Below, one piece after another: positions 1 to 64,000 of a DNA stretch of 64,000 nt. Both the position numbers and the translations under genes were made by a program. Below the pieces are notes generated by a model, which made no database searches, was not told where the DNA came from, and was given only the letters and a program-made list of their open reading frames with translations. The first letter of the stretch is position 1; every line of letters begins with the position of its first letter. Origin of the DNA: Undaria pinnatifida (Eukaryota; Sar; Phaeophyceae; Laminariales; Alariaceae); NCBI GenBank assembly GCA_012845835.1, contig JABAKD010000007.1, positions 6,860,222 through 6,924,221 on the forward strand. The letters are read 5' to 3'.

Positions 1-239
1 TTTACCCTGCTGCTTGCCACGAAACTCCTCCCTGATATTTTTCCTTTCGATTACCCTGTTTATTGACCTACTTCTTGATCTACTGCTCCCTATACTGCTC
101 TCCCTACTGATCAAGCTACTGTGGTTACGTATTGCTGCTTGGCGTTCACATTTCGAACACACTTTTCCCTCTACCTTGCTTAGTTTCCCTGTGTGTTCTC
201 CCTGATACTGTGACCTACTACCGTGAGAGACCTACTGTT

Positions 240-335
240 TGACCTACTGCTTGGCCTGTTGCCTGCTTGCCTGACTCCTAAGCTGACGGTCCACTCCTGC
301 TCGCGAACGATGGTCGTCCTATATCTTTCCCCCGT
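240..335 (-). pseudogene. Decayed copy of the PIF1 exon 726-922 3' junction
   Basis: On the minus strand this reads TIVREQEWTVSLGVRQ, a relative of VTVIREEEWTVSSGGRQ at the end of the true exon. Homology continues past the splice point into intron sequence (the cctactgctt motif seen also at 692-701). The stretch 1-240 is built of loose repeats of the same intronic motif. Confidence 0.7.
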
Positions 336-467
336 TGAATACCAGTAATTTCTCCCGTAGTGCTTCTTGACCCACAGGTTGACCGATTGCTTCACCTACT
401 GCTCGACCCACTGATTGATCTACTGCTTTGACATACTGCATTACCAACTTATATTTTTCCTACTGCT

Positions 468-544
468 CGACATACCGCTTGCATTGCCTGCCGCCTAAGC
501 TGACGATCCACTCCCCCGCGCAAACGACGGTCACCGTACGAGTA
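468..544 (-). pseudogene. Second decayed copy of the PIF1 exon 726-922 3' junction
   Basis: Minus-strand translation VTVVCAGEWIVSLGGRQ matches the last residues of the true exon at 726-785. It lies just downstream of that exon in the direction of transcription. Confidence 0.7.
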
Positions 545-725
545 CGTATTATCCTACCATGAAGTACGAGTATATGTTTTCCCTACAATATTATTATATA
601 AAAAAAATCTAAAGACGCCTGTCGCGCGTTCGATAAACTTGAGGTTTATTGTTATCTTTGCAAGCCGCGTGATTGTTGTTTACCTTAGTTATGGGACCTA
701 CTGCTTCGTCTCCTGCTTTGCTTAC

Positions 726-922
726 CTGCCTCCCGAGCTGACGGTCCATTCTTCCTCTCGAATTACGGTGACTACCTTGCCGCTGCCTTCCATAGCGTCG
801 AACTCCACTCTCGGGAGACGCCTCCCCGACGCGTCTACGAACTCCGTGACCACCCCTGTGGCCCCGTTAACGAGCTGGTTCGAGGAGTCAAGGTTCTTCA
901 AAAGCAAAACTTTTGCTCCCAC
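726..922 (-). CDS. PIF1: PIF1 helicase exon: VGAKVLLLKNLD region
   Basis: Begins after a CATCATCAG acceptor with VGAKVLLLKNLDSSNQLVNG, the conserved PIF1 segment that follows ...ELK in the previous exon. It then reads ATGVVTEFVDASGRRLPRVE and ends in REEEWTVSSGG. The donor is GGCAG|GTAAGC, phase 2. In this family the next block is the conserved C-terminal helicase motif, which must lie left of the window. Confidence 0.92.
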
Positions 923-3900
923 CTGATGATGCACAAGATCAAATATGGTACGTGGTAATATTTTCGTTAGCTTCAAGATGGTAGATGGCAAATGTTGTTT
1001 GTTGGTTGCTGAAAGGCGCCTTGTGCGATTTATCGTCTCTCCCGATTTATCGTCTTGGCAATATATCACCCCCCCTGGGCTGACACGTCTACGAACTCCA
1101 TGACTTCTCCTGTGGCCCCGTGAACGAGCTGGTTGGAGGAGTCCAGGTTCTTCAGAACTAAAATCGCTACACAATGAGACGAATCCATATTTGGGAATAA
1201 GAAGGTTTCCAGCATTCGGTGCGAATCACTAAAAGGATGAAAGTAATCGCCTGTCACTTCGTTCGAGACTAGCTTCCCTGCGACAAAAGGGAAGGCACAG
1301 GAATCACACAGAGGAGTTACACAAGACCTCGCTTATATCGACAAGCGCTAGACCCAGCACCTCCTCCGGTTCGCGCTGGGCCTTGCCCCCGCGCCGACGG
1401 CATGGTCCGCGCCTTCGGCCGGGTCGAAACTCGGCCACCCTTACTTTCCACAAACTGAATACGGCCCACCCAGCCCATGACCTCCCACTGGCCCACTTCG
1501 AACAAAAGGAGCCGCTACATACTAGCAAGTAGCTCGAGCAAGACAGCGCTGGACAGAGGGGATGATCAATAGAGAAACGGACCGAGCTATGGCGAATCTG
1601 TTCAGGGGTCCTGTCCGACCTACGAGGTAGGCAATGGGAACCGCAATGCGGTCTGGGGGGGTATTGCGGTGTGTATTGGTTTGTAACGTGTGTGTAAACA
1701 CTGCTTTGTAGTCATACGAACAACGTGCCCGGTACCCGTGATACGGAGATGTAACACAAGAAGCACGGACGCGCCGCCTTTACTGCAGTTTGAATACACA
1801 ACAGCTTTGCCTCGTATAACGAGTGGCGCTGGCAGGCTGGAAAACAACCACACACCGTAGCAGCTGAAGCGACTCGACCACCTACAGAACTAGCGCAAGG
1901 GCGGCTGCTACCCCAAGCCAGCAGCAGCTGCAGCGAGAAGAGCAGAGAGCGCAGGCTTCAGTATCGACAGCAGAGCAGCTGCCGTGTATGGTACAGTGGT
2001 CGTTCGTTATCCCTCAGTAGTGTGGCGCCTGGTGCCCGCATAAAAGCGGGACCCGGTGTTATCCCAAGATGGTGCAGTACAGCAGCAGTAATACTCTATA
2101 AAACGAGCAGGTCGTGACAAGCGATTTCACCGCACTAAGCTGGGGCACCGCACTAAAAGACACGGCACTAACGCGGGACAACAACGGTATACGGATGCTT
2201 AGCGCATATCAGGCATACGATACGTATTGGCATTCACACAGTAGTGTATTTCATACTAGGTATGTATGCACTCTGACACAGTTACCAGGTATCTGGTGTT
2301 ATGGGATAGGCATGCTCTCGTGGTGCAAGCCAAAGCTGTGAGCAGCAACAGCAGTAGCACCGGCACGAGCTACATCGCAACGCTCAATGCCTGACGAGGC
2401 ATTGGTGTGTTACGAGTTGACTTTCAGCTTTCCATTATGTTTGTTCATACAGCAAAAGTATTTCGATCACGCGATAGCCGTTGATGCTCAGTTTTGAAGA
2501 TGGCGGCTGGCAGGGGCAGTAAAGAACAGCTCGTTCACAACCAAAGAAGGGCGGGCTGAAACGCAGAACAGGCGTACCAGTGAAGAGGGGACAGGTAGAC
2601 CTTACGCGACCGCGAGTAATAGCCAGATACGCGACGTTTCTGGTTTTCGCGGTTTGCGGGCAAGGGTGTGCGGATCTCGGCCAACGAGTATCAAACCCGG
2701 TGCATGCGGCTCGACAAAATAGCCAGGCGCCACAAACGGTAGCGCGTAAGGGTGTACGGATCTCGGCCAACGAGTATCAAACCCTGTGCAAGCGGCTCGA
2801 CAAAATAGGCCGACACCAACGGTAGTGACCGCCGGTAACCGGCACGCGGAACAAGGTACCAGCGCAGGAGGGAGCAGGTAGAGAGTACGCGACCGCGAGT
2901 AATAGCCAGATACGCGGCGTTTTGGTTTTCACGGTCAGCGGGTAAGGGTGTGCGGATCTCGTCCAACGAGTATCAAACTCGGTTCAAGCGGTAGCGCAGA
3001 AGGGTGTGCGGATCTCGGCCAACGAGTATTAAACCCGGTGCAAGCGGCTCCAAAAAACAGCCCGATACCAACGGCAGTGACTGCCAGCAACCGACATGCG
3101 GAACAGAGTACCAGTGCAAGGGGGAAATGTATGCGACCGCGAGTAATGGCCAGATACGCGGCGTTCTGGTTTTCTTGGTTGGCGGGCAAGGGTGTGAGGA
3201 TCTCGGCCAATGAGTATCAAACCCGGTGCATTGGGCTTGAAACGCTAGGCACCACAAACGGTCGAGCGCAAGGGTGTGCGGATCTCGGCCGAGGAGTATC
3301 AAACCCGGTGCAAGCAGATGGAGAAAATAGCCAGACACCACGAACGGTCGTAATTGCCCACGGGTCCGCGGTTCACACGCCAAGGTATATAGGGGGCTCC
3401 GCGAGGCACCACGCACGAGTTATGCGGCTACAAGGAAACCAGACAGACACCGAAACCATAAGTGATCGCTGGTGAGGGTTTATGCACGGTACCAGGGTGC
3501 AGCGGTGCGGTGATAAATAAATAAATAACCACAGAAATTACCTTGTACAACTAGACAGATAGTAGTATGTGGTGCGGGTATAATCGGGACGAGGTAGTCG
3601 TACGCAGACGTGGTACGCGACACGGGGTAGGGCGTTGATATGTAGGACACTCGACCACGCACCGGGGGAGTACGCAAGGACAAGATGCACGGGCCAGGCG
3701 AGGCGTCGGAGCAGAGCAAAGCATCAAGAGTAGGGGAGCACGGGAACCGGGAACCCCAACCGCTCTGTCCCGTCGCACGTGCGAGAGCACTGATGATGAA
3801 CGCGGGAAGAAGCTAGAGCTAACACAGCTGCGGAGGTTCTTCACGATATAAAGACGGGAAACGATTCCTTTTGCCTTGTTCCAGGCCAACCATTTTAGTG

Positions 3901-6900
3901 TATTTGTTTATTTATTTACGGTTCTTGCAAAACTAAACTGCGCGATATATTCATGGTTGTGTCCATTTGTTATTTTGTTTGCTTGCTTGTTTTGGTTTGT
4001 TTTGGTTTGTTTGGTTTGGTTTGGTTTGGTTTTGTTTCGCGATTGGGATCTTTTTGATTACCGCCGATGTATGACTTGATTTTAGCATAGGAATAGGTGT
4101 GTTTGTTTGATTGTATGTTTTTCTCGACGGTATTCGATTCCCCTACTGTAGCCGGGGTGATCACGACCAAGGTTGCTCTATTTTCCAATTCGAAACTAGA
4201 GTACACAAAGTGTTCTGCACGGACTACATGTCCCATCGCATGCTCGGGAGCACCAACGCCGAACACGACGGAAGAAGCTACGGCTGACACAGCTGTGCCT
4301 GCCCTACGTATTCCTACAGTAGCAGCGATTATTCCCGCAGCTCCAGCAACAGCCTGCGGCAGCATCAGCAGCCGCAGCGACAGAGCGCTGTAAGGGCTTC
4401 GGCAAGCTCAACAACGCAGCGCGCAGCAGCAAGGGGCTCACGTAGCAGCCGCAGAAGCACCGCGAAGCAACAACGGCACCTATACTGCGTGAGGGCTTTA
4501 CGAACTTGACCCATGTGTGACGCAGGTATATTCCAGGGATTCGCGGGTTGTATGTTATGATTCACCAGGTACTGCCGGTGAAAAGGGTCACGAGTCAGGT
4601 GCCGATGTCACGTTGCCGACAGCCGCAACAATATTCTGTTAGCACGAGGCTCTTAACGCATCACTATTTGGGCGCAAGAACAGTACCGGTAAGACCCAGG
4701 ACGTCCGCAAACAGGAGATCGCGGGAGCACAGCAAAATAGCACCGATAGGTAATAGCGTCGAATTTAGGCAACGGCCCCCGTCTACTATGAAACATGCTA
4801 CCGAGAACCGAGATGTTGTAATGTATCAATCCATGCCATGAGCCATGCATTATAATTTATGTGGAGTTATCAAAGAATTTGTCATACCGCGCCGGTATAT
4901 GTAGAGGAAGGTGTCATGCCTCGGCGTGAGACTTCGGGGTTGTTGGGGAGCATGTGTTCGGCGGGTTCCCTGTCTAAACAAGCAGGCTTTTGATATTAGG
5001 TGGGTCCGGCTGGCCACCCGTTGCGCGACACGACTTTGACATTCTTAGTGAAGCGGGGTCAGCGTCTACATAATTTTCGCCCATCCAACACGGTATATCG
5101 GCAGAATTAAGGTCTAACCGAGATAGCTCCCCGAAACGCCGGGATGAATTTTGGCGGGATATGGTGAATTTTCAGCAATTACGAATACGCTGAACCACTC
5201 ATGGTGCCCACAATACGCGACATCTCGACGGCTAGAGTCGCCCGCCAGCACTAGTTGATGTGGAAAATCACATGGCATTGCTGAGGCACCTGCGAGCGGC
5301 GAGGTGTCCGACCACGTTCATATGCACTCCTTCGCGTACGAGGCTCTTGTGAGCAAGTCGTTGGGGCGTACAGCAGCAGGAGTGATCACGAAGAGCGGAG
5401 GGTGGAAGACGGAGACGTTAGCCGCGCGCTGCATCTGGTCGACCAAGCGTACACAGGCCTCAAGGGTGGAACAGACCACAGGGCCACGACTGCGCCACCG
5501 CGAGTGGGTTGCCACTGCCGCCGGCCGTTCAATTAGTTCCCCCGTGCACGCCAAATTACGCTCAAGGTATACCAGCACAGAAGTGTGGGTGAGACCACGC
5601 AGCCCCCCGGTAGGTGGCAAACGGCAACCAAGAGAACACAAGGAAGTTTGGGTAGAACCACACACCGGGGCAGGAGGCCTCATCCAACCCAATACTTACA
5701 TTGTATGATCGGCGGCAGCGTGAGTGAATACTATAGTAATTCGATACCCAATGAGACGAATCCATATTTGGGACAAAAATGGGTTCCAGCATTTGGTGCA
5801 AATCGCTATAGAAAATAACGCAATCGCCGATCACTTCGTTCAAGCCTAGCGTCCCTGCGATAAAGCGAAATAGGCACAGGAAAAATGCAGACCTCCCCAC
5901 CCGCCCCACAAGCTTAGTAGTGCCATTTCAATCTCAGGGACGCACTCATCGCGGAGTTTATCCCGGGCGAGGACCACATGCCTCGGGGCAGGAACCCTCA
6001 TCTAACCCAATACATGCCTTTAATGATCGGCGGCAGCGTAAGATAATACTGTAGTAAAACCTTTGCCACCACGTACAAATAGTGCTGTGTTTTCAGTGTC
6101 AAATCGCGTGGCTTTGCTGTTCGTCGCCGTACGCGTAAGAATAGCACGCACAGACAGAGCCACCGTGAAGGATTAACGTGTTTGACGACGACGCCACAAA
6201 ACATCAAAAACTATTGCTACTGAAACGAAAACATCAACAACAGCATCACCAACTCGAGAACAAACACAAAACACAATCAGCGGAAGGGTAACAACCCCAC
6301 CCACAACCACCAACAATAATAGCAACATCACTACGGAAAACCACATCACTCCCAATTACCAAGAAAAGCGAGCAAAACCTAATCGCTGACCTTGAGCTCG
6401 ATGCGCTCCGAAGCGGCGCAATGGTTCTGCAGCTGCCTCAGGTACGTCTTATCTCCGCTATCGCTAGCGTCATAGAACTCAGGCTCCCCTGCACGAGAGA
6501 GGAGAGCAAAGCGAAGAGTGAGCAGACAGAGGTACTGTAAGACGAAGAGGGGGCGGAACAAAAACAATGCACCAATTAACAAAACAACACACACCTACAC
6601 CAGCAACAATACCAACAACACCATCACAACCGACACCACCACTAACACCAACACCAACACCAACGATACCAACACCAACACCAGCACCAACACCAGCATC
6701 AACACCAACACCAACACCAACATCAACACCAACAACAACACCAACACCAACACCAACACCAACACCAACACCGACACCAACACCAACACCAACACCAACG
6801 GCGACAACACAACGACCAAAATAGCCAACATAACCGCCACTACCGCAACCACAACCGCCACCACCATCACCACAACCAACAGAACCAATACCAAACACAA

Positions 6901-9900
6901 CCACCACAACCAACAGAACCACAACCAACAGAACCACAACCAACAGAACCACAACCAACAGAACCACAACCAACAGAACCACAACCAACAGAACCACAAC
7001 CAACACCAACATCAACACCACCGGCAACACCAAAAACAATCAACAAGGTCATGCCGAAGTAACAAAAAATACGAACAAAAAAGCAAACGTGGACAACCAA
7101 AAACACGTACCAGGTATCGGATATTATACGAAACACAACGAAAACAACACAAGAGCAAAGCACTCACCATGAAGCTTGCTCAGCTCTTGCAAATTCAAGC
7201 GATCCACATCCTCATTGCGGCTGAACAGCCTAGTGAAAGTAGGCCCACCACCACCACCACCACCACCACAAGAACTACCACCGCCAGGCCCCCCATCCCC
7301 ACCCCCCTCCACGTCGACCGAGTCCCCTCCCCCCGCGCTACGACCACCACTATCACCATATCCACCCCCCGGACCCGGGCAAGGATCGCCTCCGTTCAGG
7401 CGTTCGTTTTCGGCGGCTCGTCGACGTTCTTGTCCTTGCTGAACCTGGGTTGGCGGGGGTTGGGGGGGGGGGTATTGGGGGGATGGGGGGGAGATATGGG
7501 GTTGGGGAGGGGGTTGGCGGGGGGGGGGGAAACGGGGGGTGGGGGGAGAGGAGAGGTAGGGGACAGGGGGGAGGAGGCGCAAGGGAGAGAGGTAGGCGAG
7601 GAGCGGGGGGTAGGCGGAGAGGGGTTACTGTATTACACAGCAGTACATCTACTACTGCAGGGACCTAGTAGTAGTGTTAACTGCTGCTGCAAACTATTGG
7701 AGTAGGTGAAGCTCCTGAGAGATTGCCGCGAAGCTTTTCAGGAGCTGCAGCGAGACTACTGAAAGGCTGCCACGAGGCTGCTAAGAGGCTGCCACGAAGC
7801 TACTGGGGCCGTCGTGAGGCTACTGAGGGGCTGACGCGAGGCTGCTAAGAGGCTACCGCTGGCCTACCGAGAGGTTACCGCGGGGCTACTCAAAAGTTGC
7901 GGCGAAGCTACTGAGAGGCTGTCGCGGGGCTACCGAAAGGCTGCCGAGGGGTTATCGCCGTGAAGACCCTGAGAGGTTGTCGCGAAGCTACGTAGAGGCT
8001 GCAACGAAGCTATTGAGACGCTGACGCGAACGTACTGATAGGACGCCGTGAGGCTGCGAGGTTTACAAAACGGTGTCGCAAAACTACTGAAAGGGTGACG
8101 CGCGGCTGTTGAGATGCTTCCGCCAAGATACCAAAAAGCCGCCGCGAGGCTGCTGAGATGTGCCGCGGGGCTGCTGAGAGGGGCTGAGACAACACTGAGA
8201 GGCTACCGAGGGCAACTCAGGGGCTATTGAGAGGCATACAGGGAGCCTGAAGCGAGAAAAACAGTTTGACTACGCACCTTTTCAGCGAGCAAGCGTTTAG
8301 CGTGGGGGCTAACCCTCCCCTCCCTCATCTCGTGCAGGATCGACAGGAAGACGGGGTCCTTTTGCCTAAACACCTGCGCGGAGGGGGGTGGGACAACAAA
8401 AATGACACACCATGAAAGAGGAGGGAGACGAGATAGACGGATAGCATGAGGCAGTATGCGGAACGGAAACAGAAGCATCGTACTATCTTTGAGCTGGCCG
8501 GACTTGTCAAACATCCAATAGTTGGGTGGCGATATAACCCCTTCTGGGGGTTTCAAAGGGACAAGGCGTCGAAAAAAGGTTGCTTGATTACAGCATCGGC
8601 CAAACGAGGCTATCTGAGCTGCTGCGGTAGGAGATGAGTCCGAACGGCGTTTCCGGCAAGGTCTAAGAAGACAACTGTGGAACTTTGTAATGCTGCTCGT
8701 GTTGCTGCACGCCCCTTCTAGACGCTTTTGATTGGAATGCGCTCTCGTCACTTGCTTTTGGTGGGTACACTATAATTGAGATATAATCAAGTCCCCAAAG
8801 GGCAAATTCAACAAACTGACTTTTAGCGTTTGTCCGACTAAACAACACAACGAGAGCCACGAACCAACCACCAGACAAGACACGAAACGCAAATCCCCGC
8901 TACATTACATCAGGGAAAAGCACTGCAATACATCTCCAACCAATGACTATTAATAATCGGCGCCTTACAAATCGAATAGTCCGCAAACTCGCAGCCCTAA
9001 CATTCCCAAAATAGCGCTATTCATTTCGTACGAGGACGATTTAAAAAAACAAGGTTTTACAAGGCAAGCCACAGGTATGCAAGTATATAATGACTATCAG
9101 TAGTCTGTCACTTACTATTAGAATAGTTCGAAAACTCGCAGGCCTAACTTTGCCATAAACTGGGCTATTTATTTTGCTCAAGGATTACTAGTAAAAAAAA
9201 TACAACGCAAGCGGGTATGCGAATATATTGGCCACTTCCTCAGTCGAGGAGTACGACAACGCCAAGCTCAAAAGATTCTCCTCCGCCATAGCGCGGCAAG
9301 ACTGCAACCACCACCACCACCATCACCACCAAGCACATTTCCTGCTCCCGCTCGGCACCCTGTTCCGACCCACATTCGACCCCACCGGGGCCTGGATCCT
9401 CCACACCAACCCTGGGCATAACATTAGCCGCCGGCAGGGCCAACAACCAAGGACCCTGATAAAATCCAGGGTCGGCCACATCCAGTGAACAATGTCGTCG
9501 AGCACCTGGTATGCCGTAAGCAGTAATCTACCCCCCCCCCCCCCCCCCGTCCGCCCCGCCCCCGCCCCCCCTCCCTGCTCACATCCACTACCACCACCTG
9601 TGTAAGGACGGTGGACGGATTCAACGACACATCCAATGTCTTACCCTTAAAGAACTACGACTTGCTTCAGTCATTTGTATCATTTGGGTCTCGTTGTTTT
9701 GTTTTCCTGGGGCGTTCTTCCACCCTATGGTGGTGGAGCCTATCTTGAGACAACGGGTTACATTATAGGACGAGGAATTATTGCGAGAACTACAGCAACC
9801 ACCAGCGGCATCAACTACTTTAGGGCGGTGAACTCATACAATGGGCTGGTCCCATGTCACCACAACACCACAAACACAACAACACCACCAGCAACAACAA

Positions 9901-12900
9901 AATATGCCCCGCACACACACCCCTCACCCCCGCCCCCCCCCGCACGCACACCCATAAACCCCTCCTCTCCCCCCCCCCCGCTACCCCTCCACCACCACCA
10001 CTTCCACCATCTCCTGCCTGAGGTTGATGAACTGATCCACAACACAAACACCGCGACAACCACCGCCACAACCACCACCACCACCACCACCACCACCACC
10101 ACCACCACCACACCACCACCATACCACCACCACCACACCACCACCACCACCACCACCACCACCACCACCACCACCACCACCCCCAACACCACCCCCCCCA
10201 CCACCACCACCGTCGTCCACCACCACCACCACCACCACCGTCGTCCACCACCACCACCGTCGCCCACCACCACCATCATCACCTGTTTGAGGACAATGGA
10301 CTGATCCAACGACACGTCCCAGGTCTTCGCCTCAAAGCAGAATCGTGTAGTACCCCGGCCTATCCCTATGGGGGGGAGCTGGAAAAAATCCCCGCACAGC
10401 ACCAGCTGCACGCCTCCGAAAGGCCGAGGACTCCCCCTAAGTCTAGATTCAACAGGGGGTGGAGGGTTGGGGGGGGGGGGATAGGGGGGCACAGAGGGGT
10501 CGAGGGAGGTATGGAGGCCGAGGGGGGCGCTTGAGGAGGGTGTGGGGCGGCATGGTCCGGGGGGGCGGGGTGGGGGGGTAGATGGAGGTTCGGGGGACAT
10601 AAAACGTATTCGTGCCTTGTAGGAAAAAAAAAACTCGGTCATATGGACATGCCCCCCCCCCCCATCACCACCGACCACTTTTACCAACAGAACCAGCTCC
10701 CTCCGTCACAAACAAAAAGCCTGCAACGCGAACACTTACCTCTGGTCGGCAAGGTTGATTTGAGCTTGTATCATAGATGCAGTTCCGTCATATACGTTTC
10801 GTCGATGACTGGAACAGAGATTTTCGCAATAAAACAACCCCCTCCCCCACCCCATAAAAAACGCCTTGAAAAAAAACGAAAAAAAACACTTTTTTCCGAC
10901 GAAGTTGAGCTTGTCGAACAACTTCGCTTCCGTCGTGGAAATTCGTCCATTAAAACAAAATTCAAGTGCTTCTGCAAAAAAAAAAAATGGCCGATAAAAC
11001 AACGCCAGCAAACAACCCGAAACCACGCCCAGCTTTTGTCCGACGAGGTTTAGCCCATCGAATACTTCCACTGCCATCATGGGAACTTCTAATCCTCCCC
11101 AAACAACCACCTTAACCCCTTTAGAGCCCCCGAACCCCTCTCTAGATTAAATCCAAGTACTAAAAAAACGGGTTTCCAGTTGTAAAGGGGTTAACCCCTT
11201 CAGAGCCCCCAAATCCCCAAATTCCTCCCTGTCCTAACTTTAGGTAATTTTGTCCCCAAAAAGGGTAACCAGCGGTAAAGGCGTTAATCCCTTTAGACCT
11301 GCTCCAATGCTTTTTTTTTTGGGGGGGGGGTGTACTCACTTTGTGCGAAGGCCGTAGTCGTATGACTATAGACCCCCGCATCACTACTATGCCGGGACGG
11401 AGCACGTCGGGTTTTCGCAACAAGCAGGCAGACATTGCTGGCACCAAGCGCGAAGCGCCGTGAGGTGCTTGTTGGGGGGGAGGGGACAAAATAGCTCGAA
11501 CTTGTACGGGATAAGCTTTTCTTTTTCAAGCTCAAAAGGGTTGCACGAAAAAACAAAGAGACAAAAATGCTTGGAATTATTCTGTGTCGGACATTTTTTC
11601 GACCTTCGAATAGGGTCAAAACAACACGAAACACAACACAAAACACAAGCAAAAACAAAGTATACCCAAAAGCAAAACCCACCTTTGTCTTACGAGGTTG
11701 AGCCTGTCGAATACCAGGTACCTGGTAGGTCAGCTTCCATGATTGGAATTCATAACCCCCAAACCCCCAAAACAACCCCTGTTGAGCCCCTAACACCTCC
11801 CTACACTAAACCCAAGTAATTTTGTCCCCAAAAACGGGTTTCCAGTTGTAAAGGGGTTAACCCCTTGATAACCCCGCGAACGTTTTTTTTTGCTTGGGAG
11901 GGTGGGGACAACATACCTCGACTAAGTGAGGAGTAAGTTTTGCTTTAGGTTCAAAAGGGTTAAATGTAAAAACAACTGAACAAATCATTTGGAATTTTTT
12001 ATGTCGGATACATTTTTGAACCTTCGAACAAGGTCAAAATAACACAAAAAACACACAAAGACCAAACCAAGCAGAAACTGGTTGTCAAACTACACCAAAA
12101 CAAAACCCCACCTTTGTCCGACGAGGTTGAGCTTGTCGAAAAGCTCCGCTTCCATCATGGAAATTTCGTCGATGACCAATACAGAACACTCGCTCCATCT
12201 CTTCTTCGCCGCGCGGCTGCGCTGCACCCGCCCGAGCAGCTCGTGTATCGGCTGTGTGCACAGGTATGTAAATGCGCCAAACAAGAAAAGCAATAATAGG
12301 AATACAATTACATGGGCAAGCCAATGCGCCCAACAAAAAAAACAAATAACAGGAATACAAGACAACGAACAAAAACCACGAATAAAGAAACGAAAAAATA
12401 TGTGAACGAGTAAGCAAAAAAATAAAGACGCAAAGGGAAAATAAATCGAACAAACAGGCAAAGAAATGAACGAAGAAATACACGAAGAAATGAACGAAGA
12501 AATGAAAGAAATGAACGAAGAAAAGAACGATGAAACAAAAGAAGAAATGAGCGGGAAAAGGAAACAAGAAAAAAATATGGAAAACCAAACAAAAGAAACG
12601 GGAACCGAAATCGAACGCCAAACCGAAAAAGTAAACAAGACACAAATCGAGAAGCAAAGAACTAAACGACAAAACGAACCAAAAGATAAACGAACATGAA
12701 GCGACAAAGCAACGACAAAAAACAAAAAAGACGAGCCGAGGCAAGAAACGTATGACAGGAAACGAACAAAACAACAAAAAATAACCCGTCAGGAACTAAG
12801 CGAAAAAATGAAGCAAGAAATGAAACAAAAAAAAAGGAAATAAATCAGCGCACAGGTATATCAAAAGCTAACCTTAACCTCGACAAAAAAAATGAGTCCA

Positions 12901-15900
12901 CTCTGATCCCAAATGCTACATACCGCCAAGACGGAGCAATGGAGCAGTTATCGGGGGGCAACGACCAACCCGTACCGAAGATGAAATCTAAGGAGGAGTT
13001 GCAGCCCTTCCGGAGGCGTATTCTTCAGGAATGTCAAAGAACCAAACAAATGCACTCATTACGAGAAAAAAAGGAAACAAGTCAAAAACAAGCAGTGGAT
13101 CAAGCTCAAGGACACGACCACGGACAAAAACAAAGTAAGCAAAGTCAACTCTTACTCTTTGTCCAACGACCTTGCTTGTATACAAGCCGTGGTCAGGTCC
13201 CACAGGTGTCTTCCCCCCTCTCCCGCGGGCGTTTCGTCGCCACCATCTCTACAAAACCCACCTCGTTTCCGAGACCAATCCCTGCGAAGCTGTGTACAGT
13301 GCAACCCCCGATGCCCACGGCGGCTTTTCCTGGACATTCGAGGGCGGTGCCGTACGCGAAAGGGGGGGACACGGAAGACCGAACACATGAAAAAAAGGGC
13401 CGGAAAACAGCGGATGGTGCGGGCGGAGTTTCTGCACGTTCGAAAGCAGCTCCGACGGCGTGGTCGTGTCATGTACGGCCGTAGCCTCTCACGACCATAG
13501 ACCCACGCATCCCTACAATGTCAGGACGGAGAACGTCAGGTTTATGTCAACCAGGCAGATACCGCTTGCATCAATCGCGACGCGCCGTGAGGCGCTGCCG
13601 GAAGGATCTGGGCGCCTACGGCGCCCCGTCCCCGCGGCCCCGTGTCCCTTTCTGCCGTATCTCTCACCGGTCGTCCCGGTCATGAAAGTATCCGAGCCCT
13701 TCCCCACGTGTCTCAGCGCCTTCGCAAGACAACGTTAAAAAACAGAGCAGGTACAAAAGTGGGGGCAGGAAGGGAGCCCGGGCGGGGGAGGGGACATTTT
13801 GGGATTGGGTGAGGAGGGGCGTGGCATTCGGGAGGGAGGAAAGGGCGACAGGGGGTTCGAGGGTTCGAGAGAGGAGGCGGGGGCATTGTTGGGGGGGAGG
13901 GGGGGGCGGCATTCGGAGATAGAGCCGAGGGGCGGGCATGGATGATACGGCCTGATCATCGTGCAACAGGGGATCACGACAAGCAGTGGACGGGGGGGGG
14001 GGCGGGGGGGGGGGGGGGGGCTAAAGGGTCACAGAAAAGAACCACAATGTCAGCCTCAACATCGCCAGAGCTGTGACGTGGTCGAAGCTCCCCGCCAGTT
14101 AATAGTTGAACCTTCTTATTATATTTTTACGACGCAAGTTACGGTAGAGGTGATTCCATATATATACCTGGTATATGTTTTTTCAGAGACTTGCTTCATT
14201 TTTGAGGATTTCTACACATCTTTCCAGAAACAGATTTTGGGGGGAAAAACAGAGACAGAACGCGCTTTTCGTGCCCCAATGAGCAACCCACCGCCGAAAG
14301 TACCCGACGAAAACGTACCTCAAAACAAGAAGCAGAACGGAAATTGCTTCGCCAAGGTTGGGTTCAGGAGCCCCGTCATTCACCAAAAAAAAGAAAAACG
14401 GTTCAAGGCAAAAAAAAAATCGTTACAGCAGTAGTACCTCTGCGTATCGGAGCCATCCTGCAGTAGGGGGTATACTCTTGAGGGCTGAAATTGTCTTGAC
14501 GACCGGTGGAGCTTCTCAGACGTGGGCACAATCGGTCACTGCTGTGATAAGCTTACGATTTCGCATTTGTTCTGTTGTATACAGGACGAGCGCGTACCTA
14601 AGTGTTGGTCGGGTTTTTTCGCGAGCGAACGTGTTCGAAGCCTGGTATCGGGTGAGACGCTCAGCTCGCGTTAGGAGCCCAGAAACTTTCTTAGAACCTG
14701 CTGCGCCCCTAAGGGGTGGGATGACTCATCGTAGCACGTTGTGCAAGCGACAAACATCGCGCAGCAAACGCGCCGAGGTAGGTGCAAAAGGACGCAGACG
14801 GCGCGCAAACTAACCGCGGGCACCAAACCGTAGTACCTACCAATCGTCAACTATTCATCACTGTAGTACCGGCAATCGGCGTCATGTTTTGCGGCCAACT
14901 CGCAGCCCCACTGCAATCAGGTTGCGTGGTGCCTGGTGAAGCTTGTTGAGCAAGAAGGGATTAAAAGCAAAACAAAATTATGACGGCCTCGAAAGCGGAT
15001 CTGGTGGTGTCGCAGCAAAACAATGACAGCCTCATTAACAGAAGATCGGTATAAAAAGTAGGTTCCAGTACCTGGTGTGAAACAGAAAAAAAAAAAACTT
15101 CGAAACGCTTTCGGTGGTGCCCGTCGCTCCCGTGAAAAATCCCAATCGCACAATACTACCATGCTCCCAGGGTCTCCCCCGCAATAATAATGCTTTTTAC
15201 TCTAGAAAACTACTCTGAATACTCCACGGATTTTCTCGGGCCGGATCACTACCCGCGGGCCGGGCCGTGCCAGGATGGCCCGACCCGACTGGTAATATTT
15301 CGAACTCCTCCAGGCCCGACCTGACGCGACCCGTGACATTTCGATTGCCTACTGTACACCCGATCCGACTCGGCCCGCGAGATTTTGGAAGCAACCTGAG
15401 GCGTGCGCTACGATAGAGCTATTAAGGTATACCATTTTTTGGCGAAAATACTTTCTGATTGAAGCGGTGGGAATGCCGTTTCTTACTTCCGTGATGTTTC
15501 CTGATTGTTTGTATACCTAGACTGCACCTAGCTACGTAGGCCACGGGTGTTGTTCGCTCGGTTTTGGGTTTTCGGCTTACTCAAAAATCAATGTGTGGAA
15601 CGCATGCCACGGTCGAGGGCATTTCTTGACTTGAGGAGCTCTATGCCTTGACCCAACAAGCGATTTCGAGTAAACCGAAAGTGCGACCGGATGAACAGAC
15701 CTTTGCCTTTAGGCACCCAGAAACCAACACCGCAAAAAAATTAGAGGCTGTTCCGACCATTTTTGGGCTAAGAAGCCCCCCGTCAGCCAAGAAAATAATT
15801 TTAGCCAAAATATGGTACACCTTAACACCTCTATCTTCTCGGTGCACCTCTACCGTAGTTTGTGTCCTTGACCCGCGACTGGAATATTCCACTTTTACGC

Positions 15901-18343
15901 CCTACAAAACGTCCGGGCATGACAATACAATTGCTAGAGTGTCGAGGTATACGCTTGCGTGGAGGGGGGGTGGGGGGGGGGGGGGGGGCAGAGATGACGG
16001 AAAACAGTAGTGGCAGCCTCATACGAACGGGACGAAACTAGGTTTCATAGTACCTGGTGGAGCTTTTTAAGCAGGAAACTCTTCCCCGTACCCGCCGCTC
16101 CGGTGAAAAATACCGATTTCCCCGCCAGCACCAGCTTGATCACATGCTGCTGCTCTTCGCACAGTCCCTCTATTCGAGTGACGCATAATGAGGGAGAGAG
16201 TCGAAGAGGAATAGGGAAGGGGGGAGGGAGGGAGGGAGGGAGGGAGGGAGGGAGATAGAGACAGATATTGACCAAACCGATAACAATACAAAGACGGGAA
16301 GAGAGTGATTATAACGAGAACACAAACAAAAAGACGCAGACAAAAAGTTTAGCTCTCACAGAGATTCAGACACAGCGTCAAAGAAAAACAACGCAAATAT
16401 GGGTGACGAGGGACGGAGGTCGGGGTGACGGGGGGGGTCTCTCTCCCTTCCCTGTTGAGTAAAAACATCCCGTACACACCCCTCCTCCCCGCTCCTTAAC
16501 CCCCCCCCAGCCCCTCCCTCATTCCGCCTTTCCGTACATGATGGTGTACAACGCCCGAGACGTTGTGCAACATACCCCTCGCGATTTTACCAAACAAGGT
16601 GAAGGAATGTTTCTATACCCGAAAACAAATACCCCAGTAACCCAGGTAAGCTGTATACCACCCCCCTCGCGGTGCCATGCTGTACAATCGGCATGACACC
16701 CCCAAAACGTTTGCTCTCCCCAAACTCAGGACGGGCACCGCCCGCACGCCAGCATCCTTCCCACCGGTGTGTAGCGGTCAATCTCAACCTCCACGCCAAC
16801 AACCTTCCCACCGGTGTGTAGTGGTCAATTTTCAATCTCCAACGTCGGCCCAGACCAACACGACTCAATTCTTAACGCGAACCCTAACCTGATCCCAATC
16901 CGTTGGGAGGGTTGGAGGTCGACAGGGGTCGTCGCGCGTCGCCGCCGCGTGCTTGCCGTGTGGCAGTCACTTGTAGCCGCTCTTAACCCACCCCCTTGAT
17001 CGCACCCGCCACGGTATGTGCTCTCGCTCGGTAATGCGTTTCGTCAACTTCAAATACGACCACCCAATTGATAACAGGGGGGCGTGTTCGTTGCACCTCA
17101 CGCCCCTGCAGTGTACCACACCCGTCGAAAGTTTTCAAGGGTCCCAAATATTGCCACCGGGGGTGTTGTTTACACCGTCATATACGGTACCCGCTCCCAC
17201 CCACCACCCTCGCCCGCTCCTTCCTTTCCCTCCCCGCCGCCCTACCCCTACCCCCCTCCCCTCCTGCCCGCTGCCCGCTGCCCGCCCCCGCCCCCCGTTC
17301 CCTCCACCTTAGCCCTCTCCCTTCCAACTTTCCCCTCCTTCTCCAAGCTCCCCCAGAAAATTCATCAACGCTTTAAGGGAGGAGGGGTCCTGCTCCTACC
17401 CTCCCCCGCCCCTGCCGCATGCCCCCCCCCCACCCACCCTCCTCCTACTTCCAGCTCCCCGTTCCCCTCCCCCACCCATGCCCTCTCCCCTCCCCCACAT
17501 TCCCCCTCCTTCCCCAGAACTCCCCACACACACGTCCCGAAAGGGCTGCGCGGTCGATGACCAAAACGACCAAGGCGAGCAACAAACGACCACACTCTCC
17601 CACATGCGCCGCTCCTCCTCGAATTGGTTGTGTGGTCAATCGCTACGACTAGATATGGCAAGAAACATATTAGTACGCTCCTCCCACTCCCACCCCCACG
17701 CCCACGCCTGGCCTTCCTCAAAAGCTCACCCAGAATTTCACCAATGCCTTCAGGGAGAGGGAGGTCTGCCTCCTCGCTCTCTCCGTCCACGCCCGTCGCC
17801 ACCTCGTCGTAGTTCGCTCTCCCCCTCCCTCCTCTAGAGGAGGTGGAACAAGAGCGGGGATGGACAGACGGTGGCCCCCGGTTCTGGTTGTATGAGGAGG
17901 TGCTTTTGGCGTTATAGACGTTTTGGACGGCGGCGATATGAGCACCGGGGTGGGGTGGTTTCAGGTTTCCGCCCCCCGTCCCGTGATTGTTCGAGCTGGC
18001 GGTCGGAGACGATGGGGCACGCGCGATGGGACACGAGGAGGCATGATGGGACACGATCGGGCGCCATGGGGCATGTCAATGAATTATTGTGCCAACAAAA
18101 ACAACACCACCAACAACAAAAACAACAACAACAACAACAACAACAAGAACAACAACAACAACTACAGCAACAACCGTAGGAAAACCACGGCTTACCCGGA
18201 AGCAGCAGAACGGCGATCTCCGCGCGGAGATTCGTACTTCGTCCACGGGTCCTCGCCATCACCCCTCTCGCTGCCGCCCCCTCCCCTCCCCCTGCCTCCT
18301 CCCCCTTGAACTCGAGTACTTGCGCCACCACCATTTCCTCCTC
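726..18343 (-). CDS. PIF1: PIF1-family DNA helicase, gene span (10 exons seen, 3' end off the window)
   Basis: Superfamily 1B 5'-3' DNA helicase, acting on G-quadruplexes, telomeres and stalled forks in nucleus or mitochondria in known relatives. Read right to left, the exons give in order: Gly/Ser-rich N-terminus, Walker A (GAAGTGKSFLLKKL), motif Ia (GGCTVHSFAGIGLG), Walker B (VLVIDEISMMEAELFDKL), motif III (CGDFFQLPP), VFRQKDPVF, TRLFSRNEDVDRLN, GEPEFYDASDSGD, then VGAKVLLLKNLDSSNQLVNG and REEEWTVSSGG. Splice phases agree at all junctions except between 16054 and 13329, where about 15-20 residues and one exon are missing. The final SxH-type motif near the C-terminus lies beyond position 1. 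The start codon is unknown. A Helitron helicase is unlikely: there are many introns and no Rep domain. Confidence 0.93.
1066..1170 (-). pseudogene. Decayed copy of the 5' part of PIF1 exon 726-922
   Basis: Minus strand reads ILVLKNLDSSNQLVHGATGE then VMEFVDVS before a stop, against VLLLKNLDSSNQLVNGATGV in the true exon. An acceptor-like GTGTAG precedes it. It lies upstream of the true exon in transcription order, in the 5.5-kb intron. Confidence 0.85.
1172..1300. repeat. Dispersed repeat, paired with 5748-5880
   Basis: The block starting caatgagacgaatccatat and ending near aaggcacagg recurs with scattered differences at 5748-5880. Both copies lie in the last large PIF1 intron. No coding function is seen. 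Confidence 0.75.
1301..2570. other. PIF1 intron, no recognisable feature
   Basis: Unique-looking intron sequence. Short frames on either strand have no recognisable domain. Confidence 0.6.
2575..3365. repeat. Composite minisatellite (units of ~40 and ~85 bp)
   Basis: The ~40-bp core gtgtgcggatctcggccaac followed by gagtatcaaacccggtgca occurs about six times (near 2667, 2751, 2947, 3004, 3190 and 3274). A second motif, gcgaccgcgagtaatagcca, occurs three times (near 2609, 2889 and 3136). In one plus frame the core stays open and reads GVRISANEYQTRCKRLDKI with variants. Confidence 0.85.
3480..5650. other. PIF1 intron, no recognisable gene
   Basis: Contains a short (tttgg)n tract near 3980-4035. 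Opposing frames at 5304-5708 (plus) and 5318-5692 (minus) overlap almost completely, show no domain I recognise, and one at least must be chance. Confidence 0.5.
5655..6060. repeat. Local duplication around a ~75-bp motif, enclosing a dispersed repeat
   Basis: The motif containing atgatcggcggcagcgt, preceded by ggggcagg and catc-aacccaatac, appears at about 5665-5735 and again at 5978-6050. Between them lies the second copy (5748-5880) of the repeat at 1172-1300. Confidence 0.65.
6391..6488 (-). CDS. PIF1: PIF1 helicase exon: GEPEFYDASDSGD region
   Basis: Acceptor CTCGTGCAG, then GEPEFYDASDSGDKTYL, RQLQNHCAASERIELK, then donor AAG|GTCAGC. The segment from the conserved glycine-glutamate to ELK directly precedes VGAxVxLLKN in PIF1 proteins and joins in phase 0 to the exon starting at 922. 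The two-base start completes the glycine codon left by the exon ending at 7168. Confidence 0.92.
6590..7020. repeat. Two adjoining microsatellite arrays in a PIF1 intron
   Basis: 6597-6800 is an (acacca)n-type array. 6895-7005 holds about seven copies of the 15-mer cagaaccacaaccaa. They keep long frames open on both strands (up to 395 aa on plus), which are artefacts. Confidence 0.95.
7168..7444 (-). CDS. PIF1: PIF1 helicase exon: Gly-rich linker plus TRLFSRNEDVDRLN
   Basis: Acceptor CCAACCCAG after a pyrimidine-rich tract. The exon reads VQQGQERRRAAENERLNGG, about 45 residues of Gly/Ser/Asp-rich linker, then PTFTRLFSRNEDVDRLN and LQELSKLHG, with donor CATG|GTGAGT (phase 1). The PT-RLF-x-N-x-x-VD-x-x-N block is diagnostic of PIF1. 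Relatives usually have a short connector here, so the glycine-rich stretch, encoded by G-rich microsatellite-like DNA, is an expansion. An internal splice removing it cannot be excluded. Confidence 0.85.
7705..8230. repeat. ~22-bp minisatellite in a PIF1 intron
   Basis: Degenerate tandem units of the form gaggctgccgcgaggctactga, more than 20 copies, filling most of the 0.83-kb intron between exons 8278-8373 and 7168-7444. Confidence 0.92.
8278..8373 (-). CDS. PIF1: PIF1 helicase exon: VFRQKDPVF
   Basis: Exactly 32 codons, phase 0 at both ends. The acceptor is CCGCGCAG and the donor AAG|GTGCGT. It reads VFRQKDPVFLSILHEMR, EGRVSPHAKRLLAEK. The preceding exon ends ...SIVLKQ, so the junction restores the usual L-x-Q-VFRQ-x-D motif of PIF1 helicases. 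Confidence 0.95.
8374..8930. other. PIF1 intron segment, no feature
   Basis: Long minus frame upstream of the VFRQ acceptor shows no domain. Nothing else recognised. Confidence 0.5.
8930..9225. repeat. Tandem duplication of ~150 bp
   Basis: Two diverged copies share aatgactat, gaatagt-cg, aactcgcag-cctaac and ctattcatttcg/ctatttattttgc in the same order (about 8940-9070 and 9085-9225). Confidence 0.7.
9588..9645 (-). pseudogene. Decayed copy of the 3' end of PIF1 exon 10283-10442
   Basis: Minus strand reads TLDVSLNPSTVLTQ followed by gtggtggtag, against TWDVSLDQSIVLKQ|gtgatgatgg at the true junction. The splice donor is retained, so it is a possible decoy. Confidence 0.85.
9895..10282. repeat. 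(ACC)n microsatellite abutting a PIF1 splice donor
   Basis: Long accacc tracts on the plus strand, (ggt)n on the transcribed strand. They begin directly at the donor CAG|GTGATGATGGTGG of exon 10283-10442. A shorter (cac)n tract lies at 9308-9330, and a run of about 17 C at 9530. Confidence 0.95.
10283..10442 (-). CDS. PIF1: PIF1 helicase exon: motif III GDFFQLPP
   Basis: Acceptor GAATCTAG; the first base completes the arginine codon from the Walker B exon, giving ...LVGQR-LRGSPR then PFGGVQLVLCGDFFQLPP. It continues IGIGRGTTRFCFEAKTWDVS and LDQSIVLKQ with donor CAG|GTGATG. PFGGxQLxxCGDFxQLPP is the signature PIF1 motif III. Confidence 0.95.
10443..10735. other. PIF1 intron, G-rich
   Basis: Runs of G on the plus strand (pyrimidine tract for the acceptor on the minus strand). 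No gene. Confidence 0.6.
10738..10812 (-). pseudogene. Decayed Walker B exon copy 4
   Basis: Minus strand has GTCATCGACGAAACG...ATGACGGAACTG...CAAGCTCAA...CAGAG|GTAAGTG, aligning with the true Walker B exon end (VIDEISMMEAEL...KL). A frameshift and stop are present, but the donor GTAAGT is better than the true one. Confidence 0.75.
10888..10956 (-). pseudogene. Decayed Walker B exon copy 3
   Basis: Minus strand reads NGRISTTEAKLFDKLNFVGK, against IDEISMMEAELFDKLNLVGQ in the true exon at 12112-12251. The DE of Walker B is lost. Confidence 0.85.
11034..11095 (-). pseudogene. Decayed Walker B exon copy 2
   Basis: Minus strand reads EVPMMAVEVFDGLNLVGQK, against EISMMEAELFDKLNLVGQR. Copies 2, 3 and 4 lie in one open frame (10736-11110). 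Confidence 0.85.
11096..11320. repeat. Duplicated intron segment accompanying the Walker B copies
   Basis: gggtttccagttgtaaaggg and ttaacccctt occur here (11170-11200) and again at 11836-11865, with cctaacaccTCCct-like flanks. This shows that the duplicated unit includes intron as well as exon. Confidence 0.75.
11321..11472 (-). mobile_element. SINE-like repeat, 3' fragment
   Basis: Minus orientation: ...ccgtgaggtgcttg at the inner end, cgactacggcc, then a gagtac-(C)10 tail (seen as poly-G at 11321-11330). Same family as 39271, 42617, 43205, 50846 and 55300. It is inserted between Walker B copies 1 and 2. Confidence 0.8.
11686..11755 (-). pseudogene. Decayed Walker B exon copy 1
   Basis: Minus strand keeps CATGGAAGCTGA...TTCGACAGGCTCAACCTCGT...CAAAG|GTGGGTTTTGC, matching the true exon end and its intron flank (CAAAG|GTGGGGTTTTG). 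About 424 bp separate the two donors. An in-frame stop is present. Confidence 0.85.
12112..12251 (-). CDS. PIF1: PIF1 helicase exon: Walker B DEISM
   Basis: Acceptor TGCACACAG, phase 0. Reads PIHELLGRVQRSRAAKKRWS, then VLVIDEISMMEAELFDKL and NLVGQ with donor CAAAG|GTGGGG (phase 2). The DEISM aspartate-glutamate pair is the Mg-ATP hydrolysis site. The run of K/E-rich frames upstream (12.3-12.8 kb) is intronic. Confidence 0.95.
12300..13230. other. PIF1 intron, A-rich
   Basis: Purine-rich (gaaatgaacgaa)n-like sequence at 12460-12800. The minus frame near 12988-13203 contains a weak junction-like stretch but no convincing exon. Confidence 0.6.
13262..13329 (-). CDS. PIF1: PIF1 helicase exon: motif Ia
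   Basis: Reads KAAVGIGGCTVHSFAGIG, LGNE, ending GAG|GTGGGT (phase 0). GG-x-T-x-HSFAGIGLG is the PIF1 motif Ia. The proposed acceptor TGTCCAG needs a preceding phase-1 exon. Read-through upstream gives YGTALECPGKAAV, which resembles the TA-x-TG-x-AA motif with an insertion, so the true 5' border may be further upstream. Confidence 0.88.
13468..13592 (-). mobile_element. SINE-like repeat fragment
   Basis: Internal part of the family (gccgtag, accatagaccc-cgcatcc, gacggag-acgtc, aaccaggcag, gcgccgtgaggcg), lacking the oligo(C) end. Confidence 0.7.
13700..14900. other. PIF1 intron, no recognisable gene
   Basis: Poly-G tracts near 13990-14020. A short exon carrying the residues between Walker A and motif Ia should lie between 13330 and 16053, but I could not find it. 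Confidence 0.5.
14905..14965 (-). pseudogene. Decayed copy of the Walker A exon 3' end
   Basis: Minus strand TTCTTGCTCAACAAGCTTCACCAG reads FLLNKLHQ, against FLLKKLHQ| at the true donor. Here the donor GT has become GC. Confidence 0.8.
15050..15150 (-). pseudogene. Decayed copy of the Walker A exon
   Basis: Minus strand reads FFTGATGTT (true: FFTGAAGTG) and ends CACACCAG|GTACTGGAACC, matching the true CTCCACCAG|GTACTATGAAACC including the intron flank. Confidence 0.8.
15215..15405. repeat. Relic of the pentamer-array element (see 35384-37093)
   Basis: cgggcc, cccgacccgac, ggcccgcgagattttgg and similar words match the arms of the element at 35384-37093. No terminal repeats seen. Confidence 0.6.
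16054..16169 (-). CDS. PIF1: PIF1 helicase exon: Walker A
   Basis: Acceptor CTCGAATAG, then GLCEEQQHVIKLVLAGKSVF, FTGAAGTGKSFLLKKLHQ, and donor CACCAG|GTACTA (phase 0). GxAGTGKS binds ATP; the Q upstream (EEQ) is the Q-motif position. The two-base start fits the phase-1 end of the exon at 17730. Confidence 0.95.
16195..17530. other. PIF1 intron with simple repeats
   Basis: (ggga)n at 16217-16255. A ~64-bp tandem duplication at 16745-16840 (ccttcccaccggtgtgtag twice). Pyrimidine-rich tract 17180-17530. At 17355-17380 the minus strand resembles the exon end at 17730 (SSLKALMNFLGEL-type reading) and may be another junction copy. Confidence 0.55.
17540..17605 (+). mobile_element. LINE 3' tail fragment
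   Basis: cgaaaggg-tgcg-ggtc, ccaaggc-agcaacaaa and ga match the last ~60 nt of the LINE copies ending at 46012, 50141 and 59490. Severely 5'-truncated. Confidence 0.6.
17730..17995 (-). CDS. PIF1: Probable PIF1 N-terminal exon (Ser/Gly-rich)
   Basis: Proposed acceptor TCCGACCGCCAG and donor ATTCTGG|GTGAGC. Phase 1 at the end fits the Walker A exon. It encodes a low-complexity region (SNNHGTGGGNLKPP..., STSSYNQNRGPPSVHPRS) ending EADLPLPEGIGEIL. There is no domain; disordered N-termini are common in PIF1. The later acceptor at 17883 is an alternative. Confidence 0.55.
18098..18180. repeat. (AAC)n microsatellite
   Basis: aacaacaac tract with a few substitutions, in the intron between the two proposed N-terminal exons. 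Confidence 0.95.
18196..18343 (-). CDS. PIF1: Probable PIF1 N-terminal exon (Gly-rich)
   Basis: Good acceptor CTGTCTCCTTTAG and donor TCCGG|GTAAGC. The frame that joins in phase to 17995 reads GGNGGGASTRVQ, a Gly/Arg-rich run, then GDGEDPWTKYESPRGDRRSA. The other open frame (MVVAQVLEFKGEE...) joins only with a different acceptor. The start codon probably lies further right. Confidence 0.5.
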
Positions 18344-19960
18344 CTAAAGGAGACAGAAAAAAGACCAAGAGAGAAAGAAATAGTCCAAAGACAGAGAGAG
18401 ACCACCACAAAGAGAGGTGAGAAAATAACCTATTAACCCATGTCCAACTCCTGAAAAAATTATATTCCACATCCAAGTGCTTTTGTCCCCATGTCGGGAG
18501 CGCGGTGCCACAAGGCTCAATATATTCGCCTCGTTCGGGACCCACGTATAGTGACCAACAAGGTGTCCATTGCAGTCTTGCTGACCTTCTCCGGGGAAGA
18601 GCCAGCAACAGTACAGCAGTACAAGTATCGAAATCCTGCGATTTACGTCGTACATCTCACTGATGTTGCGGGTCAGGCACACCCGCTGCCTCAGCCGAGC
18701 TGGTTGCCTGGTGTAGTCGATGTAGTACAAACAGGTTTATTTCCCACGTGGTTTGGTTGAGCCAGGCGCCGAGAAAGACCACGCAAGGGCTGAGCATCGA
18801 CCACTCCACATGTCGAGCTCAACGATGACACAGTTCTGATCAGGGATGCTTGTTACGGAAACAAAAAGTGCGAACCGCATCACCGGACACGGCGATAAAA
18901 TCAAGGGATGGATCACTTTCACCCCCGTTTTTTAATCCATTTACTTATTTTGTTGCATGTTGGCAACTTACTGTTTCATCCATGTATCATGCTGCATGCA
19001 GTCGCAGCATTAGCAGTTATGAAGCGTTTCCACAATTTATGAAGGCTTTTTCCTTCACTTTTTTCTTCAGATTTTTTTTTTTTACGCGACCATCTTTTTT
19101 TTGCAAACGTCTTGCCAATATGCAAACGCGAACGAACGTGCAACGCGTTACACGCATCCCTGGTTCAAATAACTCCACAAAATGGTAGCCCTTACATACG
19201 CAGCTGGGCGTATCCTATCCCAGTTCGCGAACCGCTCCCATTTCTACACAGGGTTCTCGGAAATATGTCGTTCCAGAAGGTTTGGAAACACCCCCCATAT
19301 AGAAATGCCTACATACGTGTGCTAGAATGTTCGTGTCTCACCCGATTGGTCGAGCCAAGCCCCGAGAAGGACCTGTTTGTGCTTCTTCTTGGGGGGCCGG
19401 GAGCCGTTCGACATGGCTCCTCTTCCCCTTCCTCTCCCCCTCCTTGTATCCCTCCTCCTCCTGTTATCCCCCCTGTTGTTGCTGCTGGCGCCGTGTTCCT
19501 GCTGCTGCTATTGGCGATGCCGTTGCCGCCGTTTCTCCTGGTGATGGTGGTGGTGTTAGTGTGGTGGATCGTGTTGGTCGTGTTGGTGGGTGGTGGCGGT
19601 GGTTGCGTGTGGTGGTGTTTGTGGTGCTGCTAGGGCTGGAGGCGGTGGTGGTGTTGGTGGATGGAGGTGAATGATGGTGGTTTGATGCCGATACATCGAT
19701 GTGATACCGATAAACAACAAGAGCAATCGATACAGCAGTAGTATCGAAAAAATACACTGTACGCACATTCCAGAGAGAAGAAAAAAAAAAACGTACTAGG
19801 TCAAAGAGTGTACGACGCACCCTGTTTCACGTACGCGGAGAATACAGATTTCGGCAAACGAAGTCGTTTACTCGCGTACTTCTGCGTGATCGACAGAAAA
19901 AAAGCCATTTTCGCCTCTTGGTTAACATCCCAAAACAAGAGAGTCGCTAAACGAACATGG
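18344..19960. other. Upstream region of PIF1, no assigned gene
   Basis: ggt-gagcca-gc-ccgagaa occurs twice (18757 and 19349), a small dispersed duplication. (ggt)n-like tract at 19530-19680. No promoter element can be named with confidence. Confidence 0.45.
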
Positions 19961-19961
19961 T

Positions 19962-20015
19962 TAACGGGTCGTGGGTCTGCGCTTAGTTAACGGGTCGTGG
20001 GTCTGCGCTTCTGGT
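19962..20015. repeat. ~29-bp perfect tandem duplication
   Basis: ttaacgggtcgtgggtctgc followed by gctt occurs twice in tandem. Confidence 0.9.
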
Positions 20016-20623
20016 GCATCCCGAAAAAAGACAAACCCGCGGCAACCTTCAACGAGCTGGCTGACTACATGCCATCCACTAGTTTTACTGATAAATGGCT
20101 TGGTGCAACAGGCATTGTGGTTCCTTACGGCGATTTGCGGAGTGCTGCTTGTCTAGTATCTGGCTGTGGCGGTTGTGGCCTGCGTTGTGTTGTACGTCAA
20201 GAAGGACTGAGGCCAAGTTGGTCTGACCACTGTTTATACTTCTCCACACAACTAGACCTACAACTAGGTTCGGTTTTTACTTTCACGTTTCACGTTCTCA
20301 ACTTCAAATATGAAAACAACTCACAGTCCGAGGGGGCTCTGGCGGTTTTTACTGTTTTGGCGCCAAGGGCTCTCATGACCCGAACACATTGCGACCGTGG
20401 TCAACGAGCCGCGCGCCAAGGCCCGACGATCCGCAACTTTACTGGGTCCACCGCCTATCAGAACCGCCTACTGGGGTCGCTGACAGGGACAGCTGAAGCA
20501 CGCTACGAGAGAGGGCGCCCTTTTTGGAAGACACTTCCTCAACAACTGAAGAGCTGCCCAACGTCATTGGAATGTCATCTGCGCTTCAACCGGTTCAGCA
20601 CTGACTTCCCGACATGGGGATAA
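19997..20623 (+). CDS. Unassigned open frame, 208 aa
   Basis: One of the longer frames that is not simple repeat. No domain recognised. The C-terminus (PFWKTLPQQLKSCPTSLE...FNRFSTDF) recalls the W-x-x-LP motif near the end of many non-LTR retrotransposon proteins, so it may be a relic of an unrelated LINE. It may also be chance. Confidence 0.25.
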   Translation: MGLRFWCIPKKDKPAATFNELADYMPSTSFTDKWLGATGIVVPYGDLRSAACLVSGCGGCGLRCVVRQEGLRPSWSDHCLYFSTQLDLQLGSVFTFTFHVLNFKYENNSQSEGALAVFTVLAPRALMTRTHCDRGQRAARQGPTIRNFTGSTAYQNRLLGSLTGTAEARYERGRPFWKTLPQQLKSCPTSLECHLRFNRFSTDFPTWG

Positions 20624-20629
20624 AACACT

Positions 20630-22000
20630 TGGAAACACACATACCAGTCTGAGTCTAAACACAAGCCACTTTTCCAAAGTATAAGTCAATGTAAGCGATG
20701 GCTTAAATTTCGGCCCAGACCGGAAGCGTTTTCTTAGCAGGAGTTGGAAAAGGGTTCAAGTACTACCAGGGTGTTTCACAGGGTACTTCGTCAAGACGCC
20801 TAAAGCACGGGGTTGTCAATCGCGTTGCGTTTTCGTTCTATTTCTCTGAAATTTCGTTGTTACGGGTCAGGCCGACGGCCGAGAGCTCTTCCAGTGAAGG
20901 AGCTCAGAACAGCAGCACTCTATGTGCCGCCTCAATCGCACGACGTGTTGTCTGGCGGGCTCGACCGACACGGAAGTCTATCGGGATCATGATACGGGCA
21001 TCCTTCGAACTCTCGCCGATAGGGATACCTGTTGGGCTCGACGGCAGGAACAGCTATCACGCTCGACGACAGGGACAGCTGTCGAAAGCGGGGCCGCCTT
21101 AATGAAAATCGGGGAGGTGTCATATACCACGGTATACGACAAGGAAAAAAAAAAAATCGTTAGCGCTTCTTCTGGCATCCAACGGACCCCTGCCAGAACA
21201 ACAAAAAAAAAACAAAGTCGCGAGCGACCGCCGTCAAACAGTTGTCGGATTGCTTACGACTTTGGCGCCAACGAGCTGTAACACGAAAGGTGAATCATGC
21301 GACGTGTACCCGCAGCGGTCAGCCAGCGAGTCGCTGGCGACGGTCTAACAGAGGGATGATACCCCCATGAAGTCGATACGTATCGCGGCCGCCGGACGGG
21401 TATAGGAGTTGCCCGTTCTTGCGAGACAGCATGTCCCCCCCGAACGCACCGAAAGGGGGTATCATATTTCAAAATGAAAACGCAAAAATGAAAGCAAAAA
21501 AAACGAAAAAAACGCGGCAGGCCGCAAAAAAAATGCATATATATACTACCGATGTAGCCTTCAAGCTATCCGGCGCCTTTTTTTAGAAGGTGTTGCGTGA
21601 GAGACACACATGCCTAGTTAAAACCTTGTCTATGACACAATTCCCTCAAATACAAGGGCTGTAAGCTGGTCGACACAAATCGCCGAGTACTCGCTAGCTG
21701 CTGCTAGATACTACGGTTAGCTCCTCGCGGTGATTTGCTCGAAGTGTGCGAATTCGTGCCCGGCCGGTGCGTGTGTGGCTCGCAAGGTGCTTTCAACGAG
21801 TGTTGAGAAAGGGAATCAGTCGGTTGGCTTACTCCATGTCGCCAATTGGCAACTAGCCGTCAAGTCCAGCCGATTCACAGTCCTACCCATTATCGCTCAC
21901 CGTGCGCTGGGTGCTGTTACGAGAGCAGCGTTGTATTGTTCACCCTAGGGGGCCGATGAGAGGGGTTGAATAGATGATGCACACAGTGCAACGCTCTTTT
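20630..22000. other. Intergenic, nothing recognised
   Basis: No coding or repeat structure that I can support, apart from short A-runs and a small cgacaggaacagct/cgacagggacagct duplication near 21040-21080. Confidence 0.5.
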
Positions 22001-22003
22001 GGC

Positions 22004-22150
22004 ATATGCCCCCCCCCCCCCCCCCCCCACCGCCTCTGCGAAGGGATGTCGATGGGATGACGAAGTAGGTGTCTTCCCTCCTCCTTCTGACACAGATAGT
22101 CAGCGGAAGTATGAACACTATTGCTGACATGCATACAATTGCTGATTATA
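22004..22150. repeat. Dispersed repeat next to poly-C, paired with 24668-24815
   Basis: Both copies follow a C-rich run and share caccgcctc-gcgaaggg, tgtcgatggg-tgacgaagtag and a downstream mix of gtcagc and attgctgac-like words. Confidence 0.75.
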
Positions 22151-22379
22151 GTATGCCATCCCAAACATCACATACCGTGCCATCGTCCTTGATTAACCCC
22201 TCGGGAGGGGATTTTTATTTCGTGGTGAATGCACACACCCCGGGGGGGGGAACCAGAAAGAGGGGGGGGGTTCTTTTCTTTTTTAACATTACCCCGAAGA
22301 AACATCTACCCGGGGGGAGGCAGGAAAGAAAAACGCACACACCACACACATCAAACATGGACAAGATCTACGAGCAGCA

Positions 22380-22545
22380 GTTGAGAAAGGAGGGAAGGAG
22401 GAGGGGGGGAAGGAGGAGGGGGGGAAGGAGGAGGAGGGGGGGAAGGAGGAGGGGGGGGGGGAAGGAGGAGGAGGGGGGGAAGGAGGAGGAGGCGGCTAGA
22501 GCGGCGGCGAAGGAGGAGGACGAGGAGGAGGAGGAGAGCACGTGG
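22380..22545. repeat. Purine minisatellite (gaggaggggggaag)n
   Basis: About ten imperfect units of 10-15 bp. A related G-rich group of repeats with ggggtaaatc words lies at 22905-23085. Confidence 0.9.
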
Positions 22546-23450
22546 GGGTGCTTTCTAAAGTTGAATTTATGTGTCCGGCAATGCGGGCACGTTGGGTTCA
22601 TTGATTTGTCTTCGTGTTTTTCAAGTCCCTCGACGTAGTATTAATTGTGCAGGCTGGTGCCAAAATGATGTATTTCACTTCAAACTCAAAAACACTCACG
22701 ACGACATCCCAGGTTCTGGATGTCACTTGATGCAAACGGTTCACCGCGACATGACGAATTCAACAAACTTCTGTCATCCCTTGCCTCGTGAACACGGAGT
22801 CGCGCACTCGCTGCCGCAAGTCGACGACGCATTCCATCCCAAAATACCGGTAAATACTTTTCTGTACTGCAATTGACAGTGTGTAAAGCGGGAAAAATAC
22901 CTTCAAGCCCCAGGGGGATCTCCGGCAAAACTACATACCCCAGGGGTAAATCCAGGAAGAGGGGGGGGGGGGGGGGGGGGTTGAAAAAAACGATCGCCCC
23001 CGGGGGTAAATCAGAGAAGTCGTGCTTCCGGGCCGAAAAGGTGGGCGCGGGGGGTAAATCCGTAAGCCCGGGGGATCATTTCAGAGACGATTACGGTGCA
23101 CTAGTAGTGCTATAAGGAGGTGCAAACCGCCCACCATATAAAATTATAGAGGAAGTCGTTCCGTGGTTTTCACCATGTGAATTCCGACTTTTCCTCAACA
23201 CCTTCATACAGGTAAGTTACATTGTGTGGCCTGCCTGGGCCTGCGGGTGCTCCACCCGGAAATGGCCATGGAGGCTCTCTGGATTAGCAAAAATCCTAGT
23301 CGGCTATTGGGTGATACGCACCTTCGATCATTAAGCATTAGCCCGGGAGCATCCCTCTGTAGCAGGGCAGGGGTCTGGCGTTTCGGATCCACGCTTTAGT
23401 CTGTGTATTCCCTGGTAGTGTGTGAAATGGGCGTTCGAAGAGCTTTAGCA

Positions 23451-23759
23451 TCAAGTGTGCATCCCCCGACGGCTGATGTAGAACGCCAGATCTCACTCGT
23501 CGGTCTTCATTCGATCATTTTTTTATTTTTATTTTTTCACACGCATCTACTTATCAAGTGTGCATCCCCCGACGGCTGATGTAGAACGCCAGATCTCACT
23601 CGTCGGTCTTCATTCGATCATTTTTTTATTTTCAGTTTTTCACACGCATCTACTTATCAAGTGTGCATCCCCGACGGCTGATGTAGAACGCCAGATCTCA
23701 CTCGTCGGTCTTCATTCGATCATTTTTTTTATTTTTATTTTTTCACACGCATCTACTTT
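23451..23759. repeat. Three near-identical 103-bp tandem repeats
   Basis: Units start at 23451, 23554 and 23657 with tcaagtgtgcatccccgacg-type sequence and end in cacacgcatctactta. They differ by only a few bases or indels, so the duplication is recent. Confidence 0.97.
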
Positions 23760-23904
23760 CCAGCTTCTGGACAAGCCGTGGTCACAGGTGTCGTCCCTTC
23801 TCCCCCCCGGTTCTTGCCTTCAATTTTTATCGCGCACAGGGTTCAGCAATCCCACTGCTCGTCGATTTTTCATCGAGTGTTGCTAACTCACGCTCTCGCG
23901 CTTT

Positions 23905-24115
23905 CCGCAAGTCAATTTGTGCACAAGAAAAAGTCCCCACGATTTTGTACAAGTATGCACTCGGGGGGATTCGAAGTCACGAAACTGAGCTATACCAGGC
24001 TCGAGAATAACCTGATACGCCACCGGGGCGACCGGTCCGCAAGTCAATTTGTGCACAAGAGAAAGTCCCCACGAATTTATACGAGTCCGCACTCGTGGGG
24101 ATTCAATCAATACAG
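23905..24115. repeat. ~132-bp tandem duplication
   Basis: cgcaagtcaatttgtgcaca followed by aga-aaagtccccacga occurs at about 23908 and 24040. Between them a minus-strand stretch (tagctcag...ttcgaatcc) looks like a tRNA remnant but does not fold as one. Confidence 0.85.
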
Positions 24116-24667
24116 GTGTGTGAGTGTGCATTTGTATTACCATGAAGAGCAGAAGAGAGATCACTTAGGAACACTAGCGATCGATGTCCACCGCATGTTC
24201 CGTCATGACTCGACAGCACTAACAACCCGAGCATCAGGCCTGGGCTGGACCTCCGCTGGTCTGCCACATACACAGGGAGTACACAGGAAATTGCGTACGA
24301 ACCCGGTAGACCCAGGTAGCCCACTCCAAACGTTAACGCACACTATAACATGTATGAATTGTATTATGCACATTGCATTCCACAGATGTCTGGTTTTGTC
24401 CCCCTCAATGTGGGTGATACACTTTACGTACGCAGAACAAGGCTGCACGTCTTAGTCCTGTTGACCCTGGCACTAGCAGGGGAGTCACCGACCGGTATCC
24501 TTCACGAGGGTATACAAACCCCATAACACGCGCGATCGAAGTATCACACGCAGCTTGCAAAGCCGAGTATTCATCAAAAATTCCTTTTTGGTCGATCTCA
24601 CACACACAGCTCAAGTGTATTTTTCATTTTTTTAAGTATAAGGAGGTGACACACCTAGGACTGGTGT

Positions 24668-24815
24668 TCCCCCCCCCTCCACCTCCCCCCCCCGCCCACC
24701 GCCTCCGCGAAGGGGTGTCGATGGGCTGACGAAGTAGTCAGCCAGATTATTGTCAGCAATAGCATTCATACTTCGGCTGAAGGTTTGCGTCAGAAAAGGA
24801 GGGAAGGTAGATATT
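24668..24815. repeat. Dispersed repeat, second copy of 22004-22150
   Basis: See the first copy; here the spacing differs by a few bases and the poly-C is interrupted. Confidence 0.75.
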
Positions 24816-24939
24816 TCGACGGCCAGCGGAAGCACTACTCCGCCCGAGTGTTGCCATCCCCGCCCCCCCCGTTTCCCCACCACCTTGCTCGCCTCGAGGA
24901 CGCGCATGTGTTGGTTGCAGCTGGAGGTTGAGGTAAATA

Positions 24940-25470
24940 TATTTGGGGGACCCCAACCAGAACCCCGGCACGCCTTCTTGGTTGGCGTTCGTATGCCTCT
25001 CGGCTTGCGATCGCGGTGCCTCTGGTGCGGCTTTCAGCTTTCGGCGCCTCAGCCACCAGCAGGCACCACCTTTGACCCCTGCTCTGCCAGCAGCAGAGAG
25101 GGTTGGAGAAGCCTCAAGCAGGTACGAATTCATCTCCGGGGTTCTCCCCTTGGAGCGTAGAGCTACTGTACCAGGCGGTCTCCACGAGCACACAACTCCG
25201 GCCAGCGTGTACGCTCGTAAGGAAAAGGAAGGCGTGAAGAAATCGAAATCAGGGCACATACATCCTATGTTTATGGTCCATCGTCTGCCTCTTGGCTTGC
25301 CATCGCGATGCCTACGGTACAACCTTCAGCTTACCGCAGCGTGTCTTATATGATGTTTTTAGTCGGCACTACTTTCGCAGGCCACAAATTAGCTTACGTT
25401 TTCGTCAGCAATGTTACCGCATGTCGTATTTTTGCTTACGTTTTCGTCAGCATTGTTACAACATGAGCCC
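24940..25470. repeat. Diverged duplications
   Basis: cgt-tgcctct-ggcttg-gatcg-g-tgcct occurs at 24990 and 25282. A ~46-bp unit with ttacgttttcgtcagcaatg/ttacgttttcgtcagcattg is tandem at 25392-25462. Confidence 0.7.
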
Positions 25471-25556
25471 CCAAGAGCTATTACGGGCCATCCATTCGTG
25501 GGCCGTGCACTCGTTCAGTGCCCCACGCCACACCTACAGAAAACCGCGCCCCCGCC

Positions 25557-25769
25557 ATGGACGACTTCTTCGACACCGAGTACGACTTCCACTTCCCCTC
25601 TGGCTTCCACGCCTTCCCCCTGGGCGGGGACGGCGAAGATGGCGACGGCGCTGGGAAAGGCGCTGGGGATGCGACAGCCTCAGGCCCCAGGCGCCCGCTT
25701 TCAACCCTGCTCTATCAGCAGCAATTATGTCTAAAGAAGGCGCGTCAGGAACCGACCGAGCAGCGGTGA
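25557..25769 (+). CDS. Small unassigned ORF with a strong start context (70 aa)
   Basis: The start is CCCGCCATGG, an excellent Kozak context. It reads MDDFFDTEYDFHFPSGFHAF, a Gly/Asp-rich middle, then LSTLLYQQQLCLKKARQE. The N-terminus is acidic and aromatic. No family recognised. It could be the first exon of a larger gene or chance. Confidence 0.35.
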   Translation: MDDFFDTEYDFHFPSGFHAFPLGGDGEDGDGAGKGAGDATASGPRRPLSTLLYQQQLCLKKARQEPTEQR

Positions 25770-25799
25770 CGGGCACACAGCCGACGCAATCCACACTAA

Positions 25800-28700
25800 T
25801 GTCTAGTAGTTGCGGTCACGACTACCGTCCGTCACGCCATTTTTTTTTAAATAGCCGCCCATCATACCTCTTGAGACCCGCCATTAGACATACAGCACGG
25901 ACTACTATTAATGCTAAGAAAACGATCACTACGAAAGTCAGGTGCTGACATTTTTCCGGAAAATAAGACACTCGGGAGTCGGTATACTGAAGTTAGTGTA
26001 GAATCCACCCATTCTCGAACAAGAATTCCAACCTGGACCAGCTCCAGCTTTCCTGTTTCTCATTAGGTGATACGCACGTACTACTGTAGTGTATTTGATT
26101 CTTAGCAGAAAGAGCCTCGCTTATCGCAATTCGGTCGAATTGAAGAGAACGTTGGCAACGGCTGTTGTGTATACCTATATTATACTTACATATCCCAGAA
26201 TCGCCTCAAACAGAACGGTGACAAGATCTCTCGTGCGTGCTCAGCGAGCTTCGCTGTCCCCTCTCTGCGATAGTCTCTCGATACTAAAGGCAGTGGCGCG
26301 CCGGTTGTTCGTGCATTGGTCGTCTTCTGTAGTAGCAGTGGAGGTGGGCTTGCCTACCCGGTATGGTCATGGGTATAGCTTGTCGTCGAGAGCCTTGCTC
26401 GAGGTTCGCATGACCATGCACTCGTACAGCAATATCGACTACTCGCATCTCGGCCTTGAATAACAATATCAGGTGTCCGTCCGCGAGCAGGACGCACAAC
26501 ACTGAAGCTATTAAGGATGTGTTACGTACGGGTATAGCGCGCTGGTCGTGCGCTCGTTGTTTTCTGCTGCGGCAGTGGAGGGCCTGCTTGTCATGGTGGG
26601 CCTTTCCCGAGCTCCAAGTAACAAACCACCCGTGTGTGTAGAAGTGTACTGGAGTCTCAGGTACCATGGGTTGTAACAATGATACCCGGCCGGAAGTCTA
26701 GATGCCCAGCAAGGAAAATATACCATGATAAGTATGTACGAGAATGTGCTTGTGGGCAATACCGCAGAACGCAATAGCAGGCCTGCTACTGTAGTCTGGT
26801 GTGACGATACGTGTCAGGTGTAGATGCGCAGACGTCAACCGACAACCCTTATCGACTGAGCAGATGCGCATCCCATATGGTGCACGTGCCAGGTGCGTAT
26901 CCTATGTTGGTGATCGGGTGGCCACTTGGTCACGATCACTCAGCACTCCGAACTGCATGATAGATATCACGACATGAGGCCATATCCGTCCGTGTGGGAT
27001 GGTGTTGGCCTCCACTGCTGACGCCGTGCCCATCCACCATGGGAAGGTGTTCGCGTCAAGAGGTAACGCCGTGCACATCCACCGGGGATGGTTGTGGCGT
27101 CAACACATGAGTCCATATCCGTCCGTGTGGGATGGTGTTGGCCTCCGGGGATGTCGCGCGCTGTGGTTCCATCCCGCCGACCATTCACTCCTGCAACGTC
27201 CATCGTCTGACACACAGAAGTCAGACGATGACGAGCCTCGTCATCGCCTGGCGGTAGTGATGGTCTCATCCCTGGAGTAAGACGATCACCACCTCATCGA
27301 CTGCTGTTGTAACGATAAAAAGGAAAAACCATGTTGTGGGATGGACTGGTCGGCGGGCTGGAACAGGCAGTCGTGCCGCCGGCAAAGCCGTCCCATAGAA
27401 AGAAAGCGGGGCACCCAGAATGCTCCAGATGGTCAACAACCTGGCGTTATGCATGTGCCCCATCACGACCACCGTAATGGTCACCGCCGTGTCACCATTA
27501 CTTGCAAAAAACTGATTGTTCAGGGGGCTATACAGCGGTGGCCGAACTATACCAGGTGCAAGAAGGGTGCAATGGTGACATCAGCGATACCACCTCATAC
27601 TAAGCGTCACCCATGGATGGCTGGCATTTACACGGGGTTTGGTTACTATGGGGAAATCGGAGGAGTGACCCTCGTCTCATCGAAAGCCCCAGCTATGGCC
27701 CAAAGCGCTACGCACTTCGATACGCATTTCGACCGCGCTTTCCACGGCGGGGGTGTTGGTGGGGTGTAGGACAAACACCACTTCGGGCCCTCCCTCGTAC
27801 CACTGCTGGGGAGCAAAGAGACCGCGTGTCGAGGTTGTGACAGTGATCGGAGAGGCGACAATACTCTGCCGCCGAACCCTATTGGAGACAACTGATCGTC
27901 AACAAAAAGAGCATCACCCTTCACGGTGATGCCTATCCCATCAATGTCCTACGAGTATGTATGTCACGACGTTGACACGCGGGCCCTTGTTCTCCCGTCA
28001 GATTTCTGGAGCCCAAACCGTCATATTTCTGGAGCCCAAACCCTGGAAAAGCTGGCAAAACCACTCCCACACAGCAGCATTAGCGTGACCCGATCACTGT
28101 TGTATCCCCAGCAGTAGCGAGGGAGGGCTGGGACAGGTGTCACTGTAAGTAAGAGGAAGCCGTGTTGGTACCCTATGGGTCACCCGTGTAGTGGTCGCTG
28201 CCCGAGGTTTGTGTCCCCTTATGCGCCGTGCGTGCGCATAGTGGTCGCGCCCGGGGCGTCGCTTATTCTTACTAGTATGTGTGTCTGCTGTGAAACGCTG
28301 TACGACAGATCTTACAGACATGCTGCCGCCGATCTGTCACCGATCAAACCGTTACCTGTACTGCCACCGGTTAACATCCTCCACATATCCCTTACCTCCT
28401 TGGGGAAGTATCGCGGCCTCGATCAGGCCACTCCGGCGCTCCAGCACAGAGCAGGCTTCGTCTCGGTCGAGCCTCACTTGTTCTTCGGCACCGGCACCCT
28501 CGTCCAAATTAGCAAATTAGTGCAAATTTGAATTTAATAACGCCATCACCAATATTTGAATTTTGTGGAAACCCCTTGTACACAAATCGATCGCTGATCG
28601 ATGCCAAGCAGGCGATAGCAGTGGTAGTGGCAGCGGCTGCAGCCGATTGAACGCGGGCGGTGCTGTTTTGTCTTGGCGCGCTGCTGTAATCGAGCAGTGA

Positions 28701-29090
28701 GAGGGGTTGAGGTAAGCCTTCTTTGTCGAGTTTACTTTTTTGAAATTTGAGTTGTATTTCGGTTTTCTTCCGTTCTGCAGCAGGCACGGGATACAAGGGT
28801 ATGATGATCAATCACACTGCAGTAGTGGTCGGTGAACTAAGTCTATGGACTACGTGCCTAACTTGCCTTGCAGAATGTGTGTAGACGGTGTCACAGACAA
28901 TGCTTGCCAAATAGTGGACAGGGAGAGGGGGGCAGAATCAGGGCAGAATGTAATCAAGGCGGAGTATCCTCTGCCTATTGATATTAATAGTACAAGTAGT
29001 CATGGTCTCGCACAACGGCATGATGCGGTGTTTTTAGTGCGAGGCCCCGGTTTAGTGCGGTTGGGCTGGGGTTGCTAAATCACAAGTAAC
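25800..29090. other. Intergenic with small duplications, no gene recognised
   Basis: catgag-ccatatccgtccg then tgtgggatggtgttggcctcc occurs at 26974 and 27105 (period ~131 bp). A looser duplication joins 26300-26390 and 26535-26620 (gtagcagtggagg/gcggcagtggagg). Short frames at 27341-27924 show no domain. Confidence 0.5.
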
Positions 29091-29099
29091 AGCAAAGGC

Positions 29100-29725
29100 A
29101 GATCAGATTACCAGTACCCCCAGTACCAGTCGTTTCGGGTCGTGATACTCCAGGCACTAGCATCTATTCAGTCTTTTTCGGTTTGAAGTACTTCAGGTGA
29201 TGGCGGGTACTCAAGTCGTTTCAGCTTAAAGTAAGTCATGGACTCGGTTACTCAAGTCATTTTTAGTACATTGGCACTCTAGTTTTGCTTGTAAAGTACA
29301 CCAGGTACCGGCAGGTGCTCAGTTGTTTTCAGCTTTTGGTACTCCAGGCGCTGAGTCGTTCAAAATGACTGACATTGGCGAGTCATCTTGCAGTACTCCA
29401 GGTACTGGGAAGTACCCAGTCATTTCCAGCTTGAAGTACCCCAGGTACCGGCAGCTACTAGTCATTTTCAGCTTGAATTACTCCAGGTACCGGCAGGTAG
29501 TCAGTCTTTTCAGCTTGAGGTATACCAGGTACAGGCACCTTCGTCCTTGTCGTACTCCAGCTACTGGCAAGTACTCATTTTCAGCTTGACGTACTCCAGG
29601 CATTGGCAGGTACTGTTGTCATTTTCAGTTTTTGCTACTCTAGGTACTGGCAGGTACTCTGTCGTTTTCAGCTTCAAGTACCCAGGTACTGACAGTTACC
29701 CTGTCGTTTTCAGCTTTAGGCCATC
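29100..29725. repeat. ~45-60-bp minisatellite (ccaggtactggcaggtact)n, array 1
   Basis: Ten or more units containing tactccaggtactggcaggt then actcagtcattttcagcttgaag, diverged. Every unit carries CAGGTAC, a potential splice donor or acceptor word. Confidence 0.92.
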
Positions 29726-29773
29726 TCTTGTAATAACGTATCCGAAAAGAAGATGGAATTTCGGGTCGCAGAA

Positions 29774-30235
29774 TCACACGGGCAGAATCGCCTTAAAATA
29801 TAACCCGAATTTACAGATTGTTTTTTCAACAAAGTTCTCGCGAAAAGGAATCAACAACGGCGATGGCGCGACCACGTACACTTGCACGAGTTCGCTGCAC
29901 CAGAGCATCTCAGCGCACACGCAGATGAAGCTTTTTAGGTGGGGCGAGAGACAACACATTGTGTGCGCTTCACGCGAGGAGGGTTGTCTTCCCCCTCGCT
30001 CGTGTCGATCGCGTGCATCAACAACGACATGTCGCAGACGGCGGCTGTCCTCATCCTCGATACGAGTAGTAGTAGTGTGTGTTTTGTGTTCGGCGAATGC
30101 TGCAAATACGACTGCGAGGAGAGTGGCAACGCTCTCGTAGTCTTCAACATCACTATCCGACCCTACCGGCTCGTGGTGAGGCCCGAGGTGTGTACCAGCG
30201 GATAGCGGGACACAGCAGCAGCAGCACAAGTACAC
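29774..30235. other. Opposing open frames, unassigned
   Basis: Minus frame (153 aa, EPVGSDSDVEDYESVATLLA...) and plus frame 29939-30205 (SPSLVSIACINNDMSQTAAV...) overlap. Neither matches a family I know; at most one is real. Confidence 0.2.
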
Positions 30236-30544
30236 CTATGATACGTGTTGCTTGCTCAGCAGACAGATAGATGTGCCTGATGCGTTTGTCGAGTACTACT
30301 ACACTGTTTTCGACTCGTTACCAAGCTTGTTGCCTCCCATGACATGTGTAAAACCCAATCTGGATGCCCTTTTCGGGTAGGGATTTCATCCGACGGTGGG
30401 ACCCCTTCTTATGGTGGAGGCCGACTCGAAAACGATATCCGAAAATGGAAGCCTGAAAAATCATCAGTTTCGGGTCTATGAGATAGGCAAGCCGGGTTTG
30501 CGACCCGAAAACGTTACTTTTCGGATCCAGAAACGGTGTTAAAA

Positions 30545-30770
30545 GGGATGGCCTTGAGTACTCCAGATCCTGGCATATACTCTTGTCATTTTTAGCCCCA
30601 AGTACGCCAGGTACTGTGATGGCAAGTACTCAGTCATTTTCAGCTCGAAGTACTCCGGGTACTGGCAGGTACTCTTGTCTTTTTCCAGTTTTTGGTATTA
30701 CAGGCTCTGGCAGATGCTCAGTCGTATTCAGTTTGATGTACTCCAAATAGTGGCAGGTACACAATTATAT
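30545..30770. repeat. Same ~45-bp minisatellite, array 2
   Basis: Four to five units of the 29100-29725 type, separated from array 1 by about 800 bp of unrelated sequence. Confidence 0.88.
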
Positions 30771-30783
30771 TATAAAAAATGAA

Positions 30784-30856
30784 AATACACTCCAGCTGTG
30801 AGATCGAAGATTTCGTCGAAACTCATCTTTGCAAGCTGTGTGTGATACTCCGGTCG
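30784..30856. repeat. ~72-bp dispersed repeat, paired with 32403-32475
   Basis: acactccagctgtgag-tcga then atttcgtcgaaactcatctt, tgcaagctg and tgtgatactc in both places. A weaker third piece lies at 31757. Confidence 0.85.
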
Positions 30857-30999
30857 CGCGTATTACGAGTTGTGTGTCCTCATTAAGGATATAGGTCAGC
30901 GACTCCCCTTACAACTACAGTGTAGCTATCAGGGTCAACAGGGTGATTTTAGTTAGACTGTGCGCGGAAACTATAAAACCCGTTTCTGAGGGGGACAAA

Positions 31000-31990
31000 A
31001 TCTGACAGCTGTGGAGGGAAATGTATACTTTTATCAAGTGAATCTTGTAAGTCGAATAACCGGTGAGGGGGGGGCGGAGTTTTGAAGGACGTGGAGGCCT
31101 GGTTTTGATCAAAAGCGAGCGGGGTTGGAGGGGGGGGGGGGGGGGAAGGGGGGGGGGGCGGACGGGCGGGCAATTTGTGCATGTAAGCTATAAATCCTTT
31201 CAAGGGGATAAATCTGACGGTTTTGGAAAAAAAAAAAAAAAAAAATGCACCAGTTTATTATGGGGGGGGGAGGGGTGGGGCGGGGGTGGGGCGTGTGGGG
31301 CAGCTCAATATGTGCGTGGAGACTACATTATTTTGAGGGGATAAATGTGACGGTTTTGGAAATAATGCATCAGTTTATCATGTATATCCTGGGGTAAGTC
31401 GTACAATCAGTGGGTAGAGAGAGGGTGGAGTGTTCGAGGGGGTGGGGTTGGGATGGGTTAGGGGGGGGGGGGGGGGGGGGGGAGGAAAGAAGGGTTTTAG
31501 GTGAGGGGTTTGTTATACGTGTGGTGCTAGGTCCAGGTGATGGTGCGGGTGATGGCGAAGAAGGGGGCGTTCGGGGTGGGGGGGTGGGAAAAGCAGCGGC
31601 ATGGATGGCTCTCGAAAGATAATGAGGTGATATCTTCTGCGTGGAGTGTTTATTAATCTGGCGGATTTCGATATTAGGTGGGGCGTTTGAGCAAGGGAGA
31701 GCGAGAGGGGGGGGGGGGGGGGGGGGGGATTTTTAGGAGGTTTAGGTCACAAATAATATTCAAATACACTTCGTCTGTGAGATCAAATATATGTAGGGGC
31801 TTGTTATACGCGTGGTGCTAGGTCTAGGCGATCGTGCAGGTGGTTGGAAAAGAGGGGGCGTTGGAGGGGGGGGGGTTTGGGGGGGGGGTGGGGGGAAAAA
31901 TAATTGAAAACTACGTCATGGATGGTCAGAAAGATAATGACGTGATATCAACTTCGTATAGGTGTTTATTACTCTGGCCGATTACAGTTA
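31000..31990. repeat. G-rich region with two sets of local duplications
   Basis: ggggataaat-tgacggttttgg occurs at 31205 and 31338, with a weaker copy at 30990. A ~170-bp unit with cttgttatacg-gtggtgctagg and gataatga-gtgatatc occurs at 31508 and 31797. Runs of up to 20 G lie at 31128, 31461 and 31709. Confidence 0.85.
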
Positions 31991-32099
31991 TATGCAGCGT
32001 TTGGTATTCCAGGGACTGAGTCCTTCCTAACGACAGGTGCTGGCGAGCTTTTGACTGGAAACCAGTAACTGGTACTGGTACTCTGCATTGTTTCTTTGT

Positions 32100-34340
32100 T
32101 GAATAGTACACAGTCGTGGTCCCGCGTCAGCGCGGTACCCTTAAGTGCGAGTCCCCTGTTCAATGCGGTGACAACCGCTTCTGTTTTCACGACCTCGTCC
32201 TCCTCGTGCGAGGTACAGTCGTCGTGGTGCCGCAATAATGCGACACCCATTGCTGCGGTGCGACACGATTTATTGGATGCGGTGACAATCGCTTGTCACG
32301 ATCTTGCTCGTCCTACAGCGTACCGCTGTACTGCCCCATCCCGGGATAGTGCAAGGTACCACTTTCAGTGCGGTTATCGTTGTCCAATGCATTATATTAC
32401 AGTAATACACTCCAGCTGTGAGGTCGAACATTTCGTCGAAACTCATCTTTGCAAGCTGCATGTGATACTCAAGTGTGTATGCTATCGCCATTGATTACCT
32501 CCCCCATGTACAGCAATTCATCCCTCAAGTTGTCTACTCTTTTAATAAAAATATCGAAGAAACGCCTGCCGTCCTCCCAACGACTGACGCGGGGGAAAAT
32601 AAAACTAAAGGTTCTGACTTCGATTCGGAGACAGACTCCGAGTTCATGGAAAGCTACCGCAACAATCATCGTCTGACAAGCCACCACACGAGCGAGGGGC
32701 CTAGGCTTTAGCTCACTATGCTGGGCTGCAGTAATAGTAGTGCGGGGCCCCTCTTTAGTGCGGTGTCCCTCGCTAGTGAGGGTTCTGAGGAACAGAACAT
32801 TTATAAGGGCCCCGGCATCTGTTCCGCGAAGCGCAACAGGAGCTTGAAGGCGTGTTGTGCACAACATGCGCCGCATGCGTTGTTAACCCCCCGAAAAAAC
32901 CCGGAGAGCCGCCAAAGGCCGCCCCATCGCGTAGGGTCCGCCGTATTATACTTTTTGCAAATAGGCGCTTGAATGTACGCCCGAGAAGCACTTGACCACG
33001 AGCGTTTAGACGCCTAGGGTATTGTTTTCGCGATACACGCGTTAATGAAAGCATGCCCGAAAACCACTTGACCGAGTGCGTTTCGACTCCTCTGAACATT
33101 TTTTTCTCCTCGAACACTAAAAAAAGGTGCCTTGGTTTCTTTCTCGACTCTGGTGACAAAGAACCGCGCAACGTTTTTTCCCGCCTGCGGCGAAAACGTT
33201 ACGCGGTGCAAAGTGAATGTCCACGCGCGCCACACCTTCCAGCGCCTGTTGCGCAAAGCAGCAATTCCGAGGCAACAAGTTGTGCCTGCGCAACGGCGCA
33301 GCGACTAAGTAATGCCCTGGTGTCCAATGCTGGTACACTGGCTGGCATTGGCCTAGGCGTCGAATGAAGGCCATCGCGCATTGTAAGGCATACAAGTGAC
33401 AAGCAAAGCTTCCTCTTCAACAGGTACTGTTGTTGTCCATCTCTTTGCACGGACCGATTCCAAAGGCCGAACTGATAATCATATTTCTGGCCCAGATTGT
33501 ACGGATCGGTTGGGTGGGACGTGAAGTTTGTACGAGTGTAGATGACGCATGGCCTACGTGGAAACGTGTACGCCCTACACGCCCCCGCACCTCCTGCCCA
33601 CCCCCCTTGCCCCCGTCCCCCCTCGCCCTCAGCCCAGTCTTTCCCTTGCCCCTCCCGTGCCCGCCTCCCCCTAGCTGAAGCAGAGCGTCTGATCTTCCAT
33701 CTCATCACGCATATCTGGTACCATCCGCCCCCTCCCTCCCCTCCGCCCCTACCTTCCCCTCCCCCCTCACCTTCCCTCTACCTCCAATGGGAGAACACCT
33801 GATTTGCAAAGTGTTGTACAGTTCTCATTGTGCATGTCTGGACGCTTATCCCCCCCCCTCCCCCCTGCCCCCCTTCCCCTTTCCCTTCTCCAACGGAAGC
33901 AGTGGATCTGATTTGTGAAGTACAGCTCTCGTCGTGCGCATCTCGTCTGGGAGTTTAGGATTTTTGTTTGTTTGTACCGAGCGAGATCCTAGAACCACCG
34001 ACAGGTTGTTATGGAACCGGTCGTCCTAGAGTGGACAAAAGGCCGAGTTTCGACGAGAGGAAATGCGCCAGGGAATGAGGGCACAGGGAATGCGGATGGA
34101 TGCGGCGGATCTCGGGGGGGGGCGGGGCGGCTGCGTGGGCTCACAGACAAGGTAAGGCCAGGGGGCTTTGGGGGATGGCTTTGATTGAGGCGGTGGCGGG
34201 GGGGGTGAGGGTGTTGGGTGGTATTGATGTAGGTGATGTTTGTGCCGGTGTTGGCGGTATTGGTGGCGTTTTTCGCGGTATCGGTGCTTGCCCCCTACCC
34301 CCCCCCCCCACCAATGCGCTGCTGCTGTTTCTCCTGCGCT
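32100..34340. other. Intergenic, no gene recognised
   Basis: A ~50-bp duplication (cgcccgagaagcacttgacc / tgcccgaaaaccacttgacc) at 32970 and 33050. The minus frame 33199-33708 (169 aa) has no domain. C-rich tracts at 33590-33900. Confidence 0.45.
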
Positions 34341-34346
34341 GTTGGG

Positions 34347-34560
34347 ATTGTCGTCGGTTGGCAACGACGCTGTAAAACATGCCTCTCACTGCGTGAGCTA
34401 GAGAACCAGGGGACCTTTCTTTTCTCGTTATTATTTTTTCGTGGTACCCGAGATGATAGTCGAGTTTGATCATGTGCGGCGTGAGAAAGTTTAAATCTGC
34501 GCACAGGGGGTTGTATCGTGTATTGCGTATACAAGGGCTCCGCATGGGCGACGGCATTCG
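34347..34560 (+). mobile_element. SINE-like repeat, 5' half only
   Basis: ggttggcaacgacgctgtaa, aacatgcc, gcgtgagctag and a gtcgagttt block match the 5' ends of the copies at 50846 and (inverted) 43040-43190. The 3' half is absent. Confidence 0.65.
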
Positions 34561-34994
34561 CCGGCGCCCATGCTTCGGGTAGGGCAGGGCAGTACTTCGA
34601 CAAGTTAGTTGTAGCTGTCAAATATGACATTCATTGAATTTTAAAGTAATGCCAAGAGTTTAACACGAGCATGAGATTCTGAAGGTCATAATTTGACAGA
34701 AGCATAACGTCATATATAACAAAAAAGGCAAGGGTAGACGAAACACACTGTTGTGTTGTTAAATGCGCCGTCAAGTAAAAGTTGGCGTGTCAAACAAAAA
34801 TACCAAAAAGAGTATTGAGAACCTGCTTCCCCTCTAGGCGAAACGAAAGAGGACTTCGCTCCAATGAAGAAACTGCACTGCTGCCCCAGTGGCAATGGAG
34901 GTTCGAAGTCGACAGGATGCAAAGTCGGGTTGCATCAAGCGCCGACATGGGGCCATGTCAGCCGCGGCGAGGTTTTGGAAGAAGAGCTTTGTTT

Positions 34995-35129
34995 ATTCCC
35001 TGAAGGCTGTCGCATTGCTCTGCGTGGTCACGGGCAACGAGGAAAACGAAGAAGAGGAGGGCGATCTCTCGTTGCGGCGGCGTTGTCTAAGATAGATTCG
35101 GGGGTGACTTTGCTCGGACGGGAGGTTGG
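34995..35129 (+). CDS. Candidate N-terminal exon of the rotatin-like gene
   Basis: One frame reads RGGRSLVAAALSKIDSGVTL, similar in pattern to the EIRxRAL-x-x-I-x-K start of rotatin. A possible donor is CGGGAG|GTTGGC. The acceptor is unclear and linkage to the exon at 40375 is unproven. Confidence 0.22.
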
Positions 35130-35867
35130 CGTAGCGCTTCTTTTCTGTTTCTACTCGGGAAGGCGGGATATTATGTGTATCTGCTGTCTTTGCTTCGCGC
35201 GTGCTTTCACGTTTTGGAAATCGGACGCGTCCGCTCAATAAATAGTATCCGGAGTGTCTCTACCATGCCGACTGCTGACAGTGCCGTGTGTGTTTTCTAC
35301 TTTGAGACTAATGTTATTTACTGGTTGTAGTATTTTTCATTTCGGACTATGCGCATAACGTAAGGTTGATGTTTACTATTTTTTAGGGCTTTTCACGGGT
35401 CGGGTCAAAATCTCGCGGGTCGGGTCGGGTCGGGTCAGCTGACCCGACCCGACCCGTGAGAATTTCGAAACGTCGTGACCCGACCCGACCCGACCCGACC
35501 CGACCCGACCCGACCCGACCCACGAGATTTCGAGACGTCTTGACCCGACCCGACCCGACCCGCGAGAATTTCGAGACGTCTTGACCCGACCCGACCCGAC
35601 CCGACCCGCGAGATTTTGTAAACCTCCTGACCCGACCCGACCCGACCCGCGAGATTTTGAAATCCTCCTTACCCGACCCGACTTGACCCGTGATATTTCT
35701 CACGGGTCAAAGTCGGGAAGTCACGGGTCAAAGCATGTATACGTCGGTCGGTTGGTTGGTTCTCGGCCCCTCGTACTTTTTCCAGTATGTCGTGTTTTCT
35801 GGGTTTTTTACCGGCATTTTTTGCAGCCGATAATTATGTCATGTGGTGTGCGCGCGAAAAATAGGAA

Positions 35868-35932
35868 TGAACCCGCAACCCACATGCATGGGCATGCCCG
35901 TACCGCTAGACCACCGGGTCGACCCGACGAGC
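35868..35932 (-). other. tRNA-like relic inside the hAT-like element
   Basis: Minus strand has ggtggtctagcggta (A-box-like) and gcgggttcattcc (B-box-like) about 35 nt apart. The T-stem and acceptor stem do not pair well, so it is not a functional tRNA. Confidence 0.3.
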
Positions 35933-35965
35933 GACCCGACGAGCGAGCTAGTTATAAATTATAAA

Positions 35966-36450
35966 TGCGATCTCCGGCACCGGCAAGCAGCCTAGCTGGG
36001 CCGCCTCCGGCAGCAAGCCAACAACTGGGGCGGTGGATCTGTCAGCAGGGGCTGCGATCCGCGAGGATGCGTTGTCTGCTGCTGCTGCTCGCTGCTGCTG
36101 CTGCTGCTGCTTCGACGACGACTGCTCTTCTTGCTTTTTTTACGTTTGGTCACATTATGTACTGATATGATAATTCTCGAGCTAGCTACTACTACTGCTG
36201 TATCTAACTTCTATCTGTGCAGTCTCCAGCCCCGGCAAGCAGCCTAGCTGAGCCGCCTCCGGCAGCAAGCCCACAACTGGGGCGGTGGGTCTATCAGCAG
36301 GGGCTGCGATCCGCGAGGATGCGTTGTCTGCTGCTGGTGCTTGCTGCTGCCAGTGCTGCTGGTGCTTGCTGCTGCCAGTGCTGCTGCTGCTGCTGCTTCG
36401 ACGACGACTGCCCTTCCGTGCCTTTTTTACGTTTGGTCACATTTCGTACT
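35966..36450. repeat. ~190-bp direct duplication with (GCT)n
   Basis: ggcaagcagcctagctg, ccgcctccggcagcaagcc, ggggctgcgatccgcgagga and tgcgttgtctgctgctg recur at 35974 and 36232 in the same order, each followed by a CTG/GCT run and tttttacgtttggtcacat. Confidence 0.93.
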
Positions 36451-37439
36451 GGTATGACCGTAATATTACTACTGTTGTTACGGCTTCAGCAGGTACGGGA
36501 TTCGCGTCACACTGCTGTATGCCTTGGTACGAGTAGCTAGGGGTACTCCGTGGTGAGTGTTCTGCTCGCTGTGATGACATATGATCGGAGCACCGGCACG
36601 AGAGAGGCAGGAAGCGGAAATGTTTGTATTTTATTTGCGGACCCGTGGGCCCGATCCGCGGGGTGCCTGCACGGTATCAATGGCTCTCAGCTGTAAGTTT
36701 GAAAATGGCGGATCCGCGGGCCAGATCCGCGGGCTTCACCCGCGGGTCAGCCCAAAACAACTCGCGGGTCATTATGGCTTGACCCGCGAAGTGACCCGCA
36801 TGTCGCGGGTCATGACCCGACCCGACCCGCGAGATTTTGAAAACCTCTTGACCCGACCCGACCCGACCCGCGAGATTTTGAAACCTCTTGACCCGACCGG
36901 ACCCGACCCGCGAGATTGTGAAGACTCTTGACCCGACGCGACCCGACCCGCGAGATTTTGAGAACCTCTTGACCCGACCCGACCCGACCCGTGAGATTTT
37001 AAAACGTAATGACCCGACCCGACCCGACCCGCGAGATTTTTAAGCCCCCTTGACCCGACGCGCGGGTCGGATCATGATCCGTGAAAAGCCCTGGTATTTT
37101 TTCATTTCCGACTGAAAATCCAACTTCAGAAACAAAACAGGCTCAGACGCTATAAATAGTATCTTGTCCCAGGATGTGCTACTATTTTTTTTTTTTGCAC
37201 CAAAAATAAGGCACCACAATAAGTAATCTGTCAATATTTTTTGCCTAGAGAGAAGAATGGGCACATACAAAAAGAGAAATCCCGGAAAAGGATAGGGGTG
37301 CTGTGTGTGGTAGTAATACTTTACCTTTGTAACATTTTTATTTTCCATCCCATGTATTATCCTCGTACTACTCTCGCGCTCCCTCCCAGTAGCAACTCAG
37401 ATCCGGGGTCACATTGCGGGCACTCCTTCCCCCTCCCCA

Positions 37440-37713
37440 CTTCGGTACGTGCCTTCATTTTTATCGCTAGAAGAAGTCAGCATTTTCAGGATCTTTGCAT
37501 AGCTATAATGATTACATTCCCCCGAAATTGTATGATATTTCGATGGTTGACGCCGCGTTACCCAGAGAGAGGTGTTGCCTGTGGTGTCAGTCAACATTAT
37601 TTACTGATGATGGCGCCTGTCCTGTGACCACGGACTTGACTATGCGAGTTAATTTGAGAACAACAACAACAACAACCGCTGCTGTTGAGGCGCGGAATTT
37701 GAAAACAGCGTAC
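37440..37713 (+). CDS. Candidate exon, unassigned
   Basis: Open frame reading HSYNDYIPPKLYDISMVDAA and later VEARNLKTAYQ, with a good donor ACCAG|GTATGT and possible acceptors at TTTATCGCTAG or GGTGTCAG. Its phase does not fit the exon at 40375. It may belong to another gene or be chance. Confidence 0.22.
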
Positions 37714-38059
37714 CAGGTATGTATCGTCGAATATGATTAGTACAGATTGTTTACTGCTGTATCATCGATTGCTCGCGCACATGCCATGTTGTCAAGAAGA
37801 TACCTACTACTACTATTATAGATTACTGCAGTGTCATCGATTAGTTCGCCACGCGTTGACCCATTCTCGGAAAAAAAAATGTCCAGGAATCCAGAATCCG
37901 AAATCGTCGCCGATTCTCGGATGTGTTTCTTACCTCCCGTGCGTAGTACGCGTTCACGACCAGGTAGGGGACGGATAAGGAAGGGCGGGGGCGTTCGACG
38001 GCGCCCGTCGAACAGAATGATCTGACCGAGAAATCCTGTTATAACACTGCCCACTGAAC

Positions 38060-38228
38060 TACGTAAACAGTTGACTCAGTAGCTTAGTGGGTAGTGCTAC
38101 ATATGTTGTCGAGTTCGTAAACTGATTATCACCGACTTTTTAACAGGGACCTCCGGGGCTGTCCCCGCCCCACTTGCTACTACAGCAGCAGTAGTAGTAG
38201 TAGTACTAGTAGTAGTGGTAGCAGCAGC

Positions 38229-38266
<38 letters not shown>

Positions 38267-38398
38267 CAGTAGTCAGGAGCAAACTACCAAAATAACCATT
38301 CATAATGTCGTCAGCACGCACGCTTGAAAAAGACAAACACGAAGTCGGTGAGAATCGAACTCACGACACATAGCACTACCCACTGTCACGTGACTCAG
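38060..38398. mobile_element. Inverted-repeat element with tRNA-like ends, copy 1
   Basis: Left end: gtagcttagtgggtagtgct, then gtcgagttcg and tatcaccgac. The right end is its reverse complement (gtcggtgagaatcgaactca, cgacacatagcactaccc). Read on the minus strand, the right end forms a perfect T-arm, GTGAG-TTCGATT-CTCAC, behind a GTGGGTAGTGCTA box. The centre holds an (agt)n tract at 38187-38275. Confidence 0.7.
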
Positions 38399-38670
38399 TA
38401 ACTACGTGGGCTATGCTAAAAAAACAATCAAATATGTTTCGAGTTCGTTAATTAATTCTCACCGACTTTGTCAGAGGGATCTCCGGGGCTATCCCCTCTC
38501 CACGTACTACTACAGTTAGTAGTACTCAGGAGAACACTAACAACCATCATAATCATTCATAACGTCTCCAGCGCGCACTCTCCTGAATACCAAATATGAT
38601 CTCGGTGAGAATCGTACTAACGACACATCCTTCCTTGGTTATATAGCACTACACCCACTGCGCCGAAAGG
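38399..38670. mobile_element. Inverted-repeat element with tRNA-like ends, copy 2
   Basis: Tandem to copy 1, sharing tctccggggct-tcccc, tactactacag, cattcataa-gtc and both inverted ends. It lacks the long (agt)n expansion. Confidence 0.7.
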
Positions 38671-39002
38671 CAACGGCACGCAGCAGTAGTAGCTACGATA
38701 GGGCAAGCGCTTCGAGGCGGCCTTGAAAAAGTCGTCTTCGGGAAGAAATTGAGATGCCAACTTGGAAATAATGCCAATTGGGAAATGTTGTCCCTTGATT
38801 TATTCGTTCAAGCTCTACACATGCCAAGATCCAAGAATAGCTCGGACGAATACGGCCCAAAATACGAACAATTTCGCACTTCTCGCTTGTCTCGCTCATC
38901 GTCTATCCGCGTTCACGCCGAGGTGCAGAACGGATAAGGCAAGCTATACCTACAATGGGACCCGAAGGGTGCGCCAGCTAGCGTTGGGCTGCGAAAGCAA
39001 CT

Positions 39003-39090
39003 GAGTTAAATCGACACACGACGCGTATGAAAATACGTGGAAGTGTGGTGAGCTAAAGCTTTATTTTTCCTCATCCGCCGGAGGATAAAT
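39003..39090 (-). repeat. ~85-bp dispersed repeat, inverted relative to 58940-59030
   Basis: Minus strand catcctccggcgg, accacacttccacgta-ttt and catac-cgtcgtg match the plus strand at 58945-59025. Confidence 0.75.
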
Positions 39091-39270
39091 AAATAAAAAA
39101 AAAGGCAGAACCAGGGGCATTGGAGCCTCCCCCCGAAGACGGCGCTCGAACGAAGCGATTTGACCGATAAATTCCAGTTCCGAGAATCCTATACTGAGGC
39201 CGAGACAAAAAAAACTCCTGGCCGAATTCCTGTCCCCTAAAATATACTCCGGAGTATATATATATATATA

Positions 39271-39607
39271 TGTATGGTAAGGCACCCGCGACGCAGTTTC
39301 ATACTATCCCCATTGTTTTCTGTGGACGTGGCCCCCGGAAAGAAAACCAATTCATTCGAAGCTGCCATCCGTATGCAAGATAGTACGCTTAAGGTGCAGA
39401 GGTCCGCCTCACGAGTGGTTCTTAGTAAAATGCAGCTCACCCTTCATTCGAGTCGCCCAACACCTCACGGCGCTTCGCGTTTGGTGACGCGGTGTCTGGG
39501 TGGTCGGTGAAAACCGGACGTGCCCCGCCCCGGCATTATATGGATGCGAGGGTCTATGGCCATACGACTACGCCTATGCATGAAATGACTGCCCCCCCCC
39601 CCCCCCC
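39271..39607 (+). mobile_element. SINE-like repeat, 5'-truncated
   Basis: From ggtaaggcacccgcga to ctatgcatgaaatgact followed by about 15 C. Contains the family words ccgcctcac-agtgg and aacacctcacggcgcttcgc. Confidence 0.85.
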
Positions 39608-39609
39608 AA

Positions 39610-40370
39610 CCTTCCCCGCATTATGGCGTGTTTTTCCCTTTTTTCCTTGATTTTCAGCGCCGCTCCCCTCCTCCCCGCATCCCGACGTGTTTTCTCATGT
39701 GTTCATTTGTTTTTTCAGCTGCGGCATCCATTGGTGGAAGTGCGTTCTCGCGCCATCTCTAACATCAGCGGGTGAGATCGCAGTGCTGCTGAGGTTATTG
39801 TTTATTTTTAGTGGACCCAGAGGTTTCGTTTGTACGAAAGGGCATCAGTCGTGGTCGTTGCCATTGCTGTAGTTTTTGTTGTTGGTGTTGTGGTTGTTGT
39901 TGGTGGTTACAGCGTTGGTGTTTGTGTCGCTAGTACTGTTGTTGCTGCTCTTGCGCTTGCTGTTGGTGTTGATGGTATTTTCTGGTGTTGATGTCGACTG
40001 TGGATGCTAGTGTTTTTTTATTAGTCTTTATAGTTGTTTTGGTGTACACACGCCCGATGAAATGTACGTCATAGCTCCCCCTCTTCACTCGTTGGCGATA
40101 CACGCGAGGGACTGTTTTTCTCCCTTTTGGGATCCAAATACGTCGACCTAAAAATCGACAACATTTTATCTATGCCCCCTCCCCCCCGCGGCGGCCGGTG
40201 TACCTGGAACACCATCAACACTGGCCCCCACCCACGTGGGGTCTACTCAGCAGGACATGTAGCATAACGCCCCCCCCCCCCCCCCCCCCCCCCTCCAGGG
40301 GGAGGGTGTACACGAACGATTTTAACGTTGACCCCCGCCCCTGCGTCCCACCGCCTTCATCCTCTGCCGG
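39610..40370. other. Intron or intergenic, no gene
   Basis: Runs of C at 40269-40292; (gttggtg)n-like sequence at 39870-39990. Nothing coding recognised. Confidence 0.5.
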
Positions 40371-40374
40371 ACAG

Positions 40375-40879
40375 AAAAATCTCGCTTGGGCTCGTGAAGC
40401 CAATCGATCTAGCGGCGGAACCCTCATTTTTCTCGGATGTGGTCGCACTTCTCAATGGCGTGACGACCTCGGAGCGTTCTTCGGATCATGTTTCTTCAGA
40501 TCCTTCATCTTCCAATCGTTCTAAGGATCCCTCGCACCATCGATCCTCGGATCCTTCGTGGGGTCCTTGTTCGAACCATGCTGGGGATCGTTATTCCAAC
40601 CATCGGGCTATGGACCCTTCTTCGAGCCGTTCTACGGAGCTTCCTTGGAATCGTTCTTCGCATCCTTCTTCGGACCGCACCGCATACCCTGAAGACCGTT
40701 CTCTGTCTGAATGGCCCACAGGAGAACGTTTTTCTGGAGGACGTTCTTCGGAGGTTTCTTTGGAACATCCTTCTAAGCTGGACGGGACGGCGAGTGCGGC
40801 AGCAGCGGCGCCGGTGATGAGTACGGAGCAGAGCGTTGCGTATGGACTGCTCTTGTCGCTCTGCGCCCAGCTGGCTAAG
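40375..40879 (+). CDS. Rotatin-like exon with Ser/Asp-rich repeat
   Basis: Acceptor CTCTGCCGGACAG; reads KISLGLVKPIDLAAEPSFFS, DVVALLNGV, then about 100 residues rich in SSDPS/RSSxPS words, then SVAYGLLLSLCAQLAK with donor AAG|GTAGTA. The helical ends fit an armadillo-type protein. The repeat is encoded by a degenerate array of ttcggatcctt-like units. Confidence 0.6.
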
Positions 40880-41472
40880 GTAGTATTCACAGGTCGGACA
40901 TATCACGATCTACAGTGTAGGTCGTACATGTATACGTATCTTTTTCTTTTTTTCCTCTGTTTTCGGGCATACCTTTTCGTACGCGCACTTTTTACCCGAA
41001 ACGCCAAATGGGTGGACACAATTCGGACCTTGCGGTCACTGTCATCGAGGTTTGGGCGCTATCCGTGCCGTCCATCGCGCGTGATAAGCCCTTTTAAGTT
41101 TTTACCCGCGGGCATAGATCCTGTATTTGCCGTTTCTAATTGCGGTACAATAGCAGATCTCCCCTGGCACGCAGCTGGCTAAGGTGGAAGTTTGACATAT
41201 CGAGCACATCGTGATAAACTGGATCCAATTTTTTCTGTCATGTGCCGTGATGTAGTGTCGTACATGATATGTATCATACAGACCCCGCTCGGAGGGCACG
41301 TGCGCAAGAGCCGTGTCGCACAGGTCCCACTCGGCAAACATAATACAAGTACAGATGGCACAAATCGTTGATTATGAGGGACCGTCTGTGGCATTCAAAA
41401 AACCTCCATCGTGACGTGAGAAACGGATCTGTGCGATGAGTAGAAGGTATTCGTATGGTTCTGTGTTGTTGT

Positions 41473-41512
<40 letters not shown>

Positions 41513-44500
41513 GGTGGTGGTGGTTATTTTAGTGGGTTTGATGTTGGTGTTGGTGTTGGTGTTGGTGTTGGTGTTGACGTAGATGTTGGTGTTGATGTGT
41601 TGGTAGCGCTGATGTTGGCGTTGATGTGTTGGTGGTATTGGTGTGGGTGTTGTTGGTAATGTTGTTGGTGCTATAATTAGTGCCGGTGTTGGTGTTGGTG
41701 TGTGTTGATGTTATTGCTGATGTTGGTGTTGGTGTTGGCCTTGGTTTTACGTGTATACCCATTGGCGTGGATGTTGGTGTTTGTTTGGCGTTGGTGTTGT
41801 CGTCGGTATTGATAGCGGCGTTGATGTTGGAAGTGTTGGTGTTAGTGTTGGTGTTGCCGCCGCCGCCGCTGCTGCCGCTGCTGTTGCTGCTGCTGCCGCT
41901 GTATGCAATGGCCATGCGGGTCGCTACTGGCGTTGTTTCCGCCGCTACTGGTGGTGTTGCGTTCGCGGTCGCTGTTGGTGTTTTTTTCTGCTGCGGTTGC
42001 GGTTGATGATTCTGCAATTATTAGCTGGTGCGGTCAGTGCTGGTGCCTTTAGTACTGCTGGTACTTATTTCCTATGGAACCATTCATGCAGAGGTCCGTA
42101 ACCGTGTGGTGTGTTTGATTTACGCGTGTCTGTGGTCCACCGACCAACACTACCACCCCCGCCCCACCGCCCGAACCATACCGCCCACTTACGATATAAA
42201 TCGCCTGCAAAAAAACGCTCTTCATCCTGACCCACCCTCACCCTCCGCGTGGCTGATATTTGCCGACGAAAGCATAAAACTGCGATGGACGTGCTGTTCT
42301 TTGTTCATAGGAGCCCCGGTGCCGCGCTCGGTTAGCGGGGGAGGGAGCTGCTGGTCCCCTGTCGAGAATCGCCAGCGCATCGGGAAATCCGAGAGAGATA
42401 TCCCGCCTCGCTGCAGAGGTGAGGACACGTTTTTCGGTGTACTAGAGCATGTTTTAGTCGTTACTGTGGTTGATGTTATGATTGCCGTTGATGTCATTTC
42501 TTTTCATCTGTTTACCATATACATACCCATGGTACCTACCGATTTTCAGCGAAATGTTCGCGTCACACTCCCCCTGCAGTCAATACACAACGTTATCCCC
42601 ACACAATGGTGGGTGGGTGGGGGGGGGGTACTCTGTTGTGCATGGCCGTAGTCGTATGCCCATAGACCCTCGCATCCTTGCTGTGCCGGGGCGGAGCACG
42701 TCGAGTTTTCACCAACCAGGCGGACATTGCTTGAACCAAGCGCGAAGCGCCGTGACGTGTTCGGCGAGTCGCATGAAGAGTGAACTCCATCTTTTCAAGA
42801 ACCGCTCGCGAAACGGACTTCGGCGCCTTGTGCCTGCTTTCTTGTTTATGGATGACAGTGCAAATGAGTTACTTGTTTTCTTGTGTGGCCACTCCAGAGA
42901 CAGAAATGGGTATTACTGTGTAACTGCCTCGTGGGTGCCTTACCATATTCGCACTACGTGGTGCGATCATTGCCCTTGTGCGGAGCTAGGGTGCTCCACC
43001 CCGTACAATATGATCTACTCAACCATCTTGTGACCGCAAAAAAAAAAAAAAAACTGTACCCTAGTTGTTTAACTCAAGCAGTGATTGGCATGTTTTACAT
43101 CGTTGCCAACCAACGCCAACCCCAATATGCATATAATGTTTTACAGCGTCGGTGCCAACCAAACGCCAATTATTATATACCAGGTATATATTGAGTTTCA
43201 GCGCGGGGGGGGGGGTACTCAGTGTGTGCATTGCCGTAGTCGTATAACCATAGACCCTCGCATCCCTACTATGCTGGGACGGAACACGTCGGGTTTCACC
43301 AACCAGGCAGGCATTGCTTGCACCAAGCGCAAACCGCCGTGAGGTGTTCGGCGAGTCGCATGAAGGGTGAACTGCATCCTTCCAAGAACCGCCCGTAAGA
43401 CGAACTTCGGCACCTTGTGCCTACTTTCTTGCTTGTGGATGATAGCGCCAATGAGTTGTATTCTGTTTTCTGGTGTGGCCACTCCAGAGACAGCAATGGG
43501 TATTGCTATATAACTACCTCGTGGGTGCCTCACCATATTCACACTACGTGATGCGATCATTCCCACCCCGCACACTATGATCTTAATATGATCTTACTCA
43601 ACAACCATCCTGGTGACCACCAAAAAAAATAAAATATGAACGGTACCCTGGTTGTCTAGCTCACACAGTAGTTGGCATGTTTTACAGCGTCGTTGCCAAC
43701 CAACGCCAACCCCAATTTGCATATAATGTTTTACAGCATCGGTGCCAACCGCGGCTAACTATTATATATGTATATTTGTAAGGGGGCGGGGATGTAAAAT
43801 AATCCCCTCATCTACCCCCCTCCCCCCCCGCGAGGAACGCCCACTGCCAACCAAATGTCCGACGCAGAATTTGAGAAGGGAATCAACACGTGGGCAGAGG
43901 CGAGCGTAGGTGCGTCAGAAAGGGAAAACCATGGTTCATATAGGTTACAGAGAGAGTTCACAAGATAAGAAGTAAAGAAATGTGTGGCTAAGCTTGAGAA
44001 TAGAAAGGCAGCAAGAGCAGATCAACTAGTGAATGAATTGATGAAGTGCGGGGGAGAAGGTATGCTTGCCACAATGGTTATGTTGTATAAGTGGATATGG
44101 CACAACGAGTACGCGCTTAAGAGGTGGAGAGAAGGAGTAGTATTAAACTGAGGTCCGATCTCATGCAGTAAAATCTGAGTGGTAAAATTTGGTCTGAAGG
44201 TAGATTTTCAACCGGCCAAAAAAAACACCATACAGGTGTTCCGTGGGCCGTCTTGTCGGTGTTTTTTTTGCTGTGTTTCATACGGGAATCAGCCATTTCA
44301 GAATAGTACTCTTGATGGGCCAGATTTTGAAGTCCACGAGTGGTGTGACCCACACCAGGATGGGCATTCATCCCCTTCACCACCAGCTTGTCGCAGAAAG
44401 GCTAACGCCGTGCTTTTTCTTCCTAGATGTACAGAAGGCTTGTGGCACGGTATGGAGGGATTGGATGTGGGGGAAAATATGGGAAATTGGCATCAGAGGA

Positions 44501-47500
44501 AGAATGTGGAGAATTATGAAAATTTGGCGGAATGTGCGTTGAGTGCTGTGATGCTGGACAGGGAAATATCCAAGTATGTTGATAGTTTGCAAGAAGTTGC
44601 ACAGGGATGTACACTGTCATCCAATCTATTCAAGGTATATGATAATGACATGATAGTGGCAGTCGAAGCGTCAAACCAAGGAGTCACAATGGGGGAAGAT
44701 ACGGTGTCGGGGTTGGTGTTTGCGGGTTAATGTTTGCGGGTGATTCGTTGGGATATGAGAAACACCCGAAGGATTGCAGGAACAGATGGAGAAGGCACTA
44801 GAGTACACTAGGAAATGGAGAGTGACAGCGAAGGTAAAAAAGTGCGCAGTAGTTGTATGTAACGAAGATAAGGTGAATCCGGTAACTTTCAACATTGGGG
44901 ACATGACCTGCCGATCGTAGACCAGTGTACGTACCTTAGGGTAGATATATCCAAGGACTGCTCTTGGGGCACACACAGAGCGAAAAGGAGAGGGTAAAGC
45001 ACAGGTGGGCAAGATGGATGCGATCCTAACAGAATCGCACGTTGACACTAGGATTAAAACACGTATTCTGATTGATGTGATTTCACCAAAGCTAGGGTAT
45101 ACAGGAGAAGTATGGGAATGGAACACGAAGTTCGTCAGGCAACTGGAAAGAGTGCAGATGACAGCAGCTAAGATACTAGGATGCTCAAGTACGACGTGTA
45201 GTACAGTATTAAGAGCAGAACCAGGAATGCACCCACTTGAAACAAATAGAGCCGCGAGAAAGTTGAAATGGCCATATAAAGTAAGGAATATAGGTTGCCA
45301 GCCATAGCTGATAGGACTGCATGGGAGAAAACAACAAAAGGGCGAGCTGGGGTAAGGTGGGATAACGCTGTCGAGAAAATACGGAAGGATTTAAGAGACC
45401 AAGAAGAGGAACTGTCCATAGAGAAGTCTGGCGGGTACAAGACAGAAGTAAAATAATGGGTAGAAAAAGGGACAGGCCAGCGCTGAGAAACAAGGTGAAA
45501 GAGGAGAAACACTTGGAGATATACGGGGGTTTGAGGGAAGATATTGAAATGAAAACGTATTTGCACGGCCCAATGGACTACTCCAAAAGGCTGAAACTGC
45601 GATTTCGTGTAGGAGACCTGGACCTACCAGAAAGAAGAAAGAGATAAACCAGTAGTCGGGAGGAGGAGGACATACGTGCCCGTGGTGCACAGCAATAGAG
45701 AGCAGGGCTCGCATAGTGGGATCATGTAAAATATTCAAGGAGGAACGGGATGTGTTAGAGGAGATGAGAAAAATTGACGAATGAAGAGTTTGGTAGACCA
45801 GAGAGTAGCGAGAAAACGCTCGCTATCCTAGGAGACACATGGTGGCCACATACGGCGAACCAGGAAGGTGATAGGGTTTTATGTATTATATGGAAAAAGA
45901 GTATTGAGCGCTCAAACGTTGGAGGTGTCTATTAGGAGTGGGAAAGATGCTCCGTGTCGAAAGGGATGCGTGGTCAATTTTCAAATGGCCAAGGCAAGCA
46001 ACAAATGAGTACGCCCCCCGCCCCCCTCCCCCCCCCATCTTCCGCTGGTGCACGATCCCTTTCAGATTCTGGTGCTTGTCGAAACCCTCCCCGGTACCCC
46101 GGGCGGTACCAATGCCTCCGAACCGGCTATCGGGGAAGGGTTGGAGATCTACCGTCCCCCCCCGCCGCCTCCCAGCGGAGACGAGGGGACGGTGGGGGAC
46201 AAGGGTGGCGGATGGAAAGGGTCAGATGCGGAGGTGGAGGGGGGAAGCGGGGACGGAGAGGACATGGCTCCCATGAAAGAGGCGTGTCGGCTTTATGGGG
46301 ACGGGTCGGAGCGGAGGTGAGGGTGGGTTCAAGGTTTAAGGTGCTTTTTCTTTGTTTTCTAGTCTTGATGACAGGGAGGACGTGTTGCCAGTATGGATAT
46401 GGTATGCTACTGGTGGTGGTGTAGCTGTTGTTATTGTTCTGTATTTCTGCGTGTTGGACGTGCTGTGTATTGCGCACTGTGATTTTATTGTTTTCATATT
46501 GTTTTTTTGTCGTACCTGTACGTTTTTTTGGTGGCAGCAAGCAGGTGGACACTATTGGTTTTACTCGGGAAGACGGCATAGGTGATCAATCTTGCGCCAC
46601 TTAAGCAACTTCCCCCTCGCTCGGTACACGACTAAAAACAGGGGTTAATCGCATTCTGGGTGAGGGGCGGAGGCAGACGGGGGAGGGAACGTGTAAAGGT
46701 GGCGAACATTAAGGAGGCCTATTGGCTGTATGAAGGCGGCTAGGGAACGTGTAAAGATGGCGAACATTAAGGAGGCCTATTGGCTGTATGGAGGCGGCTC
46801 GGAGTCGACCTTGGTGTGGGCTCGATCTGTTCTCTGGTTTTGATGAGAGGGAAACAATGCTGTGCGCTTTTGGTCAGCTATTTGGGAGGGTTTGATGATC
46901 TACCGCCCCCTCCCTCTGCGGCCTCCTATCGGGACGGGTGATTACAGGGAAGGGTGGGGGCGGGGGGGAGTGGGGCCAGAGAGAGGAGGGGAACATGCAA
47001 GGGAAGTATTACCCATGGAGGAAGATTTTATATTGAATGGCTTCGGGTCGGAGCCGAGATGTGTGTGCGTGTGTTTTCTGGGGGCTGAGGAGCTTGGGGC
47101 CCTGGTGCGTAATTCTGGTCGGCTGTGAATCGGCCATGGGGAGGGTCAGGGGATTAACCCCATTTGTTTTGTTGATCGCCAACATCCTCGTGCCGAACAG
47201 GTGGCCTCGATGGACCAAAGAGCTCGTGGACGGTCCCCTCCTAGCCGCCGACGGGGCATCGCCGGCAACGCTGGTGATTTCCCTTTGCGCCGGGTGGCGG
47301 TTTCCCCCCGTTCGGCTGGTTCGGTGAGTGAGATTCCGGATTCTGAGTATTTCTTTTTCAGTGTTTTGATGGATCGATTCGGGTGAGAAAACTCGGTTCG
47401 GGTGAGGATTGGTTGGGGTGAGAAGTCGGTTCGGCTGAGGATCGGTGAGGATTCGGTTGGGTTGAGGATTCGTTTGAGAATCCGGTATAGCGTTCGGTAC

Positions 47501-50500
47501 GGCTGCGCTAGGTGACGGTTTCCCCCCTTTCGATTAGTTCAGTGAGAGAAATTCCTGCTTCCGACAGACTACCTGTATTTTTTTTGCTTTTTTTTTCGGT
47601 TGAGGACTCGGTTGGGGGATCGGTTGTGGTTCGGTTGAGAGTTCGATTTAGCTGATGAAGCAGTTGGAGATTCGGTTCGGCTTAATTACAGTATTCGATT
47701 CGGCTGAGGGTGCCTTTCGGATGAGTACTCGAGGGTTCGTTTAGGGACGGGGTTAATGATGGTCCATCGCTGGTGACGCGTTTTTATTTTTTGCACCAGA
47801 ATGCGGTTCCCCCGCATTCAATTAGTTCGGACCCAGCTGAGGTTTTTTGCTACAGTTTTCAAGCCTAATTTCACCCATTGTTCCCGCCAATCTGTAACCG
47901 CGACGAACAGATCGATAAAGCGTTCGCGTTTTTTTGTTGTGTATGGGCTGTAACGCAACTTCTCCCGGTTTAACTGCCGCTTGTTTTACCTCCGCGAACA
48001 GGTTACAAAAAGCTGCCCGTTTGAATGTATTGGGCCCAAGCGCAACTGCTGATGAAACCCTCTGCATTGTAAACTGCCATGAAAATGTCGGAAATAGTCT
48101 ACGCTGCCCTGTTTGTTATCGCCACGCACAGGCTTAAGCGTAGCTTCTGCCTACCCACGTAACTGCCGTTTTTGGAAACCGCTGTCGCGAGCAGATCGGA
48201 AGAGTCCGCGCTGTTCGACTTCGAGGTGCGCTTTCGCGCGGCAAGCCTGGGGGAAGCAGGCCTCCTAGGCTGTATAGAACGCCTGAGGGACGAAATTTTG
48301 GAAGATTTCCCCCCGGAAGTTCTGCTGCAGAGACCCGGTGCTGTCGGCCACCTGTCGGCGTTGCTGAGGTGGGTGGGTAGGGTGAGGTAGAATACGTGTT
48401 ACATGATTTTGATATTGTTTTGGTGCTAACATTGTTTTGTCCATTTTGTGTTCGGTTGCTTGTATGTGTCAAGGCCGTGGAAGGTTTCCCCCCAGAAGTT
48501 CTACTGCAGAGACCCGGTGCCGTTGACCACCTGGTAGCGTTGCTGAGGTGGGTAGGAGTATAAATGTGCCGTGATTTCGATTGCGCATACAATGTCTGCG
48601 TGAAAACCCGACGTGCTCTGTGACAGCGCTGCAAAGACACAAGGGTCTACGGTCCTACGGACAACGGCAATTCATGATGTGATGATTGCCCTCCCCCACC
48701 CCCCTTCGTCTAACACCCTACCACCTCCCACCCCACCCTCCCCTCCCCCCCAAAACGCATACCGGTACCCCCCCCCCCCGTCCTCGTCGTACCCAGAACG
48801 CCTTCCGCTAGCGAGAAAGTCCTCGAAGAATCTCTCTCGGCTGCCAAACGCCTCTTGGAACGCCTTGTCAGTTCTGCGCGTCTCCACCTCGACGACGCCT
48901 TCCTTCCTCCCTTGAAACCCGACATTTTGGCGGGACGTGGGGGTGGGGCTGGGGCTGGGGCTGGGGGTGGCGGGGTGGGCGGAGGTGAGGACGGTGGAAG
49001 CTGGGGCGCCCCTCGCCACCTCTCGCTGACCCGGACGCCATTCTCCTCCCTCCCATCATCATCAGCAGCAGGAGCAGCTACTGGGAGAGGAGGGGTTGGG
49101 GGAACGGGAAGAGGGACTGGGGTTGGCGTTGGGCCTGGAGAGGCTGCCGTGGCAACCCTTTTGTCCTTCCGCTACCCCCAGTCCTCGGGAAGGGGGTCAA
49201 TAAACGCTTCCGCTGCTGTTGATAATGATTCCTCAGCTCGAGGGTGGGGTGGGGTCGGGAGGGCTGCAGGGGGCGGGCGGGGGGGGGAGGGCGGAGGAAG
49301 GGGATTTGCAGGAGGTAACGAGGGGGTTGGACGGGGAAAGGGTGGGAGGGGAGGAGGGAGATATCCAGCTGTTGGTTGTCATGCCTCGACGATTGGAGGA
49401 GATGGGAGGCTGGTGGCGGAGGCCGTTGCTCGAGATCGGGCGCTGGCGGAAGAAGGGGTTTCCACACAAAGAAGAAGGGACGCGCTTTTAGGTTCGGGGG
49501 ACGGGGGAGAGGTCCCTGTAGGACAAACCAACTCGGCGTGCTTGTGGCTAGCAGGGGGGAGGTTGGGGACCGGAGAGCGGAGTCGGGGAAGGGAGCGAGA
49601 GAGGGAGGTAGAGGCGTGGCTCGCGGGGGGAGAAGGGGGGGGCGGCCTCAGCGTTTGCGGTGCGCTGTTTGCACTGTTTTTGTCTGCGTGTCCTCTTCTT
49701 GGGTATGGACGGGGTTGTGGTGGCGACGTTTCTCACGACACTAAGGAGGGGGCGGCGGGGGGCTCGGGGCCGTGGAGACGTCCTTCCAGGGTGTCGGTCT
49801 TGGCCGGAGAGCTGCTGCAGGTGCTCATATTTTTGTGGGCATACAGTTGTTGTTGTTGTTGTTGTTGTTCTCTCTGTCGCGTCATCAAACGCCTCAGCAT
49901 TTGCCTGATTTCCATCTCTCCCCCCCCCCCCCCATCGCGCTCCTAGGAGATTGATGATGGCCGCAGATGGCGAAACAGGACGGGGATAGGATAAGCAAAC
50001 ATTTTCAATAAAATATATGGAAGAAGCGTAATGAGCGCCCAAATGTTGGAGGTGTCTCTATAAGGAGTAGGAACGGTGCTCCGTCTCGAAAGGGATGCGT
50101 GGTCAATGGTCAAGTTACTAAGGCAAGAAACAAATGAGTACGTCCCCCCCTCCCACTTGCCCCCCTCCCCCTCCTAACCTCCACTCTCAGGCTATCATAC
50201 CGTTCCTACTAGAGCCGCGGAACGATCCCATCCCCGGGCGGGGACGGAAAAGAAATATCCCCGCGGGGGAACAGAACGAATCCATCCCCGGGGTCGGCAT
50301 TGGCATTGCCTCCCCCTTGGATGCCCTCCGCCTCCAGGAGCTCCTGTGCAGCATGGGCCGGGTCTTGAAGGATACATCGTGTGTTTGCAAGGACCCTGGC
50401 GCAGCGGCGGCAGCGGCGGCGGTAACAGCGGAAGCGGTGGCGGCGGGGAGGATGGGGTTGGGAGTGTACATTTCTGGTGATGGTGGTGATGTTGGTGGTG

Positions 50501-53500
50501 TTGGTGACGGTGGTGGGGATGGTGGGGATAACAGCGGAGGCGTGCTGGTGGGGGCGGGGAGCGAAGATGCGGCGCCGAGCCCTGTGGTGGAGATAGCGTT
50601 GCAGCTACTTTTGGTGATTCTTCCTTCGGACATTATTTCCGGTGAGGCTTTTTCGAGGTTTTCGTCTTGTCTTTGTGGTTTTGTTCTCGAGTTTAGAGGC
50701 CTGCTCTGGACGTGTGTACTAGGAGCGCCGGAAGGCTCCCCCCTACCCCCGATCCCTGCCCACATCATGACATGCCCCCACAATTAAACCTTCCCCCTTT
50801 CCTCCCTCATGTGAGAAGGCTCCCCAATTCTAACCCCCGCCTCACGTCGGTTGACAGTGACGCTGTAACACACGTCTCACACTACGTGAGCTAGAACCCC
50901 AGGTTGCCGTCTTTTTTTCTCGTTTTTATGTTTTAACAGTAACCAAGATGGTAGTCGAGTTAGATATTTTTGTTCGGAGTGGAGAACCTTAACTCCGCGC
51001 AAGGGAGATGGTATAACGCAGTGTGCCTATGGTAAGGCACCCACGAGGCAGTGTCATAGTACCCCCATTGCTGTCTCTGGAAGAGGCCACACCAGAAAGC
51101 GTATACCAGGCAATTAATTCGAAGCCACCATCCGACATGCAAGGATGTATGCACAAGGTGCGGAAGTCCGCCTCACAAGTGGCTCTTGGTGGGGATAGCG
51201 TCACCCTTGATGCGACTCGCCGAGCACCTCACGGCGCTTCGCTCTTGGTGCACGCGATGCCTGCCTGGTCGACGTGCTCCGTCTCGGCATTGTAGGGATG
51301 CGTCTTAAGACTACGGTCATGCATGAAATGAGTACACCCCCCCCCCCCCGCCCATGCATGCCCTCGAGCCCCACAACCCCCCTCCCTCTCCTTGCTCTCT
51401 TCGTAACCCCCCCCCCAGCCCCTTCCATCCTTTCAAAGTTTTAACCTCCTTCCCTTTGCTCCTCCCCCTCCTCCTCCCGCTTCTCCTCGCCCCCCCCCGC
51501 CCCCCCCCCGCCCCCCCCCCGCCTTCCTCCTCCTCTCCGTTCTCCGCTTCCCCATCCTCCCGCCCCCCCCCTACCTCCGTCCTCCTCTTCTTGCCCCCCC
51601 CCTATTCCCTCTCCTTGTCCTTCTCCCCCTCCTCCTCCTCCTCCTCCTGTAGGGGAGGATAACCCAAAAGGCAGTTTCGAAAGAAGACCGCTGGCGATAA
51701 CCTTGCCTTCTGAGGTAATCGCTCTGTTGAGGTGGTTGGTGTTGGACCCTGGCGTGACCGCCCGCCAGCCCTGGCTCAGGCCGCGGCTGATGCCATACGT
51801 GGGCAGGGCGGATCCCTCCGGAGCTGGACTGTTTGAGGTGCGCGCGGTGTGACCGACGCACAAACGGTGCCACTATGCTGCTTGTTGCTGTTGCGCTTCA
51901 AGGAAGCTTTCTTGTTTTCGAATGCAGTGCGGGGTGTGTTTGTCTTTTACGTCAGCAGTCCTTGTAGGCCCTATTGTCACAGTTCAGATCCCTCAACATG
52001 CCTGATAAAGTATCCAATCTATCGATATGTATGGATGTATTGCATGGCTGGTGCCGTATGTGGAGAGAGGATCCCGACGGAGTGCAACTGCTTCAGGTGT
52101 GCGCTCGTTTAGTTTTTTTTTTTCCATTCTGGTGACAGGGTTGATAGCCGCCCCACACGTTTGGAGACAGTACCTCTTACAAATTGTGTGGTTCCTGGTG
52201 TTTTGTTTTTCCATATGGCGCAGCAGTAATAATCATACCGTCAGTGTTGTGCTTTGGTTTGCCTTGCATAAATTCACGAATGCGCTAATTCCTCCCCTCC
52301 CTGCCTTTTTCTTGGCGCGCCTCAGTCGGTGCAGGGTATAATCGCGGACGCCGCATCGGTCCTCTTCGCTGAGGAAGGCGTAGAGGGTGTGTTGGGGGAG
52401 GAGAAAGGGGACGAGGGTTCAGCGGGGGACAATGCGTGGGGGTGGGTTGAGGGACAGCTTGCAAAGGTGGGGGCTACTGTTTTTTGCTATGATACACGAC
52501 ACGAAAGTTGTAGTGGTGGTGGTAGTAGTGGTTGTGGAGATAGATGTGATGCTGGGAGTGGTGATGGTGGTGGTGGTACTTGTGGCGGTGCTTGGTGGTG
52601 GGCGGTGTGATGGTGACCACACTGTTGATGACATCAATGATGCTAGCGGCGAGGGTGACGATTTTGAGGATGACGATCGTGATAATGATGATGATGATGA
52701 TGAAAATGGTGATGCTGATAATGATGGTGATGGTGGCGACGGTCGTGATGATGATGGTGATGGTGATGATACAAAATGATGATGATGATGGCGAAGACGA
52801 CGATGATGACGATGATGATTATGATGATGATGGTGATGATGATGACAGTTGTCCTTATGATAAAGATGGCTATGACGATACATCTTGGGATGATGACGAT
52901 ACTACCATCGATGACGATGGCCACTACTGTAGCGTTAACGATGACTATGGCCATGATGGCGCTTATGGCAGGTCGAGCCCGCGTTATCGCTCCAGCACGC
53001 CGCAGAGGACGCTAGGCGGTGGGGGCACGTTCAGCGTTGTCGATAGTAGAAGTATATTCGAACGTTAACGTGAGGTGGTGCCGCCGAGCATGATGATGAT
53101 GACGATGATGATAGTATTGTTGACATAAAATACGATGATGCTGACGGCGACGATGATGACGGTGGCCACTATGGCGATGACGGCAGGTCGAGCGCGCGTT
53201 ACCGCTCCTACGTGCCGTAGACGACGCTATGGTGGTGGGAGCAGCATTAGCATTGTGGGCCGCCGCGGCGCGGGCATTATTCTCTTGGAAGAGCGACGGG
53301 GGAAGCGGCGGTGGTGGTGGACCACCGAGTTTCAAGCCTCAACAGACGTCATCGCAACGTGAGAGAGGGCAGGCTGACTAGTACGCAAAATAAGAACACC
53401 ATGACCACAACCACAACCACTACCACGAGCGCGACCGGGATCACAACCACAACCACAACTGCAACTACCACGAACACACCACGAACACGAACGCGAACAC

Positions 53501-56500
53501 GAACGCGACCACGACCGCGACCACGACCATGACCGCGACCACGACCACCACGATGACCACGACCACGACAACAGCCACAACCACAACCGCAACCACAACC
53601 ACAACCGCAACCACAACAGCAACCACAATAACAGCAATACCATCACCAGACCGCCGCGTTAAAATGTACCCTTTTACCGCCGAAATCGACATAATCGGGA
53701 AGGGTATCTGCGACATCAGGAACAACCCCCCCCTGCCACCAATATCGACACCGTCGCCAACGGCAACAAAACCTACCACCCGCACCAACTTCAAAATCCC
53801 AGCGCCGAAACGAGGACACACCTTGCAGCATGAACAATACTATCGTATACGTCCATTTCAGAAACCTCAACAGGATTGGGAACCGAGTTATCCTCCGAAC
53901 CAAGTACCGGATCCTCGACCCATGCCTCACCCGACCTGACCGGCCGAATCGTGCACGGAATCAACAGAACCTCGTACGGAATCCTCAACCGAACCATCAA
54001 TTGAATCACCTACCGAATCCCCAAACGAATCCTCAACCGAACCCTTGAATCGATGCATTCGCAGCTCATGGGGTAGCGTCATCCTCTTCTGCTGAGCGGA
54101 CCGGAGCTGGGGTGGTGGTTAGGCTGATACGGGGAGCGTTCGGAGAAAAGGTAGAGTGACGAGATGCCAGACGTTTTTTAGTGTGTTTTTGTCTTTTCTT
54201 TTCGGGTTATCTGCTCGAAAGGATTCGCGGATGATAACCCTTTTGGAACTACGGTTATGTTTTTGAGGACACTACTTGGAATGAGATCAGTTTTGCAGCT
54301 CTAAGGGTAAACTAGTGAAGGTGCTATTCGTTTAAATGCTAGGTAGTTCTTCAGGACCTGAGGCGGTGACGAAGCTGGTACAGGGAGCGTTTGGAGAAAG
54401 GGTACATGGGCGAGGCGGTGTTTTTTTTTTCGTGCGTGTCTGTGTGTTGGTGTGTTTTTGTCGGGTTCTCAGCTATCACGTGTGCGTTTTGTTGTGATAT
54501 TCTCTGCGTGTCTTGTACACTCGCAATCATTTTGTGTGAGTCTTCTTCTAATTCGTGTGGTTGCTTTTAAACCTGTTCGAGTAGAACATGGCCTGGTTTG
54601 CGATAATGCACGAAACAAAAGGCTCTATTTTAATCAAACAATTGCGAGCTTTGTGGGGTCAAAATACCCTCTCTCTGCCCCCTCATTTCCTTGGCATGCC
54701 TTCTAAAGGTTACCCCCATCCTTTTGCCCTTTTTTTAATTTCTCCGTTTCATCCGAACCTCTCTGGTTTGATTGATCTAGGCCCGCTCACGTACCTATGT
54801 TCCTACCCACAGATCCACAGATCTGTGAGATGTAAAAGCCAAGCATTTTTTTTCTGCCCGGCGTGTGAAGCGTTCAAAGTATGACCGCCGCCCTCCGGCA
54901 ACCCCCCTATCCGCCTGCCCCCTGGCATACCTGTGTACCACTACCCACTACCCCGCCCATTGTCCTTGTCGTTTTCCTCCTTTTGGTCTCGACCTCTCTG
55001 TTTTGATGTATCGATTGAGCTAAGGCCCGCTCACAGGCGTTGCTGATGCTGGAAGGCCTTGCAGGAACCAGAGCGGTTGCGGGCGGGAGGGGATGCCTCG
55101 CCGTTCCACCCGGGTATGATTCGTGCGCCCGTCTTTTCTTTTTGCGTCCAATGTTTTAGGAACGAGTTACACGGTTTGACAATGCATGTTGGTCGCCACT
55201 ACTCGTACGGCACAGCAGTACTAGATTGTATCGGCAATGATCCCGCGTATGATTGGTCCCACCGTGTGGCAGTGTATCCCCCCTCCCCCACGCGTGGGCC
55301 GGCATCGGTTGGCAATGGTGCTTTAGGACACACTCCGTAGGGCAGACAACCAGGGTACCGTTTTTGTGTTTCGTAGGTATCCGTAGATTGCGGCCGAGTG
55401 ACATCAATGCGTGTGGTGTGGACATTTTCAACTCCGCGCAACGGGGGTGGTCGTATCGCGTAGTGGGTATGGTAAGGCACCCACGTGGTACTTGTATTAT
55501 ATACCCATTGCGGTCTCTGGACGTGGGCCTATTTGAACGAAGATGAAGCAATTCGACGTTGTCATCCAAATGCAAGAAAATAGGCACGATGCGACGAAGC
55601 TCGCCTCACAAGCGGCCGTTCGTAGAAGGATGCAGTTTCGCCATCATGCGACTCGCCGAACACCTCACGGCGCCTCACGCTTGGTGCAAGCAGTGTCTGC
55701 CTGGTCAGTGACAGTCCATTATCCTATAAAACGTCGCGCTCCTATAGATATGCGAGGGTCTATGGTCATACGACTGCAGGCATGCATGACAATGGTTGTT
55801 GCCTGGACGTGGTCCGTCCCGGCATTGTAGGGATGCGAGGGTATATGGTTCCAAGTACGGCTATGCATGAAATGAGTACACCCCCCAAACCCCCCCTGAT
55901 TACCCCTCCCCCTTGTCCCCTGGACACCTCCGCTGACTCTCCCTAACTCCGCACTATGTACCCTACTCTACCCCTGTGTTTCCACAAACCCCTTTTTTTG
56001 CATTTGAAACAGGTTGGCCGTGGCTATGACAAGGCGGAGTTTTGCGGATCCTCGTCTCCCTCCTTCCAAGGAGATTCGCGAGGTGGTCGCCATCGCTGTT
56101 GTCCTGGGCGGTAACGGTAACGGTAGCAGTAGCGGTAGCGGTATCGGTAACGGTATCGGTAACGGAAACGGTAGCAGGGGCGGTGACGGTAGTGATAACC
56201 GTAGCGGCAACGGTGACAGGGACGGCAACAGGGACGGTTACGGTGACGACAACCGTAGCGAAAAGGATGCCGGTAACTGTTACAGGATCGGTATCGGTAT
56301 CGATAGCGGTATCGAAAATATAACCCGTTACTGCTACTGTAACGGAAGCGGTGATGGGAATGGGGATCGGAATGGTAACGGTAACGGGAATTGTGAGGAT
56401 CGCGGGAACGGTATTTTGGCGGCGCTGGTCCACGAGGTAACAGTTGCATCGGCCGCAAGGGACGACGACGACGTTGACGACGACCGCGAAAAAACGTCAA

Positions 56501-57214
56501 CGACGCCCAACGAGGGTGACGCCGCGCGCCGTATCATCGGAAGCAGCTGCGGTGCCCTGCACGTGTTGCTTCGCTCAGGCTACGGTGGTGGTGGTGGCCG
56601 TGGCGGCGGCAGCAGAATGCTAAAAACACGCTCGCTCACCACCTCTTCCTCCTCGTCGATTGGTCCACCGTCTGCTCCTTCCCCCCTCGCTGTGGCCCTA
56701 GCCCTCGCTCCCACACTCGAAGCGTTCTTGTTGTGCTGCCGCCACGACGGCAGTGGCGGCGGCGGCGGTTTAGTTGACGACGATATTAACGGCGGCAACA
56801 ACGACGCACACGGCGACCCCCCTCGAGAGGAGGAGCGGTATCACGGTAACGGTTCACCGGGAGAAGTTCTCCAGACGATTTCGAGGCTTCTTGACTTCCT
56901 CTACAGTGTCGAAGAGGAAGAGGAGGACGGCGAAGGGGGTGGACGGGGTGGACGCGGGAGAGGGGAGCGTGGGCCGTCGGCCTGTGTGTCGCGGATGCTG
57001 GGGCAGGTTCGAGGCCTGTGCAGTGGGGAGAGGGAGGCGCGGTCTTCGTCGTCACGCCGGCTGGCGAGCTACCTGAAGGAGATGGAAGGGGGGCAGCCCC
57101 GGGTGAGCTGCTTCTCTGCGATATATTTTGGTTCGCTTTGTTGTCTTCCGTTTGGAACGGTTTTGGGGTAATTGCTGTGAGGTGTAGGGGTGCGCGACGG
57201 TCTGCCCTGGATTG

Positions 57215-57246
<32 letters not shown>

Positions 57247-60200
57247 GGTGGTGGCGGCGGCGGCGGCGGTGGCGGTGGTGTTGGTGTTGGTGTTGGTGGT
57301 AGTGTTGATGTAATAAAGGTAGTAGTAATGATAGCAGTGGAGGTAGTTGTAAGGGTTTAGTAGCAGTGCTATCAGCCGTAGTAAATTTGTAGTTGTAGCA
57401 GTAGACTAGCAGGTAGTTAATCGTAGTACTAATCTAGTGGTATACCAGGTATTGTGGTCGCAGCAGTTGGAGACCGTTTGTTGATGGATGTACGCATCGT
57501 GATGGGTCTATGCGTATGGTGTATACTTATGGCACAGCGGATATATGTGGCTACCGTGCGCCATGCTTTAGATTTCATGCCGCATTCACGGCTGCTGAAT
57601 CGTCCCGATTCTCTCTCTACATCCTCGCCCCGCCGCCGCCTGACCCTCCCCACCCCTCCTTACCGACACTGCCGCCGCTGTTGGCCGGCAATACCAGGGC
57701 GCATTCTCCCCCTTTCTCTTTTCAGATGACCCGCTACTACTGGATGGTGGCGAGGTGGGATCAAACAACGAGCAGCGTCGCCAATTCCACCCGGACAGGG
57801 TAAGGAGGCCTTCTACGGTAGGGGGGTGCACCTATTTTTTTACTATTAATAGGCTCCTCACATGTGTCTCGGTGTTACGCTAGCGTGTTTGCAACTTCCA
57901 ACCTCAATTTTGGTTGGAAAACACACTTTTTATTGAATGTATTAATACCGACGAATGCCATCGTCCAAGACCAACCGACCCAAGAAAAAGTAGGCTTGAG
58001 AATTAAAAAAAATGTAGGAGAGCGTATTTCTTTATTCATTTGTTAACCCATTTCTTCGCCGGTTTTTCGTGGGTTGGATTGGCCTTGGATTGTGATGTTT
58101 GACGGGTTCAATACTATATGTTACTGGTATGTGTTTTCCTGCCCAACTCTTACCCGGCCAAAGGTTGGTACATGGCAAAACACCCTACTGTGTATGTATG
58201 TACTGGGTGTATGCTATGATACGGGGTGCATTTAAATTTGATTTTCCTCATCTCACTTGATGGCCTCAATTACACCTTCCCCGGCCAATGGGCTTTTTTT
58301 ACCGTAAGGGCTTTTCCCTCACCTCCTTGCTTGAGGAGCTCTATCCATACACCCCCTTACCCACCAACTTACTCTTTGCTTGAAAAGTTGTGCTCCTAAC
58401 ACAACGAAAAATTCCACGGCCTAGACATATTGTGAACCATACTGGCAACCGCAAATGGTGCTCCGATGACGTCGGGTAGTCCTTCCCAATCGATTAGTAT
58501 CATGCCGTTACAGTGCGGGCCGCCCAGTAAGGCGGTGGTGTGCCGGATCAATATGGCCGCCTTAATTGGGGAAAGCCGTCTTATCCATTCCTGGTTTTGT
58601 GTGCAGTTCCCAAGTTGCGCGAAGCTGTCTTGACTGCCTTGTATCGGAATACCGCCGTACTCGGACCGCCTTATTGGGAGAACCCTACTGTTATAGTCAG
58701 GTAGTGCTCGGCCCCACAAGGCGCACCACTATCCTGTCATATCCATAGCACGCATCACGACTCATTAAACTCGCTCCTGTCGCCCCAGCAGTAGCATTGA
58801 CATCATCACCACCGCTACCCTAGCCAATAGCAGCAGCAGCAGCGACCGCCGGGATCATATTTCAACCCGGAGCACGCAGGGAGACCTGGCCGACGTGGCG
58901 GGGTCGCCCGCTCCGTTGCCCCTAACTTTTTTTTTTTTTTTTTCATCCTCCGGCGGCTGGGGGAAAGTTTGACATTAGGCTCCACCACACTTCCACGTAC
59001 TTTCATACATGTCGTGAGTCAATAAATGGTATTGGAGTTGGAGTGCATAGAGACCGAACCCGATCCGAGAAGAACCATAATTGTTTTGCCAGATGTAGGA
59101 TTTTTGGGCCCGTATCCAATCGGAATGACACACTAGTCAACACTGCTCTATACCGTAGTTTTTCTTATCGGACACCGGGTTTTTAGTCTCAGATCGGATG
59201 GGAATCGATTATCGTTCCGATATGAAACCCTAACCAACACCGTCACCATGACTACCCGCAGCAACAGCAGCATCGTCAGCGACCGTCGGAGCCATCTTTC
59301 AGCGCGGAGCATGTCCGTAACCTCGTCGACGTGGCGGGGTCTCCCAGTTTGGAGGCGGCATTACGGAGATCGGCCACACAACAGCTAAGGGTGGTTTTGC
59401 TGTCGCCGGGCGTCGCCGCAGCGGTTTGTGAGGAGGATGCGCGCTCGGCGGAAGGACAGGTGAGGGCCGCGGGGACTTAGGGATGGGCGGGCGTACTCAT
59501 TTGTTGCTTGCCCTCATCATCTGACCAATGATAACGCATGCCATTCGAGGCGGAGGCACCGTGCCTACTCCTGACAGAGACACATCCAACGTTTGGGCGC
59601 TCAATACGCTTCTTCCATATATTACATAGAAACTGTTTGCTTATCCTATCCCCGTCCTGTTGCGCCGTCTGCGGCCACCATCTCTATCCTAGGATATATA
59701 TCGTTTTCTCGCTACTCTCTAGTCTACGAAACGCTTCCATGTCACATCTGTCTAATTTCCCCATCTCCTCCAACTCACTCCGTTCCTCCTTGTATATTTC
59801 ACATTCTCCTACTATGTGAATCCTACTCTCTATTGTTGTCCCACACGGGCACATATTTGTAGCCACGTCCTCCTCCTCCCGACTACTGGTATATCTCTTC
59901 TTTCCGGTAGGTCCAGGTCCCGTACACAAATTCGCAGTTTCAGCTTTTTCGCGTAATCAATTGGGCCGTGCAGATACGTTTTCTTTCCCATATCTTCCCT
60001 CAAACCCCCGTATATCTCTAAGTGCTTCTCCCCTTCCACCTTATTTCTTAGCGCTAGCATTTCACCTTCTTTTTTTTCTTTTACTTATGTTTTGTACCCG
60101 CCAAACTTCTCTATAGACAGTACCTCTTCTTGGTCTCCCCCTAAATCCTTCCATATTCTTTCGACTACGTTATTCCATCTTTTTGCAGTTCGCCCTTTTG

Positions 60201-63200
60201 TTGTTTTCTGCCATGCAGCCCTATCAACTATGGCAGGCAACCTCTTTTCTGGCATATTCTTTACTTTGTATTGCCATTTCAACTTCTTCGCGTCCCTATT
60301 TGTTTTAAGCGGGTACATTCACAGTTCTGTTCTTAATACTGTACTAATCGTCGTACTTGAGCATCCTAATATACTTTTAGCTGCTGCCATCTGTACTGTT
60401 TCCAGTTGTTTCACGCAGTTCGCGCTCCCTTCCCATACTTCTCCTGCATACTCTAACTCTGGTACAATCACATTCATCATAATACATTCTTTAATGGGAA
60501 ATTGACACAGTCGGGTACACCCGGGTGGTTTATGAACAAAATCGGGTACCTTTTTTTTCACGGCGGGGCGCGCTTACGCACGTCTCCAAAACGCCTCCAA
60601 ATCACCTTCTGGCGCCTGAACCCACTGCGCCTAGTGTACGCGCAGCACCCAAACCGTTTTTTCGGCGTTCGAACCCTCAAAACAGCGCCAATGACGGCCT
60701 CCTTAAAGTGCTCTCGACCGACAACTCGGTCTTGTTGAGGAACACACCGCCCTGTGCTTCGATTTCATAAACTACCCGATTTTGTTCATACTGCACCCGT
60801 TTTAGTTCACTTGCAAGACCCGCGGAGACACGGAAACGGACATCTCCCCGCAACCCAGCTGCGGAAGATCCCGCACACAACTGGCAACTTGCCGACTGTG
60901 ATGCAACCGCAGCAGCACTGCTAACTTCCCGGCCCACAAAGATCCGCCGTCACTGATGCACAACCTGCCGCCCCGATGCAACAGCACTGTTTGTGAAGAA
61001 TGGTGGCATGGCGGTGAGCGCGGACACCCAACCAAGATCCGGTGCTAGGACGAAAAGTCAAGACCATGTAGAGACGCTCCACCTGTCGCTCCAAACATCA
61101 GCAAACGACGCACGCCCTCGGCTCCACACGTAAACACATACTGCGAACACATACTGCGAACACATGCTGTACTGCGAACACATACTGCGAACACATACTG
61201 TAATGCGAATATATACTGTGATGCGAACATATACTGTACTGCTAACACATACTGCGAACACATACTGCGAACACATACACACAACAGCAGTACTACGAAG
61301 TACAAGTATTTTTATTGGGTCATACGAAGTACGTCGAAGTACTCCACTGCAATATATACTCCGGGGAAGGAAGCATACGTAGTTTTTTGGGAAAATACGA
61401 AGTTCTCCGTCCGGCACCTCTCCCGCCGAAAACAAGCACCCTCAGGCTTGTCTGACGCGTGTTATTGTGAGGACCAAATCACCAATAATGGAGGATCGAC
61501 ACAGACAGGAGCACGCGCGGCGCGAAAAAATAGCTCCCCAACAGCAGTCCTTGCATTACCGGTACTCCTACCCGTACAAGTTCTTTCTGACCGATACTAC
61601 TACTGAATTGCACTTCGTATGCGAAACAGAGGACGTACGCAAAAGAGAGGAAACTACGGAGTAGCAGTCAGTGCGGTCAGTGCGGTTGCACCGGGGGAGG
61701 CAAGTTGTGGATCGGGGCGGCAAGTTGTGCACCCGTGACGGCGGATCTTTGTGGGCCGGGAAGTTAGCAGTGCTGCTGCGGTTGCATCACAGTCGGCAGG
61801 TTGCCAGTTGTGTGCGGGATCTTCTGCAGCTGAGTTGCGGGGAGATGTCCGTTTCCGTGTTTCCGCGGGTCTTGCAAGTGAACAAAAACGGGTGCAGAAT
61901 GAACAAAATCGGGTAGTTTATGAAATCGAAGCACAGGGCGGGGTATACCCGGTGTGTTCCTAAACAAAATCGGGTTGTCCGTCGAGAGCACTTTTTGGGG
62001 ACCGTCATTGGCGCTGTTTTGAGGGTTCGAACGCCGAAAAGACGGTGTGGGGTGCTGCGCGTACACTAGGCGCGGTGGGTTTAGGCGCCAGAAGGCGATT
62101 TGGAGGCGTTTTGCAGACGTGCGTAAGCGCGCCCCGCCGCGAAAAAAAAGGTACCCGATTTCGTTCATCAACCACCTGCGTGTACCCGATTTTATCAATT
62201 TCCCTATTTTAATCCTAGTGTCAAGGTGTGGGTCTGTTAGGATCGCATCCATCTCGCTTACTTGCGATTTACCCTTTCCTATTACTTTCGAGTTGTGTGC
62301 GTCCCAAAAGCAGTCCTTTGAGATCTCTACGCCAAGGTACGTATCCTGATGTACGATCGGTAGTTCGTCTTCTCCCCACTTCCATTTGAAATTCACCGGA
62401 TTCAACTTATCTTCGCTACATACAACCACTGCACATTTTTTTATATTCGCTGTCACTCTCCATTTCCTGGTGTACTCCAGTTTTTTCTCTATCTGTTTCT
62501 GCAATCCTTCGGGTGCTTCTGATATCCCCACGAAATCATCCGCAAACATCAACCCGACGCCGTATCTTCCACCATCGTGACTCCTTGCTTTGCTGCATCA
62601 ACTGCTACTATCATGTCATTTATATATTCCTTGAATAGACTGGGTGATAGTGTACATTCCTGTGCAACTCCTTGTAAAATATCAACATATTTGGATACCT
62701 CCCCGTCCAACATCACGGCACTTCCCGTACATTCCTTCATCTTTTACATCAGTCCCCACCTTTTGCCTCAGATCCCAATTCCCCACATCTTTTTCCATAA
62801 CCCATTCCTCCATACTGTGTCATAGACCTTCTGTACATCTAGGAAGAAACAGTACGTCGTCAGTCCGGCATACTTCCTACCTTGAATTATCTTGCCTAAT
62901 GTGGTCTACGCAACTACGGTTTGGCCTAAATTCTGCTTGCTTTTCGCTTGTTTTTTCGTCCTTCGCCAACATTGTTCTCAATCTATCGTTAAAAAAATTA
63001 CAGACTGTTTTGCCTACGGTGCTCAATAGCGTCATCGCTCGGTAATTCCCCGAGTCCGCCTGATCTCCTTTTTTTGGATAGGTTTACTGCTACTCCTTCT
63101 CTCCACCTCTTTGTCGCGTACTCGTTTTTCCATATCCAATTATACAACATTACCATCATGGTAAGCATACCTTCTCCCCCATACTTCATAAATTCATTCG

Positions 63201-64000
63201 CTATTTTTTCTGCCCCTGCTGCCTTCCTATTCTTTAGTTTAGCTACACACTTATTTACTTCCTCTCTTGTGAACTCTCTTTGTAATCCGTCTGAACCCCG
63301 GTCTTCCCCTTCTGACGCACCTACGTTCGCCTCTGCCCACGCGTTGATTTCCTTATCGAATTCTGCGTCGAACGTGTCGTCGGCTGTGGACGTTCCTAGT
63401 TTGCGTAATGTTTTACAAGTACTTCCCTTTTCCCCTTCGAGATACTAACCATTTTACCGTTCTGAGCTCTTAATGTACGTATTCCCGTGTCTGCCTCGCC
63501 TGCTCACCGGGGGGGAGGGGGGAAACCGGGGGCGCAAGTGAGGGAGGCGAAGAGGGGGGCGAAGGAGGGCTTGATTTTTTAACAACTACTTTTTTTATAT
63601 CATAGTTGATGAGTATTTGAAACTGCTAACATTTATTTTGCACCTTTTTTCATAATTTTTTCAACCTTGGTATTTTACGTTTTATGAACATCACGCTTGT
63701 AGTGCTCCTTCTTACTGCCGCCCCTCCTTCCACTCCCTTTCCCCCTCCCCTCTTTCCCCCCATCCCCCCCTCACTCCCCCCGTCCTTCGCTCCCTTCCTC
63801 CCTCTTTCTCTCCCCCCTCCCCTCCATTATTGCTCCGTCTCCCAATCTGTCCACCCATCTATCCATTTGCGCCTATTCGACGAAGGGGCTCTGCGAGACC
63901 ATTCTTCGGGCAGCACTATCGGGGCTGATGATCACACCCTCCCACGCCCCTCCTACCCGACACGCAACATCGACGTTTTCACCACCGCCATCCTCGTCCT
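40375..64000 (+). CDS. Rotatin-like armadillo-repeat protein, gene span (both ends incomplete)
   Basis: Rotatin is a large helical-repeat protein of centrioles and basal bodies, needed for their elongation in animals. Exons at 40375, 46066, 47201, 48195, 48797, 50191, 51653, 52326, 52972 and 56013 join in matching phase with no stop. Clear hallmarks are LRDEILEDFPPEVLLQRPG followed by SLSAAKRLLERLVSSARLHL, VVEIALQLLLVILPSDII, and LEAALRRSATQQLRVVLL, in the same order as in rotatin as I remember it. Compared with animal rotatin the linkers are expanded by Gly-, Asn- and Ser-rich repeats. The N-terminal exons and the distal half are missing. Presence of this protein implies a flagellated stage. 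Confidence 0.72.
41150..41290 (+). pseudogene. Decayed copy of the 3' junction of exon 40375-40879
   Basis: gcacgcagctggctaag|gtgg matches gcgcccagctggctaag|gtag, and homology runs on into the intron (gacatatc-acg, gtcgtacatg-tat). Confidence 0.85.
41465..42010. repeat. (TTG)n and (GTTGGT)n microsatellites
   Basis: Pure (ttg)n at 41465-41510, then gttggtgttggtgttg-type sequence with interruptions to about 41860. (gccgct)n at 41860-41900. Confidence 0.95.
42020..42610. other. Rotatin intron, nothing recognised
   Basis: No coding or repeat feature I can support. Confidence 0.5.
42617..43185 (-). mobile_element. SINE-like repeat, near full length (tandem copy A)
   Basis: Minus orientation: 5' end ctgtaaaacat, ggttggcaacgatg, then ccaggttgtc-like and ggtaaggcacccacga words, aacacgtcacggcgcttcgc, and a gagtac-(C)n tail at 42617-42628. 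No coding potential. Confidence 0.85.
43205..43785 (-). mobile_element. SINE-like repeat, near full length (tandem copy B)
   Basis: Same content and orientation as copy A; equivalent words lie about 585 bp apart. Tail of 11 C at 43205-43215. The 5' end contains two sub-repeats of ctgtaaaacat-ggcaacg. Confidence 0.85.
43857..46038 (+). mobile_element. LINE (non-LTR retrotransposon), degenerate copy 1
   Basis: Reverse transcriptase pieces in several frames: VAKLENRKAARADQLVNELM, WREGVV; after 44410 DVQKACGTVWR, SREVAQGCTLSSNLF-type text, the catalytic MFADD at about 44731; then YTGEVWEWNTKFVRQLERVQ and a C-terminal C-x-x-C...C knuckle. No intact ORF and no endonuclease. Segment 44152-44405 replaces about 260 bp of RT (motifs around GNYR and NRSCVD) present in copy 2. 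The 3' end is GCAACAAATGAGTAC then C-rich sequence. Confidence 0.9.
46066..46316 (+). CDS. Rotatin-like exon (ILVLVETLPGTPGG)
   Basis: Acceptor GATCCCTTTCAG, phase 0. Reads ILVLVETLPGTPGGTNASEP, AIGEGLEIYRPPPPPP, a Gly/Asp-rich stretch, MAPMKEACRLYGDGSER, and donor GGAG|GTGAGG (phase 2). It starts only 28 bp after the LINE oligo(C) run, so the LINE tail supplies part of the polypyrimidine tract. Confidence 0.65.
46670..46810 (+). pseudogene. Two short tandem copies of the exon 46066-46316 3' end
   Basis: gtgtaaa-gtggcgaacatta then aggaggcctattggctgtat occurs twice in a row, reading MANIKEAYWLYGGGSES against MAPMKEACRLYGDGSER. Confidence 0.85.
46868..47062 (+). pseudogene. Longer copy of exon 46066-46316
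   Basis: Reads AIWEGLMIYRPLPLRPPIGT then, after a Gly-rich stretch, LPMEEDFILNGFGSE, paralleling AIGEGLEIYRPPPPPPSGDE ... MAPMKEACRLYGDGSE. Confidence 0.85.
47201..47323 (+). CDS. Rotatin-like exon (WPRWTKELVDG)
   Basis: Acceptor GTGCCGAACAG; the first base completes an Arg codon, then WPRWTKELVDGPLLAADGAS and PATLVISLCAGWRFPPVRLV, with donor GGTTCG|GTGAGT (phase 2). WRFPPVRLVR sits where rotatin has its FPWLPL-type segment just before the DFPxE block. Confidence 0.68.
47330..47745. repeat. Minisatellite built from a 5' splice-site-like unit
   Basis: Units of ggttcggttgaggattcgg and variants, about 12 copies, resemble the exon 47201-47323 junction GGTTCG|GTGAGTGAGATTCCGG. A related array in opposite orientation is at 53930-54060. 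Confidence 0.8.
47500..47552 (+). pseudogene. Decayed copy of the 3' junction of exon 47201-47323
   Basis: gcgctaggtgacggtttccc and gattagttcagtgaga match gcgccgggtggcggtttccc and ggctggttcggtgagt. A third, weaker copy lies at 47800-47840. Confidence 0.8.
48195..48368 (+). CDS. Rotatin-like exon: DFPPEVLLQRPG signature
   Basis: Acceptor GTCGCGAGCAG. Reads SEESALFDFEVRFRAASLGE, AGLLGCIERLRDEILEDFPP, EVLLQRPGAVGHLSALL, with donor CTGAG|GTGGGT (phase 2). The L-x-D-x-I-x-x-DFPxExxLQRP block is the most recognisable rotatin signature in the window. Confidence 0.85.
48477..48562 (+). pseudogene. Intact-frame partial copy of exon 48195-48368
   Basis: Reads EGFPPEVLLQRPGAVDHLVA, LLR|gtgggtagg: the donor is kept and the frame is open. 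Only the 3' half of the exon is present, with a possible acceptor GTGTCAAG. This is a recent duplication that could act as an alternative exon. Confidence 0.85.
48797..49820 (+). CDS. Rotatin-like long exon with Gly-rich linker
   Basis: Acceptor CGTACCCAG, phase match to 48368. Reads TPSASEKVLEE, SLSAAKRLLERLVSSARLHL, DDAFLPPLKPDIL, then about 250 residues of Gly/Arg/Ser-rich linker, and ends PSRVSVLAGELLQ with donor CTGCAG|GTGCTC (phase 0). The frame is open for 341 codons. The first helical block fits rotatin directly after its LQRP block. Internal introns in the linker are possible. Confidence 0.75.
49941..50152 (+). mobile_element. LINE, 5'-truncated 3' end (copy 3)
   Basis: From tcctaggaga-tgatggccgc to gaaacaaatgagtac and a C-rich run, matching the last ~200 nt of the LINE copies at 43857 and 59478. 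5' truncation is typical of LINE retroposition. Confidence 0.88.
50191..50641 (+). CDS. Rotatin-like exon (AIIPFLLEPRNDP ... VVEIALQLLLV)
   Basis: Strong acceptor CTCCACTCTCAG, phase 0. Reads AIIPFLLEPRNDPIPGRG, ASPLDALRLQELLCSMGRVL, an Ala- and Gly-rich linker, then VVEIALQLLLVILPSDII, with donor TTCCG|GTGAGG (phase 1). The acceptor's pyrimidine tract is the LINE oligo(C) tail. Confidence 0.78.
50846..51350 (+). mobile_element. SINE-like repeat, near full length
   Basis: 5' part gttgacagtgacgctgtaac, middle ggtaaggcacccacgaggca, gcacctcacggcgcttcgct, 3' end gcatgaaatgagtacac and 13 C at 51337-51349. Confidence 0.88.
51653..51837 (+). CDS. Rotatin-like exon (SEVIALLRWLVLDPG)
   Basis: Acceptor CTCCTCCTGTAG. 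The two-base start completes the Gly left by 50641. Reads GEDNPKGSFERRPLAITLPS, EVIALLRWLVLDPGVTARQP, WLRPRLMPYVGRADPSGAGL, FE, with donor GAG|GTGCGC (phase 0). Helical repeats, in the position expected for rotatin after the LLLVILPSDII helix. Confidence 0.78.
52035..52110 (+). pseudogene. Decayed copy of the 3' end of exon 51653-51837
   Basis: tggtgccgtatgtggagaga, ggatcccgacggag-gcaact and gaggtgtgcgc-like words align with tgatgccatacgtgggcagg, ggatccctccggagctggact and gaggtgcgcgc. Confidence 0.8.
52326..52466 (+). CDS. Rotatin-like exon (SVQGIIADAASVLFAEEG)
   Basis: Acceptor TTCTTGGCGCGCCTCAG; 47 codons, phase 0 at both ends. Reads SVQGIIADAASVLFAEEGVE, an acidic Gly-rich part, WGWVEGQLAK, and donor AAG|GTGGGG. 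Confidence 0.75.
52500..53170. repeat. (GAT)n microsatellite region
   Basis: gatgatgatg tracts with variants at 52500-52960 and 53085-53170, flanking the small exon at 52972-53018 on both sides. Confidence 0.95.
52972..53018 (+). CDS. Rotatin-like micro-exon, 47 nt
   Basis: Acceptor GCTTATGGCAG, reads VEPALSLQHAAEDAR, donor AGGCG|GTGGGG. It goes from phase 0 to phase 2, exactly what is needed to join 52466 to 56013. A similar segment lies about 215 bp downstream. Confidence 0.5.
53187..53240 (+). pseudogene. Duplicate of the micro-exon 52972-53018
   Basis: gcaggtcgagcgcgcgttac starts it and it reads VERALPLLRAVDDAMV before gtgggagc. Its length is a multiple of three, so it cannot replace the first copy without shifting phase. 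Its sequence still looks coding (helical, leucine-rich). Confidence 0.6.
53400..53640. repeat. (CCACAACCACGA)n microsatellite
   Basis: accacaaccacaac and cgaccacgaccacg tracts. Long frames on both strands are artefacts. Confidence 0.95.
53645..55290. other. Rotatin intron, no gene
   Basis: Array of ccgaatcctcaaccgaa-type units at 53930-54060, the inverted relative of 47330-47745. gtgttggtgtgttttt-like T/G-rich stretch near 54420. Short frames at 53640-53820 unassigned. Confidence 0.5.
55300..55888 (+). mobile_element. SINE-like repeat, near full length
   Basis: 5' ggttggcaatggtgctttag, agacaaccagggtaccgttt, ggtaaggcacccacgtgg, aacacctcacggcgcctcac, 3' end gcatgaaatgagtacac and C-rich run. 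A partial inner duplication of the 3' part (atgcgagggt-tatggt twice) is present. Confidence 0.88.
56013..57102 (+). CDS. Rotatin-like long exon with Gly/Asn-rich repeat
   Basis: Acceptor GCATTTGAAACAG; frame open for 363 codons. Reads LAVAMTRRSFADPRLPPSKE, IREVVAIAVVLGG, about 100 residues of GNGNGS/GDRDGN repeat, then ILAALVHEVTVASA, IIGSSCGALHVLLRSG, LAVALALAPTLEAFLLCCR, EVLQTISRLLDFLYSVEEEE, and ends EMEGGQPR with donor CCCGG|GTGAGC (phase 0). Leucine-rich helices typical of an armadillo-like scaffold surround the low-complexity inserts, which are coded by (ggtaac)n DNA. Confidence 0.75.
57200..57310. repeat. (TGT)n / (GGT)n / (GGC)n microsatellite
   Basis: tgttgttgt, ggtggtggt, ggcggcggc, then ttggtgttgg in succession, about 100 bp after the donor at 57102. 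Confidence 0.95.
57726..57799 (+). CDS. Candidate rotatin-like exon (DPLLLDGGEVG)
   Basis: Acceptor CTCTTTTCAG and donor GACAGG|GTAAGG are both strong. The frame DDPLLLDGGEVGSNNEQRRQ runs phase 1 to 0 and fits the next exon at 59262, but needs another small exon after 57102. The alternative frame MTRYYWMVARW leads to a stop in the next exon. Confidence 0.4.
58807..58915 (+). pseudogene. Decayed copy of the 5' part of exon 59262-59459
   Basis: agcagcagcgaccgccg, ggagcacgcagggagacct and cgacgtggcggggtcgcccg align with cgtcagcgaccgtcgg, ggagcatgtccgtaacct and cgacgtggcggggtctccca. Confidence 0.85.
58940..59030 (+). repeat. Dispersed repeat, inverted relative to 39003-39090
   Basis: catcctccggcggctg, ccaccacacttccacgtact and tcatacatgtcgtgagtc. 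Begins with 18 T. Confidence 0.75.
59262..59459 (+). CDS. Rotatin-like exon (LEAALRRSATQQLRVVLL)
   Basis: Acceptor GACTACCCGCAG, 66 codons, phase 0 to 0, donor GGACAG|GTGAGG. Reads QQQHRQRPSEPSFSAEHVRN, LVDVAGSPSLEAALRRSATQ, QLRVVLLSPGVAAAVCEEDA, RSAEGQ. The L-RxSAxxQLxVxL helix corresponds to a conserved rotatin helix (LRKSAAEQLAV in animals, from memory). There is no in-frame ATG near the start, so it is visible only as an internal exon. Confidence 0.8.
60496..62204. mobile_element. MULE-like non-autonomous TIR element nested in the LINE, 1.71 kb
   Basis: Terminal inverted repeats of about 480-490 bp (60496-60977 and 61711-62204) starting GGGAAATTGA. Flanks ttctttaat (60487-60495) and tattttaat (62205-62213) match 7 of 9. 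Removing the element and one flank restores the LINE with the same length as copy 1. Long TIRs plus 9-bp duplication are Mutator-like features. The interior has no transposase and holds (gcgaacacatact)n. Confidence 0.88.
61125..61280. repeat. 13-bp minisatellite inside the MULE-like element
   Basis: About ten units of gcgaacacatact with variants. Confidence 0.93.
63490..63880. other. Rotatin intron, C-rich
   Basis: ccctccc-type pyrimidine tract at 63715-63830 before the putative last exon. Nothing coding. Confidence 0.6.
63886..64000 (+). CDS. Candidate rotatin-like exon, cut by the window edge
   Basis: After a long pyrimidine tract and acceptor CGACGAAG, phase 0 as required by 59459. Reads GLCETILRAALSGLMITPSH then Pro/Ser-rich sequence to the end. 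The leucine-rich start fits the helical repeat pattern. Confidence 0.45.

Follow-up and report, generated by a model that had tools for sequence, protein, structure and literature searches.

LINE and SINE-like copies in the window

The window, a stretch of 64,000 nucleotides (64 kb) of the Undaria pinnatifida genome, contains copies of a LINE and of a shorter SINE-like repeat on both strands. LINE A (43830–46013, plus strand) is 5'-truncated with a broken frame, and was identified by its coding pieces and by homology to other copies, including LINE C. Its 3' part carries the last 22 codons, a TGA stop and then GTAC-G, corresponding to the C-terminus and stop of the consensus. The tract CCCCCCTCCCCCCCC (43815–43829, plus) abuts the 5' junction on the target side, and a second tract, C6 G C6 T C9 (46014–46036, plus), follows the element. 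LINE B (49934–50142, plus) is a short, 5'-truncated 3' fragment that ends in ATGAGTAC-G and is likewise flanked, by C14 directly before it (49920–49933, plus) and a C-rich tract after it (50143–50168, plus). The runs preceding LINE A and LINE B had been overlooked in the first-pass annotation. LINE C (59493–63508, minus strand; 5' limit approximate) consists of reverse transcriptase (RT) pieces with an FADD motif and has a foldback element inside. On its sense strand the C-rich tract CCCCCCTCCCCCCC (63509–63522) lies just upstream, and the tract after its 3' end (59493) is weak, with at most CCCC in the first 30 nt. Two divergent LINE 3' ends are also present on the plus strand: a fragment at about 17530–17600, which is exceptional in having no C-run directly after it, and a very divergent LINE-like end recognized by eye (17625–17677, ..GGCAAGAAACATATTAGTAC), beyond which the sequence is C-rich and includes one C5.

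The SINE-like repeat has a full length of ~570 bp. On the plus strand, a 5'-truncated copy (39273–39591) lacks a C-run adjoining it on the 5' side and is followed by C16 (39592–39607). Two further copies end in GCATGAAATGAGTACA, one (50845–51336) with CCCCC just upstream and C13 after it (51337–51349), the other (55301–55880) with CCCCCCTCCCCC just upstream and CCCCCC after it. On the minus strand, the near-full-length copy S43 (43216–43781) is preceded by CCCCGCCCCC on the sense strand and followed by C11 (43205–43215); copy S42 (42629–43204) starts directly after that run, forming a head-to-tail pair with S43, and is itself followed by C10 (42619–42628). A 5'-truncated copy (11331–11467, minus) is followed by C10, and CCCCTCCCCCCC lies 6 nt upstream of the 5' junction. 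The remaining two are divergent: a 3' fragment (48590–48688, plus) followed by CCCTCCCCCACCCCCC, and a fragment (13463–13596, minus) that is exceptional in having no C-run directly at either side.

By eye, 13 3' ends are recognizable in the window, of which ten have a run of at least five C (C5+) within 30 nt; the three misses are divergent copies. The first-pass annotation described LINE copies as ending in G and then C-runs, and SINE-like copies in A and then C-runs. The LINE pattern holds in that the ends at 46005–46012, 50134–50141 and 59493–59500 (minus) read ..AAATGAGTACG, except that the one at 50134 reads GAAACAAATGAGTAC and that LINE C has only its weak tract. SINE-like ends lie at about 39591, 51335 and 55879 and, inverted, at 11331, 42629 and 43216, and the exact form GCATGAAATGAGTAC-A occurs only at 51321–51336 and 55865–55880; the other four vary (ATGACTGC, GTGAGTACA, CAGAGTAC and CTGAGTAC).

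Identity of the two families and their common 3' end

The LINE is a non-LTR retrotransposon in broken form, with a LINE-type RT and 5' truncation at points that vary among copies. RVT_1 was found in two of six LINE pieces scanned, both from LINE C and below the Pfam cut-off (E 5e-4 and 1e-5), and there was no Pfam match in the two LINE A coding pieces scanned. The domain is strong in the protein relatives P0121 and P0123 (E 2e-32 and 1e-34). The nearest named relatives are Ectocarpus proteins, with P0123 matching at 43% over 100% of the query. An AP-like endonuclease lies N-terminal to the RT in three of the seven relatives scanned (P0134, P0139 and P0148), and the Ectocarpus relative P0139 has Exo_endo_phos followed by RVT_1. 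None of the Undaria LINE copies examined reaches the endonuclease domain, and none was recognizable by eye in the frames of the DNA that adjoins LINE C outside the window (L029). The consensus frame ends ..SNK-TGA-GTAC and is followed by the C-run, and 33 of the final 34 residues match P0121. A 3' UTR this short and made of a simple repeat is a trait of RTE and RTE-X elements, and the LINE looks RTE-like.

An alignment of the LINE and SINE 3' consensus sequences covers 74 columns and scores 56, compared to a best of 30 in 5000 shuffles; with the last 15 nt removed, the score is still 44, compared to 28. The proposed similarity of about 75 nt was thus borne out at ~73 nt and persists in the consensus, supporting a SINE-like family that bears the 3' end of the LINE. 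In LINE A this common end spans 45947–46012 (plus), as placed by the consensus alignment and the reading frame. Since the stop codon is only 4 nt from the element end, the common tail is coding sequence in the LINE; in the SINE consensus the LINE reading frame is broken. The two versions have hairpins in common; one double change, U-A to G-C, was found, and covariation is thin. The 15-mer GCAACAAATGAGTAC occurs 1068 + 1120 times genome-wide, compared to 1 + 0 for the reversed control.

The SINE-like repeat has the attributes of a SINE in being short and non-coding and in having its 3' end in common with a partner LINE. No classical origin from tRNA, 5S or 7SL was found: Rfam gave no match at E ≤ 1 for three copies (L043, L054 and L057) and none at the gathering score within the 64-kb window, in which no tRNA was found either, and the repeat was not filed as a classical SINE. 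A search against a phage collection gave no match.

C-runs at the 3' and 5' junctions

Forty LINE 3' ends were inspected, taken from 100 listed places of the 2188 15-mer sites and chosen irrespective of the following sequence. C5+ was present within 20 nt in 36 of them, and A5+, G5+ and T5+ in none (0/40). The ends therefore carry oligo(C) instead of poly(A), as had been proposed, and a poly(A) tail was rejected. Not every copy has a C-run: copies without one, which the first-pass annotation named as refuting evidence, do occur, as a minority (4/40, and the exceptions in the window).

C-runs are also found before the elements. Of 29 5'-truncated LINE copies, 18 have C5+ within 30 nt upstream of the 5' junction (background 5.1%; binomial p about 1e-16), and none has G5+ there. 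These 29 were drawn from 41 oriented copies; the 12 dropped were window copies A and C, duplicates of L003 (L011, L024 and L040) or L013 (L022), and copies that had no clean junction in the fetched DNA (L007, L008, L012, L020, L034 and L036). For the SINE-like family, 20 of 47 listed places were fetched, one stretch containing several, and L056 and the array L061 were dropped; within 53 nt upstream of the remaining 18 copies, C5+ was present in 15 and G5+ in none (background 9.7%). Genome-wide, CCCCC lies within 30 nt upstream of 155 of 226 minus-strand SINE starts, a tally of C-runs alone over starts that, in the listed part, each occur once. The frequency of upstream C-runs falls with distance, from 62% at 0–30 nt to 24% at 30–60 nt and 5.5% over 120–1500 nt. 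Tail sequence was part of both queries (18 nt for the LINE, five C's for the SINE), which could favor copies with a C-tail; neither the 5' flanks nor the sample of 40 ends is subject to this bias. Insertion thus prefers C-runs, the check that the first-pass annotation had called for, and G-runs as targets were rejected, since G5+ was absent from both ends in all 47 copies.

The target-site duplications contain the C-run, as demonstrated by a junction-anchored permutation test (p = 0.0002, n = 29). This test replaced a gapped local alignment, which was weak, with 4/29 copies above the 95% control; taken as single junctions, 6/29 copies exceeded that level. Examples are a C-run plus TACCGCCCTACC in L018, C13TCC in L010, C6TGCC in L013, CCCTCCGCCCTG in L028 and, for a SINE-like copy, TC9GTT in L052. 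The target sequence within duplications that characterizes target-specific LINEs was thus found for most copies, though not for all. The base before the target run is A in 54% of 24 cases, compared to 31% of 324 other C-runs. TA within the 4 nt preceding the target run (9/24 vs. 49/324, p = 0.009) and TTT (9/24 vs. 40/324, p = 0.003) are weakly in excess, in a comparison that included several such tests and in which the background runs sit in C-rich DNA; the excess is at best suggestive of the Tn-TA insertion signature at the nick, a trait of the RTE clade described for Bov-B (PMC13295347).

Sense-strand C-runs at the 5' junction and inside the duplications indicate that the C-run is mainly the insertion target. 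The earlier description of elements that finish in oligo(C) was therefore correct as to the C at the 3' end, and incomplete in that the run also flanks the 5' junction. In 11/29 LINE and 3/18 SINE copies there is no C5+ in the 5' flank, and each has C5+ at its 3' end; part of the tail must therefore stem from the RNA or from slippage.

If C-runs are targets, the tails left by one insertion become targets for others, leading to head-to-tail arrays of LINE and SINE-like copies. In seven of 19 SINE loci the copy follows straight after the 3' end of a LINE on the same strand, and by eye four of 29 LINE copies follow a SINE 3' end in the same manner. Counter to this, in one case (L065) a LINE is joined to a SINE-like copy with no C-run between them.

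Probable insertion into C-tracts and its alternatives

We consider it probable that an RTE-like LINE and a non-autonomous SINE-like passenger both insert, in one orientation, into existing C-tracts by target-primed reverse transcription. Most of the oligo(C) is then target sequence, supplemented by extra C in certain copies. This reading draws on the C-runs at both junctions, their strand specificity, the C-containing duplications, the common 3' end with a stop 4 nt from the element end, and the arrays. The LINE endonuclease would nick the G-strand where a C-tract has its left edge, or close to it, and the freed oligo(G) 3' end would pair with the C residues that end the RNA (..GAGTAC-R-CCC), from which cDNA synthesis would begin. 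The SINE-like family presumably depends on the LINE protein, and may have been recruited as a passenger through the common last ~73 nt. A target-site duplication that includes the C-run would place a run at both ends of the copy, slippage or RNA-borne C's could lengthen the 3' run, and each insertion would leave a C-run beside the new copy that is open to another hit. Mammalian L1 is comparable: a nick in a homopolymer strand releases an end that base-pairs with the homopolymer at the RNA terminus. L1 uses A/T, and the Undaria elements would use C/G.

We considered the possibility that the oligo(C) belongs to the element as a genuine tail, derived from a C-ended RNA (encoded or added) and inserted at sites chosen irrespective of C, as in RTE elements with a microsatellite 3' UTR. 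Copies without a 5' C-run do keep long 3' runs (C39 in L032, C20 in L031, and C5+ in L039 and L041), in L052 eight C come before a duplication starting with T, and the median longest run in LINE copies is 13 at the 3' end compared to 7 at the 5' end. Against such a tail stand the C-runs on the sense strand alone at most 5' junctions of both families. Furthermore, among copies with a 5' run the 3' run is longer in 12/18 LINE copies, whereas SINE-like copies show no such trend (longer in 8 and shorter in 7 of 15). We judge this reading improbable. Far less credible still is that the elements merely gather in C-rich intergenic DNA, with runs that are incidental or expanded after insertion. C/G-runs of 8+ nt are indeed very common (55 in the window vs. 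2.0 expected), and downstream of the 3' ends C-runs stay above background (14% at 120–180 nt, 7–15% to 300 nt), so that some regional C-richness is present. Against regional composition speak the lack of G-runs at both ends, barring a strand-specific compositional bias at these loci, the return of the upstream frequency to ~5% beyond 120 nt, and the C-run inside the duplications.

The SINE-like repeat could instead derive from a second LINE family that has this 3' end, as a version shortened by 5' truncation or internal deletion, which would be compatible with the lack of an Rfam or tRNA match, and the lepidopteran study treats RTE fragments as having previously been mistaken for SINEs (PMC2887409). 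We regard this as unlikely, since near-full-length copies have one common 5' region directly after the C-run, from which the 20-mer AATAGTTGGCCTCGGTTGGC has 434 exact copies genome-wide.

The proposed insertion into C-tracts by a LINE and its passenger has partial parallels elsewhere. In Ectocarpus, RTEX-N1_Ec32 is described as a non-autonomous family of ~600 bp, the most abundant one and possibly a SINE of unknown 5' origin, with a 3' end conserved with the autonomous RTE-X LINEs RTEX-1_Ec32 and RTEX-2_Ec32 (PMC12477816). By description, it is alike in size, non-autonomy and a 3' end common with a LINE; the passages on this family mention neither C-tails nor C-run targets (PMC12477816). The RTE-clade LINEs of Lepidoptera are alike in having one ORF with endonuclease and RT, a very short 3' UTR built from simple repeats and many short 5'-truncated copies, but are described as inserting with no sequence specificity and often have di- or trinucleotide repeats, whereas the Undaria elements have mono-C and mostly C-tract targets (PMC2887409). 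Bov-B similarly pairs an RTE-clade LINE with a SINE through a common 3' end with simple repeats; the target flanking those repeats is said to resemble them rarely, whereas in Undaria it usually does (PMC13295347). Togen, with (TG)n, and some HERO families also insert into simple repeats, but are assigned to clades with a restriction-like endonuclease (PMC4640811), whereas three of the seven scanned relatives of the Undaria LINE carry an AP-like one. In the search listings inspected, which cover open-licence articles in PMC, no LINE or SINE was reported to have a C-tail or a C-run target.

The role of 3' simple repeats in many LINEs and SINEs has been called unsettled (PMC13295347). In Undaria, the repeat agrees with its target in most cases, on one strand, for LINE and SINE-like copies both and over hundreds of copies, making the pairing model directly testable. 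C-run targeting would explain the LINE/SINE arrays and some of the genomic C-runs, and the SINE tail matches coding sequence of the partner LINE. More tentatively, the LINE and its passenger may make and reuse their own targets, each insertion duplicating and lengthening C-tracts that attract the next copies, and so shape the landscape of C-runs and same-strand arrays. Under the pairing model, the Undaria system would be to C:G what L1 is to A:T.

The shared 3′ end and the sequence that follows it

The 3′ ends of the LINE and of the SINE-like family (SINE) were compared as majority consensus sequences built from 41 LINE and 19 SINE ends. The alignment spans 74 columns, from GTGCTCCGTC to GAGTAC, with a score of 56, and none of 5000 shuffles scored above 30; when the last 15 nt were removed, the score was 44, compared to 28 for the shuffles. 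The common 3′ stretch proposed in the first-pass annotation thus survives in the consensus. The stretch is coding sequence in the LINE, whose consensus ends in ERPNVGGVSIRSRNGAPSRKGCVVNGQMTKASNK and a stop codon, with 33 of 34 residues identical to the related protein P0121. The terminal TGA is kept in 36 of 41 LINE copies, and the last 22 codons are open in 34 of 41. In the SINE, gaps disrupt the LINE frame. When each consensus end is folded alone, a GUCYC/GGGAU stem and a UGGUC/GACUA hairpin appear in both. The joint alignment shows a double change at one pair, U-A to G-C, from one family to the other, and gives a weak consensus fold.

Genome searches covered 511 Mb in 68 contigs, of which the window occupies C56:6860222-6924221. 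The 15-mer GCAACAAATGAGTAC occurred 2188 times, compared to once for its reversed control. A sample of 40 was drawn from 100 listed among these sites, blind to the following sequence, and 36 of the 40 had a run of at least five C (C5+) within 20 nt downstream; equivalent runs of A, G or T were found there in 0/40. The LINE stop is followed by GTAC, then by G (21/40), C (14/40) or A (4/40), and then by the C-run. In the window, C5+ was seen by eye within 30 nt after 10 of 13 3′ ends, and the three ends without it (LINE C, 59493..63508 on the minus strand; a fragment at 17530; a SINE at 13463) belong to divergent copies. The earlier claim of oligo(C) at nearly every copy largely agrees with the genome sample, with three misses in the window; the 3′-end positions given for both families were correct, although some of the quoted letters contained small errors. 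At L098 (115 bp, C2:3338011-3338125), a GTGTTA tandem array, not C, follows the LINE end.

C-runs as the probable insertion target

Insertion preference for C-runs, a check proposed with the first-pass annotation, was borne out at the 5′ junctions. Among 29 non-redundant 5′-truncated LINE copies, truncated at differing points of the element, 18 had C5+ in the 30 nt upstream of the junction and none had G5+ (random 30-mers, 5.0% and 5.1%). In successive 30-nt steps upstream, C5+ frequency fell from 62% to 24%, 17%, 10% and 7%, and was 5.5% over 120–1500 nt. Downstream of the LINE end the decay was slower, with 100%, 34%, 21%, 24%, 14% and 14%, then 7–15% to 300 nt. The SINE typically begins immediately after a C-run: C5+ was present in the 53 nt upstream of 15/18 copies, and G5+ in 0/18. 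A 20-mer near the SINE start occurred 434 times genome-wide (208 plus, 226 minus), and CCCCC lay within 30 nt upstream of 155 of the 226 minus-strand starts, a count of C-runs alone; among the matches listed, no minus-strand site was entered twice. The plus-strand figure of 669 was set aside, having counted a single site repeatedly. Since truncated copies also have the 5′ C-run, it is not part of the element; the C-run at the junctions is probably, in the main, the insertion target.

At loci L018, L010, L013, L028, L033 and L019, the stretch that separates the 5′ run from the junction recurs after the 3′ run; the same was seen by eye at the SINE loci L052, L050 and L009. A junction-anchored duplication test gave a permutation p of 0.0002, with 6/29 copies individually distinct, a number that is low partly because C-rich duplications hold little information; a gapped test was weaker (4/29). 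The C-run forms the left end of the duplicated stretch, which under target-primed reverse transcription would be the position of the first nick. The base preceding the target C-run was A in 54% of 24 cases, compared to 31% of 324 other C-runs, and TA and TTT were over-represented there, which hints weakly at the RTE signature described in PMC13295347. At L051, about 25–35 nt preceding the SINE recur about 110 nt after it, past a long C-rich stretch, representing either a duplication of unusual length or an older event.

Loci L032, L031, L039 and L041 have no C5+ in the 5′ flank, yet carry a long 3′ run; at L052, eight C precede the duplication; and where both runs exist, the 3′ run is the longer in 12/18 LINE and 8/15 SINE copies. 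Therefore, C is also added, via RNA or by slippage.

Arrays and neighboring repeats

At seven of 19 SINE loci, the SINE immediately follows a LINE 3′ end on the same strand, and by eye 4/29 LINE copies immediately follow a SINE end. L061 holds six consecutive SINE units with C-runs between them, and in the window one SINE copy (42629..43204, minus strand) begins immediately after the C-run of another (43216..43781, minus strand). Because LINE and SINE tails make up 6 of the 55 C-runs of 8+ nt in the window, some clustering is expected from C-run targeting alone. The same SINE–LINE composite occurs at four places within 140 kb (L003, L011, L024 and L040; C18:727-866 kb), probably by local duplication, and L013 and L022 on C30 form a second pair of this kind.

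C/G runs in the window are far above chance, with 55 of 8+ nt (2.0 expected) and 31 of 10+ nt (0.1 expected). LINE C is interrupted by a foldback element of about 1.7 kb (60495-62207), with inverted arms of about 490 bp that are about 91% alike; the flanking LINE C alignments overlap by 7 bp, which suggests a short duplication. GACCC-rich tandem units of ~40 bp, sharing a GCGAGATTTYGAAACCTC core, form two arrays at 35477-35743 and 36814-37062; a further array, at 29383-29716, has units of ~42 bp whose core is CTCCAGGTACYGGCAGGTACT.

The LINE protein and known systems

RVT_1 matches were weak in 2/6 LINE pieces and strong in relatives, 3/7 of which, when scanned, had an AP-type endonuclease ahead of the RT; no endonuclease was detected in the LINE copies examined here. 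A solved-structure search with the protein sequence P0001 returned an R2 protein as its sole match (E 0.003). Among named proteins, the nearest relatives of the LINE come from Ectocarpus, and a short segment of the LINE, covering 6% of the query, shares 89% identity with P0219 of Undaria pinnatifida. Judged by sequence, the LINE likely belongs to the RTE or RTE-X clade.

RTE elements whose 3′ UTR is very short and repetitive (PMC2887409) and microsatellite targets of other LINEs (PMC4640811) are known, and Ectocarpus LINEs share a common 3′ end with a ~600-bp non-autonomous family (PMC12477816), as the Undaria pair does. Searches of the open-licence PMC literature listed no prior report of a LINE or SINE with a C-tail or C-run target. 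What is new here is that a C-homopolymer serves as both probable target and apparent tail, in the LINE and its putative passenger alike.
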